A DNA stretch of 64,000 bases from Atopobiaceae bacterium. Lineage in GTDB: Bacteria; Actinomycetota; Coriobacteriia; Coriobacteriales; Atopobiaceae. The notes under the pieces were generated by a model, which had not been told where the DNA came from, did no database searches, and saw nothing but the letters and a program-made list of their open reading frames with translations. The stretch is taken from positions 1 through 64,000 of the forward strand of contig JAFWIE010000033.1 of assembly GCA_017533825.1 (NCBI GenBank), read 5' to 3'. Positions within the stretch are counted from its first letter, which is position 1, and the number at the start of each line of letters is the position of its first letter. Below, one piece after another: positions 1 to 64,000 of this stretch. The position numbers were made by a program, and so were the translations under genes.

Positions 1-105
1 GCCAAGGGCAGGCGGTGCCGGCGGACAGGCGGGTTTCAGCACGAAGGCGGAACGCACATTCCACGACTATAATGTTTCGGTCCAGAGAGATGTCAGGGGG
101 GCATT

Positions 106-1293
106 ATGAAGCGAGCGGGTCTTACGCGTCGGGAGTTCACGTGTGCCATGGGAGCGGGAGCGGCAGCAGTGCTCGCGGGATGCGCGAGCAACACCTCGTC
201 GAACGATGCCGCAGCAAGCGATGCTGTGGCAGAAAACGCCACCGAAGAGGCATCGCAGGAGGAGACAGACCGAGCGCAGGATGAGCCGGCACCCGGAGCT
301 GCCACGGAAGCGGCAGCGAGCGCACCTCTGACCTGCTTCGACATGCACGCCGACACCGTGACGCGCATCGCAATGCAGAAGTATCCGCCCTACGATCAAG
401 AGCTGGACCGCTACACCGGCGACCTTGAATGCAACAATGGCGAGCTCTCTGCCGACCGCATGGGAGCCGTGCGTTGGGCCCAGTGCTACGCAATCTGGAT
501 GCCCGACGAGGACGAGAAGATCAGCCACGTCGACTGGTATCACAAATCGGTGAAGTGGTTCAAGAAGCAGATGAAGATGCATGCGGATCGCTTCGCGCAA
601 GCCCGCTCAGGCTCGGACATACAGAAGATTCTGGAAGACGGCAAGGTCGCAGCCATTCTGACCGTAGAGAATGCCGCTTGTCTCGATGCAGGCCTCGAGA
701 TGGTGGACGAATTCGCCAAGGATGGCGTGCGTATCGCCAGCTTGACGTGGAACGGCAAGAACGTCCTCGGCTGTGGCAACGATAACGTGGACGAAGGCCT
801 CACCGACTTAGGCAGGGAATGCATTGCCGCACTCGAGGAGCGCGACATCATCGTGGACGTCTCGCACCTCAACGACAAGTGCTTCTGGGAGGTCGATAAG
901 CTCGCCACCAAGCCGTACGTGGCCACACACTCCAATGCGCGCGCCGTCTGCAACCATTCACGCAACCTCGATGACGACCAGTTCAAAGCCATCGTCGCCA
1001 GCGGCGGTCTCGTGGGCCTCAACTTCAATATGGACTTCGTGCGCAACGGCGGGACTCTCTACACCTTCGAAGAGCTCGCCGCCCACGTCGAACACTGGCT
1101 CAGCCTGGACGGCGGCGAAGATGCGCTCGCACTCGGATCGGATCGCGATGGGGCGATTACCCCCTCATGGCTCGCAGACTGTGGGATGCAATCGTATCTA
1201 TACGCGCGCTTCGAGGAGGCCTTCGGGCAAAGCATTGCGGACAAGCTGTTCTACAAGAACGCACTCCGCTTGTTTGGGGTTGAGGAGGGGTAG
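106..1293 (+). CDS. Membrane dipeptidase (peptidase M19), Tat lipoprotein
   Basis: Predicted zinc dipeptidase of the renal-dipeptidase family (M19), which cleaves dipeptides outside the membrane. The N-terminus has a twin-arginine motif (TRREF, residues 7-11) and a lipobox LAGC (23-26), so export by Tat and lipid anchoring are likely. A low-complexity Ala/Glu linker follows to about residue 75. Family motifs seen in order are HADTV (metal ligands, about 80), TWNGKN (about 210), VDVSHL (about 250), ATHSNAR (about 275) and GSDRDG (about 345). At 395 residues the length is usual for the family plus a linker. It stands alone, followed by a broken regulator. Substrate preference is not visible. 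Confidence 0.9.
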   Translation: MKRAGLTRREFTCAMGAGAAAVLAGCASNTSSNDAAASDAVAENATEEASQEETDRAQDEPAPGAATEAAASAPLTCFDMHADTVTRIAMQKYPPYDQELDRYTGDLECNNGELSADRMGAVRWAQCYAIWMPDEDEKISHVDWYHKSVKWFKKQMKMHADRFAQARSGSDIQKILEDGKVAAILTVENAACLDAGLEMVDEFAKDGVRIASLTWNGKNVLGCGNDNVDEGLTDLGRECIAALEERDIIVDVSHLNDKCFWEVDKLATKPYVATHSNARAVCNHSRNLDDDQFKAIVASGGLVGLNFNMDFVRNGGTLYTFEELAAHVEHWLSLDGGEDALALGSDRDGAITPSWLADCGMQSYLYARFEEAFGQSIADKLFYKNALRLFGVEEG

Positions 1294-1368
1294 CCTCCAG
1301 TGGAAAGACATTACTAATGCCATGCATACACGGTGGTTGACAATCGTTCATTCGCCAAAAGCGAGCGT

Positions 1369-1631
1369 ATGGACAATGGAGTTGTATATAACGAACTCGA
1401 GCGCTACTACGCTATCCAGCTCGCACAGTGGTTGCGCGAGCTGCGGTGCGAGCGCCGCGTAGCCAGAAGTACGTCGCCCTCAGCGCAGGCATTTCGACCT
1501 TTACCTACCAGAAGTTCGAGAAGGGCGAGTTGAACCCAGGCAAACCCATGAACCCACGACTCTCCACCCTCGTCGCCCTTGCGCGCGCATTCGAGGTGGA
1601 GCCATAGGAACTCATCCGCTTCGAGCGATGA
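1369..1631 (+). pseudogene. Broken XRE-family HTH regulator
   Basis: Translation from ATG 1369 reads YYAIQLAQWLRELRCERRVA, then the helix-turn-helix continues in another frame as KYVALSAGISTFTYQKFEKG and NPRLSTLVALARAFEVEP. The switch is near 1463-1466 and fits loss of a single base. After EVEP an in-frame TAG (1605-1607) is followed by ELIRFER and TGA, so the last turn is cut off too. The pattern LRELR...QKYVALSAGIS...LVALARAF is that of small Cro/CI-type regulators. Two independent lesions argue for a true pseudogene rather than a sequencing slip. Confidence 0.7.
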
Positions 1632-1797
1632 GCGTGTCGCAGGTGCGTGTCCCCCGACGCTACACCGCACTCTCGTTGCGTCCGGATTGTCGAAAAGTTT
1701 TCCACATCCGCATCAGGTCGTGCTATAGTTTTCAACACGGTTGGCGGCATGCAAGTCCCGTGACCGGGCGGCGCCTCCTGGGAGGGAGGTGGTTGCC

Positions 1798-1920
1798 ATG
1801 GATCTGATGACAGAGCTGATCAAGCTTCTGGCGGCTTTGGCCGTGCTCGCGAAGGCGCTCTTGGATTTCAGACCGACGGTCTCGGACGATTGCGGAGACG
1901 ATGAGGAAGAGGACCGCTAG
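1798..1920 (+). CDS. 40-residue hydrophobic peptide, toxin-like
   Basis: Small gene with a good ribosome site (GGGAGGGAGG, 8-9 bases before ATG 1798). The product is one hydrophobic helix (MTELIKLLAALAVLAKALLD) followed by an acidic tail ending DDEEEDR. A TATAGT hexamer at 1724-1729 could be its -10 box. In the leader, CCTCC (about 1775) can pair with the GGAGG of the ribosome site, so the site may be masked in the RNA. A single membrane helix, charged tail, structured leader and strong 3' hairpin are usual for type I toxins or holin-like peptides, but I recognise no named family. The toxin role is inference. A remnant of its 3' end recurs at 7689. Confidence 0.5.
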   Translation: MDLMTELIKLLAALAVLAKALLDFRPTVSDDCGDDEEEDR

Positions 1921-2086
1921 CCGCAAGGCGTAACGGTCCTCCATTCTGAATCGAGGCGTCGCCCGGTTCGCAGCTCGGGCGTTGCCGTCAACCGCAATTA
2001 TGCGCCCCCACACGCCCGCCGTCAAGGGCATTGTCGAAAACTCGCGGCGTGCGCCAGCGGAGCCGTTCGAGAAATGCGATCAACCC
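1906..2086 (+). repeat. Direct repeat copy 1 flanking the adhesin gene
   Basis: This holds the last codons of the 40-residue peptide plus its 3' region. The same sequence recurs in the same orientation at 7689-7836: GAAGAGGACCGCTAGCCGCA, then GAATCGAGGCGTCGCCCGGT, then TTGTCGAAAACTCGC, then GAGAAATGCGATCAACCC. Copy 1 differs by an insertion of about 34 bases near 1992-2025 that begins and ends next to GCCGTCAA. Confidence 0.8.
1910..1940 (+). terminator. Hairpin at stop of the small peptide gene
   Basis: AGGACCG and CGGTCCT pair, with a further GCC/GGC inside, around a GCAA loop. The stem contains the peptide's stop codon. It is followed by a second stem (CGCCCGG...TCGGGCG, about 1959-1982). 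There is no clear T-run, so it may be a terminator or a stabilising 3' structure. Confidence 0.4.
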
Positions 2087-2454
2087 ACGTGCGTTTGTCT
2101 TACTACGCTTGAAGATGCGAAAAGGTGAGGCGCCCGCATTGTCGTATGCGTGCATGATGTCACAGACTCCAACAACCTGCGGGGGCGCTCCCCCTGCCGG
2201 TTCAATAAAGCAATATGCTCCCCAAGGCGCCTCATACCAGCGCGATCCGGGGAGGTCAACCAAACGGGGTACCCCCGAACGTTCGGCCCCACCCCGTTTG
2301 GCACGACAAGCACCCGAGGCACCTCGTTGCCGCGAGACGGGAAGCGGCTGCAACCATGATAGAACCCCAGCGTGCATCAGGGGAGACTTTCCTTGATTCA
2401 CACTGGGGTTCGCGCGCATCAGGGAAGACTCCCCTGATGGGCTCAGCGCCACAT
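2087..2454. other. Intergenic region with nested hairpins
   Basis: No convincing gene. An 11-bp inverted repeat CCAAACGGGGT/ACCCCGTTTGG (2260-2301) encloses a second palindrome CCGAACGTTCGG. Further on, CATCAGGGGAG and its complement CTCCCCTGATG lie about 55 bases apart just after the convergent end of the adhesin gene, and may form its terminator. Open frames here have no recognisable protein features. Confidence 0.5.
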
Positions 2455-5400
2455 TTACTTCACGACGACCTTGCAGATGACGGTCTTGGAACCTGCCTTG
2501 TAGTTCTTGCTGCCGGCGGCCTGGACCTTGACCTTAATCTTGTACGTGCCGGCCTTGGTCCCCTTCTTGACCGTGACCTTGCCGGTCTTCTTGTCGATGG
2601 TGAGGCACTTGGCCGAGCCCTTGGCGACCCTCGCATAGGTCACCTTGCCCTGCGCCTTTCTCGTGAACTTGAGCGGCGCGGCGACGGTGACGCCCTTCTT
2701 CTTGAGCGTGGCCGCCTTCGCCGTGCGCGTGACGGCCTTGACTGCCATGGGCTGGGCGCCCTTGGTCACGGTGACGGTGATGGTCTTGGTCGCCTTCCTC
2801 CAATTCGCGGTCTCGGCGGCGGTAACGGTGACCTTGCACGTGCCGACCTTCACGGGAGTGATGACGCCTGTGGCGCTGACCTTCGCGACCTTTGCGTTGG
2901 ACGTGGCGTAGGAGAGCTTGCCGTTGCCCGCCGTCCGCTTAGCCCCGAGGCCGACAGTCTTGCCCATGGCAACGGACTTGTTGGTGGCGCTGATGGCCTG
3001 GGTCCTCTTGCCAATGGAGAAGGTTCCCTTCGCGGTGCCCGTGTAGTTGCCCGCGCCGCTGACGGTGACGGTCGCGGTACCGGCGTTCGTGTTACTCGCA
3101 TACGTAGTCGTGTAGTCGGTGCCAGAGACGAGCGTCTTGTTACCGAGCTTGACCACAGGCGTTGGTGTGAGCGCCTTACCGGTGTAGGTCTGGCTGGCCG
3201 CAGTGACGGTAGCCTTGGCTAGGGACGCGGGCTTGATGACGAAGGCGCGGGTCGCGGTGCCGGTGAAGTTACCGTTGGCCGTGACGGTGACCTTGGCCTT
3301 GCCGACGTTCCTGTTCGCCGAGAAGGTCGTGTCATAGTCAGAGGCACCGAGCGTGAGCTTCCCCGCGCGCACAACGAGCCTAGGCTTGATGGCAGAGCCG
3401 GTATAGGTCTGATCGGCGATTGCGTCGACGGAGGTGAGCTTGGCGGGAGCGATGGAGAAGGTCGTGCTCACACTGCCCGCGTAGTCGCCCGTACCGGTGA
3501 AGGTCACGGTCGCGGTGCCTGCCGCTACGTTATCCAAGTAGGTTACAGCGTAGTCCGTGCCCCGCCTGAGCTCATAGGTCTGGCTGCGACCGCCACGGGT
3601 CATGGTGACGCAGAGCTTGGCCGCATCCTGTGTGTGCGTTCTTCCGTTGTAGGTTACGTTCGCAATGCCCTCGATGGAGGTGTTGCCCTTCGTAAGCTTG
3701 CGCGCAAGACCCAAGGCTTCGGCCGCAGCCGCGAGGGTGGCGTCCGCCGCATCCCGAGCCTTTTGTGCCACGTCCCGCTCCGCCTTGGCCGCATTCACTG
3801 CATCCTCCGCCGCCTCCATGCGCGCCGTCCCATTGAAGGAATCGAGCGCGGACTTCGCCTCGTCGTAGGTCGCCTGCTTGGCGGGGACAGCCGCCTCAGC
3901 GGTGGCAAGCGCAGCCTGCGCGCCGTCGCGTGAGGAGACGAGTCCCTCCGTCTGATCCTGCAAACTCGTCAACACGTTCTGCGCGGCCGTCACCGCATCA
4001 TCGGCGGCCTCCTTCTCGGACTGCGCGGTAGCGAGCGCCGCGTTCGCCTCGTCGAGTGCCGTCTTCTTCTGTGCCTGCGTGGCCTTGGCCGCCGAGAGGA
4101 CCTGCTTCTCTGCCGCGGCGACACCGTCACCCCTTACCGTCGCATAGTACTCCAAGAACCGCTGCTCGTACTCGTCGACTGTGTACGCAGCCGTGTTGCC
4201 GCCAAAGAACTGCACGTACGTGTAACCATACTTTGTACCGCGAGTGCAGACACCGAAGCCACACGCTGAGAAGTTCGGGTTGATGTCGTTAATGTAGTGC
4301 CCAACGGACTTGTTCGGGTAGTTTGAGGAGAGGTACTGTGTCACCGCACTGACATTACTTTTGTACCACGTGTATGCCGCCTCGCCAGTAGGAACCGTTG
4401 AGTTGCCCGTAATACTCTTGTATGCCGCATCGAAGTATCCCTTCTCTTGGTCATACCACTGGGAGAAGGGATTGCTGCCCCAGTTCCACGCAGCGTTTTC
4501 ACCACTGATGTAGCCGGTAAGCGATAGGTCACTGAACTGCTGCGCGTGTCCAATCACCGTGTCGGAGTAGTCGGCATCTGCCTGTGCGTAGGCCATGAGC
4601 AGATTGGTGACCTTCAGCTCGCTCAAGCCCAGACCCGAGCGAATCTCGTTGAGCTTGCGAATCCACTGGAACGAGGCCTTCATATTGTCCAAGGAGGTGG
4701 CGTCAACCTCCTCGCCCTTCTTAATCTTGTCTTTGTAGTTGCAGTTCTCGAGTGCATCGACTGCGTCGGTCGCACCGACACTCTGGAAAAACCCGAAGCT
4801 CCCCTGAGCCGCCTGCGCCTCGGCTTCCGCGACTTTCGCGTCCACGGCGGCCTGGGCGGCAGCGACGTCTGAGGTCGCGTCGTCGTGGGCGGTCTGGGCG
4901 GTGGTTACGGCAGACTGGGCGGCGACAAGGGCCTGCTGCTTCTGGGTAGCCTTGGTCTGCTTCGCGGCGAGGTCAGATTCTGCCTCGGCAGTGGCGGCTG
5001 CATTCGCGTCCACGGCGGCCTGGGCCTCTTCCAGCGCGGCCTGCTTCACGTCGCGGTCTGACTTGGCGGCGTCGAGCTCGTCCTTAGCGACGTCGGCAGC
5101 TGATTTCAGCCCCGCGTACTCCTCACCGACCTCGTTCTCAACTCTCTGCAGCGCAGCGAGGGCGCCCTGATAGGCTTGCTCCTTCTGGGCAAGCGTTTCG
5201 GCGGCAGCATCGGCGTCGGCCTTGGCCTGTTCGTAGTCTGCCTTCAGCTCGTTGTACACGGAGTCGTCAGCCGGCGGGTCATCCGCCACACGCACCACGT
5301 TAAAGACTTTGCGCAGCTCGCCCGTGTAGTTTCCCTTTGCGGCAACGACAACCGTTACAGAGCCAACCTTCGTGCGATCGCCCTCATAGCTCACGTCATA

Positions 5401-7344
5401 GTCCGTTGTCCCGAGCACGAGACCGTTTGCCCGCACCGTCAGCTTCGGTGTCACATCACCGCCGGTCCACGCGACGTCTGCGATGTCGTCGATTACAGTG
5501 ATTGCCCGCGGAGCGATGGAGAAGGTCGTGCTCACACTGCCCGCGTAGTCGCCCGTGCCCGTTACCGTGACCGTGGCCGTACCGGCGTTCACGTTGTTCT
5601 GATACGACAGTGTGTAGTCGGTATCCAGCACAAGCGTCGTGCCGTCTAGGCTGACCGTCGGCTTGGGCTCAATGGCATTGCCGGTATAAGTCTGACTCGT
5701 CAACCCCGTCACGAGTGCATCGTCAATCTCAGTCTTGCCCGCGCCCAACGTATAGGTGTCTGCGATGCCGACACGACCCTCAACGAGCTGCCCGACCGTA
5801 TAGGCTTGTCCCGTCTGAGAAGACTTCCAATCGCCATCAGGAAATACGGCGAGCATATTCGCACCGCACTTGGCACCCACCGTGATAGACGCTAAACCAT
5901 TGCACCCCATGAAACACTCGTCAAGGTTTTCTGCCTGCGAGGTGTCCCAACCAGAAAGGTCAAGCGACGTAAGCGAGGAGCAGTTCCGAAAGACGCCATC
6001 CATGACAGCTACCTTCGCGGTGTTCCACCCGGAGACATCGAGTTCGGTAAGGGACCAGCAACTATTAAAGATGTCACCCATGTTCGTCAAGCTCGACATA
6101 TCCCATCCGGAGACATCGAGGGATTCAAGACTGCCACATTCAGAGAACATCGCCCACATCCTCGTCACCTTCGAGGTATTCCAGTGAGAAACGTCAAGAG
6201 AGGTCAGCGAGTAGCAGCGGACAAACATAAAGAACATGTCCTCCACGTTGGAAGTGTCCCACCGCGAGACATCGAGCTCTGCCAGCTCGTAGCACTCGGG
6301 AAACATGCAACCCATGTCCGTCACATGCGACGTGTTCCACTTTGAGACATCGAGGGACTTCAAGGATTGGCAACAATTGAAGGTACCCCACATGTTTTCT
6401 ACGCTGGAGGTATTCCAATCCGCCACGTCAAGCGAGGTAAGGGCAGTACAGGACTTGAACATGTTCGCCATATTCGTGACACTTGCCACGTTCCATCCCG
6501 AGACGTCGAGCACACTTAACGACTCGCAATTCTCGAACATCCCGGCCATCGATGTGACGTTGGAAGTGTCCCATCTTGATACGTCAAGGGACACGATGGA
6601 CTGACAACCAGTGAACATGGAATCCATTATCATTACGCTCGAGGTATTCCACTTCGAGACATCTAACGCAGTCAGTCCGGCGCAGCCGTAGAACATGCCC
6701 CCCATGGCCGTCACATGTGACACGTCCCAGTCGCCCACATCGACCGAGGAGAGTGAAGCGCAACCACCGAACATGTATGCGGTACAATCTACCTGCGACA
6801 AGTCCCATCCGGATGTGTTAACTGACGAGAGTTCCGAACACTCGTAGAACAGGAACGAGCTGTCTTGCGGCAGTTGAGCCCCTTCGTCAAAGGTCACACT
6901 GCGTATACTACCCCTGTATTGATACCAAGGGTAATAGGATTCGCTGTCTTCCCCCCAGTCCCCCCTAGATTCTGCAAGCTGGCCACTCACTCCGTTAGTC
7001 GGGCGCACACGCAGCATCCCGTCACCGTCGATGGACCATGTGCATGTACCCCATTCGCCGGACGCGACCGTGGCATCCTGCGATTTTTCCAAGTATTCAA
7101 CAATGGCTTCCTCATCCTCAGTGGATTGCCCCTCTTCAATCGTCACCCCTTCCGCATCTGGAGCCTCGTTGATGGAGGTTACCTCGGAATCTGACTCCTC
7201 CAACGGCTCATCGTCCTTGACTATCAAAGCCTCTTCGGCAGAAACCTCCTCCACTGCCTCGGCCAGCGCCTGCGCGGGCACCGTACCGAAGGCCAGCAGA
7301 GCGCTCAGCCCGAGCGAGAGCGCCCGTCTTGCCGCCATCCTCAT
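2455..7344 (-). CDS. Large secreted BspA-like/Ig-like/CAP-domain protein
   Basis: A 1629-residue exported mosaic protein. Ribosome site GGAAGGAGACAAGG precedes the ATG. Residues 1-29 are a signal peptide (RRALSLGLSALLAFG, cut near AQALA). Residues of about 170-480 hold 12 BspA/DUF285 leucine-rich units of about 25 residues (pattern LDVSxWNTSxVxxMxxMFxxC). Ig-like units follow (about 545-685, core DYAGSVSTTFSIAP). An Ala/Lys coiled coil (about 690-850) leads to a CAP/SCP domain (about 885-1065, with IGHAQQ and GENAAW). A second coiled coil (about 1070-1205), more Ig-like units (1205-1445) and a Big2-like domain (1448-1525) precede the last Ig-like segment. No LPXTG motif is present, so cell attachment is unclear. 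Adhesion or matrix binding is inferred from the domains. Confidence 0.85.
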   Translation of the reverse strand: MRMAARRALSLGLSALLAFGTVPAQALAEAVEEVSAEEALIVKDDEPLEESDSEVTSINEAPDAEGVTIEEGQSTEDEEAIVEYLEKSQDATVASGEWGTCTWSIDGDGMLRVRPTNGVSGQLAESRGDWGEDSESYYPWYQYRGSIRSVTFDEGAQLPQDSSFLFYECSELSSVNTSGWDLSQVDCTAYMFGGCASLSSVDVGDWDVSHVTAMGGMFYGCAGLTALDVSKWNTSSVMIMDSMFTGCQSIVSLDVSRWDTSNVTSMAGMFENCESLSVLDVSGWNVASVTNMANMFKSCTALTSLDVADWNTSSVENMWGTFNCCQSLKSLDVSKWNTSHVTDMGCMFPECYELAELDVSRWDTSNVEDMFFMFVRCYSLTSLDVSHWNTSKVTRMWAMFSECGSLESLDVSGWDMSSLTNMGDIFNSCWSLTELDVSGWNTAKVAVMDGVFRNCSSLTSLDLSGWDTSQAENLDECFMGCNGLASITVGAKCGANMLAVFPDGDWKSSQTGQAYTVGQLVEGRVGIADTYTLGAGKTEIDDALVTGLTSQTYTGNAIEPKPTVSLDGTTLVLDTDYTLSYQNNVNAGTATVTVTGTGDYAGSVSTTFSIAPRAITVIDDIADVAWTGGDVTPKLTVRANGLVLGTTDYDVSYEGDRTKVGSVTVVVAAKGNYTGELRKVFNVVRVADDPPADDSVYNELKADYEQAKADADAAAETLAQKEQAYQGALAALQRVENEVGEEYAGLKSAADVAKDELDAAKSDRDVKQAALEEAQAAVDANAAATAEAESDLAAKQTKATQKQQALVAAQSAVTTAQTAHDDATSDVAAAQAAVDAKVAEAEAQAAQGSFGFFQSVGATDAVDALENCNYKDKIKKGEEVDATSLDNMKASFQWIRKLNEIRSGLGLSELKVTNLLMAYAQADADYSDTVIGHAQQFSDLSLTGYISGENAAWNWGSNPFSQWYDQEKGYFDAAYKSITGNSTVPTGEAAYTWYKSNVSAVTQYLSSNYPNKSVGHYINDINPNFSACGFGVCTRGTKYGYTYVQFFGGNTAAYTVDEYEQRFLEYYATVRGDGVAAAEKQVLSAAKATQAQKKTALDEANAALATAQSEKEAADDAVTAAQNVLTSLQDQTEGLVSSRDGAQAALATAEAAVPAKQATYDEAKSALDSFNGTARMEAAEDAVNAAKAERDVAQKARDAADATLAAAAEALGLARKLTKGNTSIEGIANVTYNGRTHTQDAAKLCVTMTRGGRSQTYELRRGTDYAVTYLDNVAAGTATVTFTGTGDYAGSVSTTFSIAPAKLTSVDAIADQTYTGSAIKPRLVVRAGKLTLGASDYDTTFSANRNVGKAKVTVTANGNFTGTATRAFVIKPASLAKATVTAASQTYTGKALTPTPVVKLGNKTLVSGTDYTTTYASNTNAGTATVTVSGAGNYTGTAKGTFSIGKRTQAISATNKSVAMGKTVGLGAKRTAGNGKLSYATSNAKVAKVSATGVITPVKVGTCKVTVTAAETANWRKATKTITVTVTKGAQPMAVKAVTRTAKAATLKKKGVTVAAPLKFTRKAQGKVTYARVAKGSAKCLTIDKKTGKVTVKKGTKAGTYKIKVKVQAAGSKNYKAGSKTVICKVVVK

Positions 7345-7405
7345 CCTTGTCTCCTTCCTTACTGGTCAAACCCTCCGCCCGATACTCCCTTCGTGGGAGG
7401 TCGCA

Positions 7406-7537
7406 TCAATTCACGACGACCGTGACGGTCACGGTCTTGGAACCCTTCTTGTAGTTCTTGGTACCTGCGGCGGTGACCTGCCGCAACGACCCCATGGTGG
7501 CGACTCGCATTCCATGGTCTGCTTTCCGGTATCTCAT
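7406..7537 (-). pseudogene. Remnant: C-terminal tail of a second Ig-like surface protein
   Basis: A 43-codon frame with its own ribosome site (AGGAGG, 7545-7552) begins MRYRKADHGMRVATMGSLRQ and ends GTKNYKKGSKTVTVTVVVN. That tail closely resembles the end of the neighbouring 1629-residue protein (GSKNYKAGSKTVICKVVVK). The signal peptide and all repeats are missing, so this is best read as an internal-deletion remnant of a related surface-protein gene, lying just upstream of the intact one in the same orientation. Confidence 0.6.
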
Positions 7538-7928
7538 GGGCTCAATCCTCCTCGTATGGTCACGATAACCCCGCAACCCCATCCTATCATCTGTCATTGA
7601 ACGTTATTTCCGTAAACCGTCGTTATATCAAACTTAGTATTGCTCTTTGAACCAAATTATTCGGATGAGTGTTGCGCGGAAGTATGACGAAGAGGACCGC
7701 TAGCCGCAAGGCGTAACGGTCCTCCGTACAGAATCGAGGCGTCGCCCGGTTCGCAGCTCGGGCGTTGCCGTCAAGGCGTTGTCGAAAACTCGCGACGCGG
7801 GCGCCAGCGGAGCCGTTCGAGAAATGCGATCAACCCGCATGTGTTTGCATGCCGCGTGTGCCACCGAGCCGAAAAAGGCTTGACTGAGTAGGGGTATCCC
7901 CCCAACGGACCTCAGTGGACCTGTAGCC
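7538..7928. other. AT-rich upstream region plus repeat
   Basis: No gene seen. Positions of about 7590-7680 are distinctly AT-rich for this genome and could hold a promoter reading left. The second copy of the small-peptide 3' repeat occupies 7689-7836. The stretch 7837-7928 shows nothing recognisable. Confidence 0.4.
7689..7836 (+). repeat. Direct repeat copy 2 (small-peptide 3' remnant)
   Basis: Same orientation as 1906-2086. It keeps only the last few codons (GAAGAGGACCGCTAG), the two hairpins and the downstream conserved block ending ATGCGATCAACCC. The body of the peptide gene is absent, so the copy is truncated. Confidence 0.8.
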
Positions 7929-9596
7929 CTATGCCCAGGTTGCGCGTGCCTCCCAAGGACGCAGCGTCATCGCGTCACCACGCTCGGCATAGTTGCCGAT
8001 GAGCACCGCTTCGACGCCGCTGGCGACTGCAGGTTGCTCGACGCCCGAGAAGTTGCACTGCACGACCACGCGTTTATCCTCGAGCGTGCGCTCGTAGGCT
8101 ATCACCACATCACTCCCCACGTCGAGGAAGTGAATGTCTCCGCACTGGATGATGGGATTCTCTTTGCGAATGCGGATGAGCTCCTTGAAGTATGAGCGCA
8201 CGGAGTGCGGATCGGCCGCCTCCGCCTCCGCGTTGACGGTGTCGTAGTTCCCCACGAGCGCCAGCCATGGCTCGCCCGTGGTGAATCCAGCGTTGGGCCT
8301 GCCGTTCCATGCCATGGGTGTACGTCCATCGTCGCGCGAGCGAGCGTGCACGACCTCGAATGCCTCCTCAGGCGAAAGCCCACCCTCCTGCAGGATGCGA
8401 TAGTAGTTGACGCTCTCTACGTCGCGGTACTGCTCGATACTCGTGAAGTCGGTGATCGTCTGCCCAAGCTCTTCGCCCTGGTAGATGTACGGAGTTCCGC
8501 GCATGAGGTGCGTGCAGGTGGCTAGCAATGTGCTCGACTCGTACCAGTAGCGCTCCGTGTCTCCAAAGCGCGAGTTGGGTCGGGGCTGGTCGTGGTTCGA
8601 CCAGAAGAGCGCATTCCAGCCTCCGCCTTCCGCCATCTGCTCCTGCCACGTAGCAAAGAGGTCGCGCAGTTGCGCGATGTCGGGCTCCTGGAGCGCCCAC
8701 TTATTGCCGTTGAGATAGTCCACCTTGAGGTGGTGGAAGCTGAAGGTCATGCCAAGCTCATGACGCTCGGGGTTCGAGTAGCCGATGCAGTTCTCAACCG
8801 ACGTCGAGCTCATCTCGCCGACGGTCATCAACCCGTCGATGCCACCTTCGCGCACAAGCTCCTGCAGGTACTCATGGATGTGCGGCCCGTCGGAGTAGAA
8901 CCGCCGACCGTCACCCTCATAGTCGTTCTCCCACGTCGCGGGCTTGCTGATGAGGTTGACCACGTCGAAGCGGAACGCACGCACGCCCTTGCCGCGCCAG
9001 AAGCGCAACACGCCAGCGAGCTCCGCACGCACCTCGGGATTGTCCCAGTCCAAATCGGCCTGTGTCACGTCAAAGAGGTGCAGGTACCACTTGTTGAGGC
9101 TGGGCACGTAGGCCCAAGCGTTGCCGCCGAACTTGCTCTCCCAGTTGGTGGGCGGCTCTCCTGGATTCTCGGCCGTTGCGTCCGGCGCCGCGTCCACGAA
9201 CTTGTAGTAGGCGAGGTATTTGGGGTCGCCGGCGAGCGCACGCTGGAACCACTCGTGCTCAGTCGACGTGTGGTTGAACACCATGTCGAGCATAAGACTC
9301 ATCCCGCGTTTCTCTGCCTCGCGCGAGAGTTCCTCGAAGTCGTCCATGGTGCCGAAGATCGGCTCGATGGCACGGTAGTCACTCACATCGTAGCCGTTGT
9401 CGTTCTGGGGGCTGGGGAAGAACGGCGTAATCCAGACGCAGTCGACACCAAGCTCTGCCAGGTAGTCGAGCTTCGATGTGATTCCTCGCAAGTCACCAAA
9501 GCCGTCACCGTTCGAATCGCAGAACGACCGGATGTAGATCTGGTACACCACCTTGCTACCCAGCTCCCGCGCGTGCTGCATTTCTTCTTGCCTCAT
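7929..9596 (-). CDS. treC: GH13 hydrolase, trehalose-6-phosphate hydrolase-like
   Basis: Alpha-glucosidase of family GH13, predicted to split trehalose 6-phosphate into glucose and glucose 6-phosphate in the cytoplasm. Seen: YQIYIRSFCDSNGDG at the start, DMVFNHTS, FRFDVVN (nucleophile Asp), TVGEMSS (acid Glu), WSNHDQPRP (transition-state Asp). The segments NWESKFGG, LFDVTQADL, and MTFSFHHLKVDYLNG match TreA/TreC proteins as I know them better than oligo-1,6-glucosidases. I chose ATG 9596 because GGGAGAGG lies just upstream; 9620 is possible. It is divergent from a TreR-like regulator at 9761. The substrate could also be another phosphorylated alpha-glucoside. Confidence 0.85.
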   Translation of the reverse strand: MRQEEMQHARELGSKVVYQIYIRSFCDSNGDGFGDLRGITSKLDYLAELGVDCVWITPFFPSPQNDNGYDVSDYRAIEPIFGTMDDFEELSREAEKRGMSLMLDMVFNHTSTEHEWFQRALAGDPKYLAYYKFVDAAPDATAENPGEPPTNWESKFGGNAWAYVPSLNKWYLHLFDVTQADLDWDNPEVRAELAGVLRFWRGKGVRAFRFDVVNLISKPATWENDYEGDGRRFYSDGPHIHEYLQELVREGGIDGLMTVGEMSSTSVENCIGYSNPERHELGMTFSFHHLKVDYLNGNKWALQEPDIAQLRDLFATWQEQMAEGGGWNALFWSNHDQPRPNSRFGDTERYWYESSTLLATCTHLMRGTPYIYQGEELGQTITDFTSIEQYRDVESVNYYRILQEGGLSPEEAFEVVHARSRDDGRTPMAWNGRPNAGFTTGEPWLALVGNYDTVNAEAEAADPHSVRSYFKELIRIRKENPIIQCGDIHFLDVGSDVVIAYERTLEDKRVVVQCNFSGVEQPAVASGVEAVLIGNYAERGDAMTLRPWEARATWA

Positions 9597-9760
9597 CTCT
9601 CTCCTCTCCCTTTTACGCATTGTAAGTCAACACTTGTTTATACTTAACGAGGATGCCTTTGTAGCCGTCTCCACTCATCCAAGTAAAATGAACGAGTGTC
9701 GAGAAGTCCTATACTCGCATTCAAGGACGTATTTCCAGTGTCGTGACCACCTGGAGGATC

Positions 9761-10480
9761 ATGCGAACCATTTATTACGAAATCTACGAGGACTTGCGCG
9801 ACAAGATTCTCGACGGGACCTATGCCTACCAAACATACATGCCGGCGGAGAGCCAGCTCATCAAGATGTATCAATGCTCGCACAACACCATTCGCAAGTC
9901 GATATCGGTGCTCATGCTGCACGGATTCGTGCAGCCCATCCGTGGCAAGGGCGTCTTGGTGATCTATCGCCCCGAGCGGCGAGCGAACTTCGTGTTGGGC
10001 GACATCGAGACGTTCAAGGAGGCCGCCGCCCGTAACGGCCTCGTCGCACAGACGAAGGTCCTCGTCTTTGAGCACATCACCGCCAGCGAATCCCTCGCCG
10101 AGCTTACGGGATTCATGCCGGGAGACGAGTTGCTGCACCTGGAGCGCGTGCGCATCTTCGAGAACGAGGCGCTCATACGTGACAAGAGCTTCTTCCTCTC
10201 GTCGGCGCTTCCCGGCCTGACGCCACGCATCGCGGAGGACTCGGTGTACGCGTACGCCGAGAACGTCCTGGGCATGCGCATCGTCACGAGCAATCGCACG
10301 GTGACCGTCGACTACGCGACGGCCGAGGATCGCGACGCCATGGACCTGCTTGACTTCGACATGCTCGCCGTGGTCACAAACCACACGTTCAATGAGCAGG
10401 GAGTTATGTTTGAGTCTACCCAATCGCGTCATCGTCCGGACTTCTTTACCTTCCACGATACGGCGGTCCGAGGATACTGA
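9761..10480 (+). CDS. GntR-family regulator, TreR-like (UTRA domain)
   Basis: Transcription factor of 239 residues: N-terminal winged helix (YYEIYEDLRDKILDG, then CSHNTIRKSISVLMLHGF about 43-60) and a C-terminal UTRA effector domain (about 90-235). The start at 9761 follows GGAGG (9753-9757); an upstream frame-mate start lacks a site. It is a paralogue of 30427-31146, with the same length and shared blocks such as IETFKEAAARN and NRTVTV. It is divergent from the TreC-like gene, whose intergenic region (9597-9760) has an imperfect dyad with arms TAAGT/ACTTA near 9626-9650. It probably represses that gene until a sugar phosphate binds. Confidence 0.85.
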   Translation: MRTIYYEIYEDLRDKILDGTYAYQTYMPAESQLIKMYQCSHNTIRKSISVLMLHGFVQPIRGKGVLVIYRPERRANFVLGDIETFKEAAARNGLVAQTKVLVFEHITASESLAELTGFMPGDELLHLERVRIFENEALIRDKSFFLSSALPGLTPRIAEDSVYAYAENVLGMRIVTSNRTVTVDYATAEDRDAMDLLDFDMLAVVTNHTFNEQGVMFESTQSRHRPDFFTFHDTAVRGY

Positions 10481-10505
10481 CCTGCAAGAAACGCCCTTCT
10501 GGTCC

Positions 10506-10534
10506 GGGAAGAGGGAGCGCTGCTCCCTCTTCCC
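10506..10534. terminator. Bidirectional terminator hairpin
   Basis: Perfect 13-bp stem GGGAAGAGGGAGC/GCTCCCTCTTCCC with a 3-base loop, between the convergent regulator and GH13 genes. No strong T-run on either side. Confidence 0.7.
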
Positions 10535-10559
10535 GTTACCCTTCCCACCAACTGCTTCG

Positions 10560-12260
10560 CTAGCGCAAGGTGACGTAGGCCTCGTAGGGCTGGAGGACGC
10601 CCGGCTTGTGCGTCGCATAGTTACCGATGAGCACCTCCCCCGCATCGTCATCCCACAGGTCGCACGGCTGCTCGGTATCCGTCCAGTTGCAGCCCACGGT
10701 AATCACCTTCCCGTCCAGCTCCCGCCGATACGCCCAGATGGCAGACGAGTCCTCGAGGAGCGGCACATAGGTCCCGTACACCATGATGGGCAGCTCCCTC
10801 CGTAGGCGGATGAGCTCGCGGTAGTACGAGAACACCGAGTCGGGGTCGTCCACCTGCGACGCGGCGTTGATCTCCGTGTAGTTGGGGTTCACGTCAATCC
10901 ACGGTTTGCCCGTGGTGAAGCCGGCATTCGGCGCGTCGTCCCACTGCATGGGCGTGCGACAGTTGTCACGCGCGACATTGTCGAAGGCGGCCAACATCTG
11001 ATCGTGGGTCACAACCCCCCGCTCAACGACCGCCTGCTGGTAGATTCCGAGCTCCTCCACGTCACGGCACTGGTCGAGGCTCGTGAAGTGCATGTTGGTC
11101 ATGCCGAGCTCCTCGCCCTGCAGGATGTACGGCGTGCCCTTCATGAAGTGCAGACAGGTCCCGAGCATCTTGGCACTCAGCACGCGCCACTCGGGCGAAT
11201 CGTTGCCGAAGCGTGAGACAGCGCGGGGCTGGTCGTGATTGTTCCAGAACAGGCTGTTCCACGAGGCGCCTTCGAGCCCAAGCTGCCACTTGTTGAGCAG
11301 TGCGCGCACCTTGGGCATCTGCGGCTTGTTGACGCCCCACTTGCCGGTGAAGGAACCTGCAGTCGTCTTGCTTGCGCTCACGTGCTCGAACTGGAAGATC
11401 ATGTCGAGCTCGGTGCCTTCGGCATTGGCGTACTGCTTCGCCTGTTCCAGGTTGACGCCCTGCGCCTCGCCCACGGTCATGATGTCGTAGCGAGAGAGCA
11501 CGCGCTCGTTCATCTCTTGGATGAACTCGTGGACGCGCGGACCGTTCATCACATACGGGCCGTACTCCCCGAAGCCGTTCTTCTTTGGCTTGCCATCGGG
11601 GAAGCGCTGGTCCTTGGAGATCATGGAGATGACGTCCATACGCCAGCCGTCCACGCCACGATCGCACCACCAAGCCATGAGGTCGTAGACCTCCTCGCGC
11701 ACACGGGGGTTCTCCCAGTTGAGGTCAGGCTGCTTCTTTGAGAAGCAGTGCAGGTACCACTGGTCAGTCGCCGCGTCGTACTCCCATGCCGAACCCGAGA
11801 AGGTGGACTCCCAGTTGTTGGGCGGCGTGCCGCCATCCTCGGGCGGACCGGGCGTCTTGCCGTCGCGCCAGACGTAGAAGTCGCGGTAGGGGTTGTCCTT
11901 GCCCTTGCGACTCTCGAGGAACCAGCCATGCTCGTCGGAGGTGTGGTTTGCCACAAGGTCCATCACGATACGTATGCCCAGCTCGTGTGCGCGAGCGAGC
12001 ATGTGATCGAAGTCCTCGAGCGTTCCGTATTCGGGCTGGATGGCACGGTAGTCGGCGATATCGTAGCCGTTGTCGTCCATGGGGCTCGCATACACGGGGC
12101 TCAGCCAGATGACGTTGATGCCAAGCTTCGCGAGGTAAGGCAAGCGCTCGGTCAGGCCTGGGAGGTCGCCGATGCCGTCCCCATTGGAGTCGGCAAAGCT
12201 CTGCGGGTACACTTGGTAAACGACCGCTTCCTTCCACCAAACGTGTTTGTCTTTAGACAT
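10560..12260 (-). CDS. GH13 alpha-glucosidase / oligo-1,6-glucosidase
   Basis: Cytoplasmic GH13 enzyme of 566 residues. It begins WWKEAVVYQVYPQSFADSNG and shows DLVANHTS, GWRMDVISMIS (nucleophile Asp), TVGEAQG (acid Glu) and WNNHDQPRAVSRFG (Asp). The segments KKQPDLNWENP and NNWESTFSGSAW are typical of the MalL-type oligo-1,6-glucosidase branch, unlike its two neighbours, which look TreC-like. ATG 12260 is chosen by alignment to family starts. It reads in the same direction as 12330-14006 with about 70 bases between, so the two are probably co-transcribed. Substrate is likely isomaltose- or sucrose-type alpha-glucosides; this is inference. Confidence 0.85.
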   Translation of the reverse strand: MSKDKHVWWKEAVVYQVYPQSFADSNGDGIGDLPGLTERLPYLAKLGINVIWLSPVYASPMDDNGYDIADYRAIQPEYGTLEDFDHMLARAHELGIRIVMDLVANHTSDEHGWFLESRKGKDNPYRDFYVWRDGKTPGPPEDGGTPPNNWESTFSGSAWEYDAATDQWYLHCFSKKQPDLNWENPRVREEVYDLMAWWCDRGVDGWRMDVISMISKDQRFPDGKPKKNGFGEYGPYVMNGPRVHEFIQEMNERVLSRYDIMTVGEAQGVNLEQAKQYANAEGTELDMIFQFEHVSASKTTAGSFTGKWGVNKPQMPKVRALLNKWQLGLEGASWNSLFWNNHDQPRAVSRFGNDSPEWRVLSAKMLGTCLHFMKGTPYILQGEELGMTNMHFTSLDQCRDVEELGIYQQAVVERGVVTHDQMLAAFDNVARDNCRTPMQWDDAPNAGFTTGKPWIDVNPNYTEINAASQVDDPDSVFSYYRELIRLRRELPIMVYGTYVPLLEDSSAIWAYRRELDGKVITVGCNWTDTEQPCDLWDDDAGEVLIGNYATHKPGVLQPYEAYVTLR

Positions 12261-12329
12261 GTGTTCTCCTAACCTGAAATGAGCAAAGCGTGGGTGGGGC
12301 CTGCCTTCCCCGTCAAGCCCCATCGTCTG

Positions 12330-14006
12330 CTACCGCCAGATGTACGCGGTGCCCTCCCACGGGCGCAGCGTCGCCCCGTCACCGGGCACGGCGTAGTTGC
12401 TGATGAGCACCTCTCCGCCATCTGCGGCAAGCACAGGCTGGGCGTCATCGGAGAAGTTGCACTGCACGAGGATTCGCTCGTCTCCCAGCTGGCGCTCATA
12501 GGCGATGACCTGCGGCGCGGGGCTCTCCACAAAGCGGATGGCACCGCCCTGGATGATGGGCTCCGCCTTGCGCAGCGCGACAAGGCGCTTGTAGAAGCTG
12601 AACACCGAGCCAGGGTCGTCTACCTCCGCCGCCGCGTTGAGCCACTCGTAGTTGTTGCCCACGCCGATCCACGGCTCCACGGTGCTGAAGCCCGCATAGG
12701 GTGAATCGTCCCACTGCACGGGCGTGCGACCGTTGTCACGCGATTTGTAGGCGATGATTTCGAACGCCTCCTGCTCGGACTTGCCCTCCTCGTCCTGCAT
12801 GATGTGGTAGTAGTTGATGCTCTCCACGTCGCGGTACGCGTCAATGCTCGTGAAGCCGGGGTTCGTCATGCCCAGCTCCTCGCCCTGGTAGATGTAGGGC
12901 GTGCCACGCATGAGGAACGTGCAGACCGGAAGCATCTTGGCCGATACGTTGAGGAGTGCGGGCGTGCTGTCGTTGCCGAAGCGCGTGCTCGGCCGCGGCT
13001 GGTCGTGGCAGGTCCAGAAGACAGCGTTCCATCCGCCAGCGGCGGCCATTTCTTCCTGCCAGCTCCGGAACGTCTCGCGCAGCATGGGGATATTTGCCTT
13101 GGCCTTGCACCAGCGGTTGCCGTCCACGTTGTCCACGCGGAAGTGATGGAACGAGAAGGCCATGGCAAGCTCGTGGTTCTCGGGCTTGGTGTACTCGATG
13201 CAGTGTTCGATGGTGGTGGAGCTCATCTCGCCCACCGTCATGAGGTCGCCGATGCCGCCGGCGGCAACGAGCTCGCGCAGGTACTCGTCCACATGCGGGC
13301 CGTCGGTGTAGAAGCGCCGGCCGTCGCCTTCGAAGTCGTCCTCGAACCAACCCTTCGAGATGTTGTTGATCACGTCGAAGCGGAAGCCCTTGACGCCATG
13401 GTCCACCCAGAAGCGCAGGACGTCCGCCAGCGCGGCGCGCATCTCGGGGTTGGTCCAGTCGAGGTCGGGCTGGCTCACGTCGTAGAGGTGCAGGTACCAC
13501 TTGTTCATCTGCGGCGCGAACTCCCAGGCGCTGCCACCGAACTTGGAGTCCCAGTTGGTGGGCGGCTTGCCGGGATTCTCTGCCGTGGCGCCCGGCTCGG
13601 GATCGCGCAGCAGATAGTAGGCCTGGTACTTCGGGTCCCCGGCAAGCGCCTTCTGGAACCATTCGTGCTGGTCCGAGGTGTGGTTGAACACCATGTCGAG
13701 CATCAGGCCGATGCCACGCGCATCCGCTTCGCGCGCGAGCTCGTCGAAGTCGTCCATGGTGCCAAAGACCGGGTCCACGTTGCAATAGTCGGCGACGTCG
13801 TATCCGCCGTCCTTGAGCGGACTTACGAAGAAGGGCGTGATCCACAGGTAGTCGACGCCCAAGTCGGCGAGGTAATCCAGACGCTCGGTAATGCCGCGTA
13901 GGTCACCCACACCATCGCCGTTGCTATCGTTGAAGGAGCGGATGTAGATTTCGTAGGCAACCTTGCTGCCCAGGAAGGCATCGCGCTCGGAAATGACGTT
14001 GCTCAT
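12330..14006 (-). CDS. GH13 hydrolase, TreC-like (second copy)
   Basis: GH13 enzyme of 558 residues close to the one at 7929-9596. Motifs seen: YEIYIRSFNDSNGDGVGDLR, DMVFNHTSDQHEWF, FRFDVINNIS (nucleophile Asp), TVGEMSSTT (acid Glu), WTCHDQPRPSTRFG (Asp; the usual Asn-His is Cys-His here). NWDSKFGG, LYDVSQPDLDW and MAFSFHHFRVD again suggest a trehalose-6-phosphate hydrolase type. Start ATG 14006 gives an N-terminus like its relatives. It lies immediately downstream of the treB 3' part, so before the transposon inserted it probably belonged to the treB operon. Confidence 0.85.
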   Translation of the reverse strand: MSNVISERDAFLGSKVAYEIYIRSFNDSNGDGVGDLRGITERLDYLADLGVDYLWITPFFVSPLKDGGYDVADYCNVDPVFGTMDDFDELAREADARGIGLMLDMVFNHTSDQHEWFQKALAGDPKYQAYYLLRDPEPGATAENPGKPPTNWDSKFGGSAWEFAPQMNKWYLHLYDVSQPDLDWTNPEMRAALADVLRFWVDHGVKGFRFDVINNISKGWFEDDFEGDGRRFYTDGPHVDEYLRELVAAGGIGDLMTVGEMSSTTIEHCIEYTKPENHELAMAFSFHHFRVDNVDGNRWCKAKANIPMLRETFRSWQEEMAAAGGWNAVFWTCHDQPRPSTRFGNDSTPALLNVSAKMLPVCTFLMRGTPYIYQGEELGMTNPGFTSIDAYRDVESINYYHIMQDEEGKSEQEAFEIIAYKSRDNGRTPVQWDDSPYAGFSTVEPWIGVGNNYEWLNAAAEVDDPGSVFSFYKRLVALRKAEPIIQGGAIRFVESPAPQVIAYERQLGDERILVQCNFSDDAQPVLAADGGEVLISNYAVPGDGATLRPWEGTAYIWR

Positions 14007-14187
14007 GCGTACCTCTTCTCTGTTCGCTGCTCTCTGTGCCTGAACGATGTAACGCATACTGGTCGCACCCGTTGCCGGGCGGCCACAGAATGGGGGCGCT
14101 CCCGTACAAACAGTCGGGCGGCAATCCTCTGGGGACTGCCGCCTCGCGTCGTGCGTTGGGGAGCACCCCCTGCTTCTGTAGATAACG

Positions 14188-14218
14188 CGTGCCGCCCGGA
14201 CTTGCGACGGGCGGCACG
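14188..14218. terminator. Strong hairpin between treB and GH13 gene
   Basis: Perfect 11-bp stem CGTGCCGCCCG/CGGGCGGCACG around a 9-base loop, directly after the treB stop codon in the direction of transcription. There is no T-run, so it may act as a processing or attenuation structure rather than a full stop. Confidence 0.5.
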
Positions 14219-14236
14219 TCGGAAAGGAAGGGCGAG

Positions 14237-15793
14237 CTACTTGCTCATCTTGACGACTTGGGCGCCTGCGGCCACATTACCAAGCGTCGGTTCGATGGAC
14301 TTGTACTCGTCGGAGTTGGTGACGATCACCATGGTAGTCGTGGGCTTGCCGGCCGCTTCGATGCCATCGAGGTCCGCAACCATGAGCAGGTCGCCAGCCT
14401 TTACCTTGTCGCCGGTAGCGCAGCGCGGCGTGAATGGCTTGCCCTCGAGCTCGACCGTGTCGATACCGATGTGGAGGAGAATCTCGGAGCCATCATCACC
14501 GAGCAGTCCGATGGCGTGTCCGGTCGCGGCGAGCATCGTGACGGTGCCCGAGACGGGAGCGTACACGGCGCCGTCGGAGGGCTCGATTGCAACGCCCTTG
14601 CCCATGGCGAGCGAGGCGAAGACGGGGTCAGGCACACCAGTCATGTCCACGGCAATGCCACTCATGGGGGCGGCGAGCGTGTTCGGCGCGTCAACGGCGT
14701 TCACGCGGGTGGGAGCTGCGGCTGCAGCCTCCTTGGCGGCGGCGATGGCCTCCTGCTTGATGCCCTCAGCCTCGGCGGCCTTGTCGACGCCCTGGCGCTT
14801 GCCGACGATCAGGGTGAGCACGAAGGGAACGACAACGGCCACGGCCATGCACAGCGCGTAGGGCAGCATGGACTGGGGCTGCATGGCAAGGATGCCGGGC
14901 AGGCCACCGACGCCGATGGCGTTAGCCGTGCAGGAGAACAGGCAGGAGAGGAAGCCGGCGCACGCGGAGCCGATCATGGCGCACACGAACGGGAAGATGA
15001 ACTTCAGGTTGACGCCGAAGATGGCGGGCTCGGTGACGCCCAGGTAGCAGGAGAGGCACGCGGGGATGTTGACCTGCTCGGCGTTCTCGTCCTTCTTCTG
15101 CAGGACGATCATGGCGAGTACGGCAGAGCCCTGCGCGATGTTGGAGAGGGCAATCATCGGCCACAGCATCGTTCCGCCGTAGTCGGCGATGAGCTGCAGG
15201 TCGATGGCGTTGGTCATGTGGTGCAGGCCGGTAATGACCAGCGGTGCATAGAGACCGCCGAAGATGGCGCCGAAGACAACGCGGAAGTCACCAGTAATGC
15301 CAGCCTGGACGACGGAAGAGACGGCAGTGCCGAGCGCCCAGCCAATGGGGCCGAGCACGAAGTGGGCGGCTATGACGCCAAGAAGGATGGAGCAGAAGGG
15401 CACCAGGATCATCTGGATGATGGTGGGCACTATCTTCTTGAAGAAGCGCTCCAGGTAGTTAAAGGTGATGGCCGCAAGAATGGCGGGGATGACCTGCGCC
15501 TGGTAGCCAACCATGTGAACCTGTGCGAAACCGAAGTCCCAGCTATACTGCGCCCAGGTCTCCTCGGTAGCACCGGCCACGGCATAGGCGTTGAGGAGCT
15601 GGCTCGAGACGAGCGTGAGGCCCATAACGATGCCGAGCATCTCGGTGCCGCCCATCTTGCGCGTGACGGACCAGCAGATGCCCACGGGGATGCCGAGATG
15701 GAAGACAGCCTCACCGATGAGCCACAGGAAGTGGTTGACGCCCGACCAGAACTGGCTCATGGAGGCGAGGGTCGCATTGCCATCGGGCCCGTT
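14237..15793 (-). pseudogene. treB: Trehalose PTS permease treB, 3' part (EIIC-EIIA), cut by transposon
   Basis: This encodes most of EIIC (from SQFWSGVNHFLWLIGEAVF; membrane segments to about NAIGVGGLPGI) and a C-terminal EIIA domain of the glucose type, with the phospho-His motif ILLHIGIDTVEL. EIIB and the first part of EIIC are missing. They lie 14 kb away at 29754-30179 in the same orientation. Reading through the junction from the 3' part gives an unrelated leader (MVRLLGEVGHIRALTIH) from transposon DNA. Joining at the shared AACGG (coding strand) gives ...FGMGNGPDGNATLASMSQFW, in frame. The intact protein would be about 660 residues and import trehalose as trehalose 6-phosphate. Confidence 0.85.
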
Positions 15794-16024
15794 ATGTATG
15801 GTTAACGCACGAATATGTCCAACCTCGCCAAGCAGCCGAACCAAAGCGAAGCAACCCCCTCAACCTGCGAAAACACGCAATTCAACAGAAGAACCAAGCT
15901 CAATCTACCCTCAGGGGCCTCGGATCACAATTTATACAGTGCCGAGCCTGTGATTCCCGGGGTAATTGCGCACATCAGATTGTTGTCTCCCCTACGCGCT
16001 ACCTTGTACCGGTAAGAGAGCAAC

Positions 16025-16038
16025 TGTCTAAACGAACA
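16025..16038 (+). repeat. 14-base inverted motif, left end of transposon
   Basis: TGTCTAAACGAACA lies just upstream of the first recombinase gene. It matches at 13 of 14 positions the complement of 29728-29741 near the right end. It may be a recombinase-binding or autoregulatory site. Confidence 0.4.
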
Positions 16039-16050
16039 GTGAAAGGGTGA

Positions 16051-17379
16051 GTGCGAGTGATTGTCGTACGAGAATCTGCAGACACCACGACGGGCCTGAC
16101 ATACGACCTAACATCAGATGACGGAACGGCTCGCAACGTCCGCACCATGTGCACGACACAAAGGGTCAACGGCGTCAAGACCTTTGTGTTCAGGAACGCC
16201 CGCATGGCGATACTGATGGAACCGTCCTGCTTTCTCACAGATGAGTTCCGATGCGATGCGGAAAACACCGCCAACCAAGCTGTCAGCGCGATCAAGGTGC
16301 TTGAGTGCTTCTGCTCGATCGTAGAGACACCGTTCGCCGCCTTTGATGGCACATATGCGCGGGCGTTCATGCAATTCCTCCGCGGTACGCTGTCCGAGGG
16401 AGTCGACTATAGGTTCGAACTCATTACCAGACGATCCGAAGGAACAGTCGGCGCATACCTTAAGCACATAAGAAAGTACGCCACTTGGCTGCACGCAGAC
16501 AACAGCCCCTTCCTACAATCGAAGACAAAACTGCTGGGACCCACCTACGGTTTCCAAGAATGGCAACCAGAGACGCATCGGCTCAAGGCGGACATCGTCT
16601 CTGCGTCGGAGGCGCCGAGATACATCTCTCTTGACGAGTATCGAAGCATCCTGCGAGTGGTTGACGGAGAGTGGACGATCGAGGAGCGATGCATCATCCG
16701 CCTCATGTTCGAGCACGGCCTTCGCATAGGAGAGGTGCTTGGCCTTACCACTGAGGATCTCAGCTGGACCAAGGCGCGGGACGGGACTCAAAGGTATTCG
16801 GTCATCCTGAGGAACAGGGCGAGCGACAAAGCTGACCAACACGCAAAGATGCTGATGCGAGTGACGAGTCCGGAGCAGTACGGCACCGCCGACTACAAGA
16901 GACGCAACTATGGGTACCAGCAGGTCTACATATCAGAGAACCTGTTCTTCCAGATTGCCGAGTATGCCGAGGGGGCATTTCCAGAGTCGCAGGATACGTC
17001 CTGCTCGAACCTCGCCGACTGCGTTGCGGGTGGCGAGGAGAACCACTACCTGTTCGTGAACACAAAGAGAAGGCCCCTGTCCTCCAACCTCTGGAACAAG
17101 AGGCTCAGAAGGATTATGACGGATGCCGGTGTCCATGTGGACAAGGAGGCCCGCAGGACGAACCTGAACCACAGGTTCAGACACGGGTACGCGATGTTCC
17201 TCACCCACACCGCGAAGAAGAACGGGCAGCCCCTCGACGACTTCACGGTGATGACGCTGATGCGGCACAGGAGCATCGCGTCGACCGAAATCTACCAAAG
17301 GCCCACCCAGGAAGACGTTGCGCGGATGCAGGAGGAAATCATCGGTTCGTTCGAGGGAGAACTGTATGGGAACGGATAG
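16051..17379 (+). CDS. Tyrosine recombinase 1 (TnpA-like)
   Basis: Site-specific recombinase of 442 residues. An N-terminal SAM-like core-binding region (about 80-165) precedes the catalytic domain: Arg in FEHGLRIGEVLGLT (about 230), HRFRHGYAMF (His/Arg pair, about 370), MRHRSIASTEIYQRP (His and nucleophile Tyr, about 410-425). All catalytic residues appear present. Start is GTG 16051 or the GTG two codons later; GAAAGGG lies upstream. The gene overlaps the next by 14 bases, so the recombinases are translationally linked. It is the first gene inside the left end of the element and presumably acts at the ends together with its two partners. Confidence 0.85.
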   Translation: MRVIVVRESADTTTGLTYDLTSDDGTARNVRTMCTTQRVNGVKTFVFRNARMAILMEPSCFLTDEFRCDAENTANQAVSAIKVLECFCSIVETPFAAFDGTYARAFMQFLRGTLSEGVDYRFELITRRSEGTVGAYLKHIRKYATWLHADNSPFLQSKTKLLGPTYGFQEWQPETHRLKADIVSASEAPRYISLDEYRSILRVVDGEWTIEERCIIRLMFEHGLRIGEVLGLTTEDLSWTKARDGTQRYSVILRNRASDKADQHAKMLMRVTSPEQYGTADYKRRNYGYQQVYISENLFFQIAEYAEGAFPESQDTSCSNLADCVAGGEENHYLFVNTKRRPLSSNLWNKRLRRIMTDAGVHVDKEARRTNLNHRFRHGYAMFLTHTAKKNGQPLDDFTVMTLMRHRSIASTEIYQRPTQEDVARMQEEIIGSFEGELYGNG

Positions 17380-19690
17380 CAATGGATTGGCTGATATGGG
17401 ATGGTGGACAGAGAAAACCAGCGAACTAACTCAGCGGGCGTCCAGTCCTCGTGCCAAGCAATTCCTCGAGGCCGTTATGTCGTACGAGTGGGAGCAGGCA
17501 GACGGCGACAAGCGGAGGATAGCATTCAACCGCCTTCTCCCGGACGTTCTCGTTGGACACATCGTCCCGGACTTCTCTGAGGAAGACGTCACTGTCCCGT
17601 GGTTCAGAAACCTCCTCGAAGACCTAGCAGAAGGGGGGGAACACGTGGTGATCAGTGGCTCGTCCCTGCGCCCGAAGGCATCGGAGGCAGTCCGCGACAT
17701 AATCGTTGTTGCCTGCGATCAAGAGTTTCACCCAGGGGACGAGTTCTCCAAGTGGGTTGAGCGCAATAGGGGCGCCCTTGTCACCACGAAGGTCAGGTCT
17801 ATAACGCGACGCCTCGAGGCCATCCTCTCCAAAGACACGATGCCCGGCTTCGAGTTCGTCGTAGAGGATTCGTTCAGAGAAGGGCGGAGGTGTCGCAACA
17901 TCACGGCGATCGAGTTCGATACGGACTCCGTCTTTGTTCGCCGCCTCATCCTCGACGCCCTCAGCACCTCGGTCTTCTCGAAGTCGCTGCGATCCCATAT
18001 ACCGTCCACGAAGGCAACAGCCGCTTTCACCAAGAGCATGGGGTTCGTTCCGACATCGCTTGCCGACTTCACGGTAGAGACGTTCTCCAGGCAGTTCCAC
18101 TATCTCGACAAGGAGGGCAACAAGAACCAGAGGATGATCTCACTGCGGGAACTCGTCTACATCTATGCCCATGTAATCAAGCTCCTGCCAGACGACCAGG
18201 CGCAGTTCACGTACGCGACCGGTCTTACCTTGGAGATGTTGACGAGGAGCGACTTCACCCACCAGTGGAGGGAAGGGTTCAGGGCGTACGTCCACAATCC
18301 GATTGACCCCGTCCCCGACAACCCACGTTGGCTCCTCACTCCAGGGCGGGACGAGCTCGAGCGTACGTGCGCCTCGCCTTGCTCAATGAGGGTGGATGTG
18401 AGCTACAGCGACCCGAATCTGCAGCGAATGCTTGCCACGTGGCTCTGGCAGGAATGCGATCGCGTCGACATTATCCGGGCGATACACCGACGCTTGAGGT
18501 CATTCCTTGATGAGTTGGTCCCAGGGAAAGAGGGCGGTCGCCCGACGGCAACGAACGAGGGGGTGCTGCGATGGCTGAGCGAGGTGAAAGCGGCCTTCAA
18601 TGACAGGGCATTCCGACGCCTCAAAGCCTCCCTGACCTCCTTGCTCGAGTTTGGCGAGGGCAACGGGTTCATAAGCGTCGAGCCGTCCGCATGGATGCTC
18701 ATCTCTACGGTGTCGCCCCGAAAAGACAACGACGCCGATTCAGCCGCTGCGGACCCCGAGCACCTCAAGCTCCTCGCTGCCGAACTCGAAGACCGGTCCC
18801 CTAACTCACTGATAGACGAGTTGGTCTCCTGTGCGTTCGCAGTGGTCGCGCTTACCAAGCTGCGCATTGGGAACATCCTGAGTCTACGGGTTGGCGACCT
18901 CGTCGAAGATGGCCCCAGACACCTGCACTCGGTCCGCGTATCGACGAAGACCGACGGGCACGGATACAAGGAGGTGCAGGTATCCTCAAAGATTTACCAG
19001 CTGCTCAAGGCCGTCGTCGGGATGACGGAGGTGGTCAGGGAGCATGCCACACAAGACTTGAAGGACTACCTCTTCATCTACGAGACGAGGACGTTCGGCT
19101 CGGTCAGACGGCTAAGTCCCCTTCTGTTCCGCACTCGCCTCGTAGACGCATGCGACAAGCTTGGCATTGAGAGGATAACGCCGCGGGACATAAGGCGCAG
19201 GTACCAGACGGAGGTCGTCCTGCGCGGCATCGAACACAACTACAGCAGGCTCGCCCTGAGCAACCTGACCGGGCACTCCTCCCTCGCAACGACTGAGCGC
19301 TACTACGTCCGCGACAACGTTCGGAACTATCTCGAGGCGACATACGGCATCGAGATTGGCACGGCGCCCCTCAGGGGTGAGATTGTGGCGGACGGCGACG
19401 TGGCGTTGGGCATGGAGCTTGGGCCCGAGAAGGCCGTCGAGGCCGGTGCCGGATATTGTCGCAACGAGTCATGCAACATACGGGGGACGGTCTCATGCCT
19501 CATGTGCGAGTCGTTCTTGACGACTCCGAGGTGCATACCCGAGATGGAGGAGGCAATCGAGGGAATCACGCGGCAGATGAGAGACTGCGCCGACTCCCTG
19601 CACGACCGAGATCACCTCCTTGCCGTGAAACGTCTGTATCTCGGCTACCTCGCCGTGATGTACAGCATCAGAGATGGAGGAGAAGAATGA
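17366..19690 (+). CDS. Tyrosine recombinase 2 (TnpB-like, long)
   Basis: A 774-residue recombinase-like protein. ATG 17366 has GAGGGAGA upstream and overlaps the end of the first gene. Catalytic region near residues 500-660: Arg in LTKLRIGNILSLR, then ITPRDIRRRYQTEV where the usual box-II His appears to be Arg, and TGHSSLATTERYYVR with Tyr. The C-terminus has a Cys cluster (CRNESCNIRG...CLMCESF) that looks like a zinc-binding element. It is longer than the roughly 630 residues known for Tn554 TnpB. The altered His suggests a structural or regulatory role, or a tolerated variant; this cannot be decided from the sequence. Confidence 0.75.
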   Translation: MGTDSNGLADMGWWTEKTSELTQRASSPRAKQFLEAVMSYEWEQADGDKRRIAFNRLLPDVLVGHIVPDFSEEDVTVPWFRNLLEDLAEGGEHVVISGSSLRPKASEAVRDIIVVACDQEFHPGDEFSKWVERNRGALVTTKVRSITRRLEAILSKDTMPGFEFVVEDSFREGRRCRNITAIEFDTDSVFVRRLILDALSTSVFSKSLRSHIPSTKATAAFTKSMGFVPTSLADFTVETFSRQFHYLDKEGNKNQRMISLRELVYIYAHVIKLLPDDQAQFTYATGLTLEMLTRSDFTHQWREGFRAYVHNPIDPVPDNPRWLLTPGRDELERTCASPCSMRVDVSYSDPNLQRMLATWLWQECDRVDIIRAIHRRLRSFLDELVPGKEGGRPTATNEGVLRWLSEVKAAFNDRAFRRLKASLTSLLEFGEGNGFISVEPSAWMLISTVSPRKDNDADSAAADPEHLKLLAAELEDRSPNSLIDELVSCAFAVVALTKLRIGNILSLRVGDLVEDGPRHLHSVRVSTKTDGHGYKEVQVSSKIYQLLKAVVGMTEVVREHATQDLKDYLFIYETRTFGSVRRLSPLLFRTRLVDACDKLGIERITPRDIRRRYQTEVVLRGIEHNYSRLALSNLTGHSSLATTERYYVRDNVRNYLEATYGIEIGTAPLRGEIVADGDVALGMELGPEKAVEAGAGYCRNESCNIRGTVSCLMCESFLTTPRCIPEMEEAIEGITRQMRDCADSLHDRDHLLAVKRLYLGYLAVMYSIRDGGEE

Positions 19691-21558
19691 GTGCCGCAGC
19701 CACAGCTGAGAGGGCCGACTGGTGGGGACAGGGGCAGGACGACGCGACGGTCATCCAATTGGCCGCCACACGACTTGATGGCAACGAACTGATTGCCGGG
19801 CTGCGGAGCCACCCGCATCTCGACTTGTCTGCCTTTGAGGTCGACTTCAACTCAAGCACATGGAGGTTCACCTCGTGCGACGGGGCATTCGATGGGCCGA
19901 AGACGCCCGTTGTGAGATTCAAGCCCGATGGAAGCGAGGACATCTGGAAGCTATGGCTTGTATGCCTGACCGTGTGGGAAGGATCGAAGGTCAGAACACA
20001 TATCAAGCACCTCTACGAGGCGCGGAGGGTCTTTAACGCAATCGCCGGAGGAGACGTCCGCCACACGACAATCGACTTGGAGCAGTATTTGGAGCTCTCA
20101 GAGGCGAGGACCAACCTCTCCCGTGGATACAGGTACTCGCAGGCGATTTCACTCTTGAGGTTTCTCGAGTTCAGGCACGCCTTCTTCGGGGTCCCAAACG
20201 ATCCCGAGATGATGAGCAGACTCAGGGATGACGCCAAGCAATACGGTCGGTCGCTCACCTATTCCGTGGGAACCCCCTCGATTGATGACGAGTACCTGGT
20301 TCCCCTTGTGGAGACGTGCCATGAATCCATGGCGGACGAGGACGAGCAGCCCCGATACCGCATAGCGGCAGCGGCCCTTCTCCTTGCCGCCCAGATAGGC
20401 ATGCGCATCTCAGAGGCAAGGACATTGGAGGCAGACAAGCTCGAGATAGCGTCGATGGAGGGAAAGCCAGACATCGCTTTCATCACGTTCAAGACCTACA
20501 AGGGTGCCAGGGGCGATGAGGGCTACAAGACGGTCGAGTCCATCATCAACCCTATTGCGCTGTCCGCCTATCTGTTCCTTGAGGGATACTGCTCGGAGCG
20601 GCGGAAGAGGGTCGGAACGGACGCACTCATCGTGACGCCCGAGCAGAAGGGGTCTTATCCGAGCCAAGGGACCTTCGCGAACCTGATTAAGGAGTTCATC
20701 CTCGTGCACCATGCCACCATCCCGTGCATCGGGACCGAAGACCGTTTCCCGGACATGCAAATCTCCAAAGTTGAAACAGTTGCGAGGAGGGCAAAGAAGA
20801 GGCCGTCCGCAATCGGCCTCACCGGTGACGAAACGCTCGTCTACCCGAAGTTCCACTCGTTTCGCTCTACGGTCGCCACGAAGCTCTACGAATCAGGGGT
20901 GGACATGCGGTACATAAGGAGGCACATGGGGCATATGGACGAAAACACGACGGCTGGCTACATCAGAAGCGACCGGGAGATAGAGCAGCGCAACAATGAC
21001 CTCGTCTACAAGGCAGTCTTCGGCGACGGGGCGGAGTTCATCGGCCCGCACGGCGGCGAGTTCCAGCAAATGATTGCGGAGTATGCGTCGAAACTACCCG
21101 AGAAGGTGAAGGGGGACCTTGACGAGCTTGTCGCCGCCACGTCCAAGGCCTTCCCGCTGCGCAGGAAAGTCGGGGGCGTATGCATTCGCTGTGGGAGGAT
21201 GGCTCCGTGTCCCTCAAACACGGAAACCGACCAGATCTACTGCGCATTCGGCGTCTGCCCCAACCAGTGTGTCCTCTACTTCTTCGCCGACCAGTGCCTC
21301 GAGACCGTGCGCAGCCATATGGAACTCATCCCCATAAACACTTCCAGGGGGCAAATCATGGCCGCTCGCAACGAACTCAGGAAGGCACAGAACATAATCA
21401 GGGACTCCCTCGTCCCCGAGCTCGACTCGCTTGAGAGGCAGCTCGATGCCCACGGGCGGGAGCACATCATCGGACAGTTCCCCGAGCTGGAAGAGCTCAT
21501 AGACACCCTCCCCGAGGTCAGGAAGGAGATAGCGGAATGGCAGGCGATGAGCATATGA
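19687..21558 (+). CDS. Tyrosine recombinase 3 (TnpB-like)
   Basis: A 623-residue protein whose start overlaps the preceding stop (ATGA). Catalytic motifs: AAQIGMRISEARTLE (Arg, about 240), HSFRSTVATKLYESG (His-x-x-Arg, about 395), RRHMGHMDENTTAGYIRSD (His, Tyr, about 415-432). A C-terminal Cys-rich stretch follows (CIRCGRMAPC, then CAFGVCPNQC), with an extended helical tail. Its length is close to Tn554 TnpB. The tight overlaps on both sides place it in one transcript with the other recombinases. It likely forms the active complex with them at the element ends. Confidence 0.85.
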   Translation: MSAAATAERADWWGQGQDDATVIQLAATRLDGNELIAGLRSHPHLDLSAFEVDFNSSTWRFTSCDGAFDGPKTPVVRFKPDGSEDIWKLWLVCLTVWEGSKVRTHIKHLYEARRVFNAIAGGDVRHTTIDLEQYLELSEARTNLSRGYRYSQAISLLRFLEFRHAFFGVPNDPEMMSRLRDDAKQYGRSLTYSVGTPSIDDEYLVPLVETCHESMADEDEQPRYRIAAAALLLAAQIGMRISEARTLEADKLEIASMEGKPDIAFITFKTYKGARGDEGYKTVESIINPIALSAYLFLEGYCSERRKRVGTDALIVTPEQKGSYPSQGTFANLIKEFILVHHATIPCIGTEDRFPDMQISKVETVARRAKKRPSAIGLTGDETLVYPKFHSFRSTVATKLYESGVDMRYIRRHMGHMDENTTAGYIRSDREIEQRNNDLVYKAVFGDGAEFIGPHGGEFQQMIAEYASKLPEKVKGDLDELVAATSKAFPLRRKVGGVCIRCGRMAPCPSNTETDQIYCAFGVCPNQCVLYFFADQCLETVRSHMELIPINTSRGQIMAARNELRKAQNIIRDSLVPELDSLERQLDAHGREHIIGQFPELEELIDTLPEVRKEIAEWQAMSI

Positions 21559-22055
21559 GCGACGAACAAATCGACGAGGTCGACGAGAAGATGCGGGCGA
21601 CCCTCGCCGCGCTCGGCGTGAACCTCGACACCGTCGACGGGCGAACGATGGGCCAACTCAGGAAGGTCGAGCGAGCGATCAGGGACGAGGCGGAGGCTCG
21701 ACGAAGAGCCGAGGAGGAGGTCAGGAGGCACAACCTCTCCGTCTCGTCCGTCGCGAAGGCCAGCGGGGTGAGCCACGCCACGTTCTACAACAAGAGCCTG
21801 CTCAAGCGGTACGTGAACGCCCGCAAAGAGGAGGAAGTGCCAAGGACGCGGGAAGGCAGAGACGTGGCCCTCGAGCGGAGGCTAGAGGAGGCCCAGGCAG
21901 AGATCGCCTTGATGAACGAGCAGGGCGCCCTGATGGTCCAGCTTCAAATAGAGAACGACCGTCTCAAACGTAGGGTCAGGATGCTGGAGGTACAACTGCA
22001 GGGAGGACAGCCCGCAATGGATGGGAAGGGTGAAGTCTTGCTTTTTCCGACCTAA
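21555..22055 (+). CDS. Small coiled-coil transposition protein (TnpC-like)
   Basis: A 166-residue, highly charged protein whose ATG 21555 overlaps the third recombinase stop (ATGA). It has a short DNA-binding-like stretch (NLSVSSVAKASGVSHATFYN, about 62-81, a TnpC/HTH-like pattern) and a long C-terminal coiled coil (about 105-155, ERRLEEAQAEIALMNEQ). In Tn554 the third gene, tnpC, is a small accessory protein that affects orientation and frequency of transposition. Size, order and the coiled coil match that. The assignment rests on context more than on sequence identity. Confidence 0.7.
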   Translation: MSDEQIDEVDEKMRATLAALGVNLDTVDGRTMGQLRKVERAIRDEAEARRRAEEEVRRHNLSVSSVAKASGVSHATFYNKSLLKRYVNARKEEEVPRTREGRDVALERRLEEAQAEIALMNEQGALMVQLQIENDRLKRRVRMLEVQLQGGQPAMDGKGEVLLFPT

Positions 22056-22082
22056 GCATGACGGGAAGGATGTCGCCCCACC

Positions 22083-22121
22083 ACCCAATCTCCCCTCTGG
22101 GTAACGGAGGGGAGATTGGGT
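22083..22121. terminator. Terminator between recombinase and cargo operons
   Basis: Perfect 15-bp stem ACCCAATCTCCCCTC/GAGGGGAGATTGGGT with a 9-base loop, placed between the convergent recombinase operon and restriction operon. It is suited to stop both. Confidence 0.75.
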
Positions 22122-22186
22122 ACTTCATGCCAGTCGAGACGAGTGTCTGATGGTTTTACGGTCAGCGGACTTGTTGGGGCACGACG

Positions 22187-25100
22187 CTAATCTAGCGGTA
22201 TGACGACGGACTCGATGAACGCTATCTCATCAGACGTGATTCCATAACGTTCGTAAAGCATCTGGTCTGTCCACTCATGGTCGTATTCCAAGTCGGGCAC
22301 GAAGGCGTAGACGTCCCGAGGGGCGTGCTGAGTCAGCTTCCTGCATGACACTAGAAGCCTCACCAGACGAGTTCGCAGGTAGGAGGCATAGTTCTTTGCC
22401 TCTTCTTCAGTCTCGAAACGTCCCGCGACGATATAGGTCTCTGAGCATGCGGTTCCTGGGCCAGCAATAATTGGCCGGGAGAGGAACCTCCTTTCAATCG
22501 CTGCACTTGTCCCCTGAACGGCGTTCAGCAGGACTTTCCAATCGTCAATCCATTCGGCATTCATCAGTACCTGTGAGCGCTCAATCCACGTCTCCTTCTG
22601 CGAGCCATAAAACTTCACCGGATTGTCCAGTTTCTCTGGAGAGGTCTGTCCGTGGACATAGGTGCGCAGACCGAATGGCTTGCTGGATGATACGCGGGCG
22701 TCGAGCGTAGGCTCGTTCCTCGCCTGAACTTTCCTGAGAATTGGAACAGCCTCGTTGCGCCTCACCAGCACGTCGAACTCACCGATGTCGCGCTCGACTG
22801 CCTCTCCGACGGGTTTTCCCAGTTCGTAGGTCTGGACGGAACACAGCCCGTCGTGCGCCTTGTCCCACAGGAAGTACGAGATACCACCCCTGATCTTGAC
22901 GTTCGGGAACGGTTCGTAGAGTCGTGGGAAGTCCACTATTCGGCTCATGTGAGAGTCATGAAGCATGGCATCACGATACGCGTCAAGTCCTCTACCGCCG
23001 GTAAACCACCTAGATGGCGTGATCATCGAGATATAATCCGGATCGAGCCTTATTGCGGTCTTCACGAACTCCTGATAGACGGGCATCGCTGAGTTGCCGT
23101 AACCGCCATCCTTCATCTGGTAAGCTGGGTTGCCCACTATAGCGGAGAATTGCATCTCGCTGCCCTCCATTCCCCATAACTCTGGGGTCGCAATCTGTTC
23201 GCAGAACGGTTCTCTGTTAGACTTGAGCGTCCCTATGAGGTCTTCTTCGCAAACGGAACGAGTCGTCTTTTCCGAGTAGCCCACTAGCACCCTACGGGTA
23301 ATCGCCTCAGCCATCTTGGTCATGCACAGCACAAAGACGTTCTCTCCCACCGTGTCGAACCACAGGTCGTTCTTCTCGTCGGTGGATAGCTCTTCCTCCC
23401 TGCTCCCGAGGCGTGCTCTGTAGATGCTGTATGCCGCATAGAGCGGATAGAGTCCCGTCTTTGAGTTCATCTCGAGGATTCGCGCCTTGGCACTTCCCAC
23501 CGTCTTTACGGTAGTCTCCCCTCGATCCACGAACCGGGGTTCATCTCGCAGGTTCTTTTCCTCATGGGGATCGTCGTAGAAGTCCCAGCCTCCGAGACAG
23601 TCGGCGATTTGCATGTTGACCACTCGCCACGGTGTCAGGACGGTTTCTTTGTCGGGGTTCTTGAAGTAGCCGAACAAGGCAGCAATGCTCTTCGTTCTCT
23701 CCGTTGGGTCAAGCGTGTCTGCGTGACGTGCGATATCCCTGATGCGCCTGCCAGCCGCGATGAACACGTCCTCGTCGTAGAAGCGACGGAACTTTGAGAA
23801 CAGTTCCTTGGTAACATCTCTAGGCATGAACTGATTCCAAGAGGCATCGTCCACGAGATCGACGAAGTCGTCGATGGTTAGGTCTGCGCTGATGGGGATG
23901 TCGGCGCCAAAGATGAGGAGGGGCATCCGCACCGAGATGTGCCGCAGGGTTCTTATCGCTTTTTTGCGATTCTCCTTGGCCTTCTTCAGTGCATCTGCGA
24001 GCGCCTGCTCCTCGTCGGAACGATCCTCCCTAGGCTTCCTACTGGCTCTCTTTGCCTGCTCGTATTCCTCCTCTGTGAGTCCCTGCTCGTTGATTGTGAT
24101 CTCGGTGCCCGTTCGCTCGTTTGTCGATTTGCCGATTGTGTCGCTCAGCTCTTTGAATGCGGCGGCATCGCCCTCGTCGAGTCTGAATAACTCGTCTGTG
24201 TACAGGGTCTCGTCCTCGAATCCGCTTTGGACGACGCGATCTGCGTACGCGCTCTTGAGGCGTTGTAACATCTCGGGGACGTCGTACTCAGTCATCATCG
24301 ACCCGGAGAGGCCGATGACGGGGCAGAAGTTCAGGAAGTCTCCGAGCCGTTTGCGTTCGTCGTCGTCGGTGCCACCGGGCTTGGCGGAAACCCTCACCGC
24401 CTCCGCCACCATCTTGAGCGTACGGTCAGGCGCGAAGTCGAACACGTATGCCCGCTCCTTCGCCTTGCCGTCAATCTCGCCGGGCGACTGGACGCGGAAT
24501 ATCGTCTGCATGTAGTTTGCGGCGCTTGTGCTGTACGAGCCAGAGAGCATGAGGACGGCGGACCACTCCTTCACGGTTACGCCTGTGGTGAGGCGCCCAC
24601 ATGAGAGGGTTATTGTGTACCCTCCGACGGCGTTTGCCTTGCTAATGGCGGCCTTGACCTCTTCAAGAGCCTTCTCGGTATCCACCTCCTCGTCACCGGG
24701 CCCAGCAACGTTCACCACATTGAACGCACTCGAGCCGAACACGGGATGCTCCATCATGAGGCTCTTCAGGGCCTTCGCCGCATCGACGCCTGGGACCATC
24801 CAAAGGGAGTGACGGAACATGTCCCGATACCGCTCCGTGGAGTATGGGTAGGACGTGTCAGCGTCCTCTGCGACGAGCAGATTCAGGAACGATCGAATAT
24901 CCCCCTCGTGGACGAAGTCGCCGACCGAAGCCCCTTCTGGCAGAGTTAGACGGTCCTTCTTGATGTCGCCGAGCCATGTCCTGAAGAACTCCCGGAAATT
25001 GAAGGCGACCTCGTCGCCGCCCGAGTAGGATGCAGCATCGAAAACGCTGCCCAAGTCATAGGTGTAGATGGATAGTTCGGGAAGGTCCTCGTAGGGGTTA

Positions 25101-26173
25101 GGCTCACCGAGGTGATTCTTCCACCAGTCCCTCTTATCCCTCTGCTCCATAACGTAGTCCCATGTGTATACCTCGGCCGGGGAGTACTCACCGATGATGT
25201 TGAACGGCGTGCCGGACAGCCTGAGCGTCTTTGTTCGCCCCTCGCCCTCCTTCACGACGCCCGCAATGGCCTTCATTCCGAGTTCCGTCGTCGTGCCCTC
25301 GTGCGCCTCATCGATGATGACAAAATCCCATAGGGTCTTGAACAAAAGCTCGTTCTTGGAGAACCTACCGCCGACTCCCTCTGACTCGCGCGTGTCCTGC
25401 ATGGACGCGAAGTATACGAATGGCTTGTCCCTTCCCACGAGGTCCTCGAGTGAGGTCGTTCTCTTCGAGCCGAACCGATACTCCGTGTCGCCGAAGAAGA
25501 CCTTGTTGAACTCCTCGTGCCAGCTCCCCTCCACGACGGGCCGGTGAGTGAGGATGGCGGTCTTGGCGAACCCCATGCGACGAACAACCTCGAGTGCGGC
25601 GAGCGTCTTCCCGAAGCGCATCTTCGCGTTCCAGAGCATCCTGTCATGGCTGGCCAAACGCGTGCAGGTCATCTCTACGGCAACCTTCTGCTGTGGGTAG
25701 AGATTGACAGGCTTTGCTTTGAACTCTATGTCTACCACACCGGGAAGGCTGAGTTCGTATGCCTTGACGGCGGCGATTGCCTTCTTCGCGGTAGGAAGCC
25801 CGCATTCGTACCATTCACGAGCACCCGTGTCGCCAATCTTGACGTTCTTAACGCCTGAATTGACCAGAACCTCCCGAACGGCGTAGTCCTTGAACCGCTC
25901 GCGAACGACGCTGCCGTCTACGACCCGCTCCCTTACCGCAATCTCTGTGTGGAGCAGTTTGTATGCGATGCCCGCCGTGGTCGTGTACCGCCTGATGCGG
26001 TTGTGCGCCGCCTCGTTCAGCGGCTCGGTGTTCGGTGTAAGCTCGTCCAGAGCAAGGCCGCTGTGGACAGTCGCCTCGCCTATCTTGACGAGTCCCCGGT
26101 GCTCCAAGTCGTTGATCTCAAACACGTAGATGCACTTGTAGCACATCGTATCGGCGAAGGTCATGCTACTCAT
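22187..26173 (-). CDS. GIY-YIG-like / DEAD helicase / Eco57I-type methyltransferase fusion
   Basis: A 1328-residue putative restriction-modification protein. The N-terminus (about 10-35, IYVFEIND...LVKIGEA) resembles GIY-YIG/T5orf172 nuclease domains. A superfamily 2 helicase follows: Walker A-like MRFGKT (about 190), FVIIDEAHEG (about 285) and LRLSGTPF (about 320), with a second helicase lobe to about 570. A central region leads to a methyltransferase part with ILEMNSKTGLYPLYAAYSI and the catalytic-type motif FSAIVGNPAYQ (about 1015), and a C-terminal target-recognition-like region. Its start overlaps the upstream gene stop (ATGA). It probably cuts and methylates foreign DNA, but activities and site are unknown. 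Confidence 0.7.
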   Translation of the reverse strand: MSSMTFADTMCYKCIYVFEINDLEHRGLVKIGEATVHSGLALDELTPNTEPLNEAAHNRIRRYTTTAGIAYKLLHTEIAVRERVVDGSVVRERFKDYAVREVLVNSGVKNVKIGDTGAREWYECGLPTAKKAIAAVKAYELSLPGVVDIEFKAKPVNLYPQQKVAVEMTCTRLASHDRMLWNAKMRFGKTLAALEVVRRMGFAKTAILTHRPVVEGSWHEEFNKVFFGDTEYRFGSKRTTSLEDLVGRDKPFVYFASMQDTRESEGVGGRFSKNELLFKTLWDFVIIDEAHEGTTTELGMKAIAGVVKEGEGRTKTLRLSGTPFNIIGEYSPAEVYTWDYVMEQRDKRDWWKNHLGEPNPYEDLPELSIYTYDLGSVFDAASYSGGDEVAFNFREFFRTWLGDIKKDRLTLPEGASVGDFVHEGDIRSFLNLLVAEDADTSYPYSTERYRDMFRHSLWMVPGVDAAKALKSLMMEHPVFGSSAFNVVNVAGPGDEEVDTEKALEEVKAAISKANAVGGYTITLSCGRLTTGVTVKEWSAVLMLSGSYSTSAANYMQTIFRVQSPGEIDGKAKERAYVFDFAPDRTLKMVAEAVRVSAKPGGTDDDERKRLGDFLNFCPVIGLSGSMMTEYDVPEMLQRLKSAYADRVVQSGFEDETLYTDELFRLDEGDAAAFKELSDTIGKSTNERTGTEITINEQGLTEEEYEQAKRASRKPREDRSDEEQALADALKKAKENRKKAIRTLRHISVRMPLLIFGADIPISADLTIDDFVDLVDDASWNQFMPRDVTKELFSKFRRFYDEDVFIAAGRRIRDIARHADTLDPTERTKSIAALFGYFKNPDKETVLTPWRVVNMQIADCLGGWDFYDDPHEEKNLRDEPRFVDRGETTVKTVGSAKARILEMNSKTGLYPLYAAYSIYRARLGSREEELSTDEKNDLWFDTVGENVFVLCMTKMAEAITRRVLVGYSEKTTRSVCEEDLIGTLKSNREPFCEQIATPELWGMEGSEMQFSAIVGNPAYQMKDGGYGNSAMPVYQEFVKTAIRLDPDYISMITPSRWFTGGRGLDAYRDAMLHDSHMSRIVDFPRLYEPFPNVKIRGGISYFLWDKAHDGLCSVQTYELGKPVGEAVERDIGEFDVLVRRNEAVPILRKVQARNEPTLDARVSSSKPFGLRTYVHGQTSPEKLDNPVKFYGSQKETWIERSQVLMNAEWIDDWKVLLNAVQGTSAAIERRFLSRPIIAGPGTACSETYIVAGRFETEEEAKNYASYLRTRLVRLLVSCRKLTQHAPRDVYAFVPDLEYDHEWTDQMLYERYGITSDEIAFIESVVIPLD

Positions 26174-27138
26174 CTCGGCGTCCTTCCCACGAGCGAAGAG
26201 AAGTCGATTGGTCTACCCTCGTCCCAGTCGTATACTACGCAGGGGACGAGCTCGTAGTTCTTTCCCGTGCTGGAATCGAATGAGTCCCCGAGGTCCAGCT
26301 GGCCCTGGGCCGCAGCGCGGATGGCATACGGTGCGAATCCGGTCAGACCGTCCATTTGCCACACGTTCCAGACGATAATCTCGGCAAACCTCCTTGAATG
26401 CGAAGCGAGGAGCTTCTCGCCGAATTGCCACTCATAGGCGTCCTCGACGGCAGCCAAGACGTTTTCCCGAGCGAGGAGTACGTTATCTCCCTGGTAGTCG
26501 TATGCATAGCAGGACTTGACGGCGCGCTCCGCCCATTCAAGCCACTCTCTTTTGCCGGCAACATTCTCCGAAACGACGCGAAGCTTGCGGTCGAGGAGGC
26601 CCACCCTGTCCGGCACCGATATCTCTTGACCCGTAGACACGTCGTAGCGTGTCGTGATGTAGGGTGCCTCGCCGCACGCAACCTCGAGCACGTTCTTCGT
26701 AACATAATCCCGCCAAGTACGATTACCGTCGAAGATGACGGGAAGCGCACAGGTATCCCAGCTTCTCCTGCGCTCGATGTTGAAGCCGGGATCGCGACCG
26801 AACCAGGCAGCGTCGACGAGGTTGTTCTGAACGTTGCACACCCAGGCGGGCGTGAAGACCTCCGCCCTCGCCCTCGTCCTCTTCTTTTGCTCCTCGGTGG
26901 TCTTTGCCACACGGGGTCGGATGACCTCCGCATGCCCCCCAGTCACGCGTTCGACGGTCAGCTCGTCCGACCTGTCAAACCCCTCCCCGAGCGAGGTGTA
27001 GTCATCGGTGGCCCACCTCAGATTGCCCAGCGTGGCGTGGTCCATAAGGAGAAGCTTGAGCGTGCCAAGGTCCCGGTCTGCGAGTGCCTGCTCCTTGACG
27101 TCGATGGCTTCGGTCACTTCAGGCACTTCTCTACCCAT
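26170..27138 (-). CDS. Methylase-like specificity/M subunit of restriction system
   Basis: A 322-residue protein between a small regulator and the large fusion protein, overlapping both. It contains EVFTPAWVCNVQNN and EVACGEAPYITTRYD, which resemble the S-adenosylmethionine-binding and motif X regions of adenine methyltransferases that work with Eco57I-type or helicase-linked restriction proteins. No NPPY is seen here; the NPAY lies in the partner protein. The two may therefore form one functional methyltransferase. Close overlap (ATGA at 26170-26173) argues for a stable complex. Exact family not recognised. Confidence 0.6.
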   Translation of the reverse strand: MGREVPEVTEAIDVKEQALADRDLGTLKLLLMDHATLGNLRWATDDYTSLGEGFDRSDELTVERVTGGHAEVIRPRVAKTTEEQKKRTRARAEVFTPAWVCNVQNNLVDAAWFGRDPGFNIERRRSWDTCALPVIFDGNRTWRDYVTKNVLEVACGEAPYITTRYDVSTGQEISVPDRVGLLDRKLRVVSENVAGKREWLEWAERAVKSCYAYDYQGDNVLLARENVLAAVEDAYEWQFGEKLLASHSRRFAEIIVWNVWQMDGLTGFAPYAIRAAAQGQLDLGDSFDSSTGKNYELVPCVVYDWDEGRPIDFSSLVGRTPR

Positions 27139-27269
27139 TCGTGGATGAGGGCAGAGACGGTGACGCCCTTGTCGAGGGCGGCCTGCTTCAGAGCCTTCTT
27201 GTCCTCGAAGGTGATGGATATGGTCATAGTCGTACGTTCGGACTTGCCCTTCGTTTCCCTCGTCGGCAT
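27114..27269 (-). CDS. Small ribbon-helix-helix protein
   Basis: A 51-residue protein with a strong ribosome site (GGAGGG, 27274-27279). The sequence TMTISITFEDKKALKQAALD followed by KGVTVSALIHEWVEKCLK is a classic ribbon-helix-helix pattern: a short strand, then two amphipathic helices. It overlaps the start of the methylase-like gene by 25 bases, so it heads that operon and probably represses it. The inverted repeat at 27291-27308, just upstream, is a natural operator candidate. Confidence 0.75.
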   Translation of the reverse strand: MPTRETKGKSERTTMTISITFEDKKALKQAALDKGVTVSALIHEWVEKCLK

Positions 27270-27290
27270 TCGCCCTCCATTACGTAATCA

Positions 27291-27308
27291 ATGAATTAGT
27301 GAATTCAT
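27291..27308. promoter_or_regulatory. Candidate operator of the restriction operon
   Basis: Inverted repeat ATGAATT-AGTG-AATTCAT lies about 22 bases upstream of the ribbon-helix-helix start, in an AT-rich patch. TATGAT on the minus strand overlaps it and may be the -10 box. Binding by the neighbouring regulator is inferred. Confidence 0.45.
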
Positions 27309-27466
27309 CATATCATGGTAGGAGGAAGGCAAGGGGGCTTGTCGACTTGTGACGCACTCTGGATAGTGTCTGACAACGTACGGGCAACAGGCTTCGGTCG
27401 GGATTGGCGCATTGTCCGTCCGTTGGCGTACAATCCCCATTCCGAAACCATCTAGAGGAGGATGAG

Positions 27467-28639
27467 ATGGCAGTGTCCGCAACAGCGCATCAACTAATAA
27501 TCGTTGGGAATGGGTTTGATATCGAGTGCGGACTCAATTCCCAATTCAGCAGCTTCTTCGCCTCGAGATTCAAGGATATTGACAATATCAACGACTACGA
27601 GGAGACAGCGTGGAGCGCGGCAGTTGAAAAAGCTGGGCTGACCGCGTGGGACTTCATACTGAGGAGAAGCTCAGACTCCGATTGGTGCGACATAGAAGAG
27701 GCCATCAAACGATGGGTAGTGACTCCCAGAACCGGCCTTCCCGTGAACGAGCGCGTGCACAAGACGGTGGGTGCCACTAGGAAGTACCCGTTCGCCCGCC
27801 ATCCCTACGCCCTAAGTGGAAATCGCTTAATAAGCGAAGAGAACGACGACGCCTATGTCTACGGCAACGTTTGTAGGCGCATCTGGATGCTGATTGGTCC
27901 TACAAAGGTCGAGTCTTTTGGCCAGAAGGAGCTCTTTCCCATTTTGAGGTCGGAATTGGGGCTTCTTGAAAGGGCCTTCGAAGAGTATCTCCGCAAAGAG
28001 GTGGCGTCAAAACCCGACTACCAGATTAAGTCTAGGGACCTATTCGAGGAGTTGGCCCGCGATGGGTTTCCCAGTCCGAGGCACGGCATTGTCGACACCT
28101 CGGTCCTCACATTCAATTACACTAACCCCTTCACGGACCGGATGGTTGGACCGGGCCTCGACGATGACAACGTGGTGAACATCCACGGCCATCTGAACGG
28201 CGAGATTATATTCGGGATCGACGGGACTGACTGCATGAATGACGACGACGCCCTGCCATTCACGAAGACATATCGCGTCGTGATGGCGGGCAACCAAATC
28301 CGCCAAGTGTTGTCCCATTCGGATTCTGCTGGTGAAGGCGCTCAGACGGATTACGTGAAGTTCTACGGACACTCGCTCGGAAAACCTGACTACTCATACT
28401 TCCAGTCGATATTTGATGGCATCGAGCTGTACGGCGGTCGCACAAGGCTCGTCTTTTATTACAGGCCCTGGCTTGTCGACGGGAGCCTCGTTCCTGAGGA
28501 GGTGGCCAGGACAGGCATGGTGCGGAAAGTGTCGAATCTTCTCAATGCCTATGGCAAGACACTTGACAACAAGGACCACGGAAAGAACCTCATGCACAGA
28601 CTGATGCTCGAGGGCAGACTCGAGGTGAAACGTATCTAG
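27467..28639 (+). CDS. AbiH-like abortive infection protein
   Basis: A 390-residue protein beginning MAVSATAHQLIIVGNGFDIE. The IxGNGFDxxxGLxSxFSxF pattern at the N-terminus is the signature of the AbiH family of phage abortive-infection proteins. A conserved central NYTNPFTD and a late HSLGKPDYSYF also fit that family. ATG 27467 follows AGGAGGATGAG. The stop codon abuts the start of the DUF4238 gene with no gap, so the two are one operon. The mechanism of AbiH is poorly understood. Its place beside a restriction operon inside a transposon supports a phage-defence role. Confidence 0.75.
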   Translation: MAVSATAHQLIIVGNGFDIECGLNSQFSSFFASRFKDIDNINDYEETAWSAAVEKAGLTAWDFILRRSSDSDWCDIEEAIKRWVVTPRTGLPVNERVHKTVGATRKYPFARHPYALSGNRLISEENDDAYVYGNVCRRIWMLIGPTKVESFGQKELFPILRSELGLLERAFEEYLRKEVASKPDYQIKSRDLFEELARDGFPSPRHGIVDTSVLTFNYTNPFTDRMVGPGLDDDNVVNIHGHLNGEIIFGIDGTDCMNDDDALPFTKTYRVVMAGNQIRQVLSHSDSAGEGAQTDYVKFYGHSLGKPDYSYFQSIFDGIELYGGRTRLVFYYRPWLVDGSLVPEEVARTGMVRKVSNLLNAYGKTLDNKDHGKNLMHRLMLEGRLEVKRI

Positions 28640-29662
28640 ATGGATGTCGAAAAGAAGCGAGACAATCACTACGTGCCCCAAGCGTATCTCAGGCAATGGT
28701 CCAACAACGGGAACACCGTTTGGACATATGACACAGTTGTTCGGGACAAGCGTCAAAATGCGTGGAGGTCAAAGAGTGTCAGAGGTGTCGCCCATTGGCT
28801 TGACTTCTACACGCAGGTTTGTGACGACGGTACGATTGATGACTCGATTGAGGTTCTATTCGGGGAGAATTACGAGCTGAAGGCAAGCAACGTCCTCAAG
28901 AAGGTCAGGGAAAACGAAGCATTGACCTCAGAGGACATGTCTGCACTCATAGACTTCGCGATTCTCCAGATGGTACGTACTCCGGCTGCATATCTGAACA
29001 ATCGCACTGCCATGGGACTCGCCTTCTTCTCAGCGGCCAGCAAGACAGCAAACAAGTTTCTTGAGTTGGAGCGCGACCCGAACTTCAACGAGAACACCCC
29101 TGCGCTCGTCGAGGCATTACAGCCAAATTGTCCTCCCTTTCCCCAATGGGAGTTCAGCATAACGATGGACGAATCCACGGGTGACTATACCTACTCTATG
29201 CCCATGGGAAGGAAAAACTATTTGGCGAGTATCGGACATGTACTCAATGGAGAGATGGGGAAGCGCATCCGAAGTTACCGGTGGAACGTGATCAAGATGC
29301 CTGAGGGCACGACGCTCCCAACATGTGACAATCCCTTTGTTAGGGCAGACTTAAGGGGCTTGGACCAAGGCAAGAAAGTACACCACGATTTGTCACAATG
29401 CACAAACTGCTTTATGCCATTAACACCAAAGCACCTGTTGTGCGCAGACTCAGACGCAGATCAACCAATCGCGGCCAGATTGGCAGAAGATGACGAGCTG
29501 TTGGAGCTTGTTAATGCGCTCATTGTTCAAAATGCTTTACGTTACGTGTACGATTGCAAGAGGAGCAGCTGGATTGAGAAGCTTCGGCCTCGTCGTGTTG
29601 ACCCTGAATACTGCAACAGGATGGATGATGCAATGAGGCGTTGGAACGAAATACAAGACTGA
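28640..29662 (+). CDS. DUF4238 protein
   Basis: A 340-residue protein with the DUF4238 hallmark near its start (DNHYVPQAYLRQWSNNGNTV). Later conserved-looking parts are LPTCDNPFVRAD (about 230) and MPLTPKHLLCADSD (about 260), typical of this family in which a promised function is a nuclease- or hydrolase-like role; none is established as far as I know. It starts at the base after the AbiH-like stop codon, so expression is coupled. It is the last cargo gene before the right end. A defence function is inferred from context only. Confidence 0.75.
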   Translation: MDVEKKRDNHYVPQAYLRQWSNNGNTVWTYDTVVRDKRQNAWRSKSVRGVAHWLDFYTQVCDDGTIDDSIEVLFGENYELKASNVLKKVRENEALTSEDMSALIDFAILQMVRTPAAYLNNRTAMGLAFFSAASKTANKFLELERDPNFNENTPALVEALQPNCPPFPQWEFSITMDESTGDYTYSMPMGRKNYLASIGHVLNGEMGKRIRSYRWNVIKMPEGTTLPTCDNPFVRADLRGLDQGKKVHHDLSQCTNCFMPLTPKHLLCADSDADQPIAARLAEDDELLELVNALIVQNALRYVYDCKRSSWIEKLRPRRVDPEYCNRMDDAMRRWNEIQD

Positions 29663-29727
29663 GGTTGTCTAAGTTCTGGGCTGAGTTATTGGTTGGTGGC
29701 TATGGGATACATGGGTGGGCATAGAGG

Positions 29728-29741
29728 TGTTCTTTTAGACA
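29728..29741 (-). repeat. 14-base inverted motif, right end of transposon
   Basis: The minus strand reads TGTCTAAAAGAACA, 13 of 14 identical to 16025-16038. It is 12 bases from the right junction. A partial third copy (TTGTCTAAG) lies on the plus strand at about 29664-29673, so the right end carries an inverted pair. Confidence 0.4.
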
Positions 29742-29753
29742 ATCCTCTCCGTT

Positions 29754-30179
29754 CCCCATACCGAAGTAGGGCATGTCGCCCAAGACGTTGCGGAAGCCAA
29801 GGATCAGACCGCCGGTGATGATGGCGGGAATGAGCGGCGCAAAGACCTCAGCGATGGCGCCCATGGCACGTTGCAGCGGATTGCCCTGCTGGGCGGCGAG
29901 CTTCTTCGCCTCTTCCGTGGAGACGCCTGTGATACCGCTGATGGCGACGAACTCGTCATAGAAGTCGGCGACTTCGTTTCCGATAATCACCTGGAACTGG
30001 CCGGCCTGGGTGAAGCTGCCCTTTGCACTGGGCAACGCCTCGATGGCGGGCACGTCAGCGATGCTGGGATCTACCAGAGTAAAGCGCATGCGGGTAACGC
30101 AGTGCGTTAGGGCAGCGATGTTCTCTTTACCGCCCACCAGACGCAGCATTTCGCGCGCGTCGTTCTCGAACTTTCCCAT
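29754..30179 (-). pseudogene. treB: Trehalose PTS permease treB, 5' part (EIIB + start of EIIC)
   Basis: The N-terminal 144 codons of treB. The EIIB domain has the phospho-Cys motif THCVTRMRF (about 27-35) and the TreB-like KGSFTQAGQFQVIIGNEV. The linker and first membrane helix of EIIC follow (PLIPAIITGGLILGFRNVLG), ending FGMGNG at the transposon edge. Reading on gives 15 foreign residues and a stop. Ribosome site GGAAGGGAAAC precedes ATG 30179. The rest of the gene is at 14237-15793. An EIIB fragment alone cannot transport, so trehalose uptake by this system should be lost unless the element excises. Confidence 0.85.
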
Positions 30180-30268
30180 GTTTCCCTTCCTTCCATGCAG
30201 CGTAGATTGCCATTGCGTGGGGGCTGGCCAGCCTCACGTTCTATAACAATTGTGTAGGATTGATGATG

Positions 30269-30284
30269 CTTGCACAATTGCAAG
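30269..30284. promoter_or_regulatory. Candidate TreR operator
   Basis: Inverted repeat CTTGCA-CAAT-TGCAAG in the divergent region between treB and its regulator gene. A related ACAATTGT lies 20 bases to the left. GntR/UTRA regulators usually bind such short dyads. Binding is inferred. Confidence 0.5.
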
Positions 30285-30426
30285 TTATTTGAGGGAGTCA
30301 CATCATGTGGATAAGTTCAAGCGCGGGCCGCTCTGGGGCCTACTGGGACCATCCCTGATCCAATAGGGATAGCCTGCGCGATGCACGGCTGTTATAGTAT
30401 TCGGGTCAACGACGTCGGAGGCTTCC

Positions 30427-31146
30427 ATGCAGTCGATTTATTACGAAATCTACAAAGACCTGCGAGACCGTATCATCGCCGGTGAATACCCCTATCAGAG
30501 CTTCATCCCCTCCGAGAACAGGCTCGTCGAACAATACCAGTGCTCGCACAACACGTTGCGCAAGTCGCTTACGGTGCTGCGCCTCCACGGCTTTACGCAG
30601 CCAATTCACGGCAAGGGTGTCAAGGTGATATGGCAGCCCGCGCGAAAGGCCAACTTCGCGCTCGGTGCAATCGAGACCTTCAAGGAGGCTGCCGCACGCA
30701 ACCACCTGACCTCGCGCACCGCCGTGCGCTCCTTCTCGTCCGTGGTCGCCGACGAGGCGCTTGCTCAGCGCACCGGCTTCGAGTCCGGAACCAGATTGCT
30801 CAGGATCGAGCGCGTGCGCTATCTCGATGGCGTAGCCGTGGTCTTTGACTGCAACTACCTCCTCGAGCAGCTCATGCCGGGTCTGACGCCCCAAATCGTG
30901 GAGGACTCTGTGTACGCATACTTGGAGGATGAGCTCGGCATGGTGATATCCACGAGTAACCGCACCGTGACCGTGGAGTACGCGAGCCCCGAAGACCGCG
31001 ACGCCCTCGACCTTCTCGACTTCGACATGGTGGCCGTAGTCTCGGGCAGAACCTTCAACGAGAAGGGCGTCATGTTCGAGTACACCATCTCGCGGCATCG
31101 GCCGGACTACTTCACCTTCCACAACACTGCCATCCGCGAGTGCTGA
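30427..31146 (+). CDS. treR: Trehalose operon regulator, GntR family
   Basis: A 239-residue GntR/UTRA regulator. Winged helix: YYEIYKDLRDRIIAGEYPYQ and CSHNTLRKSLTVLRLHGF (about 40-60). UTRA domain about 88-235, ending RHRPDYFTFHNTAI. ATG 30427 follows GGAGG (30417-30421). It is divergent from treB with a dyad in between, the usual layout for treR. In known systems the repressor is released by trehalose 6-phosphate. It is a close paralogue of 9761-10480, so the locus carries two such regulators. With treB interrupted, the inducer may no longer form by this route. Confidence 0.85.
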   Translation: MQSIYYEIYKDLRDRIIAGEYPYQSFIPSENRLVEQYQCSHNTLRKSLTVLRLHGFTQPIHGKGVKVIWQPARKANFALGAIETFKEAAARNHLTSRTAVRSFSSVVADEALAQRTGFESGTRLLRIERVRYLDGVAVVFDCNYLLEQLMPGLTPQIVEDSVYAYLEDELGMVISTSNRTVTVEYASPEDRDALDLLDFDMVAVVSGRTFNEKGVMFEYTISRHRPDYFTFHNTAIREC

Positions 31147-31247
31147 CGACCCGTGGGCACCCTCCCTAGCCGATTTCAAAACCCGCGGTGGGGTCGTACT
31201 GCGCATTCCGAATCAGAGACTATACTTAGGACGGAGGAAGGGTGCGC

Positions 31248-33953
31248 ATGACACAGAAACGCATTGGCGACAAGCCGCACAACCGAATTCGCGACTGGAG
31301 GGGCCTGTTGGCAGACGAGAGCCGACAGACACGAGTAGGGATCGCTGCCGTCATAGTCCTCGTCTCCGCGTCAATGACCTTCATGCAATTCGGCTTCATA
31401 GGCGTCGGCACGAACGGCGACTACTTGACCTACGTCCTTGGACTGCTCGGACCCATTTCAATCGCAGCACTCCTCCTAGGCAGGGGTTGGGGCACGCTCT
31501 GTGGCCTCCTATGCGGCATGGTCCTCTTAGTGCACGCGTACCTGCAGCCGCTTGATCTGTACGAGCGCTACTTCGTGTCGCCCCTCAACTCAGTGGCGCT
31601 ATATGCGACGACGGGTCTCGCGCTCGGCCTGCTCTTCTCCATAGTCCTGCGCAACGACCCACGTGGCGTGAAGCGCGTCATCTACATGGGCATCGTATGC
31701 CTCCTCGTCGCCTACCTGGCATCCATCTTGTTTTCCGTGAACGCCGTCATCGATGCCGTCTACCGGTCGGTAGCTACCGAGGAGATGCAGGGCAACATCC
31801 CGCGCGACACTATCATGGCCCTGGACGGAATGGGCGACTTCGATCTGCAGGTCATCCTTGACTTCGTTGCCATGCTGGCCCTTTGCCTCGTCACCGACCT
31901 GCTGGTTCACAGGCACATGGATGCGCGCAGCCACATGAGCGTCTTGTCCATATTCAGAACCCAGCTGCTCGTCATCACGATTCTTGTCTTCCTCGTCGTC
32001 CAGTCAGCTGCTTTCGTGGTCATCACCAGACGTCTCGAGCAGTCAGCAGAGTCCCAAATGAATGCCACAATCGACTCTGTCTGCGACCAGCTCAAGGCCC
32101 AAGACAAGTTCATTGACAAGCTCTTGCAAGCACCAGAACTCGAGAGCATGTCGAACGATCTTTTCTCTTCGATTCTCGAGAGAGTGTCCATGGAGCAGAT
32201 TACGAGTGGATATGACGTCAATAAAGACGGAACCGTCGTGGTGGTTATGGAAGACATGGTCATGACGAGCAACAGCCCGACATACCCCCCAGGAATCACG
32301 ATGAAGGAGCTGTATGGCGAGGACAACGATAACTATCTATACGAGCTCGCCAAGTCCGACAAAGCGCAGAAGACACTCTACAGTACACGCCCGCACGAGG
32401 AACTCGAGAAGAGCTTGTCGGAAGCTGTGAATGACCCATCGTTCGACCTGCAGCTTGGCTATGCGTGCGCGCGGAACACGAGCGACTACTTGATCATGGC
32501 CGCCCTCCCCTCCTCAATCGTCTTTAAAGAACGCTCCACCACGACGGCATGGGCTTCCACGCTCACCTTCGTGCTGCTGCTCGCGATTTACATCATCGCC
32601 GCGCAACTTCTGCGCCGGGTAATGGTGGAGCCCATCGTACGCACCAACCAGACGCTGGCAAAGATTACTGCCGGCAACCTTGACGAGCCCGTGAGCGAAG
32701 TCGGCAGCGTCGAGCTGGCCATGCTTTCCGCGGGCATCAATGTGACGGTAGACTCACTGAAGGAGCTTATCAGCGAGGCCGAGCGGCGCAATGAGCGCGA
32801 CTTGGCAACGGCGAAGACCATTCAGGAATCCGCATTGCCCCGCACCTTCCCGCCCTTCCCCGATATCGACGCCTTCGACATCTACGCCACCATGAACGCC
32901 GCCAAAGAGGTTGGTGGCGACTTCTATGACTTCTTTCTTATCGATGACCATACGTTGTGCTTCCTCATCGCCGACGTGAGCGGCAAGGGCATACCCGGCG
33001 CGCTCTTCATGATGGCCGCGAAGACTGAGCTGGAGAACTACTTCTCCACCGGGATGCCGCCGGCGGAGGCCATCGCCTCGGCGAACAAGCGGCTGTGCGC
33101 CAACAACGACGCGGGCATGTTCGTGACGGTGTGGGCAGCCACGTTGAACTGGAAAACAGGCGAGCTGACCTACGTGAACGCCGGCCACAACTTCCCGCTG
33201 TTGCGAAAGGGCGTGGGTGGATCGTGGGAATGGCTCAAGAAGCGATGCGGACTGTTCTTGGGAACATTCGAAACAGCAAAGTACCGGCAGGAGACGCTCA
33301 CGCTCGAACCCGGCGACGAGCTGTTGCTTTACACTGATGGTGTGAACGAGGCGTTTAACGAGGCAGAAGAAGAGTACGGCAACGACCGACTGGAGGCGTT
33401 CCTCATGGCACATAACGATTCGTGCGCTCAAGACCTGGTGCATGCCCTCCGTGCCGATGTGGCAGCTTGGGCCGGCAAGGCCGAGCAATCCGATGACGTA
33501 ACCATACTGGCACTTGAGTACGGCGCCTCTTCTGAGGCAACGGGGGGCATCACCGTGCCGGCTACGCTCGATTACCTTGGTGAGGTCTCGCACATGATTG
33601 CGGAGGAGCTGGAAAAGCGCCTGTGCCCGCAGAGCGTCCAGTACAAGGTTATCGTCGCGCTCGAGGAAATGTTCGTAAACGTGTGTCACTACGCATACGC
33701 GACGCAGGACAGTCCCGGCGAGGTCACCGTGAGCTATACGTACCGCACGGACCCATCCACCATAGCCATCGAGCTGCGCGACTCTGGCATACCCTTCGAC
33801 CCCGTGCAGCGCAAGGACCCCACCAAGCCCGCAAGCATTCAAGAGGCAAAGATCGGAGGCCTCGGCATCTTCATCGTCAAGAAGACCATGGACGAGCTTT
33901 CGTATCGGCGCGAGGAGCAGTACAACGTGGTGAGCTTCTCGAAGAGCTGGTAG
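31248..33953 (+). CDS. Membrane SpoIIE/PP2C phosphatase fused to HATPase (RsbW-like) domain
   Basis: A 901-residue signalling protein. N-terminal multi-helix membrane region (about 30-255), then an extracytoplasmic segment, another helix (about 430-450, WASTLTFVLLLAIYIIAA), HAMP (about 455-510), SpoIIE phosphatase (about 555-755: AAKEVGGDFYDFF, ADVSGKGIPGALFM, YTDGVNEAFN, SDDVTILAL) and a C-terminal GHKL ATPase (about 770-900: EEMFVNVCHYAY, GGLGIFIVKKTMDEL). This pairs an RsbU-like phosphatase and an RsbW-like kinase in one chain, acting on anti-anti-sigma partners. ATG 31248 fits the GGAGG at 31233 better than GTG 31242. No partner genes are adjacent. Confidence 0.85.
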   Translation: MTQKRIGDKPHNRIRDWRGLLADESRQTRVGIAAVIVLVSASMTFMQFGFIGVGTNGDYLTYVLGLLGPISIAALLLGRGWGTLCGLLCGMVLLVHAYLQPLDLYERYFVSPLNSVALYATTGLALGLLFSIVLRNDPRGVKRVIYMGIVCLLVAYLASILFSVNAVIDAVYRSVATEEMQGNIPRDTIMALDGMGDFDLQVILDFVAMLALCLVTDLLVHRHMDARSHMSVLSIFRTQLLVITILVFLVVQSAAFVVITRRLEQSAESQMNATIDSVCDQLKAQDKFIDKLLQAPELESMSNDLFSSILERVSMEQITSGYDVNKDGTVVVVMEDMVMTSNSPTYPPGITMKELYGEDNDNYLYELAKSDKAQKTLYSTRPHEELEKSLSEAVNDPSFDLQLGYACARNTSDYLIMAALPSSIVFKERSTTTAWASTLTFVLLLAIYIIAAQLLRRVMVEPIVRTNQTLAKITAGNLDEPVSEVGSVELAMLSAGINVTVDSLKELISEAERRNERDLATAKTIQESALPRTFPPFPDIDAFDIYATMNAAKEVGGDFYDFFLIDDHTLCFLIADVSGKGIPGALFMMAAKTELENYFSTGMPPAEAIASANKRLCANNDAGMFVTVWAATLNWKTGELTYVNAGHNFPLLRKGVGGSWEWLKKRCGLFLGTFETAKYRQETLTLEPGDELLLYTDGVNEAFNEAEEEYGNDRLEAFLMAHNDSCAQDLVHALRADVAAWAGKAEQSDDVTILALEYGASSEATGGITVPATLDYLGEVSHMIAEELEKRLCPQSVQYKVIVALEEMFVNVCHYAYATQDSPGEVTVSYTYRTDPSTIAIELRDSGIPFDPVQRKDPTKPASIQEAKIGGLGIFIVKKTMDELSYRREEQYNVVSFSKSW

Positions 33954-34385
33954 GCGCTCGAGCCAGGGGTCCGCTGGGGAATAGCCGTTTCAATGTGGTC
34001 AAAAGTGACCAATAAATATGGTAACCATTTGCAAAAGCCCAGCTCAGAGCGATTTGCATTGAAAGTTGATATGTTAATTGGTCACTAGCTACTTTATGCA
34101 GTGACCAATCAACACATCAAATGTGGTAAAATCCCTGTTGGCAAACCCGCCGTCGCTGTTAATTGGTCACTATTTGCGGCACATTTGCGGCACAGGACAA
34201 CGTCGTGAACGCAAAGTCCGTCCCCGTTGGCACGACACAGGCGGCAAACGCCAACAATCGACAGCCCCGACACGTCCCCAGATGCCTTGTGCCAAGACGC
34301 TCAAGGCATCTGGACGGGATTGAGAACCGGTATCCCCTATAATGGATAACCTGCATCTACATACCGCAAACAAGGGGGCGCCACC
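33954..34385. other. Intergenic region downstream of SpoIIE gene
   Basis: It holds the repeat doublet and a 12-bp hairpin CCAGATGCCTTG/CAAGGCATCTGG (34278-34313). No gene seen. A likely ribosome site (AAGGGGGC) for the next gene ends the region. Confidence 0.5.
34004..34171. repeat. REPIN-like doublet: two repeat units with 13-base spacer
   Basis: Two units (34004-34086 and 34100-34171), each bounded by AGTGACCAAT and its complement ATTGGTCACT and separated by 13 bases. The right unit is 72 bases long and matches the two units at 54182-54338. The left unit is 83 bases, diverged, and lies in the opposite orientation judged by ACATATCAA versus ACACATCAA. The unit contains a small hairpin CACATCAAATGTG. 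Confidence 0.8.
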
Positions 34386-34700
34386 ATGGCAGCATTGGAC
34401 GACATTCGCGCAAAGGCGGATGAGGTAATCGAGGGCATCGGAGCCGAGGACATTGCCGCAGGCGCGGACCTCTTCCGGGAGGCTGTGGCCGACGCGGTGA
34501 ACAAGGTCGCCGCCGAGGCTTCAACCATGACTCCTGAAGACGTGGCCGCGGGAGCAGAACTCGCCGCCGAGGCCGTAGCAGGCGTGGTTGAGAAGCTTTC
34601 GGCAGACGTCGCCAGCGTGACGCCTGAGGACTTGGCAGCAGGAGCCGACCTCATCAGGGAGGCCGTGGCCGAAGCCGTACAGAAGGCCATTGCGGAGTAG
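34386..34700 (+). CDS. Ala-rich helical protein with three internal repeats
   Basis: A 104-residue acidic protein made of three repeats of about 32 residues. Each has the core EDxAAGAxLxxEAVAxxVxK: EDIAAGADLFREAVADAV, EDVAAGAELAAEAVAGVV, EDLAAGADLIREAVAEAV. All helices look amphipathic, with no signal peptide, cysteine or membrane segment. AGGGGGCGCCACC precedes ATG 34386. Family not recognised. It lies upstream of the amber-interrupted RiPP precursor but no functional link is shown. Confidence 0.65.
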   Translation: MAALDDIRAKADEVIEGIGAEDIAAGADLFREAVADAVNKVAAEASTMTPEDVAAGAELAAEAVAGVVEKLSADVASVTPEDLAAGADLIREAVAEAVQKAIAE

Positions 34701-34774
34701 GTCGGCGTTGATGGCTTCGTACGCCGTATTGAGATATAGTCTGCGCGTCGTTTACACACGAGAAAGGATTCGCA

Positions 34775-34963
34775 ATGACTTTTGAAGACCTGAACCCCGA
34801 GCTTCGCTAGAAGGCAAAGCAGTGCACGACTCCCGAGGAGTTCCTCGAGCTCGCAAAGCGTGAAGGATTGCAGCTATCCGAAGAAGAGCTGCAGGCAGTC
34901 TCTGGCGGTGGCGAATGGGGCGGTCCCAATTGCGAGCACTTCGACACGTGCACCGTTGACTAA
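34775..34963 (+). pseudogene. Nif11-type RiPP precursor interrupted by TAG
   Basis: After ribosome site AGAAAGGA and ATG 34775 the frame reads MTFEDLNPELR, TAG (34808-34810, codon 12), then KAKQCTTPEEFLELAKREGL, QLSEEELQAVSGGG and EWGGPNCEHFDTCTVD to TAA. The FLELAKxEGxxLSEEELxxVSGG pattern is that of Nif11-like leader peptides of ribosomal peptide products. The double-Gly cleavage motif is followed by a 17-residue core with two Cys. CAG to TAG is one base change. No later in-frame start exists before the leader helix. A terminator follows, so the unit is otherwise intact. Confidence 0.75.
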
Positions 34964-34990
34964 GGCTGCATAACCACTCGCGAACGTGCT

Positions 34991-35019
34991 GACCGCCTGC
35001 CCACTTCGAGCAGGCGGTC
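34991..35019 (+). terminator. Terminator after Nif11-type gene
   Basis: Perfect 10-bp stem GACCGCCTGC/GCAGGCGGTC with a 9-base loop, followed by ACTTTCT. It reads as a weak intrinsic terminator. Confidence 0.7.
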
Positions 35020-35053
35020 ACTTTCTCACCGCAAGGGTCCTCCGGCACGCGTG

Positions 35054-36400
35054 CTAGAGATTTGCTACGGCGTAATCTGCCTCCTCGGGCGTGAACCGTT
35101 CACCGTATTCGGAGACAAGCTGGTCGCGTATGGCTTCTGGCGACATGGCCATTGACTCCTGATACGACCGTGCCTTTTCGAGTGCGTTGGCATACCAATC
35201 GACCTGCACGTTATCCACCGCGTATTGCGCCTGGTCGGGTTCAAATTGCTCTCCGTATTCTGAGACAAGCTGGTCGTAGACGCCCATCTTCGACATGTGC
35301 ATACCGTTCGCGTAGCTTTCTGCCTTTGCGAGCGCATTCGCATTCCAATCGGCATCTACGTTGTCTACGGCATATTGGGCCGCTTCAGGGCTGAACCTCT
35401 CTCCGTACTCAGACGTCAACTGATCGTACAGGCCCCTCTTCGACATATGCATCCTACTTGAATACGACTCGGCCTTACGCAGCGCGCTTCTATACTCCGC
35501 CGGCAATGCAGCCTCTGCCTCTTCCCGTGCCTTCTCTTCCGCTGCCTTCCTCTCCGCCTCTTCCTTTGCGGCTTTCTCGGCAGCTTCTTTCTCATCGCGT
35601 TCTGCCTTTGCGGCTGGGTCGACGTAGTCCAGCTCGAAGGTGACTTTACTTGAAGTAAGGAAACCGGCGTCCTTCACGTCAACCTTCGTAACCTTGGCGG
35701 CACTTGGCTCAGACCCTTCCTTCACCCCATCCGTGACATCTACGTCATACGAGTCCTTAAAGCTGGGCTTATACTCCGTCTTCTTGGCCGCTTTCCAGGC
35801 CTCCGCGGCCGTCTTTCCCTTGCATGCCTTCAGGGCCTTCTTGTCCTTCTCTTGCTTCTTCTTTGCTTTGGCTTCAGCCTTCTTTTCCTTCTCCTTCTTC
35901 GCTTCTTTCTCCGCATCCTCGGTCGCATACTCGTTGACTACCTTTTTGAGACCATCATTGAGTTCCTTCTCCGCATCTTCCAACCCTGCGAACGACAGCT
36001 TCCCTGAGAAGGAGAGCGTCGGCAACTCGTCGTGCTTCACGTCGAATTCATCGCTGTAGGTAATGTCGCAGGTCTCGCCGGGAAGCAGCTTGTCCTGCGA
36101 TAGGTCCGCCTTGAACTTGGTATCCTCGTCTCCCTCTGCAATGAGTTTGGGCATGTTGTCCTCGTTCACGGGATTCTCGCTCGCATTCTTCACCGATCCA
36201 CTCACCGTGAAATCGGCATAACGGCCCCCAAACAATCCGTCCCTATTGGTGCACTCAACCTCGACATCAGAGAAGATGAGTTCCACCTTCGTCCCATCGT
36301 TTGCCGACGCAGCCATCGCTTCGGTCTTCGGCATGCACACTGCAAGCGCAACAACTCCCATGAAGAGGATCGCGCAGAAAGCCCGCATTCGCTTTGACAT
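35054..36400 (-). CDS. Secreted protein with three C-terminal Ltp repeats
   Basis: A 448-residue exported protein. Signal peptide about 1-27 (AFCAILFMGVVALAVCM). A beta-rich domain (about 35-150) precedes a Lys/Glu coiled coil (about 160-195), a second small domain, and an Ala/Glu helix (about 265-300). Three repeats of about 45 residues end the protein, each with ALxKAxSYxxxMxMS...YDQLxSEYGExFxPExAxYAVxNV. This is the Ltp repeat (PF07553), named after the phage TP-J34 lipoprotein that blocks phage DNA injection. No lipobox is seen. Ribosome site GGAGG precedes ATG 36400. Superinfection exclusion or surface binding is inferred from the repeat family. Confidence 0.8.
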   Translation of the reverse strand: MSKRMRAFCAILFMGVVALAVCMPKTEAMAASANDGTKVELIFSDVEVECTNRDGLFGGRYADFTVSGSVKNASENPVNEDNMPKLIAEGDEDTKFKADLSQDKLLPGETCDITYSDEFDVKHDELPTLSFSGKLSFAGLEDAEKELNDGLKKVVNEYATEDAEKEAKKEKEKKAEAKAKKKQEKDKKALKACKGKTAAEAWKAAKKTEYKPSFKDSYDVDVTDGVKEGSEPSAAKVTKVDVKDAGFLTSSKVTFELDYVDPAAKAERDEKEAAEKAAKEEAERKAAEEKAREEAEAALPAEYRSALRKAESYSSRMHMSKRGLYDQLTSEYGERFSPEAAQYAVDNVDADWNANALAKAESYANGMHMSKMGVYDQLVSEYGEQFEPDQAQYAVDNVQVDWYANALEKARSYQESMAMSPEAIRDQLVSEYGERFTPEEADYAVANL

Positions 36401-36891
36401 GTTTGCCTCCAAAACCTTCCCTACCGCATTCCAATAGAATCACTTGACACAGGCCACTTGCCGCTATCTGATAACGATACTAATCGAGGAATTGTCACTC
36501 ATAGCTGACAGTCATGTATGCATCACGCACGGTCGGCCAATGGTACGTTGGGTGCATGGAAATCAGAGAAGGCTGGCCACCGGGGTGCGTCGGCAGACGC
36601 GCGACAACCGGAATGGACCACGAAGTTGTAGGTAGAAGTCTTCGTCGCGCATGTGCTCCCGCAGGTTCCATCTCTGCAGGACGCGAGCAGGAGCGACGGA
36701 TCGCGATGGTATCCGTAGACGGTCAGCTCGTTTACGCTTGTAAAGAGCGTCCTGTGTATCTTGAGGTTGTAGGCAGGTTCCTTGTGGTACGCGTCGTGCG
36801 CATACCGCCCAAAGCTCTCGCAGGAAAACCCCATGGACAACACACACCGGCAAGCGCACGGCGTACCAAGGGCATCATGTCGCGGGAGGCG
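36401..36891. other. Intergenic region with a possible Cys-containing ORF
   Basis: No confident gene. On the minus strand 36523-36843 an open frame contains GFSCESFGRYAHDAYHKEPA and YGYHRDPSLLLASCRDGTC, with a natural-looking composition, but there is no ribosome site and no known family. It lies directly downstream of the PqqD-like gene on the same strand, so a decayed RiPP-related gene is conceivable. Confidence 0.3.
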
Positions 36892-37152
36892 TCACTCGTC
36901 CAGCGCGCCGATTTTCCGGAGCTCCGCGACCGCATGCGCCACGTCCTGCTCGATCACACCGTCAGGCGCGTCAAAGCGCTTCCGCATGGCAGCCACGACA
37001 GCCTCCTCGGTGGTCTCCGTCCTCAGCAGCGCCACAATCGCGTCGAAAGTCTTATTGCCGCGAACCACGCCAACCCAACTCGCGTTGCCCGTAGGCACGA
37101 GAAACGACTCCGCACCTACGGAATGCGAGATGAAATCTTCTTTCAACTTCAT
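36892..37152 (-). CDS. PqqD-family protein (RiPP recognition element)
   Basis: An 86-residue protein with the PqqD fold pattern: MKLKEDFISHSVGAESFLVP, then a strand (SWVGVVRGNKTFDAIVALL), then helices TTEEAVVAAMRKRFDAP and DVAHAVAELRKIGAL. PqqD proteins bind the leader of a ribosomal peptide and hand it to a radical SAM or other modifying enzyme. I chose ATG 37152, giving the usual family length and with GGTGG upstream; a longer frame begins at 37200. No modifying enzyme is adjacent. The amber-broken Nif11-type precursor and a leader-like peptide lie within 3 kb, so this may be left from a peptide locus. Confidence 0.75.
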   Translation of the reverse strand: MKLKEDFISHSVGAESFLVPTGNASWVGVVRGNKTFDAIVALLRTETTEEAVVAAMRKRFDAPDGVIEQDVAHAVAELRKIGALDE

Positions 37153-37226
37153 GCCTGCCACCTTGCTTGCGCCGTCACATGCGGCCCTGTATTCTACCAA
37201 AGTTCCTACGGGGCATCCTGAGGGCG

Positions 37227-39092
37227 CTATTCCGGCGCGACGACGATGAGGTCGTCGTTGGGGCCGAAGGTCACAGCCGCTTTGCTCCTGGGATTCACGC
37301 AGACCTCGAACGCACCCTCTTCGTCAAAGCGCTTATAGCCAATGGCGATCTCGCCGTAGCGGGCCGCCGACGCCCCCAGCGTGTAGAAGTCCACCGCACG
37401 GTCCACCTGCACGTAGCGCGTGATGGGCTTCATGTAGACGGAGGAGCCACCGTCCGAGAGTAGGTCGTTGAGAATCGCCTTCTTGTGCCGCTCCTCTGCG
37501 ACCTGCACCATCATCTTCGCCGTGATGCGCCCGCTCACCACAAAGTCTGTGGCACGCATCATCTGGGCCAACTGCTGGTTACGTGTGCTGTTCATCTCCA
37601 CGATGAGCGGCACGTCGGAACCGATCTCGTCCGCGATGTCGTTGAGCTGGAGCTGCAACATGAGCGTGCGTGCGTCCGCCTCCTCGTCATCCAGCTCCGG
37701 ATCAGAGAGGAGCATGATAGCGGTGGGATCTTCGGCGACCAACGCTTCAAGCACATTCCGCTTGTGAATCTTGCACTCGCGCACCTCGACGGCCAGGCCC
37801 TTGAGCTCGGCCTCGTCGGGCAGCGAGATGTCCTCGGCCTTGCCAGGCTCGATGGCGATGGTCACCTTCGAACCCGGCGCGCACGCCGCACCTTCCTCGA
37901 TCAGGATCTGCTTGAGCATGTCGCTGTAACCGAGCGCCAGCAGTTGCTGTGGCTCTTCGCGCACGTCGGGCTCGCGCTGGAATCGCTCCACGTCCGGCGT
38001 GGCCGCGGCCTTCAGCGTGATGGGGTCGTCGTCATGTGCCACGAGAATCAGCTCGTCATCGTCCCGCACCACCTCGGAGGCGTCGGGATTGAGCATCGGC
38101 TCGCCGCCACGCACCATGCCGATGGCCGTCGAGCTGGGCATGCGCAGGTTGAGCTCGCCCAGCGAAAGGCCCGCAGACCCCGCCACGCGCTCGACGTAGA
38201 TCTCGTTCCCCTTGAAGCTCAGCAGCTCGGCAAGGATGTCGGACATGCCAGGATGACGTGCGCTCTGGACCATCAGTCGGGCGATGGTCTTGTGGAAGTT
38301 GAGAACCTCGGCAACTTCGCCGCCCGCGATGGCCGCTGGGTGCAACACGTCGCGGTCGCGGATGACGGCGGTCATGTAGGCATCGCGGTTGCCCTGCTCC
38401 TCGAGGAGACTCCTGCACGCGAGGATGGTCTTGACCGTCATGAAGTCGTCCTCGAGGTTGATGATGATGGACTTGCAGGTGTCGAGCGCGCACCGCTCCA
38501 GGCTCTTCGTGCTGTCGGGACGGCCGCTTCGGCAGATGACACGCGTGCCGTGCAAATCCGAGACGCGGTCACGGATGACGTCCTCCATGTCGGTCTTGTC
38601 ATGCTCGGCCATCACCACGATCACGGCGTCACGCTGGTTCTCGTTGGCGAGGGCAAGCTCCTCGATGATGTTCGTGACGTTCTCGTCGAAGCCGATGATC
38701 ACCACGTGGTTCTTTTCGATTACCGTGGAGCGGCCTTCTTGGAGATTCGCAATCTTGTCCTTGATGGCGTTGGAAATGGTGCCGATGAGGAAGCTGGTGA
38801 TGAAGATGCCCACGAGCGTGACGATCGTCATGACCGCAAGATAGGCGATGGTGCCCTCCTCCTTGGCCAAAACGCCCGTGTTGAGGGCGTGCATGAGGGT
38901 GAACCAGATGGAGCCTCCTGCAGACTCGGCGCCCGTGCCGTCAGGGCCGCCGAGCAAGACCGCCAAAAGGCCACCTACCACGGCGACCACCGCCGTGATC
39001 ACGCCGAGGAGCAACAGGAGCGATGCCGTGCCTCTCGACATGAGATTATCGAACCAGTAGCGAATCCTTTGTCCCCTCGTCGTCTTGCGCAT
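37227..39092 (-). CDS. CASTOR/POLLUX-type ion channel with TrkA-N domains
   Basis: A 621-residue membrane protein. Two or three helices span about 20-115 (SLLLLLGVITAVVAVVGGLL, then YLAVMTIVTLVGIFITSFL) with a pore-like loop between (FTLMHALNTGVLAKE). A Rossmann-type regulatory part follows (HVVIIGFDENVTNIIEELAL), with acidic ligand positions and a second similar half (LALGYSDMLKQILIEEG). This is the pattern of the CASTOR/POLLUX-like bacterial channel family (DUF1012), related to K+ channels gated by RCK domains. Start ATG 39092 has GAGAGG upstream. The leader carries a long hairpin. Ion specificity is not shown. Confidence 0.8.
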   Translation of the reverse strand: MRKTTRGQRIRYWFDNLMSRGTASLLLLLGVITAVVAVVGGLLAVLLGGPDGTGAESAGGSIWFTLMHALNTGVLAKEEGTIAYLAVMTIVTLVGIFITSFLIGTISNAIKDKIANLQEGRSTVIEKNHVVIIGFDENVTNIIEELALANENQRDAVIVVMAEHDKTDMEDVIRDRVSDLHGTRVICRSGRPDSTKSLERCALDTCKSIIINLEDDFMTVKTILACRSLLEEQGNRDAYMTAVIRDRDVLHPAAIAGGEVAEVLNFHKTIARLMVQSARHPGMSDILAELLSFKGNEIYVERVAGSAGLSLGELNLRMPSSTAIGMVRGGEPMLNPDASEVVRDDDELILVAHDDDPITLKAAATPDVERFQREPDVREEPQQLLALGYSDMLKQILIEEGAACAPGSKVTIAIEPGKAEDISLPDEAELKGLAVEVRECKIHKRNVLEALVAEDPTAIMLLSDPELDDEEADARTLMLQLQLNDIADEIGSDVPLIVEMNSTRNQQLAQMMRATDFVVSGRITAKMMVQVAEERHKKAILNDLLSDGGSSVYMKPITRYVQVDRAVDFYTLGASAARYGEIAIGYKRFDEEGAFEVCVNPRSKAAVTFGPNDDLIVVAPE

Positions 39093-39118
39093 GTCCTCTC
39101 GTCTCCCTTCGTAACGAA

Positions 39119-39160
39119 GAGACCCGGAGCCCAACCGTCAACGGCTGGGCTCCGGGTCTC
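39119..39160 (-). promoter_or_regulatory. Strong hairpin in the channel gene leader
   Basis: Perfect 15-bp stem GAGACCCGGAGCCCA/TGGGCTCCGGGTCTC with a 12-base loop, ending 27 bases before the start codon on the transcript. It may be an attenuator or the expression platform of a riboswitch. About 70 bases upstream on the minus strand is GGGGGAGTAGTGGC, whose GGGGAGTAG resembles the conserved loop of yybP-ykoY manganese riboswitches, but the rest could not be matched. Confidence 0.5.
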
Positions 39161-39806
39161 GTTGTTAAAGGACCGCCAGGCGCTCTTTGCACCTTGCTGT
39201 TGGCTTCTCCACATACCAAGGCATGCCACTACTCCCCCGAAGCGCTTGTCGTAACCCTAATTTGTAATGTAGGCGCTGTAAAGAAAGCTTCGGCGAGCGC
39301 GGCAGGTAAGTACCCTAGAGTGATAGTGCCGGGCAGGGACGCCGGAAGGTGGACCTTTCCTCAGACGCGCGACGGAAAGCCACACTCGTGGGGTCGAAAC
39401 TTGCCGGTTTTCTGCCGTTTACGGTAGTTTTCTCGGCTTGCAAAAGGCGAGGTCTCATGAACACCCCATCTGACCTGCGCAAACGCGAGGCACGATACCG
39501 TCCATACGGCAATTCTTGCCTCAAAATCTACCGACATTTCGGTATTTCCGGCAAGTTTCGCCTCTCCGAGCGTGGCTCTCGCGCGCAAAGCCGGACGGTG
39601 TCTAGGGAGTAGCAGAGGAGGGTCCTGCGACGAGCCGGTTGCTGTGGGCGTCGCCTTTGCCAGCCTCGTCACGCGCCGGCACCTCGAGGGCGAATGAGCC
39701 GGAACAAGGTTTTTCGAAATTCTTGGGACGCGATCTTCTCCTCCGCGAAGTACTAGGCAGAAGACAGAGGCGCAATGCCCACGATACAAAATCGAAGGAG
39801 AAGATT
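39161..39806. other. Intergenic region with interspersed repeat
   Basis: No confident gene. It holds the leader of the channel gene, an interspersed repeat (39451-39491 and weaker similarity around it) shared with 50655-50695, and the ribosome site GAAGGAG for the peptide at 39807. An 87-codon frame through the repeat seems fortuitous. Confidence 0.4.
39451..39491 (+). repeat. Interspersed repeat copy A
   Basis: The core TGACCTGCGCAAACGCGAGGC, preceded by GGTCT and ACACCCC, matches the complement of 50655-50695 at about 34 of 41 positions. Looser similarity extends on both sides (an upstream GGTAG...TCTCG). Both copies are intergenic. Confidence 0.6.
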
Positions 39807-40121
39807 ATGACCACAGCAACGAACGTCACCATCAACAACGCCGCCGAGCTCGACCTCGACACGCTTGATGCAGTCGCAGGCAGCAGCATCCGCGAGACCA
39901 GCGAAGACATCGATGCGCTCCGTAGAGCCGGATACCTAAACGAGGAGTTCGGCTGCCTGCTCTTCCATTGGAAAAGCGCCTCTGCCAAGGTCGACGAAGC
40001 CTGGGCCCGCGCAGGCGTGCACTGCTACACTAGGCCCAACGACGACAATACCTACGCCATCAACGGCAAACAAGTATCCCGCGAAAAAGCGCTGCAATAC
40101 CTGAGGACTGGCGAGGTGTAA
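39807..40121 (+). CDS. Leader-like peptide, possible RiPP/bacteriocin precursor
   Basis: A 104-residue protein with a strong ribosome site (GAAGGAG, 39793-39799). The N-terminus MTTATNVTINNAAELDLDTL, DAVAGSS resembles leaders that end in ELDxVxGG, though the second Gly is Ser here. The remaining roughly 75 residues are soluble and mixed, with Cys at about 50 and 72 and a Trp/His pair (LLFHWKS). No helix spans a membrane. It may be a precursor related to the PqqD-like protein 2.7 kb away, or an unrelated small protein with a chance leader-like start. Family not recognised. Confidence 0.5.
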   Translation: MTTATNVTINNAAELDLDTLDAVAGSSIRETSEDIDALRRAGYLNEEFGCLLFHWKSASAKVDEAWARAGVHCYTRPNDDNTYAINGKQVSREKALQYLRTGEV

Positions 40122-40551
40122 GGCAGGCCCAAGGCGGCCGTTCTCGGCATCAAACCGATTCAATGCATCGCGCTCGATGAGTCAAATGACCCCGCTCCTC
40201 AACTCACTGGCTCGCCCTGACGAAATATCATTTACGTAAGATATCGACACCAAGGAACGGGGAGGCTTTGAGGCTCGTTCCAATTGGGGGCAGCCCCTTG
40301 GTGGGCCACATCGCCGAACGGCCCACCCCGCTCGGGCCGGACCGGGGGCGCTAGCGTTCCCTCCGGCCTGCGAGTTTGCGCGTCCTAGAGTCAAAGGCGA
40401 CACCTCTGCAGCGAGTTGAGCAGGCTGAAAAGCGACGTGGGCGGCTGAGGAAATGGGGCTTGCCCTCATGCACGAGCTTGTACACGCAGGCGGTACGGTA
40501 GACGTGACGACGGGAGTGCCTATCGTCCTGGGCAGCGGTGAGGTGACCTTC
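40122..40551. other. Intergenic region with decayed promoter copy
   Basis: No gene seen. Positions 40226-40276 are a copy of the promoter and start of the fumarate reductase cytochrome gene. A GC-rich stretch with self-complementary GGGGGC/GCCCC segments follows (about 40290-40360). Confidence 0.45.
40226..40276 (+). repeat. Copy of the fumarate reductase promoter/start region
   Basis: 45 of 51 bases match 44858-44908, including TATCATTTACGTA, CCAAGGAACGGGG and CTTTGAGGCTC, that is promoter, ribosome site and the TTG start with two codons. Similarity stops there. It is probably a duplication remnant. Confidence 0.7.
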
Positions 40552-41223
40552 CTAATTCAACTCGCTAATTGGCCTGCCAAAGAGCTCCTTAATCGCAACG
40601 TCCATCCATGACCTTGGCTTCTCGATGCGTGTAAAGTCATCCAAGAGGTAGTTGCTACCACTTTGCCAGTATTCCTCATCTGGCATCTTCACGCGATTGA
40701 CGTACGGTTTCCCACGAAGCTCTTCATCGGCCTCGTCTGGCCCAAAGCCCAGAACGGCAAATTGCTTCGGTCTGTCACCCTCCCAACCCCAGATGGTCAT
40801 GCCAACCTCGACTTGTTCGATGGGAATCACCGTGCTGTCGATGTATGCACCAAGCTGCTCTCGAACGGGCATGTGCTCATCAATCTCGTGGAGCTTCCCG
40901 CGCATGTCGAAGTCATCGGGAAGTGGCTCATATTTCTTGCCGCCCTGCTCGATGATTCTCCATCCTTCGATGACGTAATCCCCGTTGTCCATCGCGAGGG
41001 GCAGTTTGTCGTACGCAAACACGCCGATGGAGAGTCGGCCACCCATGTGATTCCCAAACACTTGGCTCAGCCGCGCCCAGCCATAGCCATCCTCCTCCGG
41101 AGGACGATATCCACGCATTCCGCAGTAGGTAACGACAGGTTCCACCTCTTCCCTACCGCCAAACCAGTGTACGTAGACCCCCAGATCCTTCTTCTTGGTA
41201 ACAATCGTAGCCCTGTTGCCCAT
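40552..41223 (-). CDS. Hypothetical protein, 223 residues
   Basis: A soluble protein beginning MGNRATIVTKKKDLGVYVHW, with no signal peptide or membrane helix. Conserved-looking parts are WFGGREEVEPVVTYCGMRGY, GWARLSQVFGNHMGG, and WGWEGDRPKQFAVLGFGPDE. Aromatic and Gly-rich content suggests a folded enzyme-like or structural protein. I recall similar starts in uncharacterised phage- and plasmid-associated proteins, but cannot name a family. It is transcribed in the same direction as the RNA ligase 42 bases upstream, so the two may be an operon. Confidence 0.65.
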   Translation of the reverse strand: MGNRATIVTKKKDLGVYVHWFGGREEVEPVVTYCGMRGYRPPEEDGYGWARLSQVFGNHMGGRLSIGVFAYDKLPLAMDNGDYVIEGWRIIEQGGKKYEPLPDDFDMRGKLHEIDEHMPVREQLGAYIDSTVIPIEQVEVGMTIWGWEGDRPKQFAVLGFGPDEADEELRGKPYVNRVKMPDEEYWQSGSNYLLDDFTRIEKPRSWMDVAIKELFGRPISELN

Positions 41224-41265
41224 AACGCATCCCTCTGCACTTGTCTACCAATCCAGCGTTGCGTG

Positions 41266-42300
41266 CTAGCCTTTCTTCGCCCGTTTGACGAGATAGTCGT
41301 TGTTGATTACCTTCATGGAGAGACTCGCCCCTATCGTTCGTGAATAGACAGGTACTTGCGGACGAATGACGATGCCCTCCTTCGTGCGGCCATTAGCGTA
41401 AAGACCCCGAGCACGCTCCAGCAGCGCATCGACACTGCGATACGGGAGGTCCTCCCCACGTTCCTCAATGGGCACCATGGCGAGGCCCATCCTCTCGCAG
41501 AGCTCAACGGTTCTATCCAAACCGAGTCGCTCCTCGCGACTGGCGTCGCGCACGGTAAAGACGTACCATTCTGGCCGCTTGAGCGTGAGAGGGTTGCCTT
41601 GGATTCCTGCAGCGCAGAACTCCCCCTGAAGGACGATGTCGTCAATCCTTGCAGCAACGAGCCGCTCCTCGATCTGATGCTCGTGGGCCCACTTCCAGAA
41701 CGAACACCTCCCGTCATCTGCAAGCTCGTAGTTGTGTCCACAGATGCCGAAACGGCCGCCTACGCGATATATGGTCACACTCGTCCCGTCCATCTTGGTG
41801 GTGATGTAGTACGGGAGGCCCTTGAACTCCTCGATAAGTCCCGGCTCGGCTTGGATGCGCGTCTCGTCAGTCTTGGGCACCCAATCGGGAAGCGTCCCGA
41901 TGATGGTTCCCCCACTCGTGGCTCGTTGGCTGATCTCCCACTTACGCACGCCCAAAAGCTCGGTAACGTCATCCCCAACCTTCCAGTCCCCTGTGGGCAG
42001 CATTGAGAGAGGCAACGCAAGACCTTGTGATATCTGCCCCCGAAATCGTTGCGTACGCAGGCGATATCCGTCCCCCAACAGCTCGTTGTGCTTGAAGCAC
42101 GTTGGACCGAGAAAGGCGAATCGCTCATCCACTGGCAAGAAGGAGTCAATCTCGAAGTATACGCACAGGTCGCCGACTCGAAACTCACCCTTCTTTGCGA
42201 CGCACCGCCATCCGAGCACACCGATGCACTCAATCCGATCCGCGCCCTCGATGGGCGACACGTCATGTACGTACTGGACTGATGCAAGCTTCCTCACCAC
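41266..42300 (-). CDS. RNA ligase, DRB0094/Rnl5-like
   Basis: A 344-residue protein. The start is taken as GTG 42300 after AGAGGAAGGAGATT, giving VVRKLASVQYVHDVSPI, the usual beginning of this family. An N-terminal OB-like domain (about 1-120: CVYFEIDSFLP) precedes the nucleotidyltransferase domain with YYITTKMDGTSVT, whose Lys is the likely adenylated residue. HNYEL, VLQGEFCA, WYVFTVRD and KEGIVIRP look like the following nucleotidyl-transferase motifs. Such enzymes seal nicked RNA. A role in repair of tRNA or mRNA is possible, but none is known here. It is placed upstream of a 223-residue protein. Confidence 0.8.
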   Translation of the reverse strand: MVRKLASVQYVHDVSPIEGADRIECIGVLGWRCVAKKGEFRVGDLCVYFEIDSFLPVDERFAFLGPTCFKHNELLGDGYRLRTQRFRGQISQGLALPLSMLPTGDWKVGDDVTELLGVRKWEISQRATSGGTIIGTLPDWVPKTDETRIQAEPGLIEEFKGLPYYITTKMDGTSVTIYRVGGRFGICGHNYELADDGRCSFWKWAHEHQIEERLVAARIDDIVLQGEFCAAGIQGNPLTLKRPEWYVFTVRDASREERLGLDRTVELCERMGLAMVPIEERGEDLPYRSVDALLERARGLYANGRTKEGIVIRPQVPVYSRTIGASLSMKVINNDYLVKRAKKG

Positions 42301-42497
42301 AATCTCCTTCCTCTTCTTCTCTGTGTGTAGTATCATACGCGTAAAGAGTAAATTGTAAAGGGTAAAGTTCAAGAATCTGCCCTCGGAAGAGCACGCGTTT
42401 TGGAAGGCGGCTGATAGAATGCTTTGTGGAATGCTTTGTGTCACAGTTTTCTCAGTTATTACGGTTTTCTTAGTTTTCTCGTCAATGGGAGAGCACT

Positions 42498-42800
42498 ATG
42501 AATACGGCAGGCAGTATACGGAGGGCCAAGATCTCCTCCCAAATGCAGGTGCGCATCCCACGCGACCTGTACGAACGATACGGCTTCGGCAACGAGGCAG
42601 AGGTAGTCGCTACTGCCACGGGCGTGGAGTTCCGACCCGTGAAGACGGAAAGCGAGCGCTGCGCCGACCTACTCGAGCAGCTCGTGGGCCAGGGCCTCTC
42701 GGGCGAGGAACTCGTACGACGCTTTCGGAGAGAGTCCACACAGCAAGGCACCGACGTTGAGTATCAGTCCACCGCTGGGGATGGCGTACCCACTAGCTAG
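42498..42800 (+). CDS. AbrB/MazE-like DNA-binding protein
   Basis: A 100-residue protein with an N-terminal SpoVT-AbrB swapped-hairpin pattern (SSQMQVRIPRDLYERYGF, GNEAEVVATATGVEFRPV, residues of about 12-50), and a charged C-terminal helix (LLEQLVGQGLSGEELVRRFR) like those through which antitoxins hold toxins. GGGAGAGC precedes ATG 42498. No toxin gene follows; the next gene is an AlbA_2 regulator after 170 bases. It may be an orphan antitoxin or a plain regulator. Confidence 0.65.
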   Translation: MNTAGSIRRAKISSQMQVRIPRDLYERYGFGNEAEVVATATGVEFRPVKTESERCADLLEQLVGQGLSGEELVRRFRRESTQQGTDVEYQSTAGDGVPTS

Positions 42801-42835
42801 GAGCTTGCGCTCGCGTGCGGGAGCGTAACCGAACG

Positions 42836-42919
42836 GTTCAGTGAAAGTTGAGTGAGCAAGGGTAAGTGTCAGTGAACAAAACAGAAGTGTGAGTCATTGT
42901 TCACTGAACTTTTAGTGAG
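42836..42919 (+). repeat. 84-base direct repeat, upstream copy
   Basis: 83 of 84 bases match 44678-44761. It contains GTTCAGTGAAAGTT, GTCAGTGAACA and the palindrome GTTCACTGAAC, that is three operator-like sites. Confidence 0.85.
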
Positions 42920-42974
42920 AGACTTGTATCATTGATTGAGGAGTTGTCACAAAACGAAAACTGGGGGGCATCCG

Positions 42975-44693
42975 ATGCGAGACCAAGACCTCGTACCAAT
43001 CGTTGAGAAGCTGCGCTCACAGCATACGGATGACGAATATGTCGAGGTCAAGGCATGCGCTCAGGAGATCTCTAAGGCAGTCTGGGATACAGTGAGCGCG
43101 TTCGCAAACACCAATGGAGGACTCATCCTGCTCGGCATCGATGAGAAGGACGACTTCAAACCTGTAAGGCACTTCGCGATCGACAAGGTGCTCGACCAAT
43201 TCGTAACCGGCATGGGAGACGGTGATCCGTATGGGGCACGTATCGCCCAGCCACCCGCATATCATCCGCACAGGCTGACCTTCGAGGGGTCACCGGTGCT
43301 CGCAATCGAGGTCGAGGAGCTGGGAGCTGACAAGAAGCCTTGCTTTATCACCGGAAGAGGTGTCGTGGGCGGAAGCTACAAACGCGTCGACGACAAGGAC
43401 GTCAGGCTTTCGCCAACAGAGGTTTATGCCCTAACGAGCTACTTCACTCCCTCGCACGCGGACAGACGAATCGTCGAGTCGGCAACCATCGCAGACCTGT
43501 CCCCTGAGTTCGTGAACGGCATTATCGAGCACGCAAAAAACTCAAGGGCACTGCGAGGAACAAAGACTAGGGAAGAGAAGATGTCTCGTCTCAACATCGT
43601 CAATGACGCCGGCGGAGTCAGTCTGGCGGGATTGCTCGTGTGTGGCAACTACCCGCAACAGTACTTCCCCAAACTTGTCATTGATGTAGCGGTCCATCCA
43701 GGCATCCAAAAGTCCGACCCGGCTTCAACCACACGATTCCTTGACCGCGAGATTTGCGAAGGTTCCATCGGCGAGGTAATCGATACCGCCTATCGCGCAA
43801 TCGTGCGTAACCTCAGAACATACTCCATCGTAAAGGAAGCGGGACGCACTGACCGTCTCGAAATCCCCGAAGAGGTAATACGTGAGGCACTTGCAAATGC
43901 CGTCGTCCATCGCGAATACGGGGAATACTTCGAAGGCCAAGCGGTTTCGGTCGACGTCTACCCGGACCGAATCGAGATAATCAATCCCGGAGGACTCTGG
44001 GGTGGCAAGACGAAGGAAAACATTGGTGACGGCACGTCCGCATGCCGCAATGCGTCGCTCATGAAGCTCATGTCAATGCTTCCGTTACCCGGAGGAGATG
44101 GCGTCCCCGTCGAGGGCAACGGAAGCGGCGTCCCCCTCATGAGAAGCGCGATGACCTCGCGGGCGCTCGCAGAACCTGAGTTCGACCCTCGCATTGACAG
44201 CTTCAGGCTTGTACTCGGCAGGGGCGGCACCGAGATTGCCGAAAACCAGCAGTGGCTTACACGCGCTGTCACCCATGACCTCGGAGCGCATGAGCGGGCG
44301 ATAGCCGTGATGCTTCATCGAGAGGGCAATGCAACCGTGGCGGACGTTCGTTCCCAGCTCGGAATTGACTCGGATGAGATACGAAGCGCATTCAAGGCCC
44401 TCGTCAGCGAGGGTGTCCTGAAATGGGCGGGCAAGGACGAGGTGAAGCTCGTCACAACGCCCAGATGGTCTCGCGAGGAATGGCACAAGAACATCCTCGC
44501 CATACTCGATCCGACCGAGCCTATGGGCATTCACGACATCGCGACAGCGTTGGGCAAACGTCCCGAGAGCACTAGGCGATATGTGAGGCAACTTATCGAC
44601 AGCGGCAACGTCATAGCCACCGCTCCCCCCTCAAGCACGGATAGGAAATATCTGCTGAAGCACTCAACTTTGCCCTTGTTCAGTGAAAGTTGA
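42975..44693 (+). CDS. AlbA_2 (Schlafen-like) / ATPase transcriptional regulator
   Basis: A 572-residue protein. An N-terminal AlbA_2 domain (about 1-130: YVEVKACAQE, SAFANTNGGLILLGIDE, FKPV) precedes a central part and a GHKL-type ATPase-like domain (about 300-400: EEVIREALANAVVHREYGEY and IEIINPGGLWGG). Two winged-helix segments follow at the C-terminus (ATVADVRSQLGIDSDEIRSA, GIHDIATALGKRPESTRRYV). This is the HATPase_c_4/AlbA_2 family often annotated as putative DNA binding proteins. ATG 42975 follows GGGGGGC. It is bracketed by 84-base direct repeats with palindromes that could be its operators; the downstream copy includes the last codons (FSES). Confidence 0.8.
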   Translation: MRDQDLVPIVEKLRSQHTDDEYVEVKACAQEISKAVWDTVSAFANTNGGLILLGIDEKDDFKPVRHFAIDKVLDQFVTGMGDGDPYGARIAQPPAYHPHRLTFEGSPVLAIEVEELGADKKPCFITGRGVVGGSYKRVDDKDVRLSPTEVYALTSYFTPSHADRRIVESATIADLSPEFVNGIIEHAKNSRALRGTKTREEKMSRLNIVNDAGGVSLAGLLVCGNYPQQYFPKLVIDVAVHPGIQKSDPASTTRFLDREICEGSIGEVIDTAYRAIVRNLRTYSIVKEAGRTDRLEIPEEVIREALANAVVHREYGEYFEGQAVSVDVYPDRIEIINPGGLWGGKTKENIGDGTSACRNASLMKLMSMLPLPGGDGVPVEGNGSGVPLMRSAMTSRALAEPEFDPRIDSFRLVLGRGGTEIAENQQWLTRAVTHDLGAHERAIAVMLHREGNATVADVRSQLGIDSDEIRSAFKALVSEGVLKWAGKDEVKLVTTPRWSREEWHKNILAILDPTEPMGIHDIATALGKRPESTRRYVRQLIDSGNVIATAPPSSTDRKYLLKHSTLPLFSES

Positions 44694-44761
44694 GTGAGCA
44701 AGGGTAAGTGTCAGTGAACAAAGCAGAAGTGTGAGTCATTGTTCACTGAACTTTTAGTGAG
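44678..44761 (+). repeat. 84-base direct repeat, downstream copy
   Basis: This copy begins within the last codons of the AlbA_2 gene (GTTCAGTGAAAGTTGA holds its stop) and runs past it. It is identical to 42836-42919 except at one position. Confidence 0.85.
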
Positions 44762-44857
44762 GACTCGCAGAATATCCCTGTCCGTATCCATCCCCGGGCC
44801 CACGCACCTGGCCTTGGCCCCGGATTCCCCTCCGGCACTCTCCGTCACAGGATGCAC

Positions 44858-44899
44858 TATCATTTACGTACGATTTCGGCGCCAAGGAACGGGGGGACT
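44858..44899 (+). promoter_or_regulatory. Promoter/leader of fumarate reductase operon
   Basis: TATCATTTACGTACGATTTC lies upstream of the ribosome site GGGGGGA. Conservation with the copy at 40226-40276 (45 of 51) covers this region through the start codon and suggests it is a functional unit. Exact -35 and -10 boxes are uncertain. Confidence 0.4.
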
Positions 44900-45463
44900 T
44901 TGAGGCTCAAGAAGTGGAATGCCGTACTCGCGTTGCTCACCATGCTCGCGTTGTTCGTACACATGGGGTACAGCGTGTTTGCGTACCTTACGTTCTACTA
45001 CAATCCAACGCTCAAGACGCTCACCGCCATGCCCATTCTCGTCTTCCTCTGCCTCCACGCGATTACGGGCATGTGCTCCGTCTTCCTGCTTGGCGACGGG
45101 ACGCGCGTTGCCCCCTATCAGCAACAGAACCGACAGACGGTGGTGCAACGAGTGTCGGCCGCCCTGATCTTTCCGCTTCTGATCGTTCACCTCAGGACCT
45201 TCGACCTCCTCAAGAACGCGGCCGAAGGCGGAAGCTGGGCGGTGTTTGCCCTTGTCCTCTGTGCACAGATCGCCTTCTACGTCATCGTTGCCACGCACGT
45301 CGCTACGTCCTTCTCGCGAGCCCTCATCACGTTAGGCCTGCTCTCCAGCCGAGAGACACAGGCAAGGATTGACCGAGCCGTCGCCATCGTCTGCGCCGTC
45401 TTGGTCGTTGCCGCCACGGTCGTTGTGACCAAGGGACAGCTGAGCATGTTCCTTCACGCGTGA
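44900..45463 (+). CDS. Fumarate reductase/succinate dehydrogenase cytochrome b subunit
   Basis: A 187-residue membrane protein with about five helices, anchoring the reductase and passing electrons from quinol to the iron-sulfur subunit. Candidate haem-ligand His residues occur in LFVHMGYSVF, LHAITGM, LIVHLRTFD and VATHVATSF. I chose TTG 44900: GGGGGGA is 3 bases before it, and the protein then begins LRLKKWNAVL, whereas the longer frame from 44852 adds a basic non-membrane extension. The stop at 45461-45463 nearly touches the flavoprotein gene. Start certainty is moderate; the family is clear from context and topology. Confidence 0.8.
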   Translation: MRLKKWNAVLALLTMLALFVHMGYSVFAYLTFYYNPTLKTLTAMPILVFLCLHAITGMCSVFLLGDGTRVAPYQQQNRQTVVQRVSAALIFPLLIVHLRTFDLLKNAAEGGSWAVFALVLCAQIAFYVIVATHVATSFSRALITLGLLSSRETQARIDRAVAIVCAVLVVAATVVVTKGQLSMFLHA

Positions 45464-45471
45464 GATCTGCC

Positions 45472-47106
45472 ATGAGAGAAGCATTAGTCATCGGAAGCGG
45501 CATCGCGGGCCTCTCTTGCGCCGTGCGCTGCGCCGAGCAGAACATGCACGTCACCCTCGTCTCTCCGCATCCCTCCGAGCGGGCCCAATCGGTGATGGCG
45601 GCGGGCGGCATCAACGCCGTGACCGCACGATGCGACGAGGGCGATTCGGTCGCCTGCCACATCGAGGACACGCTGAGAGGCGGCTCCTGGCTCGGTGGAA
45701 AGACGGCCGTCACGGGACTCTGCACGCGCGCAGAAGACATCATCACCTACCTCGAGAGCATCGGAACCGTCTTTACGATAGACCGAAAAGGGCGCCCGTT
45801 AAGAAGGGCCTTTGGCGGTCAGTCCCACAAGCGAACCTACTTCTGTGGGTCGTCTACCGGCAAGCAGATCGTCTCGGCCCTCGTCATGGAGGCGCGCCGC
45901 CACGAGGCGGCTGGGACCATCGTCCGCACGCTTCACCTGCACTTCCATTCCGCGCTCATCGAGGACGGCGTGTGCTACGGCGCGCTGCTGTTCGACGAGC
46001 TGAGGCGCGTGCTGGTGCCCATCCATGCGAGTGCGGTGGTCATGGCCACGGGAGGGCAGAACGCGCTTTTTGGCAAGACCACCGGCTCGGTTCTCTGCGA
46101 TGGCTATGCGGCGGGAAGGCTCTTTATGCAAGGGGCGCTGCTCAAGAACCTGGAGTTCGTCCAGTTCCACCCTACCACCCTCGAGACCGACCAGAAGCGC
46201 ATGCTCGTCACCGAGGCCGTACGCGGCGAGGGGGGCAGGCTCTTCTACGAGGATGGCGGCCGACGCGTCTACTTCATGGAAGAGAAGTTCGGTCCCAAGG
46301 GCAATCTGATGACCCGCGACGTCATCTCTCGCGAGATATATGCGACGGGCAGAGAAGTGCTTCTCGACATCTCCTTCCTCAACGAGCGCTTGATAGACCA
46401 GCGCCTGCAGGAGGTTCGCGACCTGTGCCTGAAGTACCGCGGCATCGACGTATTGACGCAGCCCATACCCGTGGCACCATCCGTGCACTTCTTCATGGGC
46501 GGCCTCGCCGTGCACCTGAACCACGAGACCAGCATCGAGCGACTGTACGCCGTCGGCGAATGCGCGTCAATGTACCACGGTGCCAACCGACTGGGCGGCA
46601 ACTCGCTGCTCGCGGCAATCTATAGCGGGTGGGTCGCGGCAGACGACCTCTGCCAAAGGACAGACATGCGGCGACGTCCCGTCTTCACGCAGGCCATTGC
46701 GCGCGAGCAGAACCGCCTGGCCGCCACATTCGACTCGCAGAGTTCCTTCCCCGTCACCTACATGCGCGACATGCTTGCCGACGTCATGAACGAGCACATG
46801 GGCATCATCCGCACGGAGGAGGGCCTCGCCGAGGGAATCGAGAGCGTCGAGTACTACCAGTCCATCGCAAACCAAATCCACTACGACCCCAGCGTGTCGG
46901 CATATGCAAACTACAGCCTCGCGGGCATTCTCGCCGCCGCACACGCCTCTCTCTCCTGTGCCCTGGCCAGGAAGGAGAGCCGCGGTGCGCACTATCGCAG
47001 CGATGCGCCGCAGAGCCGCGACGACTATGCATACGCCACGTTAGTCTCGTACGACGATGGCACCTACCACACGTGGCTAGATAGGGAGCAGGCTTATGAG
47101 AGTTAG
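45472..47106 (+). CDS. Fumarate reductase flavoprotein subunit
   Basis: A 544-residue FAD protein that reduces fumarate or oxidises succinate. ADP-binding motif VIGSGIAGLSCAVRCAE (about 6-22); FAD-attachment region SVMAAGGINAV (about 40-50), with the covalent-His context AAGG. Substrate-site segments follow: HKRTYFCGSSTGKQ, LVTEAVRGEGGRLFY and the late GECASMYHGANRLGGNSLL. HFFMGGLAVHLNHET is the catalytic His loop. ATG 45472 is taken; a GTG at 45460 overlapping the previous stop is possible. It overlaps the iron-sulfur gene start by 11 bases. In an anaerobe it most likely works as fumarate reductase. Confidence 0.85.
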   Translation: MREALVIGSGIAGLSCAVRCAEQNMHVTLVSPHPSERAQSVMAAGGINAVTARCDEGDSVACHIEDTLRGGSWLGGKTAVTGLCTRAEDIITYLESIGTVFTIDRKGRPLRRAFGGQSHKRTYFCGSSTGKQIVSALVMEARRHEAAGTIVRTLHLHFHSALIEDGVCYGALLFDELRRVLVPIHASAVVMATGGQNALFGKTTGSVLCDGYAAGRLFMQGALLKNLEFVQFHPTTLETDQKRMLVTEAVRGEGGRLFYEDGGRRVYFMEEKFGPKGNLMTRDVISREIYATGREVLLDISFLNERLIDQRLQEVRDLCLKYRGIDVLTQPIPVAPSVHFFMGGLAVHLNHETSIERLYAVGECASMYHGANRLGGNSLLAAIYSGWVAADDLCQRTDMRRRPVFTQAIAREQNRLAATFDSQSSFPVTYMRDMLADVMNEHMGIIRTEEGLAEGIESVEYYQSIANQIHYDPSVSAYANYSLAGILAAAHASLSCALARKESRGAHYRSDAPQSRDDYAYATLVSYDDGTYHTWLDREQAYES

Positions 47107-47788
47107 TATCTTGCGCCAAGAGTCCCCCACGGCCGAGCCGTACTGGGAATCCTTCTGCTACGACGGGCCGACGGAGACGTCTGTGGCCGGCATGCTCGAC
47201 CATCTCAACTTCCACGACGACATTCTCAACGATGCCGGTCAAAAGACGCGCCGCATCGCGTGGGAATGTTCCTGCATGCAGGGCACTTGCGGCGCCTGCG
47301 CCATGGTGATCAACGGGATGCCGGCCTTGGCGTGCGACACCTTCTTGCGGGACCTCGTGGCAGGCCGCCCGGAGGAGGAAATCGTCCTTCGCCCGCTGAG
47401 CAAGTTCCCCGTGATCCGTGACCTGGTGGTCGACCGCGCCTCGATCCAAGACAACCTCAAGCGCAGCGACGTCTTCATCGGATCCTACCAGCCCATGGAC
47501 GACGAGAGCTTCTCTCTTCAGTATGAGGCAGCCAAGTGCCTCAAGTGCGGCCTGTGCCTCGAGGTGTGCCCCAACTACACGAATGGCAACACCTTCTTTG
47601 GGGCGGTGTTTGCCAACGATTGCTACCTGGTCCACGCCAGGAACCGCGAGAAGTCTCGCGAGATCAAGAAGACGTATGCACGACACTTCGGAAGCGCCTG
47701 CTCGAAGTCGCTCAGCTGCATGGACGTCTGCCCCATGCGCATTCCCACCATCGCGTCCATGGCAAGGCTCAACCGCCGGGTCCGCTAA
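47096..47788 (+). CDS. Fumarate reductase iron-sulfur subunit
   Basis: A 230-residue protein. The N-terminal ferredoxin domain has WECSCMQGTCGACAMVING and a later Cys (ALAC) binding a 2Fe-2S cluster. The C-terminal part has CLKCGLCLEVCPNY and CSKSLSCMDVCP for 4Fe-4S and 3Fe-4S clusters. The spacing is usual for SdhB/FrdB. Its start overlaps the end of the flavoprotein gene, and the order cytochrome b, flavoprotein, iron-sulfur is that of type B enzymes. A hairpin at 47866-47890 follows after a GC-rich tail with GGGTCCGCC repeats. Confidence 0.9.
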   Translation: MRVSILRQESPTAEPYWESFCYDGPTETSVAGMLDHLNFHDDILNDAGQKTRRIAWECSCMQGTCGACAMVINGMPALACDTFLRDLVAGRPEEEIVLRPLSKFPVIRDLVVDRASIQDNLKRSDVFIGSYQPMDDESFSLQYEAAKCLKCGLCLEVCPNYTNGNTFFGAVFANDCYLVHARNREKSREIKKTYARHFGSACSKSLSCMDVCPMRIPTIASMARLNRRVR

Positions 47789-47865
47789 GGGTTCACCGGG
47801 AGCGGGTCCGCCGAAGAGCGACCCCGCGGGGAGGCGGGTCCGCCAGCGGCCCCACGGGGGCAAGC

Positions 47866-47890
47866 CCACTGGGAGGCTAACCCCCAGTGG
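47866..47890 (+). terminator. Hairpin after fumarate reductase operon
   Basis: CCACTGGG/CCCAGTGG, an 8-bp stem with a 9-base loop. No T-run follows. Earlier, GCGGGTCCGCC-type repeats (about 47808-47845) can form other stems. Confidence 0.5.
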
Positions 47891-47953
47891 AGCCCCGGTA
47901 GACCCGTCCGGCATGGTATGGTTGTGAAGCAGTCGTCGTCAGAAGGAGTCCCC

Positions 47954-48808
47954 ATGATCAAGCTCGTGCTCTCGGATATGGACAACACGCTCATCCCCTT
48001 CGGTCGGGAGCTCGTCTCCCCGCGAACCATCAACGCGATTCACGCATGCCAGGAGCAGGGGGTTGACTTCGGCCCGACCACCGGACGCGACCGCTCCGAG
48101 CTCGCTGGCTTCTTTGGTGGAGACCGCAGCTGCTACAACACGGCGGTTTGCGTCAACGGCCAGAAGGTGTATTACCTGCGCTCGCTCGTCTTCGAGAAGA
48201 ACCTCGATGATGCGCCGCTGCGCCAGGCGGCCGAGATGGTGGCGAAGAGGCCCGGCTGCGCGTTTGTCACCTACCGCTCCGACGGACTCGGCGACTGGAT
48301 TGGGATATCCCGAGAAGAGATGGGCTCCATGTACGACCGCGCGTTCATGTCGGGTGGTATGTGGCACGAGGAACTGCCCGTCTATCCTGTGGCAAAGGCC
48401 GGCGTCATCTGCCTCGCAGGCGACGAGGCGCTCGCGGAGCTGCAAGCCGAGTTGCGGAACGCCTTCCCGATGTTCGATTTCTTGAACACGGTGATCAACT
48501 GGATGGACGTCTCCATCCGCGGATGGAGCAAGGTCGAGGGTATCAAGCAGCTCATCAAGACGCTGGGGCTGTCGCTCGACGAGGTCTGCGTATTTGGCGA
48601 CGCTGACAACGACCTCACGATGCTGGAGTACCTCCCCAACTCCTGTGCCGTGGCCAACGCCAACGAAGCAGCCACGCAGGCCGCGCGCTGGCATGTGGGT
48701 GCCTCGGCAGATGACGGCGTCGCCATCGCCCTCGAGCAGATCGCCGAGGCGGCGCGCCTGTGCAACGAGCGCGGGACGGAGGACATCCTGCCGGCATTCA
48801 TGTGCTAA
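47954..48808 (+). CDS. HAD-superfamily phosphatase (Cof/IIB type)
   Basis: A 284-residue hydrolase. Motif I is LVLSDMDNTLIPF (about 4-16, nucleophile and general acid Asp); motif II is GPTTGRDRSEL (Thr, about 40-50). A type IIB cap lies between about 85 and 195. Motif III is SKVEGIKQL (Lys), and motif IV GDADNDLTMLEYLPNSCAV (Asp residues). Such enzymes remove phosphate from sugar phosphates or related small molecules. ATG 47954 follows GAAGGAG at 8 bases. It stands alone between the fumarate reductase operon and a convergent esterase. Substrate unknown. Confidence 0.9.
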   Translation: MIKLVLSDMDNTLIPFGRELVSPRTINAIHACQEQGVDFGPTTGRDRSELAGFFGGDRSCYNTAVCVNGQKVYYLRSLVFEKNLDDAPLRQAAEMVAKRPGCAFVTYRSDGLGDWIGISREEMGSMYDRAFMSGGMWHEELPVYPVAKAGVICLAGDEALAELQAELRNAFPMFDFLNTVINWMDVSIRGWSKVEGIKQLIKTLGLSLDEVCVFGDADNDLTMLEYLPNSCAVANANEAATQAARWHVGASADDGVAIALEQIAEAARLCNERGTEDILPAFMC

Positions 48809-48862
48809 GGCAAGGAGCTGGGCCCATCCGGGGACTACCTCCGAATGGGACCACGATGGACC

Positions 48863-50443
48863 CTAGCAGGTCAGCGAGAAGGGCAAGACCGGTATCTCGG
48901 CGCCACTGTAGAGGTTGGTACGATACCAGTTGGTCTGAGCGAAGCGCACCTCGAGCGGATCGGTCGTGGGCTCGTCGGGCACGATGACCAAGCGGTCTCC
49001 CCTGGTACCCGCCTTGAAGGGCACGGGTTCGCCATCGCGCAGCAGTTCGAGCGCGTTGGCCTCCGCACCTGCGAGCACGAGCCCGCCATCAGCATGCTCG
49101 AAGTGCAGAATGACCCACGGGCCCTTGCGCTCCGCCCCGATGCAACGCGGGGCGTCCGCTGGCACGCCCATCCCCAACAGATGGCGCAATGCGAGCAGCG
49201 AGAGCCGCTCGCCCACAGGCTTCTTCTCCTTGGGGTGGATGTCATGCTTGTCGCCCAAGTCGCCAATCGAGCAGAGCCACGCACGCTCGTCTTCGTCGGT
49301 CACCTGCTGCTGGCCCGCACGGATGGTGGGCCAGTCATGCGCGTCCAAGCCCATCGACTCCCACGAGCCAAATCCGGGCAGCTGCACCACCAAGAAGGGC
49401 AGGTCAGCGCGCTGCCAAGCCTCTCGCCAGTCCGCGATGATGGTGCGAAGCGCTTCGGCGTGGCGCGCTTGGGCACCGTCGTCCTCGTCATCGCTCTCGC
49501 CCTGATACCACAACACGCCGCGCGTGGTGAAGCCGGCGATGGGCAGCACCATGTAGGTGAAGAGCGCGCCCGGGGCTTCTTTGGTGGGCGCCATCATGCC
49601 GGGCTTGACCTGCGCCTCGGCTGCGGCGTCGTTCGACGCGGCGTCCGCGGAGGCCGCGGCGTCCGCAATGAGGTTGGCCATGAAGGCCCTCCCCTCCTCC
49701 GCGCTTGGGGTCCCGCCCAAGAAGAACTCGTTCCAAGCGGGCCAAGTGGCGTAGCCCTTGTCGTTCTTATCGACGTTGAGACGCCCGTTGGCAAGCAGTT
49801 CCTCGTACGGAAGCCCCTGAAGCTGCGCTTCGAAAGCGGCCACCTGCTCGGGCTGAACGATGCGTGCGTGCTCGGGCGTCATCCAGGCAGACGACTTGGT
49901 GCCACCGTAGTTGCAGCCCACGATGCCCACGGGCACGTCGAGCACCATCTCCATGCCGCGCGCGAAGTAGTAGCCAACGGCCGAGAAGTAGTCCAAGTCC
50001 TCGGGTGTGGCCTTGCGCCAGATGCCGACCTTGGAGTAGTCGAAGTCCTCCGTCTGACCGGGGTACGAGCACTTCGGTTGGTCGTAGAAGCGGATGCGCG
50101 GGTTGGCACACGTGGGGCGGAACTCCTCTGCGTCTTGGTCGTAGCGCATCCAGAACTCCATGTTGGACTGGCCGGCGGCGATGAAGACCTCGCCCACGGC
50201 CACGTCGGAGAGGGTGATGCGCTCGTCACCAGCGCACACCTCGAGCGCCTCGGCATCGGACGCATGCAGCGGTGCGAGCGTGCAGAACCAGTCTCCTTGG
50301 GTATCGGCAACGGCCGCGACGGCCTGCCACTGGATGCGCACCTCGACGCGTGCGCCGGGCTCCACCGTGCCCCAAACGCGCACGGGCAGCTCACGCTGAA
50401 GAATCATGCCGCTGGCAAAGATAGATGCGAGGGTGAGGCTCAT
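48863..50443 (-). CDS. Sialate O-acetylesterase-like SGNH hydrolase
   Basis: A 526-residue protein with the sialate O-acetylesterase pattern: MSLTLASIFASGMILQRELP, an N-terminal beta-rich domain, then VFIAAGQSNMEFWM (nucleophile Ser, about 105) and VGIVGCNYGGTKSSAW. A later part has VLWYQGESDDED and a C-terminal DKHDIHPKEKKPVGERLSLL with the His of the triad. These enzymes remove acetyl groups from sialic acids or other glycans. No signal peptide is seen, so it may act in the cytoplasm after uptake. Start ATG 50443, with GAAAGGACCTTCC upstream. Longer open frame before that crosses intergenic repeats and is not coding. Confidence 0.85.
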   Translation of the reverse strand: MSLTLASIFASGMILQRELPVRVWGTVEPGARVEVRIQWQAVAAVADTQGDWFCTLAPLHASDAEALEVCAGDERITLSDVAVGEVFIAAGQSNMEFWMRYDQDAEEFRPTCANPRIRFYDQPKCSYPGQTEDFDYSKVGIWRKATPEDLDYFSAVGYYFARGMEMVLDVPVGIVGCNYGGTKSSAWMTPEHARIVQPEQVAAFEAQLQGLPYEELLANGRLNVDKNDKGYATWPAWNEFFLGGTPSAEEGRAFMANLIADAAASADAASNDAAAEAQVKPGMMAPTKEAPGALFTYMVLPIAGFTTRGVLWYQGESDDEDDGAQARHAEALRTIIADWREAWQRADLPFLVVQLPGFGSWESMGLDAHDWPTIRAGQQQVTDEDERAWLCSIGDLGDKHDIHPKEKKPVGERLSLLALRHLLGMGVPADAPRCIGAERKGPWVILHFEHADGGLVLAGAEANALELLRDGEPVPFKAGTRGDRLVIVPDEPTTDPLEVRFAQTNWYRTNLYSGAEIPVLPFSLTC

Positions 50444-50654
50444 GGAAGGTCCTTTCGTTACGATTCTTGACGTTCCCATCCTAGCAGGACGACGCCCGTG
50501 CCGCATCGGACCAGCCCCGGAGGGACCGCCCCCCGGGTCGGTCCTAAAGTTGGGCGATGGCCACATGCGTGGTACCATTCGCCTGTTTGTTTTTGCATGT
50601 TTTTTGCCAGTTTGGGTAGTTTTTCGAGCAGGTTTCCCAACCGCGGGGATGCGA

Positions 50655-50695
50655 GCCTCACGTTTGCGCAGGTCAAAGGGGGTGTAATTCAGACC
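50655..50695 (-). repeat. Interspersed repeat copy B
   Basis: The complement reads GGTCT, then ACACCCC, then TTTGACCTGCGCAAACGTGAGGC, matching 39451-39491 at about 34 of 41 positions. Confidence 0.6.
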
Positions 50696-50795
50696 CCGTT
50701 TTTTCGGAGACGAGATTTCTACCGAAACCGACGTTTTTCTTGCAAATCTCGTCACCCAAATGGTACCGGCATGCGGTCGGCCGGACCCGAGGTGA

Positions 50796-50910
50796 GTCCA
50801 CTGGGGTAGGCCCGAGTGAAGACCGCCTGACAAGGGCGTCCACTGGGGATAGTCCCGAGTAAAGGCCACCTGACAGGGGGGTCCACTCGGGAGCTACCCG
50901 AGTGGACCCC
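50796..50910. repeat. Tandem 42-43-base repeats with terminator
   Basis: GTCCACTGGGG starts at 50796, 50838 and (as GTCCACTCGGG) 50881. Two full units and a partial third are seen. In the third, GTCCACTCGGG/CCCGAGTGGAC forms a perfect hairpin (50878-50910 with flanking G/C), 26 bases after the glucosidase stop, a probable terminator. Confidence 0.65.
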
Positions 50911-50936
50911 ACGGATCCGAGTGGACCCCACGAATT

Positions 50937-52463
<1,527 letters not shown>

Positions 52464-52610
52464 TCAGTTCCACATGAGGTTCCGCGGACGGGATGTTTTG
52501 CGCGACGAGCGACATGGCACGGTATCGCTGGGGTTTGGCGGCAACGCTGGGGCTTGACGGTACCGTGCCGGGGCTTGTCACGCGACGTAGCGCCCGCAAT
52601 GAGCCGGCAC

Positions 52611-52994
52611 TCACACGGTGATCTCGATGCGGTTTCCCTCGGCGTCGAGCACGCAGCTCTCGTAATACCCGTCACCGGTGGTGCGTGGCCCGCTCACGCA
52701 TCGATATCCATCGGCGACCAGCTCGGCCGTCAGGCGGTCCACCTCTTCGGCGGAACCCACCGAAAACGCCACGTGCCCGTAGCCGTCGTGAGGACGGTCC
52801 GCGGTGTTGTGCGTCTGGCTGCCGTCGAACATGATCTCCAGGCGCGCCCCACCTCCAAACGTCAGGAAGTACGAATGGAAGCCCGCGGCATTCACATAGA
52901 GGTCGTTTGACGTGGCAGCAAAGTAGCGCTCGAAGAACGCTCGTGCGCGCTCGAGGTCCTCGACCCACAATGCCACATGTTCGATAATCGCCAT
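52611..52994 (-). CDS. VOC-family (glyoxalase-like) protein
   Basis: A 127-residue protein of the vicinal oxygen chelate fold: MAIIEHVALWVEDLERARAF at the start and GYYESCVLDAEGNRIEITV at the end, with a central GYGHVAFSVGSAEEVDRL. Metal-ligand type His and Glu positions (His in IEHVAL, Glu near EIMFDG and EITV) are present. The family includes glyoxalases, dioxygenases and antibiotic-binding proteins. ATG 52994 follows AGGAGAGAATC. It is divergent from an XRE regulator at 53196. Function unknown. Confidence 0.8.
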   Translation of the reverse strand: MAIIEHVALWVEDLERARAFFERYFAATSNDLYVNAAGFHSYFLTFGGGARLEIMFDGSQTHNTADRPHDGYGHVAFSVGSAEEVDRLTAELVADGYRCVSGPRTTGDGYYESCVLDAEGNRIEITV

Positions 52995-53195
52995 GATTCT
53001 CTCCTGTCTGGTAGTTGGTGCCCCTCTTTCGTAGTGGCATCCATGCAAATGCAGTATACCGGTGACAAATGACCTGTCCTGCCATCACGCCCTCCCTTGT
53101 CACGAGCCGAATCTGCGCAACGCAATTGACCATTGCGTGACAGGGATTGCTGGCACCCTTACGATATCCGAGAAGCAAGAGGAAAGGAGGCAGTT

Positions 53196-54014
53196 GTGAG
53201 CATTCGCGAGACAATCCAAGCCGCCCGCAAGAGTGCGGGGCTCACGCAAGAGCAACTTGCTGCCAAGGTGTACGTCACGCGTCAGGCCGTGAGCAGGTGG
53301 GAGACCGGGGAGAGCGAGCCGGGCATCGACATGCGCAAGCTCCTGGCGAGCGTGCTCGACGTACCGGTGGCAAGCCTGCTCGACCTGCCCGAAGTCCCCA
53401 CGTGCCAATGCTGCGGCACGCCCTTCGACGTGCCGAACATGCCCTTGGGTACGAACGCGGACGGGACGGAGAACCCGGACTACTGCGGTTGGTGCTACCA
53501 GAACGGCGAGTTCACGAGCGCGGGCCTCGACGAGATCATCGAACGCAACGTTCCCCACCTCGTGCAGGCTACCGGATACTCGGAGGAGGAGGCGGTCTCG
53601 TTCATGGGGGCGGTGCTGCCCACGCTCAAGCGCTGGAGGACCGTGGAGAACAGGAACGTCTCGGCAAACCTCAAGCGGAGCTCCTTTTACGTGTGTCCCG
53701 ACTGCGGCAACGTGGTGTGGTCGGCTGGCGAGGCAGCCATCAGTTGCTGTGGGCACGCGCTGGAGCCGCTTGCAGCCAAGAAGAACGCCGGCATCCTCGA
53801 TGCAAGCGTTGAGGTGGAGGACGGATGCCAGCGTGTGCATGTGGTACACCCCATGACCAAGGAGGACTACCTTCTGTTCATCGCGGCTGTCGGCGACGAC
53901 CTCGTCCGCATTAGACGGCTCTACCCCGAACAAGAGGCCCGAGCCGAGTTCCCCCTGCAGGGGCCATGCAAGGTGTACGCGTACGGGAGCAAATGCGGCT
54001 TGGTCGCGCTCTGA
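53196..54014 (+). CDS. XRE regulator with zinc-ribbon and desulfoferrodoxin-like part
   Basis: A 272-residue protein. Start GTG 53196 follows AAAGGAGG. Residues 1-60 are an XRE helix-turn-helix (LTQEQLAAKVYVTRQAVSRW). Then comes a zinc-ribbon segment CQCCGTPFDVPN...DYCGWCYQNGEFT (about 69-105), as in DUF putative zinc ribbon proteins, then a helical part. A third region (about 165-265) has YVCPDCGNVVW and CCGHALEPL, with HVVHPMTKEDYLLFIAAVG resembling the desulfoferrodoxin/superoxide reductase-type fold. Combined, it may sense redox or metal state. It is divergent from a VOC gene. Confidence 0.75.
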   Translation: MSIRETIQAARKSAGLTQEQLAAKVYVTRQAVSRWETGESEPGIDMRKLLASVLDVPVASLLDLPEVPTCQCCGTPFDVPNMPLGTNADGTENPDYCGWCYQNGEFTSAGLDEIIERNVPHLVQATGYSEEEAVSFMGAVLPTLKRWRTVENRNVSANLKRSSFYVCPDCGNVVWSAGEAAISCCGHALEPLAAKKNAGILDASVEVEDGCQRVHVVHPMTKEDYLLFIAAVGDDLVRIRRLYPEQEARAEFPLQGPCKVYAYGSKCGLVAL

Positions 54015-54502
54015 TTCGCATCACGTCGGCGTCACATCAGCGCCTCGCCCGCGTCCCAGGCACCGACGACCTCCGCGACGCACGGCATCACCGCTCCGCA
54101 AGCCAAAACCATCGGGATTGCCTTCCGCAGCAAGGAAACCCAGCGAGATAGGTGGCCCGACAGCACCCCGCGCCGCAGAATAGTGACCAATCAACAGCGA
54201 CGTCGGATTTGCCAACTGGGGTTTTACCACATTTGATGTGACAATTGGTCACTGCATAAAATACGCAGTGACCAATTGTCACATAAAAAACGGTAAAATC
54301 CCTGTTGGTGTGTCGGAGTCGCCTGTTAATTGGTCACTCTTGCGACCCACGGCGCCGTTGAGGTGGCACATTCGTTGGCCGCCCGGCCGAAGCTCTCGCC
54401 AAAGGCCGCGACACCGTTGCGCGCACGCGCACAGTTCCGCCAATCCGGCTAGGCTTGACCTGCGGCATCAGCACACGGCGCACGCCCCGCCTTCGCGGCC
54501 GC
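54015..54502. other. Intergenic region with REPIN-like doublet
   Basis: No gene seen; it holds the second repeat doublet (54182-54338) and otherwise GC-rich sequence without recognised features. Confidence 0.5.
54182..54338. repeat. REPIN-like doublet: two 72-base units with 13-base spacer
   Basis: Units at 54182-54253 (inverted) and 54267-54338 (direct), both exactly 72 bases from AGTGACCAAT to ATTGGTCACT, separated by GCATAAAATACGC. Compared with the unit at 34100-34171, the shared interior includes ACATCAAATGTGGTAAAA and the flank CCTGTTGG. The same 13-base spacer length occurs at the other locus. Two inverted units with a spacer resemble REPINs. Confidence 0.85.
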
Positions 54503-55726
54503 TCAATTCTGCGCCACGCCCATGTACTCGAGCATGCCGTCCACCGCGACCTTGGTGGCGGCCACGGCGTGCACCACGGTATTGGGACCAGTGACCACGT
54601 CACCCGCCGCAAAGACGCCCGGCACGGTGCACATGCCGTGCTCGTCCACGATCAGGAGACCACGGTCGTCGCCCTCGAGCCCCTCGGTAGTGAGGATGAG
54701 CTTGTTCTTGGGCTTCTGGCTGACGGCCACAACCACGGTGTCGCACTCCACCTGGTCGAGCTTCTCCTCATAGCCCACGACCTTGTCGTTCTCGTCAAAG
54801 ATGGCCGTACGGAACACGGGGCCGCGCTCGTTGATCTCGCAGATGGCCTTTCCCTGCACAAGCTCGCAGCCATCAAGCAGCGCGTACTCCAGCTCGTCTG
54901 AGCTGGCGGATATATGCTTGCTGCGTGCGTAGAGCGTAACCTCGCGGGCACCCTGACGGAAGGCCGTGCGTGCCACGTCCATGGCAGTGTTGCCGGCACC
55001 GATGACGGCCACACGCTCGCCCAGTTCAGCCGTCTCGGGACTCATGAGGTAGTCCAACCCAAACAGGACGTTGCCGCCAGCCTCTCCCGAGATGCCCAAC
55101 GTCTGCGCACGCCAAGTGCCCGTGCCCACGAACACCGCATCGTAGCCGTCGCGGAACAGGTCGGCGATGGTGAGCGACGAACCGATGGCCGTGTTGTGCC
55201 GCACGCGCACCCCGAGCTCCTCCAGAATCTGCTGATAGCGGTCGAGCACCCGCTTGGGCAGGCGGTACTCGGGAATGCCGTAGCGCATGACGCCGCCGAG
55301 CCGCGGGTTCTGGTCGAACACCGTGACGTCAACGCCCACCTGGGCGAGCCTGATGGCGGCCACGATGCCCGCCGGCCCACCTCCGATGACGGCAGCACGC
55401 TTGCCCGTGGGCTCGGGGCGTTCCATACGCACGCGCTCGAGGTAGGTGGACGAAACATAGTTCTCGACGGCCGAGAAGTGCACAGGGGTACCCTTGCGAC
55501 CGAGCACACAGTGACCCTCGCACTGGGCGCCATGGTTGCAGATGAGCGAGCACACGGCGCTCATGGGGTTGTTCTGGAAGAGCACCGCCCCGGCCTCGTC
55601 CATTCTGCGCTCACGGAACAACTGGATGACCAGCGGAATCGCCGTGCCCACGGGGCAGCCCCTCTGACACATGGGCCTCTTGCAGTTGAGGCAGCGGTCC
55701 GCCTCCTCGACGATGTGCAGTGCCAT
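54503..55726 (-). CDS. GltD-like NAD(P)-binding oxidoreductase (glutamate synthase beta type)
   Basis: A 407-residue flavin oxidoreductase. N-terminal Cys-rich 4Fe-4S region (CLNCKRPMCQRGCPVGTAIP, CSLICNHGAQCEGHC), then FAD-binding AAVIGGGPAGIVAAIRLAQ (about 112-130) and NAD(P)-binding VAVIGAGNTAMDVARTAFR (about 240-258). The C-terminal GVFAAGDVVTGPNTVVHAVA closes the FAD site. This is the small-subunit-of-glutamate-synthase family also found as a partner in other enzymes. The large glutamate synthase gene is not in the window. It is last of a three-gene leftward operon (30-base gap to the Gfo/Idh gene). Confidence 0.85.
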   Translation of the reverse strand: MALHIVEEADRCLNCKRPMCQRGCPVGTAIPLVIQLFRERRMDEAGAVLFQNNPMSAVCSLICNHGAQCEGHCVLGRKGTPVHFSAVENYVSSTYLERVRMERPEPTGKRAAVIGGGPAGIVAAIRLAQVGVDVTVFDQNPRLGGVMRYGIPEYRLPKRVLDRYQQILEELGVRVRHNTAIGSSLTIADLFRDGYDAVFVGTGTWRAQTLGISGEAGGNVLFGLDYLMSPETAELGERVAVIGAGNTAMDVARTAFRQGAREVTLYARSKHISASSDELEYALLDGCELVQGKAICEINERGPVFRTAIFDENDKVVGYEEKLDQVECDTVVVAVSQKPKNKLILTTEGLEGDDRGLLIVDEHGMCTVPGVFAAGDVVTGPNTVVHAVAATKVAVDGMLEYMGVAQN

Positions 55727-55757
55727 GGTATTCTCCCTTCTCTGCTTTGAGAATCCC

Positions 55758-56744
55758 CTATGCCTCGTCGGCGGGGAAGATGACGCCCGCCTCGCGGCGA
55801 ATCGAGTTCTGTATGCGGCTCACGAGCAGGCTCTGGTCCAGTTGGCGGTAGCACTCCTCGAGGTCACCCTCGTCCTGCTGACGACAGAACTCGCGGAACT
55901 CGCCCTCCCACATGACAGGCAGCGCCCGGTCGATGACCTCAGGCTCGCCTCCGTTGAGGCAGAACGTCACGGGTCCGCAGAAGTTCGCGCCGGTGTCCGT
56001 CTTTATCCAGCCGTCGGTGCCCTGGATGGTGGCGCCAATCGCGCCCCAGCTGTCCTTTGCGCATACGTTGGTGGCCGTGAAGCCATCGTATCCAAGCACG
56101 ATGAGGCCGCTCGTGTCGATGCCACGCTCGATGTTTGCGTGATACTTCGCCGACCTCGGCTCGCCGAAGAGCCCGATGGTATAGGTGAGGGTATACAGGC
56201 CGATGTCCATGATGGCGCCGCCTGCCTTGGCGGGATCGAACGCCGGCAGCACCTCGCCGGCGCGGAACGCGTCGTAGCGCGAGCTGTACTGGCTGTAGTT
56301 CACCGAGACGGCCTTGACGGTGCCGATCTTCGGCAGGAGCTCGTCGCGCACGAGCTTGAAGTTGGGCTGGCGCGTAGTGACGACGGCCTCCCACAGGAAG
56401 TGCCCATGCTCCTTGGCCAGCTCGGCGAGCTTGGCAGCCTCGCGCTCGTTGGAGGCGAGCGGCTTCTCGCACACCACGTCCTTGCCCGCAAGGATGGCCG
56501 CCTCACTCACGGCGTAGTGCAGGAAGTTGGGCACTGCCACGTACACGGTGTCCACGTTCGGGTCTGCCACGAGGTCGTGGTAGTCACCATAGCGACCCTC
56601 CGCGCCCCACTCGTCAGCAAGCTCATTGACCTGGTCCATGCTGGAAGGTGTCCCTGCTACGGCTGCGACCTTGACGCCCCACGAGGCGAGGTTCGGCCCC
56701 ACCATGCGCGTGATCATTCCCGTTCCCACGATTCCGAGCTTCAT
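55758..56744 (-). CDS. Gfo/Idh/MocA-family oxidoreductase
   Basis: A 328-residue NAD(P)-dependent oxidoreductase. Rossmann start KLGIVGTGMITRMVGPNLAS (about 2-21), VDTVYVAVPNFLHYAV, and the catalytic-type DVVCEKPLASNEREAAK (Lys in EKP, about 94). The C-terminal sheet domain follows with AGGAIMDIGLYTLTYTIGLF. Such enzymes act on sugars, inositols or related compounds; the substrate is unknown. It lies 14 bases downstream of the UPF0303 gene and 30 upstream of the GltD-like gene, so it forms an operon. A remnant of a related gene lies upstream at 57303. Confidence 0.85.
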   Translation of the reverse strand: MKLGIVGTGMITRMVGPNLASWGVKVAAVAGTPSSMDQVNELADEWGAEGRYGDYHDLVADPNVDTVYVAVPNFLHYAVSEAAILAGKDVVCEKPLASNEREAAKLAELAKEHGHFLWEAVVTTRQPNFKLVRDELLPKIGTVKAVSVNYSQYSSRYDAFRAGEVLPAFDPAKAGGAIMDIGLYTLTYTIGLFGEPRSAKYHANIERGIDTSGLIVLGYDGFTATNVCAKDSWGAIGATIQGTDGWIKTDTGANFCGPVTFCLNGGEPEVIDRALPVMWEGEFREFCRQQDEGDLEECYRQLDQSLLVSRIQNSIRREAGVIFPADEA

Positions 56745-56758
56745 CTTCTTCCCCTTTC

Positions 56759-57283
56759 CTATGCCACGGCAACCGCAAAGCGCGGCACCGTCGTTCCCAA
56801 CACCTGCTCAAGAGCACGCACGATTACCTCGTGATCCAGCCCCTCATGCAAACCGCTCACCGCAATGGTGGCCACCCACTCGTCACCCACACGTATGGGA
56901 AACGCCCCACATGCAGGGCACACCTCTGGCACGTGTGCCCACACCTCATCGAGCGGCTTATCGCTCGCAATGGCCTCGAGCTGCGTCCACGGACTCGCGT
57001 GGCCGGACGCGAGGGCAGCCGCGCGCTTGCCCGCGGCGAACACGAGGTTTCGCGCACCTTTGCCTTCGCCCAACCACTGGAAAGCGACCTCGCCGTCCGT
57101 CTCGCGGGTAATGGTCACCGTGTACGTCTCGCTAAACTCGGACGCAAGGTGCGCAGCAGCAACTCCCAAATCGAGCGCCTCCGTCGCGCCAAAGCGCCGC
57201 GCGTAACGCAGCTCGCACTCCTGCGCGACGAGTACCTCCATCGCCTCAGCTGCTTCCGTAGCCGAAATGCCGTTCTCCGCCAT
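56759..57283 (-). CDS. UPF0303 / DUF336-type heme-degrading-like protein
   Basis: A 174-residue protein of the UPF0303 (YBR137w) / heme-degrading DUF336 family: FAAGKRAAALASGHASPWTQ and FPIRVGDEWVATIAVSGLHE, then GLDHEVIVRALEQVLG. The His residue before the end of the conserved block is typical. ATG 57283 follows GGGGGGAGATC. It is first of the three-gene operon. The role of the family in bacteria is not established; an association with NAD-linked sugar oxidoreductases has been seen in many genomes. Confidence 0.75.
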   Translation of the reverse strand: MAENGISATEAAEAMEVLVAQECELRYARRFGATEALDLGVAAAHLASEFSETYTVTITRETDGEVAFQWLGEGKGARNLVFAAGKRAAALASGHASPWTQLEAIASDKPLDEVWAHVPEVCPACGAFPIRVGDEWVATIAVSGLHEGLDHEVIVRALEQVLGTTVPRFAVAVA

Positions 57284-57302
57284 GATCTCTCCCCCCTGTG
57301 CG

Positions 57303-57541
57303 TTATCGCAGATCGCGGGTCGCGTCCTCGAGGATGCGTAGCTGCGCAATGGTCTCCTCGGGCGTAACGAGCTGCGGAGCGCCATGGGCCACCGTCTCGT
57401 AGAGCGCCTCGTAGAATCCCACGTAGGTGCTGCGCACCGTCTCCACGCGTTCCTCGTGCATGACACCCTCGCCATCATAGTAACGCAGGGTCCCCCATTG
57501 CTCGGGCGTGTCCAGACCGAAGTCATCGTGGCCGGCAGGCC
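57303..57541 (-). pseudogene. Gfo/Idh/MocA C-terminal remnant
   Basis: The last 75 or so codons of another Gfo/Idh/MocA gene: DDFGLDTPEQWGTLRYYDGE, STYVGFYEALYETVAHGAPQ and EETIAQLRILEDATRDLR. The Rossmann part and most of the C-terminal domain are absent. The reading frame upstream runs through a perfect palindrome (57542-57604) and is not native. A remnant is therefore the best reading. It lies directly upstream of the UPF0303 gene on the same strand and so probably once belonged to that operon. Confidence 0.75.
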
Positions 57542-57604
57542 GGAACAGGGGACGGGTTTTTCGTTCCACGCGGGGCGTGGAACGAAAAACCCGTCCCCTG
57601 TTCC
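57542..57604. repeat. Perfect palindrome, 29-base arms
   Basis: Arms 57542-57570 and 57576-57604 are exact reverse complements (GGAACAGGGGACGGGTTTTT, CGTTCCACG) with a 5-base loop. It is flanked by 9-base direct repeats CCGGCAGGC on both sides, like a target duplication. The same core occurs at 59635-59727. Confidence 0.9.
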
Positions 57605-57779
57605 GGCAGGCTATGCGGGAACCATAACGACATGCTTCCTGCAGATGTTCTACGTCGTGTTCCTCTTCCCGTTTGTGATGGCGCGGTTCGGCAACGACGC
57701 GGAGAGCGACACCGTAGCGAAGAGCCGGCCCAAGCACGCTCGTCCAAGCGGCGAGCTCCCTTCCGGCGCTCGCTTCTAA
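57605..57779 (+). pseudogene. C-terminal remnant of a membrane protein
   Basis: After the palindrome the plus-strand frame reads TTCFLQMFYVVFLFPFVMAR, then FGNDAESDTVAKSRPKHARP to a stop at 57777-57779. One hydrophobic helix and a basic tail look like the end of a membrane protein. No start or 5' part exists. The frame through the palindrome is fortuitous. The parent family cannot be told. Confidence 0.45.
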
Positions 57780-57821
57780 CACTCGAGACCAAACGTGGTC
57801 TTCGAGAAGCTCGCTTCTCTC

Positions 57822-57860
57822 GTCGCCCCGCAGGCTTCCACCGGAGGCCCGCGGGGCGAC
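57822..57860. terminator. Hairpin after membrane-protein remnant
   Basis: GTCGCCCCGC/GCGGGGCGAC, perfect 10-bp stem extended by GG/CC inside, about 45 bases after the remnant stop. No T-run. Confidence 0.45.
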
Positions 57861-57914
57861 ACCAAGGTATTACCCCTTCCTGTCACAAAGCTCACACATT
57901 TTCTCGAGGGTCGT

Positions 57915-57945
57915 TTGACTTAAACCATGGTTTAAGTCACAGAAT
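57915..57945 (+). promoter_or_regulatory. MerR-type promoter with 19-base spacer
   Basis: TTGACT (57915-57920) and CAGAAT (57940-57945) are separated by 19 bases, longer than the usual 17. A 22-base perfect palindrome (half-site GACTTAAACCA, 57917-57938) fills the spacer and overlaps the -35 box. This is the layout of promoters switched by MerR-family regulators. The downstream genes are the flavodoxin pair. No MerR gene is in the window. Confidence 0.6.
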
Positions 57946-57994
57946 CTTGTCCAAAGATGTTGCAACAGAAGCACATCCGACGAAAGGACAAGTC

Positions 57995-58177
57995 ATGGGG
58001 CGTAACTCGCACGACGCCAAGAAGCGCGTAACCCAGCCAACCCTGACGCGACGTTCTCTCATCGGAGCTGGCGCCCTTGCGCCCATGGAGGTCTCGCAGC
58101 AGGAGTACAACGCGACCATGGGAGTGACGGGCGGGGCAGACATGCCCCAGCAGGTGACGGACTGGCTTGCGAAGTAG
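57995..58177 (+). CDS. 60-residue Tat-like peptide, probable deletion remnant
   Basis: A short frame after AAAGGACAAG, beginning MGRNSHDAKKRVTQPTLTRR and SLIGAGALA (twin-Arg motif with a short hydrophobic stretch) and continuing PMEVSQQEYNATMGVTGGAD, MPQQVTDWLAK. The join suggests a Tat signal fused directly to the tail of another protein, leaving no folded domain. It lies between the MerR-type promoter and the flavodoxin gene, whose protein also starts with a Tat signal. It may be an in-frame deletion derivative that still gets translated. Confidence 0.4.
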   Translation: MGRNSHDAKKRVTQPTLTRRSLIGAGALAPMEVSQQEYNATMGVTGGADMPQQVTDWLAK

Positions 58178-58250
58178 CCGCCATGCTGCGAGCTCCGAGC
58201 GAGACTCGCAGGGCAAAGGCTTGAAAGGACAAGGGAGAAGGGATTCGATC

Positions 58251-58958
58251 ATGACCAAGACGATATGTAGCGACATTTCGAGGCGACAGCTGCTCGGAGC
58301 CATGGCCGCAGCGGGAGCGACCATTGGCGCATGGTCGCTCACCGGCTGCTCGTCACGCAACGAGGGCGCACCCGCGCAGGACTCGTCACCAGAGACCACG
58401 CAGCCCGAGGGGGATGGCTCGACCTCGGAGCCCGAGACAACCACCACGCCCGCCGAGACGCCCGCCGAGACGCAGGCCTCGGGCAAGACGCTCGTGGCCG
58501 TGTTCTCGTGGTCGGGAAACACGCTCGCCATGGCAAACCGAGTGGTGGAAGACCTGCAGGGACAGGCCGAGCTGTTCCGCATCGAACCCGCGACACCGTA
58601 CACCACCGACTACGACGAGATGCTACAGATCGCCCAGGACGAGCAGGCGGCGGGAACAATGCCCGCAATCGCGAGCACCGTCCCGAACTGGGACGAGTAC
58701 ACCACCGTCTACATCGGCTTCCCCACGTGGTGGGGGCACCTGCCGCAGATCGTGAAGAGCTTCCTCGCCGAGCATGACTGTTCGGGAAAGGTCGTGTACC
58801 CGTTCAATACGCATGCCGGCAGCGGATTCGCGAGCTGCCTTTCCGACCTTGCGGAGGCCTGTCCCAATGCGGACATACGTGAGGGGCTCTCGCTCATGGG
58901 CGAGAGCATCTCGTCCAGCACGGCGGAAATCGACGACTGGGTCTCGAAGAACGCCTAA
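58251..58958 (+). CDS. Flavodoxin, Tat-exported lipoprotein
   Basis: A 235-residue exported flavodoxin. N-terminal SRRQLLGAMAAAG (twin-Arg signal, about 10-22) and a lipobox LTGC (about 30-33) are followed by a Thr/Pro/Glu-rich linker to about 78. The flavodoxin domain has VAVFSWSGNTLAMANRV (FMN phosphate loop, about 84-100), IGFPTWWGHLPQIVKSFL (about 143-160) and FNTHAGSGFASC. FMN-binding of a one-domain flavodoxin is expected; it may carry electrons on the outer face of the membrane. ATG 58251 follows GGGAGAAGGGATT. The DUF4405 membrane protein follows, 18 bases after. Confidence 0.9.
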   Translation: MTKTICSDISRRQLLGAMAAAGATIGAWSLTGCSSRNEGAPAQDSSPETTQPEGDGSTSEPETTTTPAETPAETQASGKTLVAVFSWSGNTLAMANRVVEDLQGQAELFRIEPATPYTTDYDEMLQIAQDEQAAGTMPAIASTVPNWDEYTTVYIGFPTWWGHLPQIVKSFLAEHDCSGKVVYPFNTHAGSGFASCLSDLAEACPNADIREGLSLMGESISSSTAEIDDWVSKNA

Positions 58959-58976
58959 CGGCAGAGGGAGGCACGC

Positions 58977-59627
58977 ATGAAGGCCAACCGAGCGATGAAG
59001 ATTGTGGTGGACATCGCCTTGTCCGCCGTCCTCGTGGCGACCATGTCGACGGCATTGGTGCAGGAGGTCCCCCACGAATGGCTGGGCATCGCCTTGTTCG
59101 TGCTCATGGTGACCCACGTGGTGCTCAACCGCAAATGGATTCTCGGCATCATGCGCAGTCGCCGCAAAGCGCCGTACACGCTGCACCTCATTCTCATCGC
59201 CGCGCTTCTGGTGTGTCTCGTGGGCATGATTGCCAGCAGTCTGGTGCTCTCCAAGCATGTGTTCGGCTTCTTGCCCGCACTGCCGGGAGCATCCTGGGCA
59301 CGACGCATCCATATGCTCTTCTCGTACTGGATGTTCGTGATCGCTTTCGCGCATGTCGGCCTCCACATCCGAATCCCGCGGCGCATGGCACCTTGGAAGC
59401 TGCGGGTCATGCGCGTGGCGGCCGCAGCCGTTGCCGCCTATGGGGTGTATGCCTTCGCGCGGCTGGGCCTGTTCGCATACCTGACCGGGCAGGTCCAGTT
59501 CGCGATGGCCGACTTCGACACGCCGTTGGCGGTCACGTTCGCGCGTTATACGGGCGTGGCGGCGCTGGTCGCCATCGCGTTCCACGGCGTCCAGGCAGCA
59601 TTAACGGCCGCGGGCGGACGTCGGTAG
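58977..59627 (+). CDS. DUF4405 membrane protein (cytochrome b-like)
   Basis: A 216-residue membrane protein with about five helices. Several membrane His occur: LMVTHVVLNRKW, FVIAFAHVGLHI, LFSYWMF with RRIHMLF, and VAIAFHGVQ, spaced as in haem-binding helices. DUF4405 proteins are thought to be b-type cytochrome-like partners. Genes of exported flavodoxins often lie next to such proteins, so electron transfer between quinones and the external flavodoxin is plausible. Start ATG 58977 follows AGAGGGAGGC. It is the last gene of this operon; a long palindrome follows. Confidence 0.75.
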   Translation: MKANRAMKIVVDIALSAVLVATMSTALVQEVPHEWLGIALFVLMVTHVVLNRKWILGIMRSRRKAPYTLHLILIAALLVCLVGMIASSLVLSKHVFGFLPALPGASWARRIHMLFSYWMFVIAFAHVGLHIRIPRRMAPWKLRVMRVAAAAVAAYGVYAFARLGLFAYLTGQVQFAMADFDTPLAVTFARYTGVAALVAIAFHGVQAALTAAGGRR

Positions 59628-59634
59628 AGCGCGT

Positions 59635-59727
59635 GGTGGAACAGGGGACTGGAACAGGGGACGGGTTTTTCGTTCCACCAGAGGTGGAACGAAAAACCCG
59701 TCCCCTGTTCCAGTCCCCTGTTCCACC
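59635..59727. repeat. Perfect palindrome, 45-base arms
   Basis: Arms 59635-59679 and 59683-59727 are exact reverse complements with a 3-base loop (AGA). It contains the same core as 57542-57604 (GGGGACGGGTTTTTCGTTCC), plus an extra direct repeat GGAACAGGGGACT inside the arm. It separates the convergent DUF4405 and response-regulator genes and so may act as a bidirectional terminator. Confidence 0.9.
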
Positions 59728-59736
59728 CTGTTCCAA

Positions 59737-60534
59737 TCATTGCGCGAGCGCGGCCTTTGTGGCTTCAGCCCAAGAGTACTGGCTCATGTACTCTCCGCGC
59801 CAAGCCGCGATAGCCACGGGATCGCCAGCCAGGAAGTCGTAGTAGTCACAGGCCACGTTCTCCATGTTTACACCAATCGCGCCGCGCCGCTTCACCAACA
59901 CGTTGCCGTGCCCACATGCCGACAGCGCCTGCCGCATGTCCGACACGAGCGTGCGCAGATACGACGAGCTCGCACCACGACCATTGAGAGGTTTGTCCCA
60001 GATGGCCGCCTCCGCCTCGCGCAGCGGTACGACCGCACCCCTGCGGTCTACCAGATACGCAAGGAGCTCCTTCGACTTCGCGCGTGAAAAGGCGACGGGC
60101 CTTCCGTTTGCGAAAGCCTCGAAGTTGCCAAAACAGCGCACGACAAGCCTTCCATCATCGTCGCGTGTGGGCACAGGCGGTGGAAAGCGCAGGTTATCCA
60201 ACTCCGTAGCCACCGCCTCGGCGGTTATGGGCTTCATAAGGTATCCCGAACTGTGCAGCGCGAACGCATCGGCCATGTATTCCCCGTAGCCGGTTGCAAA
60301 CACGATGTTCATCTTGGGGTTTCGGCGCTTCAGCTCACGCGCGAGCGCAATGCCGTTCATGCCGGGCATGTCGATGTCCACGAACGCCACATCGAAAGCG
60401 CCCGCGTCGGGCAGTGCCAAAACCTCCGAGGCGAACGCGCGCACGGTGAGCTCCGCGTCGGGCACGGCCTCCCCGATCGCTCGCGCGAGCACCTTGCGCG
60501 GCATCTCCTTGTCGTCAACAGCAAGAATCCTCAT
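59737..60534 (-). CDS. Response regulator with SARP/BTAD-like output
   Basis: A 265-residue response regulator. Receiver domain 1-120: ILAVDDKEMPRKV (acidic pair), FVDIDMPGMNGIAL (phospho-Asp, about 54), IVFATGYGEYMADAF and YLMKPI (Lys). A winged-helix domain follows (about 130-225: VRCFGNFEAFANGRPVAFSR, ELLAYLVDRRGAVVPL, SSSYLRTLVSDMRQAL). This is OmpR/SARP-like and unlike the LytTR domain that usually partners LytS kinases. ATG 60534 overlaps the kinase stop (ATGA), so the pair is co-translated. The usual order is kinase first. Confidence 0.85.
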   Translation of the reverse strand: MRILAVDDKEMPRKVLARAIGEAVPDAELTVRAFASEVLALPDAGAFDVAFVDIDMPGMNGIALARELKRRNPKMNIVFATGYGEYMADAFALHSSGYLMKPITAEAVATELDNLRFPPPVPTRDDDGRLVVRCFGNFEAFANGRPVAFSRAKSKELLAYLVDRRGAVVPLREAEAAIWDKPLNGRGASSSYLRTLVSDMRQALSACGHGNVLVKRRGAIGVNMENVACDYYDFLAGDPVAIAAWRGEYMSQYSWAEATKAALAQ

Positions 60535-61841
60535 GCATGTGCCTCCGATAGCTGCGGTTTTCTCGATGAATCCTTGGGGATGCGCATAACGGCGGTCGTC
60601 CCGCGCCCCGGCTCGCTCGTTATCTCGAGAGAACCATCGCACATGGCCGACACACGTTCCCGCGTGTTGGAAATCCCGATGCCCACGTTCTCGTCGAGCT
60701 CGTTCAAGTCGAAGCCAATGCCATCGTCATCCACGACAACGGCGAACCCGTCATCCCGCTCGTACGTACGGACGGTCACCTTCCCGCCCGACTCGAGCCC
60801 ACCCAGCCCGTGCTTCACCGCGTTCTCCGCGAGCGTTTGAACGGACAGGGCCGGCACGAAGAAGTTCGTCGTCTGGGCGTCGATCTCGTAGTCGATACGG
60901 CCCGCGTCGGACATGCGCTCCAATTCCAGATACGTGCGCACATGCTCGAGCTCGCGTTCAACCGGCACGGGGGCCGCATGCTTTAACGAGTCAAGATTGG
61001 TCCGAAGGTATTGGGAAAACGACGCGATGGCCTTCTTCGCCACCTCGGGGTCCTCGTCCACAAGGCCATATATGGTGTCAAGCGCATTGAACAGGAAGTG
61101 GGGCTGAATCTGGCTGAGCATGACGTCGGTTCTCAGCTTAACGACCTCAGCCTCCTTTTGTCGAAAGACGTCGGCTTGGTCGCTCGCAACGAAGCAGAAC
61201 ATGCCGAGGGCTCCGAGCGACGTTCCGAGTACGGTAGCCAGAAGACCATAGCTGACCATCTGCCACGCCATGGCCACCATAGGCACGGCAAAGTAGATGG
61301 CGAACGCCGCCCTCTGCTTGGCTGACAACCTGTGTCGGTTCCGCCACAGTACGATCATGTTGGTTATCGTGATGAGCAGCACCGGAATCAGCAGAATCGG
61401 GTAATAGGGCCCGCGCCGATACACGTTGTCGTCACCAACGGAGTAGAGGTTTCCCGTAAACTGCGTCTGCACAAGCAGCACGATGTACACGACCCACAGG
61501 GCACCAACAACATCAAAGGCGATGTCGTGTCGCCAATCCCTGCCACAGGTATAGAGCAAAAGCGATGTGAGGATGAGCAACGCACACGTGGGCAGAGCCG
61601 ATTCGAAGAAGAGCGCGATGCGGTCGGCAAGCACCCAGGCCTGTCCTTGGAAATCGTCTCCCACCTGCCCAAACAGGTCGCTGGCCGTATAGACCACAAG
61701 CGTGGCGAAAGTAGCAACGAGGTAGCGCCTGGTCTTTGGTTGGACCGAACGCGTGAGCAGCGCCAGCGCAAGCCCGAGCGAGCAAATCACCATTCCAGAG
61801 ATGGCGATGGCATAGTTTACGCCGACAAGCACTCCGTCCAC
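60531..61841 (-). CDS. LytS-type sensor histidine kinase
   Basis: A 436-residue membrane kinase. Six to seven membrane helices span about 1-235 (YAIAISGMVICSLGLALALL, and ILLIPVLLITITNMIVLW). His kinase box LSQIQPHFLFNALDTIYGLV (about 255-275, phospho-His in QPHFLFN) and ATPase domain: LAENAVKHGLG (N box), VVVDDDGIGFDL (G1), GIGISNTRERV (G2). This is the His_kinase (PF06580)/LytS-YehU type. GTG 61841 is chosen because AAGGGGTGG lies just before it; 61865 is possible. Stop and start overlap the regulator. Signal not known. Confidence 0.85.
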   Translation of the reverse strand: MDGVLVGVNYAIAISGMVICSLGLALALLTRSVQPKTRRYLVATFATLVVYTASDLFGQVGDDFQGQAWVLADRIALFFESALPTCALLILTSLLLYTCGRDWRHDIAFDVVGALWVVYIVLLVQTQFTGNLYSVGDDNVYRRGPYYPILLIPVLLITITNMIVLWRNRHRLSAKQRAAFAIYFAVPMVAMAWQMVSYGLLATVLGTSLGALGMFCFVASDQADVFRQKEAEVVKLRTDVMLSQIQPHFLFNALDTIYGLVDEDPEVAKKAIASFSQYLRTNLDSLKHAAPVPVERELEHVRTYLELERMSDAGRIDYEIDAQTTNFFVPALSVQTLAENAVKHGLGGLESGGKVTVRTYERDDGFAVVVDDDGIGFDLNELDENVGIGISNTRERVSAMCDGSLEITSEPGRGTTAVMRIPKDSSRKPQLSEAHA

Positions 61842-61950
61842 GCAACCACCCCTTCCGCCCTGCAACAGCGTACGCTTGGCACAGTCCCCCGCGCCGCACC
61901 CATTCTGCCATTACGACATTCTACGGCAAGCGTGGAACAGCAGTGCCCCG

Positions 61951-63118
61951 CTACTGGGCATTGCGCTTTCGACGGTCGTGGTCCGGCTGATTGTAGTAGG
62001 CCCTCTTGGCTTCGTACATCACGGCATCGGCACGCGCAACGAGCTTCTCCAACGAATAGTCCGGGTAGTCTCTGGCAAGCGCATAGCCCGCAGCCAAGTG
62101 AAGCCCGCTCGTCGCTGCGCCTTTCCAAGCCCGCAACGTGCGTCCGAGGTCCTCCAAGGCGGCATCGGCCGCTCCCCTGTCCATGCGCGCAACTACCACG
62201 AACTCGTCTCCGCCCGTTCGGAAGCACTGGCCCGCCCCGAAAAAACACGCGCTCGATGCAGTGGGCGGCACCGCAGATGAGTTCGTCTCCTGCGGCATGA
62301 CCATACGTGTCGTTCACCGCCTTCAGCCCGTTGATGTCAATCTCGAACACGGCCAAGTCCCACGGAAGCTCGCTGGCAGACTCGTAGCTCTTGAGCGTCT
62401 CTGAATACGCGTGGCGACTCAGAAGACCCGTGAGTTCGTCCGTCATGATCTGCTCGTTCTTCTCTTCGAGGCTTTCGTCCTGCCTGATTTTGGAGAACTC
62501 CTCATTGTGTATGAACAGCAGGATGGCAGCTAATGTGAGCGTGAGGTACACGGTCCTCGACTCGCCGATCAGCTCCTGAAAGCCCACACCTAATACTATG
62601 AGCATCATGATTGCAAACAAGGAGCTTCGGTTCTGCTTGCGGAAGTGTGTACCGTATGCCCTGAACTGCAACAGAACGAGCACGATAACTGTCAGGTACA
62701 CCGCCCTGTAGACGATGTACAGATCGCCATGATGGTAGTGGTTATGCTCGTCAATCTCCACCATCCAGCCGCCGAAGAGCGCCGCAATCTGAAACATGAC
62801 ATGAGCCGTAAGCAAAGCGTAGAGGACCTTGGTCAGGCGGCTTTTCATACCAGGCTGCTTGACGATAGCCCCACCTGCAAGCGGGGTAAGCGCATAGTCG
62901 ACGCGCTTTGCGAGCATGAGCGGCCACTTTGGCAGGCTCTCGACTCCATCCAGCATCACGGCAAGCCATTCCGCGAGTGCCGACACGGCAATGAGCGCAT
63001 ACGCCACGTAGAGCCCGCCCTTGTCCTCCTTGCGAAGGCGACCGTTCTCGTGCACAAGGATGCACATGACCGCAAGCGCCAGCCAAGTCAGGATGCTAAT
63101 TGCGGTGTAGTAGCCCAT
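61951..63118 (-). pseudogene. Membrane diguanylate cyclase (GGDEF), one-base frameshift
   Basis: Membrane part about 1-205 with several helices (TAISILTWLALAVMCILVHE, YLTVIVLVLLQFRAYG). The GGDEF domain begins MTDELTGLLSRHAYSET and FEIDINGLKAVNDTYGHAAG, then CIERVFF. After a run of six T (minus strand; six A at about 62241-62246) the frame breaks. It continues one frame over as GAGQCFRTGGDEFVVVARMD and ends ARADAVMYEAKRAYYNQPD. The active-site GGDEF is intact. One T fewer restores the whole domain. This could be a real lesion, a phase-variable tract, or a sequencing error. Confidence 0.7.
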
Positions 63119-63242
63119 GAGATAGACGGGCTCCTCTCGTGCTGTGCGTTCCACCTATTACAAAATCGTACAGAACATGCGCAACAAAAGCGTCCCATCG
63201 CAGGTCACAGCGCCAAATGCTGGCGTGCTGGGCGAACGAACC

Positions 63243-64000
63243 CTACCTGCCGCCAGCCTTGTCGTAGAGCAGGCGGTCCTTGATGGGCTGCGGGTCAATG
63301 CCCACCGCTTCCATCACCTTGAAGGCAAAGGGATACGGGGCGCAGGGACCTTGCGAGGTCACAACGTTGCCGTCCCACACGGCAATTTGGTTTGCCACAA
63401 ACGCGGCGCTCGTGAGCTTGACCCCATAGCCGGTGTAGCCTGTGGCAAGCCTGCCCGCGAGGACGCCGGCAGCCTCGAGTACCGTAGTGCCTGAGCACAA
63501 GCCACCTACGAGCTTTCCCGCCTTGTGGAAGCCTCGCAGCGTACCCATGACCTCGTCGTTGGCGATAAGCGGCGCCGCAGCGGTACGCCCACCAGGCACG
63601 ACGATGGCATCGCATTCAGCGACCGCTCGGGCAGAGAACAGGTGGTCTGCGCGAAGGGTCATGCCCTGCATGGTGTGCACCCAAACGCTTCCGCCCGTGG
63701 CAAAGCTCTCGCAGGTGAGGCCCGCACGCATGAGAAGGTCCATAATCTGCACGGTCTCGCTTTCCTCGCAACCTTCGGGCATGAGGACGGCCACCTTCTG
63801 CACGGAGAGGGGTTCATGCGTTGCGGACATACCCTCAGGCGCAGGCCAACGACCAGCCTCGGTTTCCCAAGAGGGCACGCCGCCCTCCACGTCAAAGGCG
63901 TTGTAGTAAATCATGCGGTTCTTCACGGCTTCGGCATCTGCGCCCAACAGCACAACGAGGTCATAGGCAAACGCATAGGCGAACGCCGGTCCTTGGCCGG
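63243..64000 (-). CDS. DJ-1/PfpI-family protein (5' end outside window)
   Basis: The visible C-terminal 252 codons contain one complete DJ-1/PfpI domain (VAVLMPEGCEESETVQIMDL, IVVPGGRTAAAPLIANDEVM, GGLCSGTTVLEAAGVLAG with the nucleophile Cys in LCSG). Before it the frame continues through AFAYAFAYDLVVLLGADAEA, which looks like the end of another domain, so the gene runs off the window and may hold two tandem domains. Such proteins act as deglycases, chaperones or amidases. Here the function is open. Confidence 0.8.
   Translation of the reverse strand, partial: GQGPAFAYAFAYDLVVLLGADAEAVKNRMIYYNAFDVEGGVPSWETEAGRWPAPEGMSATHEPLSVQKVAVLMPEGCEESETVQIMDLLMRAGLTCESFATGGSVWVHTMQGMTLRADHLFSARAVAECDAIVVPGGRTAAAPLIANDEVMGTLRGFHKAGKLVGGLCSGTTVLEAAGVLAGRLATGYTGYGVKLTSAAFVANQIAVWDGNVVTSQGPCAPYPFAFKVMEAVGIDPQPIKDRLLYDKAGGR

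Follow-up and report, generated by a model that had tools for sequence, protein, structure and literature searches.

The gene for a trehalose phosphotransferase transporter, treB, is found in two separated parts within the window (the whole 64,000-nucleotide stretch of contig JAFWIE010000033.1, from an Atopobiaceae bacterium, that was analysed), which raises the question of what lies between them and how it arrived there. Both parts are on the reverse strand. The 5' part, encoding EIIB and the start of EIIC, occupies 29762–30179 and covers positions 2–135 of TIGR01992, the trehalose PTS model, together with PTS_EIIB. The 3' part, encoding the remainder of EIIC and EIIA, occupies 14237–15789, its border with the insertion (at 15789) being set by the empty site of relatives, and covers positions 138–461 together with PTS_EIIA_1. 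When joined, they form a frame that is open through to its own stop, in agreement with the proposal of an earlier note that a single treB had been split in two. In the draft genome the split gene is the one EIIBC gene to match the trehalose model, and there are three other EIIB-type places; trehalose uptake is predicted to be lost through the split.

Comparison with related genomes establishes that the interruption is an insertion. In 10 of the 15 other congeneric genomes, the site is covered by treB; the gene is intact there in all ten, and a split arrangement lacking the element occurs in none of them. The protein sequence of these relatives at the site is FGP(E/D)(G/H)N (10/10, L013 by its DNA). 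The insertion had originally been drawn as 13,960 bases joined at a common AACGG, with FGMGNGPDGN as the resulting protein, and this part of the earlier reading has to be replaced: the 12 nt left by such a junction are missing from all ten relatives, and the insertion has a net length of 13,972 bp. The AACGG is a chance in-frame match, its right-end copy combining the inner letters of the element's own repeat (GTATGGGGAACG) with one further base, and its left-end copy combining part of an imported spacer with one host base.

Determined against the empty site in the ten relatives, the element proper spans 15796–29761 (13,966 bp) and is preceded by the imported 6-bp spacer CGTTAT (15790–15795, from the empty-site comparison). 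The target, attB, as reconstructed from relatives, reads GGGCC-CGAAGT-AGGGC. The left junction, attL (15779–15807), consists of the host arm GCCATCGGGCC (15779–15789), the spacer CGTTAT and the left repeat GTATGGTTAACG (15796–15807), and the right junction, attR (29750–29779), of the inverted right repeat CGTTCCCCATAC (29750–29761), the spacer CGAAGT (29762–29767) and the host arm AGGGCATGTCGC. The target's own spacer thus sits at the right end and the imported one at attL, the integrase-proximal end; comparison of attB, attL and attR gives a footprint of 6 bp and no target duplication. Short, imperfect inverted repeats of 12 bp are present: in the register set by the empty site, GTATGGTTAACG and GTATGGGGAACG are identical at 10 of 12 positions, and agreement of at least 10/12 arose in 22 of 200,000 random register pairs within the element. 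That this arrangement reflects faulty assembly, or a transporter that is split by nature, is scarcely credible, even for a draft genome of 147 contigs, given that both junctions lie within one contig with an exact attL/attR pattern and that none of the ten site-spanning relatives has a split gene.

The treB halves contain neither stops nor frameshifts, dN/dS for the gene is 0.041 against the nearest relative (G014), and the branch of the element-bearing genome carries no excess of non-synonymous changes. Because the halves are undecayed, the insertion is regarded as recent, as had been suggested. The same purifying selection could be expected if the element had been domesticated as a reversible treB switch whose excision turns trehalose uptake on, and the borders indicate that the frame would be kept in both possible excision products. 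A recent insertion accounts for intact halves equally well, however, and IntB, the longest of the element's recombinases, is encoded in only 1 of 16 genomes of the genus, making such a switch very improbable. Counting the element-bearing genome, IntB is found in 1 of 140 genomes of the family and 2 of 396 of the class; because the element is so rare in this clade, its own lineage offers no second intact copy with which to confirm the ends.

Four core genes begin 255 bp inside the left end, all on the forward strand and overlapping by 8, 1 and 22 bp (with the starts used in searches). They encode IntA (16051–17379, 442 aa), IntB (17366–19690), IntC (19687–21558) and a small TnpC/GinD-like protein, D (21537–22055, 172 aa). 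As open reading frames, IntB and IntC are read as starting at ATG codons at 17366 (774 aa) and 19687 (623 aa), and the versions used in searches run from 17372 (772 aa) and 19690 (622 aa). IntA, IntB and IntC all score over the Pfam Phage_integrase (PF00589) cut-off, which bears out the report of three tyrosine recombinases, and the element is probably moved by these three related proteins.

Homologues of IntA, IntB and IntC occur in 9 of 72,556 plasmid records, and the four-gene layout is present in the one record opened, from Enterococcus faecium. The 4 kb queried from this element recur in 9 of 18 matching records at 99.9–100% identity; no empty site that would mark its ends was recognised among the matching records. 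Among viral contigs, IntB and the IntC profile each recovered no relatives, and the IntA profile recovered ten loci, one of which, the IMG/VR contig L039, has the same four-gene layout; the other nine were partial recombinase matches and were dropped. A UvrD-like gene adjoining IntA in L039 was considered as a border, but only its C-terminal domains are present, and the border could not be set because no UvrD-helicase domain was found in the record.

The affinities of the core proteins were assessed with hhalign, using profiles built from three sequences (four for D), against tnpABC of E. coli plasmid OL539428 as the Tn554 yardstick and the E. coli CUPS03 GInt at the 3' end of ssb as the GInt yardstick. 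Valid controls were four recombinases of the element-bearing genome and one E. coli phage-type integrase (5/6 scored); control L008 was invalid, a 664-aa frame having been taken in place of the 458-aa recombinase frame, and L002 and L007 had no frame. IntA matches TnpA at E 1.9e-15 (best other recombinase, 2.2e-8), IntC matches TnpB at 6.9e-10 (next-best target, 9.1e-5), and the top match of IntB is also TnpB (4.1e-5; next-best target, 0.0017), whose motif the Cys-rich C-terminal motif of IntB resembles. The top match of D among the targets is TnpC, a weak one (0.0034 across 37 columns); TnpC is a DUF6262 member over the family cut-off and D falls under it (0.00069). On these alignments IntA is closest to TnpA and, by its position, the counterpart of GinA, and IntC is the counterpart of TnpB.

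Residues R225, H374, R377, H406 and Y415 of IntA are invariant in 3/3 members. The corresponding set in IntC is R239, H389, R392, H415 and Y424, with Ala in place of H389 in the E. faecium member, and the box-II His of IntB is replaced. IntB of E. faecium scores 26.7 bits for Phage_integrase against a cut-off of 27.1, and IntB of L039, assigned by position and a 19% alignment, has no Pfam match; the trio may therefore include a degenerate member, as the recombinases of GInts do.

"Tn554-like", the label given to the element in the earlier note, is apt in part. The matches of IntA to TnpA and of IntC to TnpB exceed the scored controls, and the homologues follow the same order. Tn554 likewise lacks a target duplication and has a 6-bp footprint with imperfect terminal inverted repeats (excerpt of PMC10214605). 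Canonical Tn554, however, has two recombinases with tnpA and tnpB adjacent, whereas here the 772-aa IntB lies between A and C. Actinobacterial Tn554-related transposons are described as pairing a long recombinase with one of normal size, in many cases alongside TnpC (excerpt of PMC3414803); the present element shares these components but has three recombinases where those have two. In SEs (strand-biased circularizing integrative elements) and Tn554-related elements the imported 6 bp lie at the integrase-distal (right) side (excerpt of PMC10214605), in contrast to the integrase-proximal (left) position found here. The targets also differ, the present one being treB and the fetched Tn554 copy adjoining a UPF0758 gene, which we take to be radC, the usual Tn554 site. 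A likeness of 11 letters between the left repeat and the left border of Tn554 was abandoned after both Tn554 borders were checked, because the best 14-letter inverted matches there (11/14, several) are not at matching places.

The gene arrangement points towards the GInts (ginABCD, Tn6571), which also have three recombinases and a small fourth protein at one end of an island, with the cargo, including defence genes, behind the operon. The E. coli CUPS03 GInt has this layout, a defence cargo and 7 bp common to both borders. The 6-bp geometry found here agrees with the 6-nt staggered exchange of GInts, whose heteroduplex repair can go either way and would accommodate the reversed spacer position, and GInts are said to share little similarity with one another (excerpt of PMC5385486). 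The element could accordingly be a canonical GInt in this clade, its resemblance to Tn554 reflecting general similarity among tyrosine recombinases. The protein comparisons run against this: GinA matches at 8.2e-5, no better than the control recombinases (2.2e-8; one GInt compared), and hhalign found no match of GinB, GinC or GinD of E. coli to the element's proteins, in contrast to the matches of IntB and IntC to TnpB and, weakly, of D to TnpC. E. coli GinC has no Phage_integrase match and GinB is sub-threshold, whereas all three recombinases here exceed the cut-off; IntC has the catalytic motif that GinC is reported to lack (excerpt of PMC10214605). The positions described for GInts are the ends or starts of genes and the stretches between them, and the present element lies in mid gene. 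A test for the short AT-rich 3' end of GInts gave a G+C of 0.485 at 29663–29761 versus 0.570 for the whole element.

SEs, compared by description only, are similar in their 6-bp fingerprint or footprint, imperfect terminal inverted repeats (13–19 bp), four core genes and size (median 15.7 kb), but have the order intA-tfp-intB-srap (excerpt of PMC10214605) and the imported spacer at attR, the integrase-distal end, where the present element has another order and its spacer at attL. RITs share the three adjacent recombinases, yet these are of 315–410 aa in the archetype, in three coding regions between 34-bp terminal repeats (excerpt of PMC10214605), as opposed to 442, 772 and 622 aa (as searched) and a fourth gene here. 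Taken together, the element is probably a Tn554-lineage tyrosine-recombinase transposon with the four-gene layout of GInts, recently inserted in the EIIC part of treB. This assignment is made slightly less certain, and that of a canonical GInt slightly more likely, because IntB is under the Pfam cut-off in both relatives, looking degenerate there, and because the spacer position departs from accounts of Tn554 as well; a canonical GInt is still considered rather unlikely.

Behind the core lie genes of restriction-type, AbiH and DUF4238 families, in keeping with the defence-type cargo first proposed. A 1328-aa restriction-type protein (22187–26173, reverse strand) has a ResIII helicase domain at residues 157–324 and part of an Eco57I-type methylase at 944–1087. 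Residues 1–191 have no Pfam match at E ≤ 1, and no nuclease domain is claimed; a fold model of the N-terminal 168 aa, with a mean pLDDT of 33, was left unused. Its gene overlaps by 4 bp that of a 322-aa methyltransferase-family protein (26170–27138, reverse strand; PADLOC MTase_II PDLC03390, E 4e-93), for which no Pfam family was found at E ≤ 0.001. On the forward strand, an AbiH family gene (27467–28639; PF14253, E 1.3e-19; PADLOC AbiH, E 2.8e-6) is directly abutted by a DUF4238 gene (28640–29662; PF14022, E 4e-34; PADLOC DUF4238-Pers, E 1.1e-4). No general pairing of the two is claimed, DUF4238 adjoining AbiH at 1 of 8 other loci (L064–L071) inspected with flanks of up to 1.5 kb. That single other neighbourhood is within the same genome as the element. 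Matches to DUF4238 were also seen in three plasmid records. Judged by family membership, the cargo is likely to consist of anti-virus genes, and the insertion may represent a trade of trehalose use for phage defence.

A mechanism can be proposed in which IntA, IntB, IntC and D would bind the 12-bp terminal repeats and join the element's ends across a 6-bp spacer, giving a circle whose attS would read repeat-CGTTAT-repeat. Crossing of attS with attB through 6-bp staggered cuts would keep the target's 6 bp at one end and leave those of the circle at the other, with no target duplication. After excision treB would be in frame again, as the wild-type gene or carrying a 6-bp scar that alters one residue (Phe to Asn). 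The host would probably have been benefited or addicted by the cargo, that is, by the two-gene helicase/methyltransferase restriction-type system and by AbiH with DUF4238.

The element is a variant within a known class of jumping elements, and GInts carrying defence genes have already been published (excerpt of PMC10121019); with its defence island, the present recombinase transposon adds to that pattern, established for E. coli. Among the matches listed from mainly non-subscription literature, neither a three-recombinase element of Tn554-like type nor the present element in Coriobacteria was described. The clean set of attB, attL and attR, in a gene for which a simple growth phenotype is expected, makes excision, scar and strand bias measurable. 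Relations among Tn554, GInts, SEs and RITs are called still vague (excerpt of PMC10214605), and this small family, which occurs in different hosts and encodes proteins resembling those of Tn554 in a GInt-like operon, supplies concrete sequences for that question. We tentatively raise the possibility that a lineage for which no name was found, comprising the elements of this clade, the E. faecium plasmids and the IMG/VR contig, bridges Tn554 and GInts/SEs, with A, B and C of Tn554 type and an extra long recombinase. If this is true, the imported spacer being integrase-proximal, the opposite of SEs, strand choice would differ between groups, and the ginABCD layout may have arisen by addition of a recombinase to a Tn554-like trio.

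The trehalose PTS gene treB is interrupted at 15796-29761 by a real, recent and precise insertion of what is probably a four-gene element of the Tn554 lineage with the layout of a GInt. The two treB parts are adjacent halves of one protein, as the earlier note had proposed: the trehalose PTS EIIBC model TIGR01992 is matched at positions 138-461 by the frame at 14237-15844 (-) and at positions 2-135 by that at 29700-30179 (-), and the rejoined gene is open over 1,971 nt with its own stop only. Within the genus (16 genomes, own genome counted), treB spans the insertion site in 10 of the 15 other genomes (L010-L019), and all ten copies are unbroken there, which supplies the uninterrupted gene that the note had suggested seeking in relatives. 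Among the remaining five, treB is cut by a contig end in G009 and only a distant homologue (44%) occurs in G002; no treB hit at E <= 1e-100 was found in 3 of the 15. One relative, G015, carries treB twice (second copy L022); the two copies face opposite ways on a single contig and score identically (G015:C56:41015-42574 and 88699-90258). In the closest relative (L019, from G014) treB is unbroken at the insertion site and has a one-base frameshift in the EIIA part (about 2811-2814), attributable to an assembly error or to independent loss.

The junction AACGG first suggested, giving a 13,960-base element, does not hold: the joined product would read FGMGNGPDGN, whereas relatives have FGP(E/D)(G/H)N, without these 12 nt (read at the protein level in nine relatives and from DNA in L013). 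The empty site, attB, reads GGGCC CGAAGT AGGGC on the plus strand of relatives, with a spacer that varies among them (CAAAGT in L014). Compared with it, the left border is GGGCC CGTTAT GTATGGTTAACG (repeat at 15796-15807) and the right border CGTTCCCCATAC CGAAGT AGGGC (repeat at 29750-29761). Because both borders can be set against attB, it is seen that nothing of the target was duplicated or lost, the net gain of 13,972 bp comprising the 13,966 bp element and one imported 6-bp spacer. The terminal 12-mers, in the register set by the empty site, are inverted repeats matched at 10 of 12 positions, a value reached by 22 of 200,000 random register pairs within the element; a looser inverted-repeat test, searching offsets near both ends, was equalled by 18 of 3,000 shuffles.

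The anatomy of the element, together with two published accounts (PMC5385486, PMC10214605), suggests that it would circularise over the 6-bp spacer and that the circle would then be exchanged with attB through 6-bp staggered cuts. SEs are reported to keep the target's 6 bp at attL and to have the imported ones at attR, and Tn554-related elements are said to be alike (PMC10214605), whereas here the imported CGTTAT lies at the integrase-proximal end, provided that the relatives show the ancestral attB. For GInts, either spacer outcome after circle formation is described (PMC5385486). Excision with either spacer is predicted to preserve the frame (TAC TTC or TAT AAC before GGG).

Over its first 572 codons, treB differs from that of the nearest relative, G014, with dN 0.014 and dS 0.341 (ratio 0.041). 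Synonymous and non-synonymous changes number 34 and 6 on the own branch and 26 and 6 on the G014 branch with L013 and L014 as outgroups, 20 and 3 versus 20 and 4 when L010 is added, and 48 and 2 versus 43 and 13 with L011 and L012. Neither dN/dS nor the polarised changes give a sign of relaxed selection on the own treB branch, and the insertion is therefore considered young, in agreement with the note's "recent". The genome has six EIIB-type places, treB included; at two others, one partial, the sucrose model scores above the trehalose model. Given the remaining three EIIB-type places, loss of trehalose uptake is rated as likely.

The core comprises IntA (442 aa, 16051..17379), IntB (772 aa, 17366..19690), IntC (622 aa, 19687..21558) and D (172 aa, 21537..22055), overlapping genes all on the (+) strand; the IntB and IntC lengths are those of the stretches searched, ATG starts giving 774 and 623 aa. 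The residues R, H, R, H, Y are present in IntA and IntC, with Ala for the first His in the Enterococcus faecium IntC. As read from the alignment, the three IntB sequences share R, R and Y, but each has another residue (Arg, Ser or Asn) for the box-II His, and in that of the IMG/VR contig L039 the second His is replaced as well. The E. faecium IntB reaches 26.7 bits for Phage_integrase against a cut-off of 27.1, and the L039 IntB has no Pfam match.

Two yardsticks were used, the Tn554-type tnpABC of an E. coli plasmid (L050) and one GInt, sought through E. coli genomes with an interrupted ssb 3' end. The ssb query matched in 5,375 E. coli genomes; in 4,925 of them a single place covers 80% or more of the query, and in the other 450 none does. 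The two such loci opened (L073, L074) hold genes of 415, 512, 677 and 139 aa behind ssb, with Avs4 and AbiGi, and are judged from layout and site to be GInts (PMC5385486); the island is the same in both strains, from Thailand and New Zealand. Core profiles built from three members (four for D) were compared by hhalign with the yardsticks and six other frames, including five valid recombinase controls. IntA matched TnpA best (1.9e-15), followed by a recombinase of its own genome (2.2e-8), with GinA at 8.2e-5; IntC and IntB both matched TnpB best (6.9e-10 and 4.1e-5), followed by TnpA (9.1e-5 and 0.0017), and D matched TnpC weakly (0.0034; next 0.042). With all four core profiles, GinB, GinC and GinD stayed at 0.05 or worse. 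In Pfam, the window's three recombinases all pass the Phage_integrase cut-off, whereas the E. coli GinC has no match and GinB a sub-threshold one only; Tn554 TnpC clearly belongs to DUF6262, whereas D matches that family below its cut-off (E 0.00069). By these hhalign and Pfam comparisons the core proteins appear nearer to Tn554, and gene number and order are those of a GInt. "Tn554-like", as the element had been called, thus fits the proteins and not the layout. Actinobacterial relatives of Tn554 are described as having two recombinases and often a TnpC (PMC3414803); no description of a Tn554 relative with three recombinases was found among the papers listed in the literature searches. Elsewhere in the genome, neighbouring tyrosine recombinase matches on contigs C76 (six), C30 (four, one on the other strand), C72 (three) and C147 (three) look like RIT elements.

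Homologues of IntA, IntB and IntC together occur in 9 of 72,556 plasmid records, all from E. faecium (tblastn; 32, 24 and 24% identity), and the queried 4 kb of the E. faecium element is present almost identically in nine plasmid records. The one opened, pBN83-1, has consecutive genes of 449, 855, 625 and 147 aa with restriction-type genes flanking both sides; erm(A) lies about 8.4 kb from its IntA. L039 carries genes of 464, 871, 648 and 183 aa in the order of the window's core, of which A, C and D are matched by the window's proteins and B was not detected by tblastn. Slackia sp. ZJ119 (L035, 10001-14124) retains a decayed core copy, namely the IntB end, IntC without its middle, and D; a Schlafen group 3 helicase gene follows, with a sub-threshold GIY-YIG match. 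A genome of the same order, G341, gives a match identical to that of Slackia sp. ZJ119, which puts the window in the order to which Slackia belongs, Coriobacteriales in the GTDB sense. The element is rare within the clade: own genome included, IntB has hits in 1 genome among 140 of the family and in 2 among 396 of the class, IntA in 1 among 246 of the class, and the IntC profile in 1 among 396 of the phylum.

The cargo is putatively defensive, judging from family resemblance. Family matches indicate one restriction-type pair, a 1328-aa ResIII/Eco57I protein (22187..26173, -) and a 322-aa methyltransferase-family protein (26170..27138, -), in which family searches identified no nuclease domain. 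Parts of the 1328-aa protein are matched in 34 of 197 class genomes, own genome included; each listed match except the element's own copy is confined to a single part, and in all 11 other loci fetched (L052-L062) the two parts are close together. AbiH (27467..28639, +) and DUF4238 (28640..29662, +) genes directly abut in the element. A second AbiH gene of the same genome, at G000:C34:7520-8692, likewise has DUF4238 beside it; the two are 43% and 55% identical to their counterparts in the element. The window also encodes an RNA ligase with a PHA02142-type OB fold (41266-42444, -) and a 1629-aa protein with DUF285/LRR_5, CAP and Big_2 matches (2455-7344, -). GInts with defence cargo have been published for E. 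coli (PMC10121019). Elements of this kind are already known; the association of Tn554-type proteins with a third recombinase, in this clade, appears to be a previously undescribed variant.

Follow-up and report, generated by a model that had tools for sequence, protein, structure and literature searches.

Type ISP restriction enzymes such as LlaGI and LlaBIII carry an SF2 translocase, then a gamma-class methyltransferase (MTase) and a target-recognition part on one chain, an order shared by the locus analysed here. Their nuclease is of the Mrr family (PMC4666363). The DnmA-YeeB-YeeC system, a horizontally acquired cluster of B. subtilis and Vibrio crassostreae (PMC9973331), also shares its domain set with our locus: an adenine MTase (MmeI-like in DnmA), an SF2 helicase and a T5orf172/GIY-YIG domain. 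When the specificity of a restriction-modification (R-M) system changes, both of its activities must stay on one target, and Type I systems keep their targets matched through a shared S subunit. In phase-variable Type I hsdS loci, inversion swaps the target-recognition gene (PMC4948785, PMC7394358).

Here, we analysed an operon in a 64,000-nucleotide stretch of an Atopobiaceae genome (contig JAFWIE010000033.1; the window). Sequence comparisons and predicted folds suggested that it probably encodes an NTP-dependent R-M system whose three modules, namely S, C and N-H-XP, are exchangeable, with C fused to N-H-XP in the window. No published description of such a split system was found in the literature searched, and PADLOC catalogues its components as Type II/IIG.

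The operon, its probable regulator and the giant protein

The operon comprises three intact ORFs, all on the minus strand and all placed as in the preliminary description (Table 1): a ribbon-helix-helix (RHH)-like protein, S and a giant protein of layout N-H-XP-C. The ORFs of S and the giant share 4 nt (ATGA), and the RHH ORF overlaps S as well. The mobile element that carries them interrupts a PTS EIIBC gene; this gene is uninterrupted in four genomes of the same genus, and the two flanks of the element meet with a 3 bp overlap. AbiH and DUF4238 adjoin the operon on the element, as judged from Pfam and the flank comparison.

Table 1. Positions of the operon, its domains and motifs within the window.
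Feature	Residues	Position	Strand	Basis
Mobile element with operon, inside PTS EIIBC gene		15792-29760		uninterrupted gene in relatives
Two small palindromes, possible operator		27279-27308	-	suggestive; just upstream of RHH start
RHH-like ORF, probable operon regulator	51 aa	27114-27269	-	ORF and weak Pfam matches
S ORF, putative N-half of gamma-class adenine MTase	322 aa	26170-27138	-	ORF, PADLOC, motifs, fusion fold
S motif X, EVFTP	93-97	26848-26862	-	at least 91% conserved, 133 S segments
S motif I, EVACGEAPY	152-160	26659-26685	-	E-x-[TSA]-C-G-E-A-P-[YF], about 96% conserved
S motif III-like, NVWQMDG	258-264	26347-26367	-	about 64 residues before S end
Giant restriction protein, N-H-XP-C	1328 aa	22187-26173	-	ORF, Pfam, PADLOC
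N, T5orf172-type GIY-YIG nuclease domain	1-130	25784-26173	-	homolog N-termini, invariant residues
H, SF2 helicase/translocase	150-665	24179-25726	-	Pfam ResIII, conserved motifs
H Walker A, RFGKT		within 25604-25624	-	conserved in 88 sequences
H DEAH		25301-25312	-	conserved in 88 sequences
XP, divergent MTase N-half	776-1003	23165-23848	-	motifs; fold of residues 635-1328
C, MTase half, motif IV to target-recognition part	1004-1328	22190-23164	-	Eco57I Pfam
Motif IV, NPAY here (NPPY in most relatives)		23120-23131	-	motif alignment

The smallest protein had been described as an RHH regulator with an operator-like dyad. Its weak Pfam matches (0.009-0.14) are mostly of RHH type, and two palindromes, ATGAATT-N4-AATTCAT at 27291-27308 and ATTACGTAAT at 27279-27288, lie just upstream of its start, which agrees with that description; other loci of the system yielded no homolog of the protein. 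The promoter scan returned no sigma-70 site. We weakly favour the reading that this protein is probably a repressor of the operon.

In the giant, Pfam identified ResIII (7e-8) and Eco57I (2e-21), and PADLOC identified REase_MTase_IIG (6e-48); NCBIfam gave nothing useful for the giant or for S. The GIY-YIG domain went undetected by domain search when the window protein was used alone. Among 30 homologous N-termini, T5orf172 was matched by 20 (best 7e-9) and MUG113 by 15, and all 97 sequences of N share Tyr16, Lys30, Gly32, Phe94 and Asp96. The helicase set is complete, with Walker A, DEAH, SGT and QxxFRxQ conserved. The earlier proposal of a nuclease, an SF2 helicase and an Eco57I-type MTase on one protein is thus borne out by Pfam and the homologous N-termini; that layout had missed XP, the giant's own divergent N-half.

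The near-invariant His100 of N is Arg in the window copy, and its motif IV reads NPAY; because both changes fall at near-invariant positions, this copy may be impaired. These replacements favour a reading that we consider quite unlikely, in which the locus is a relic, or a methylation system with a regulatory role that has lost restriction, resembling B. subtilis DnmA-YeeB-YeeC, and the window copy is decaying. In the same direction, phages were not restricted in B. subtilis by the DnmA cluster, which shares this domain set (PMC9973331). However, the frames are intact and overlapping, the helicase motifs are complete, three other giants lack the His too, and other defence genes share the mobile element on which the operon travels. 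In addition, the V. crassostreae DnmA cluster alters phage sensitivity, according to work cited in PMC9973331.

S, C and the methyltransferase fold

A PADLOC MTase_II match covers all of S (4e-93). S holds motif X, a motif III-like segment and a motif I that deviates from the textbook GxG, and motif IV ([DNS]PP[YFW] after motif I) is absent from 119 of 119 S ORFs. The preliminary description, which noted EVFTPAWV and CGEAPYI without NPPY, was therefore right for this protein, and the same is true across the family. The distance from NVWQMDG to the end of S equals the distance to NPPY in S-C fusions. C, the last 325 residues of the giant, starts at motif IV. Among C-only proteins that have a start codon, nearly all start 8 residues ahead of NPPY; the end of S and the start of C coincide at the motif III/IV junction. 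Solved structures were searched by sequence, using single proteins as well as S, XP and XP-C profiles, and no real relative emerged. EF-Tu appeared there as a candidate relative of S, with weak matches that we judged to be chance.

Across relatives, S and C are fused or are neighbouring genes, or C is fused to the helicase. S-C fusions, with a helicase gene present or absent, occur at seven loci (L003, L010, L085, L098, L102, L105, L149), and seven others (L005, L011, L058, L100, L114, L147, L148) have three genes, S, C and N-H-XP. In phage PTm1 and others, S and C occur without a helicase nearby, and some phage records, which may be fragments, hold S without a detected C. The predicted fold of the natural fusion L085 (pLDDT 89, pTM 0.87) matches CamA (Z 21.8), BrxX (Z 20.3), LlaGI (Z 19.0) and M.TaqI (Z 14.7) over both halves. 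On this model, the MTase would be split at one fixed point, S and C together forming one complete fold, and S would supply the N-half that binds SAM (motifs X, I-III) in a gamma-class N6-adenine MTase; both belong to the explanation that we consider likely as a whole. The earlier suggestion that methylation may need both chains gains support from the S-C fusions, the S and C pairs, the fusion fold and the start of C at motif IV.

METTL14 is an inactive methyltransferase-like subunit that helps METTL3. By analogy, S might be an inactive MTase-like subunit that merely aids DNA binding by the giant, a possibility that we regard as very unlikely. The family-wide lack of motif IV and the unusual motif I would suit such a subunit, but S stops where C starts, the S-C fusions rebuild one canonical fold and not two, and one would expect a pseudo-MTase partner to retain the second half of the fold.

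XP and module exchange

XP has motif X as LTPW, with an invariant Thr-Pro, and motif I as ILEMNSKTGLYP, in which Lys replaces Gly and one Gly is kept. Comparison of the S and XP profiles aligned only motif X, so sequence does not support their common descent. Residues 635-1328 of the giant (XP-C) were predicted as a complete gamma-class MTase (pLDDT 88.5), with Z scores of 17.6 and 16.9 against LlaGI and LlaBIII and further matches to CamA and BrxX. Given this complete predicted fold, the giant might be able to methylate unaided; it would then be self-sufficient, of the Type ISP or IIG kind, and S would be an accessory, namely a stabiliser, a regulator or a second methyltransferase with another partner. 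The conserved Thr-Pro and the remaining Gly of XP are in keeping with this, yet we find it unlikely on several grounds. First, Lys occupies the motif I loop of XP in 97% of sequences. Second, XP also exists on helicase proteins without C, and C is then fused to S or adjoins it, while phages retain S with C and lack XP. Third, S and full-length XP occurred in the same six genomes of an unbiased sample of 396 genomes of the phylum. Fourth, in the divergent locus L160, where N-H-XP and C are separate genes, an N-half with the textbook motif I EPAAGDGNF fills the slot of S. As S accompanies the giant, the system is not the single-chain restriction system first supposed.

Two pairs of near-identical systems differ in C. 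Identities between L052 and L092 are 100% for S, 100% for H, 94% for XP and 34% for C, and those between L013 and L014 are 99, 98, 99 and 35%, respectively. Judged from these identities, C is swapped whole at the motif III/IV junction. Over all pairs, the identity of H correlates with that of XP at 0.87 and that of S with H at 0.05; by this measure H and XP evolve jointly, and we read the near-zero S-H value as exchange of S, although saturation at low identity also contributes to that value. Furthermore, in Prevotella-type loci of some Bacteroidota C inverts next to a tyrosine recombinase, as seen between related loci. The inverted cassette holds catalytic motif IV and the recognition part, and its repeats lie within the motif IV codons. 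The window showed neither a second C cassette nor inverted repeats at motif IV, and C occurs just once in the genome, so switching is not claimed for the window copy.

Proposed mechanism and comparison with known systems

In the split system that we favour, S would dock on C and the pair would methylate host target sites, as the fusions, gene pairs and predicted fold suggest. C would also guide the giant to its site. At an unmethylated site, the SF2 motor would move along DNA with NTP and the GIY-YIG domain would cut, by domain content and analogy with Type ISP. Since a single C would serve both chains, its replacement would shift the modification and restriction targets together. A more specific version, which we hold only tentatively and think rather doubtful, makes C common to two alternative N-halves at one place: SAM-binding S would give a methyltransferase and XP, not binding SAM, a restriction site reader. 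Exchange of S and XP would switch modes, and replacement of C, by programmed inversion at motif IV in some bacteria, would shift both specificities at once. In the favoured split system as such, the shared part would be half of an MTase fold, cut at one junction, and such a split may explain how the target changes without loss of self-protection. If true, the system would offer an adenine methyltransferase split by nature and a modular scaffold for specificity change, and databases that enter S and C as two complete Type II methyltransferases would need correcting.

The preliminary description had suggested that the locus could be of a little-described type; its parts are, however, listed in PADLOC, and DnmA-YeeB-YeeC has the same domains on separate chains. 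Type III Mod is of the beta class, with motif IV before X and I, whereas the order X, I-III, IV across S and C is that of the gamma class; H of the giant is followed by XP with an MTase fold and not by the C-terminal PD-(D/E)XK nuclease of Type III Res. Methylase_S, expected of Type I HsdS, had no match in the giant, S or other scanned element genes, and no BREX gene (PglZ, BrxC/PglY and others) was found among the scanned giant, S, RHH, AbiH, DUF4238 and recombinase genes. PADLOC Type IIG and Type II MTase models (PDLC03626, PDLC03390, PDLC03375) match the giant, S and C, and S and C are listed as two separate Type II methyltransferases, although neither has the full motif set. Type IIG enzymes join MTase and endonuclease in one chain, cleave without translocation driven by NTP and are not known to have an SF2 motor; the IIG model matches the giant, yet its SF2 motor motifs are complete and conserved, and S is a separate chain.

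CamA, PglX/BrxX, MmeI and M.TaqI resemble S-C and XP-C in fold, but all are single-chain MTases, unlike S plus C. Type ISP is likewise complete in one chain, whereas here the MTase is split, with a separate gene for the SAM half S and an exchangeable C, and the N-terminus of the giant is T5orf172/MUG113 GIY-YIG in homologs and not of the Mrr family. In DnmA-YeeB-YeeC, the MTase is one MmeI-like chain with separate nuclease and helicase, and neither a motif III/IV split nor a second N-half is described there (PMC9973331); in the window system, nuclease and helicase are fused and the MTase is split. Finally, the inverted C cassette differs from phase-variable hsdS in that it also holds catalytic motif IV.

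The operon and the element that carries it

The restriction operon proposed in the preliminary description is real, its three genes lying consecutively on one strand and encoding a 51-residue ribbon-helix-helix-like protein (RHH), the 322-residue methyltransferase N-half S and a 1328-residue giant. For profile comparison the giant was divided into N (nuclease, 1-130), H (SF2 translocase, 150-665), XP (a divergent second N-half, 776-1003) and C (motif IV and target recognition, 1004-1328), and the architecture was then read at each homologous locus (L-numbers). The giant matches ResIII and Eco57I (Pfam) and REase_MTase_IIG (PADLOC), S is matched along its entire length by a Type II methyltransferase model (PADLOC), and conservation analysis finds the SF2 motifs of H complete. 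In most homologs N is a T5orf172/MUG113 domain with conserved Tyr, Lys, Gly, Arg, Asp, His and Glu; the His is replaced by Arg in the window (position 100) and L057, by Gln in L002 and by Gly in L062. Together with NPAY, Arg100 may indicate a weakened window copy.

The surrounding element interrupts a PTS EIIBC gene that is intact, as an empty site, in four genomes of the same genus. It encodes three tyrosine recombinases in overlapping genes and has a small DUF6262-like gene, a set we take to be Tn554-like. AbiH and DUF4238 genes adjoin the operon, and the element is therefore a small, mobile defence island.

Coordinates of the operon, its element and features of homologous loci
Feature	Locus	Position	Strand	Remark
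RHH gene	window	27269-27114	minus	overlaps S
S gene	window	27138-26170	minus	overlaps RHH and giant
Giant gene	window	26173-22187	minus	overlaps S
AbiH and DUF4238 genes	window	27437-29662		divergent from operon
Operon-bearing element	window	15792-29760		13.97 kb, in PTS EIIBC gene
Putative invertible C cassettes	L059	10.9-14.1 kb		motif IV to target recognition
Putative invertible C cassettes	L093	10.9-14.1 kb		motif IV to target recognition
Putative invertible C cassettes	L048	0.8-4.0 kb		motif IV to target recognition
IS256 family transposase gene	L005	10125-11309		between S and C
S-slot gene	L160	5985-6863	minus	

A probable methyltransferase in two parts, with a second N-half

Comparison and structure prediction together give good support to a methyltransferase split into S and C. 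S strongly conserves motifs X (EVFTP), I (ExxCGEAPY), II and III (NxWQMDG), and [DNS]PP[YFW] is absent downstream of motif I in all 119 S ORFs. C-only proteins open with M-x-F-D-x-[IV]-[IVL]-G-N-P-P-Y, the Met standing 8 residues ahead of the motif IV Asn in nearly all those having a start codon. The S tail beyond motif III (median 64 residues) equals in length the motif III-to-NPPY spacing of S-C fusions (59-96). The AlphaFold model of one fusion, L085 (pLDDT 89.1, pTM 0.87), aligns over both halves with the single-chain gamma-class adenine methyltransferases CamA (Z 21.8), BrxX (Z 20.3), MmeI (Z 19.4) and LlaGI (Z 19.0), and M.TaqI 21-412 aligns to model residues 85-601; by predicted fold, S and C thus make up a single methyltransferase divided at the junction of motifs III and IV.

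XP also resembles an N-half, with an invariant motif X Thr-Pro and a motif I of [DE]xxxKxGx[YF], whose loop Lys occurs in 97% of sequences. The predicted fold of giant residues 635-1328 (pLDDT 88.5, pTM 0.87) matches the same templates as the fusion (M.TaqI 21-413 on model residues 211-668), and S and XP would therefore take the same position against C. XP is retained in the helicase protein at loci that encode C elsewhere; the correlation of pairwise identities is 0.87 between H and XP and close to zero between C and either H or S. The divergent actinobacterial system L160 encodes N-H-XP and C in separate genes, and its S slot is occupied by an N-half whose motif I has the textbook form EPAAGDGNF. 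On this basis we read S as the SAM-binding half serving methylation and XP as a modified half that would work with the motor without binding SAM; the two may exchange on C.

Family spread, arrangements and exchange of C

S is a widespread family, with relatives numbering at least 564 in the representative genome collection, 39 viral loci and further matches on phages and on plasmids of Enterococcus, Pediococcus, Lactiplantibacillus and Bifidobacterium; it is scarce in the window's phylum (6 of 396 sampled genomes). The window arrangement, S + N-H-XP-C, occurs in 60 of 80 genome loci selected via S, most of the remainder being truncated by contig ends. Elsewhere C is a gene of its own (S + C + N-H-XP) or is fused to S ([S-C] + [N-H-XP], or [S-C] alone), and loci with S + C that lack a helicase also occur; the three main arrangements all occur within the window's own order (L145 to L149). 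In the three-gene system of Bifidobacterium longum plasmid p1 (L005), a transposase gene separates S from C. In many phage contigs (L106-L113, L115-L118, L122-L126, L129) S is shorter (about 230-290 aa) and its locus contains no C; in several, C lies elsewhere in the record, sometimes inside ORFs of 1800-1900 aa, and it was not found in the remaining records, which are possibly fragments. In Tenacibaculum phage PTm1 (L007/L099) C is followed directly by a small HTH gene and then by S, without helicase, and this set is likely a self-protecting methyltransferase.

Between near-identical systems C alone differs: identities for S, H, XP and C are 100, 100, 94 and 34% in L052/L092 and 99, 98, 99 and 35% in L013/L014. 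Prevotella corporis L059 and the related viral-collection contig L093 are collinear through S and the giant as far as motif IV, beyond which the next 3 kb, with extra C cassettes, are inverted. The C expressed by L093 is 82% identical to the silent inverted L059 cassette, as against 43% to the expressed L059 C. The motif IV codons contain inverted repeats of 28-37 bp, as they do in Capnocytophaga L048, where the repeats are 97% identical. In all three loci a gene for a tyrosine recombinase lies next to the cassettes, and some silent cassettes lack their own start codon. By sequence, L059 and L093 represent opposite states of the cassettes, related by inversion.

Relation to known systems

No description of this methyltransferase split or of two N-halves was found in openly accessible papers. 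DnmA-YeeB-YeeC has the same domain set on separate chains; it is non-restricting in B. subtilis and reportedly affects phage sensitivity in Vibrio crassostreae (PMC9973331). The window system is probably a variant of NTP-dependent restriction-modification, with a predicted restriction step. Its nearest single-chain design is Type ISP, whose nuclease is Mrr (PMC4666363), whereas most homologs of the window system carry the T5orf172/MUG113 domain.
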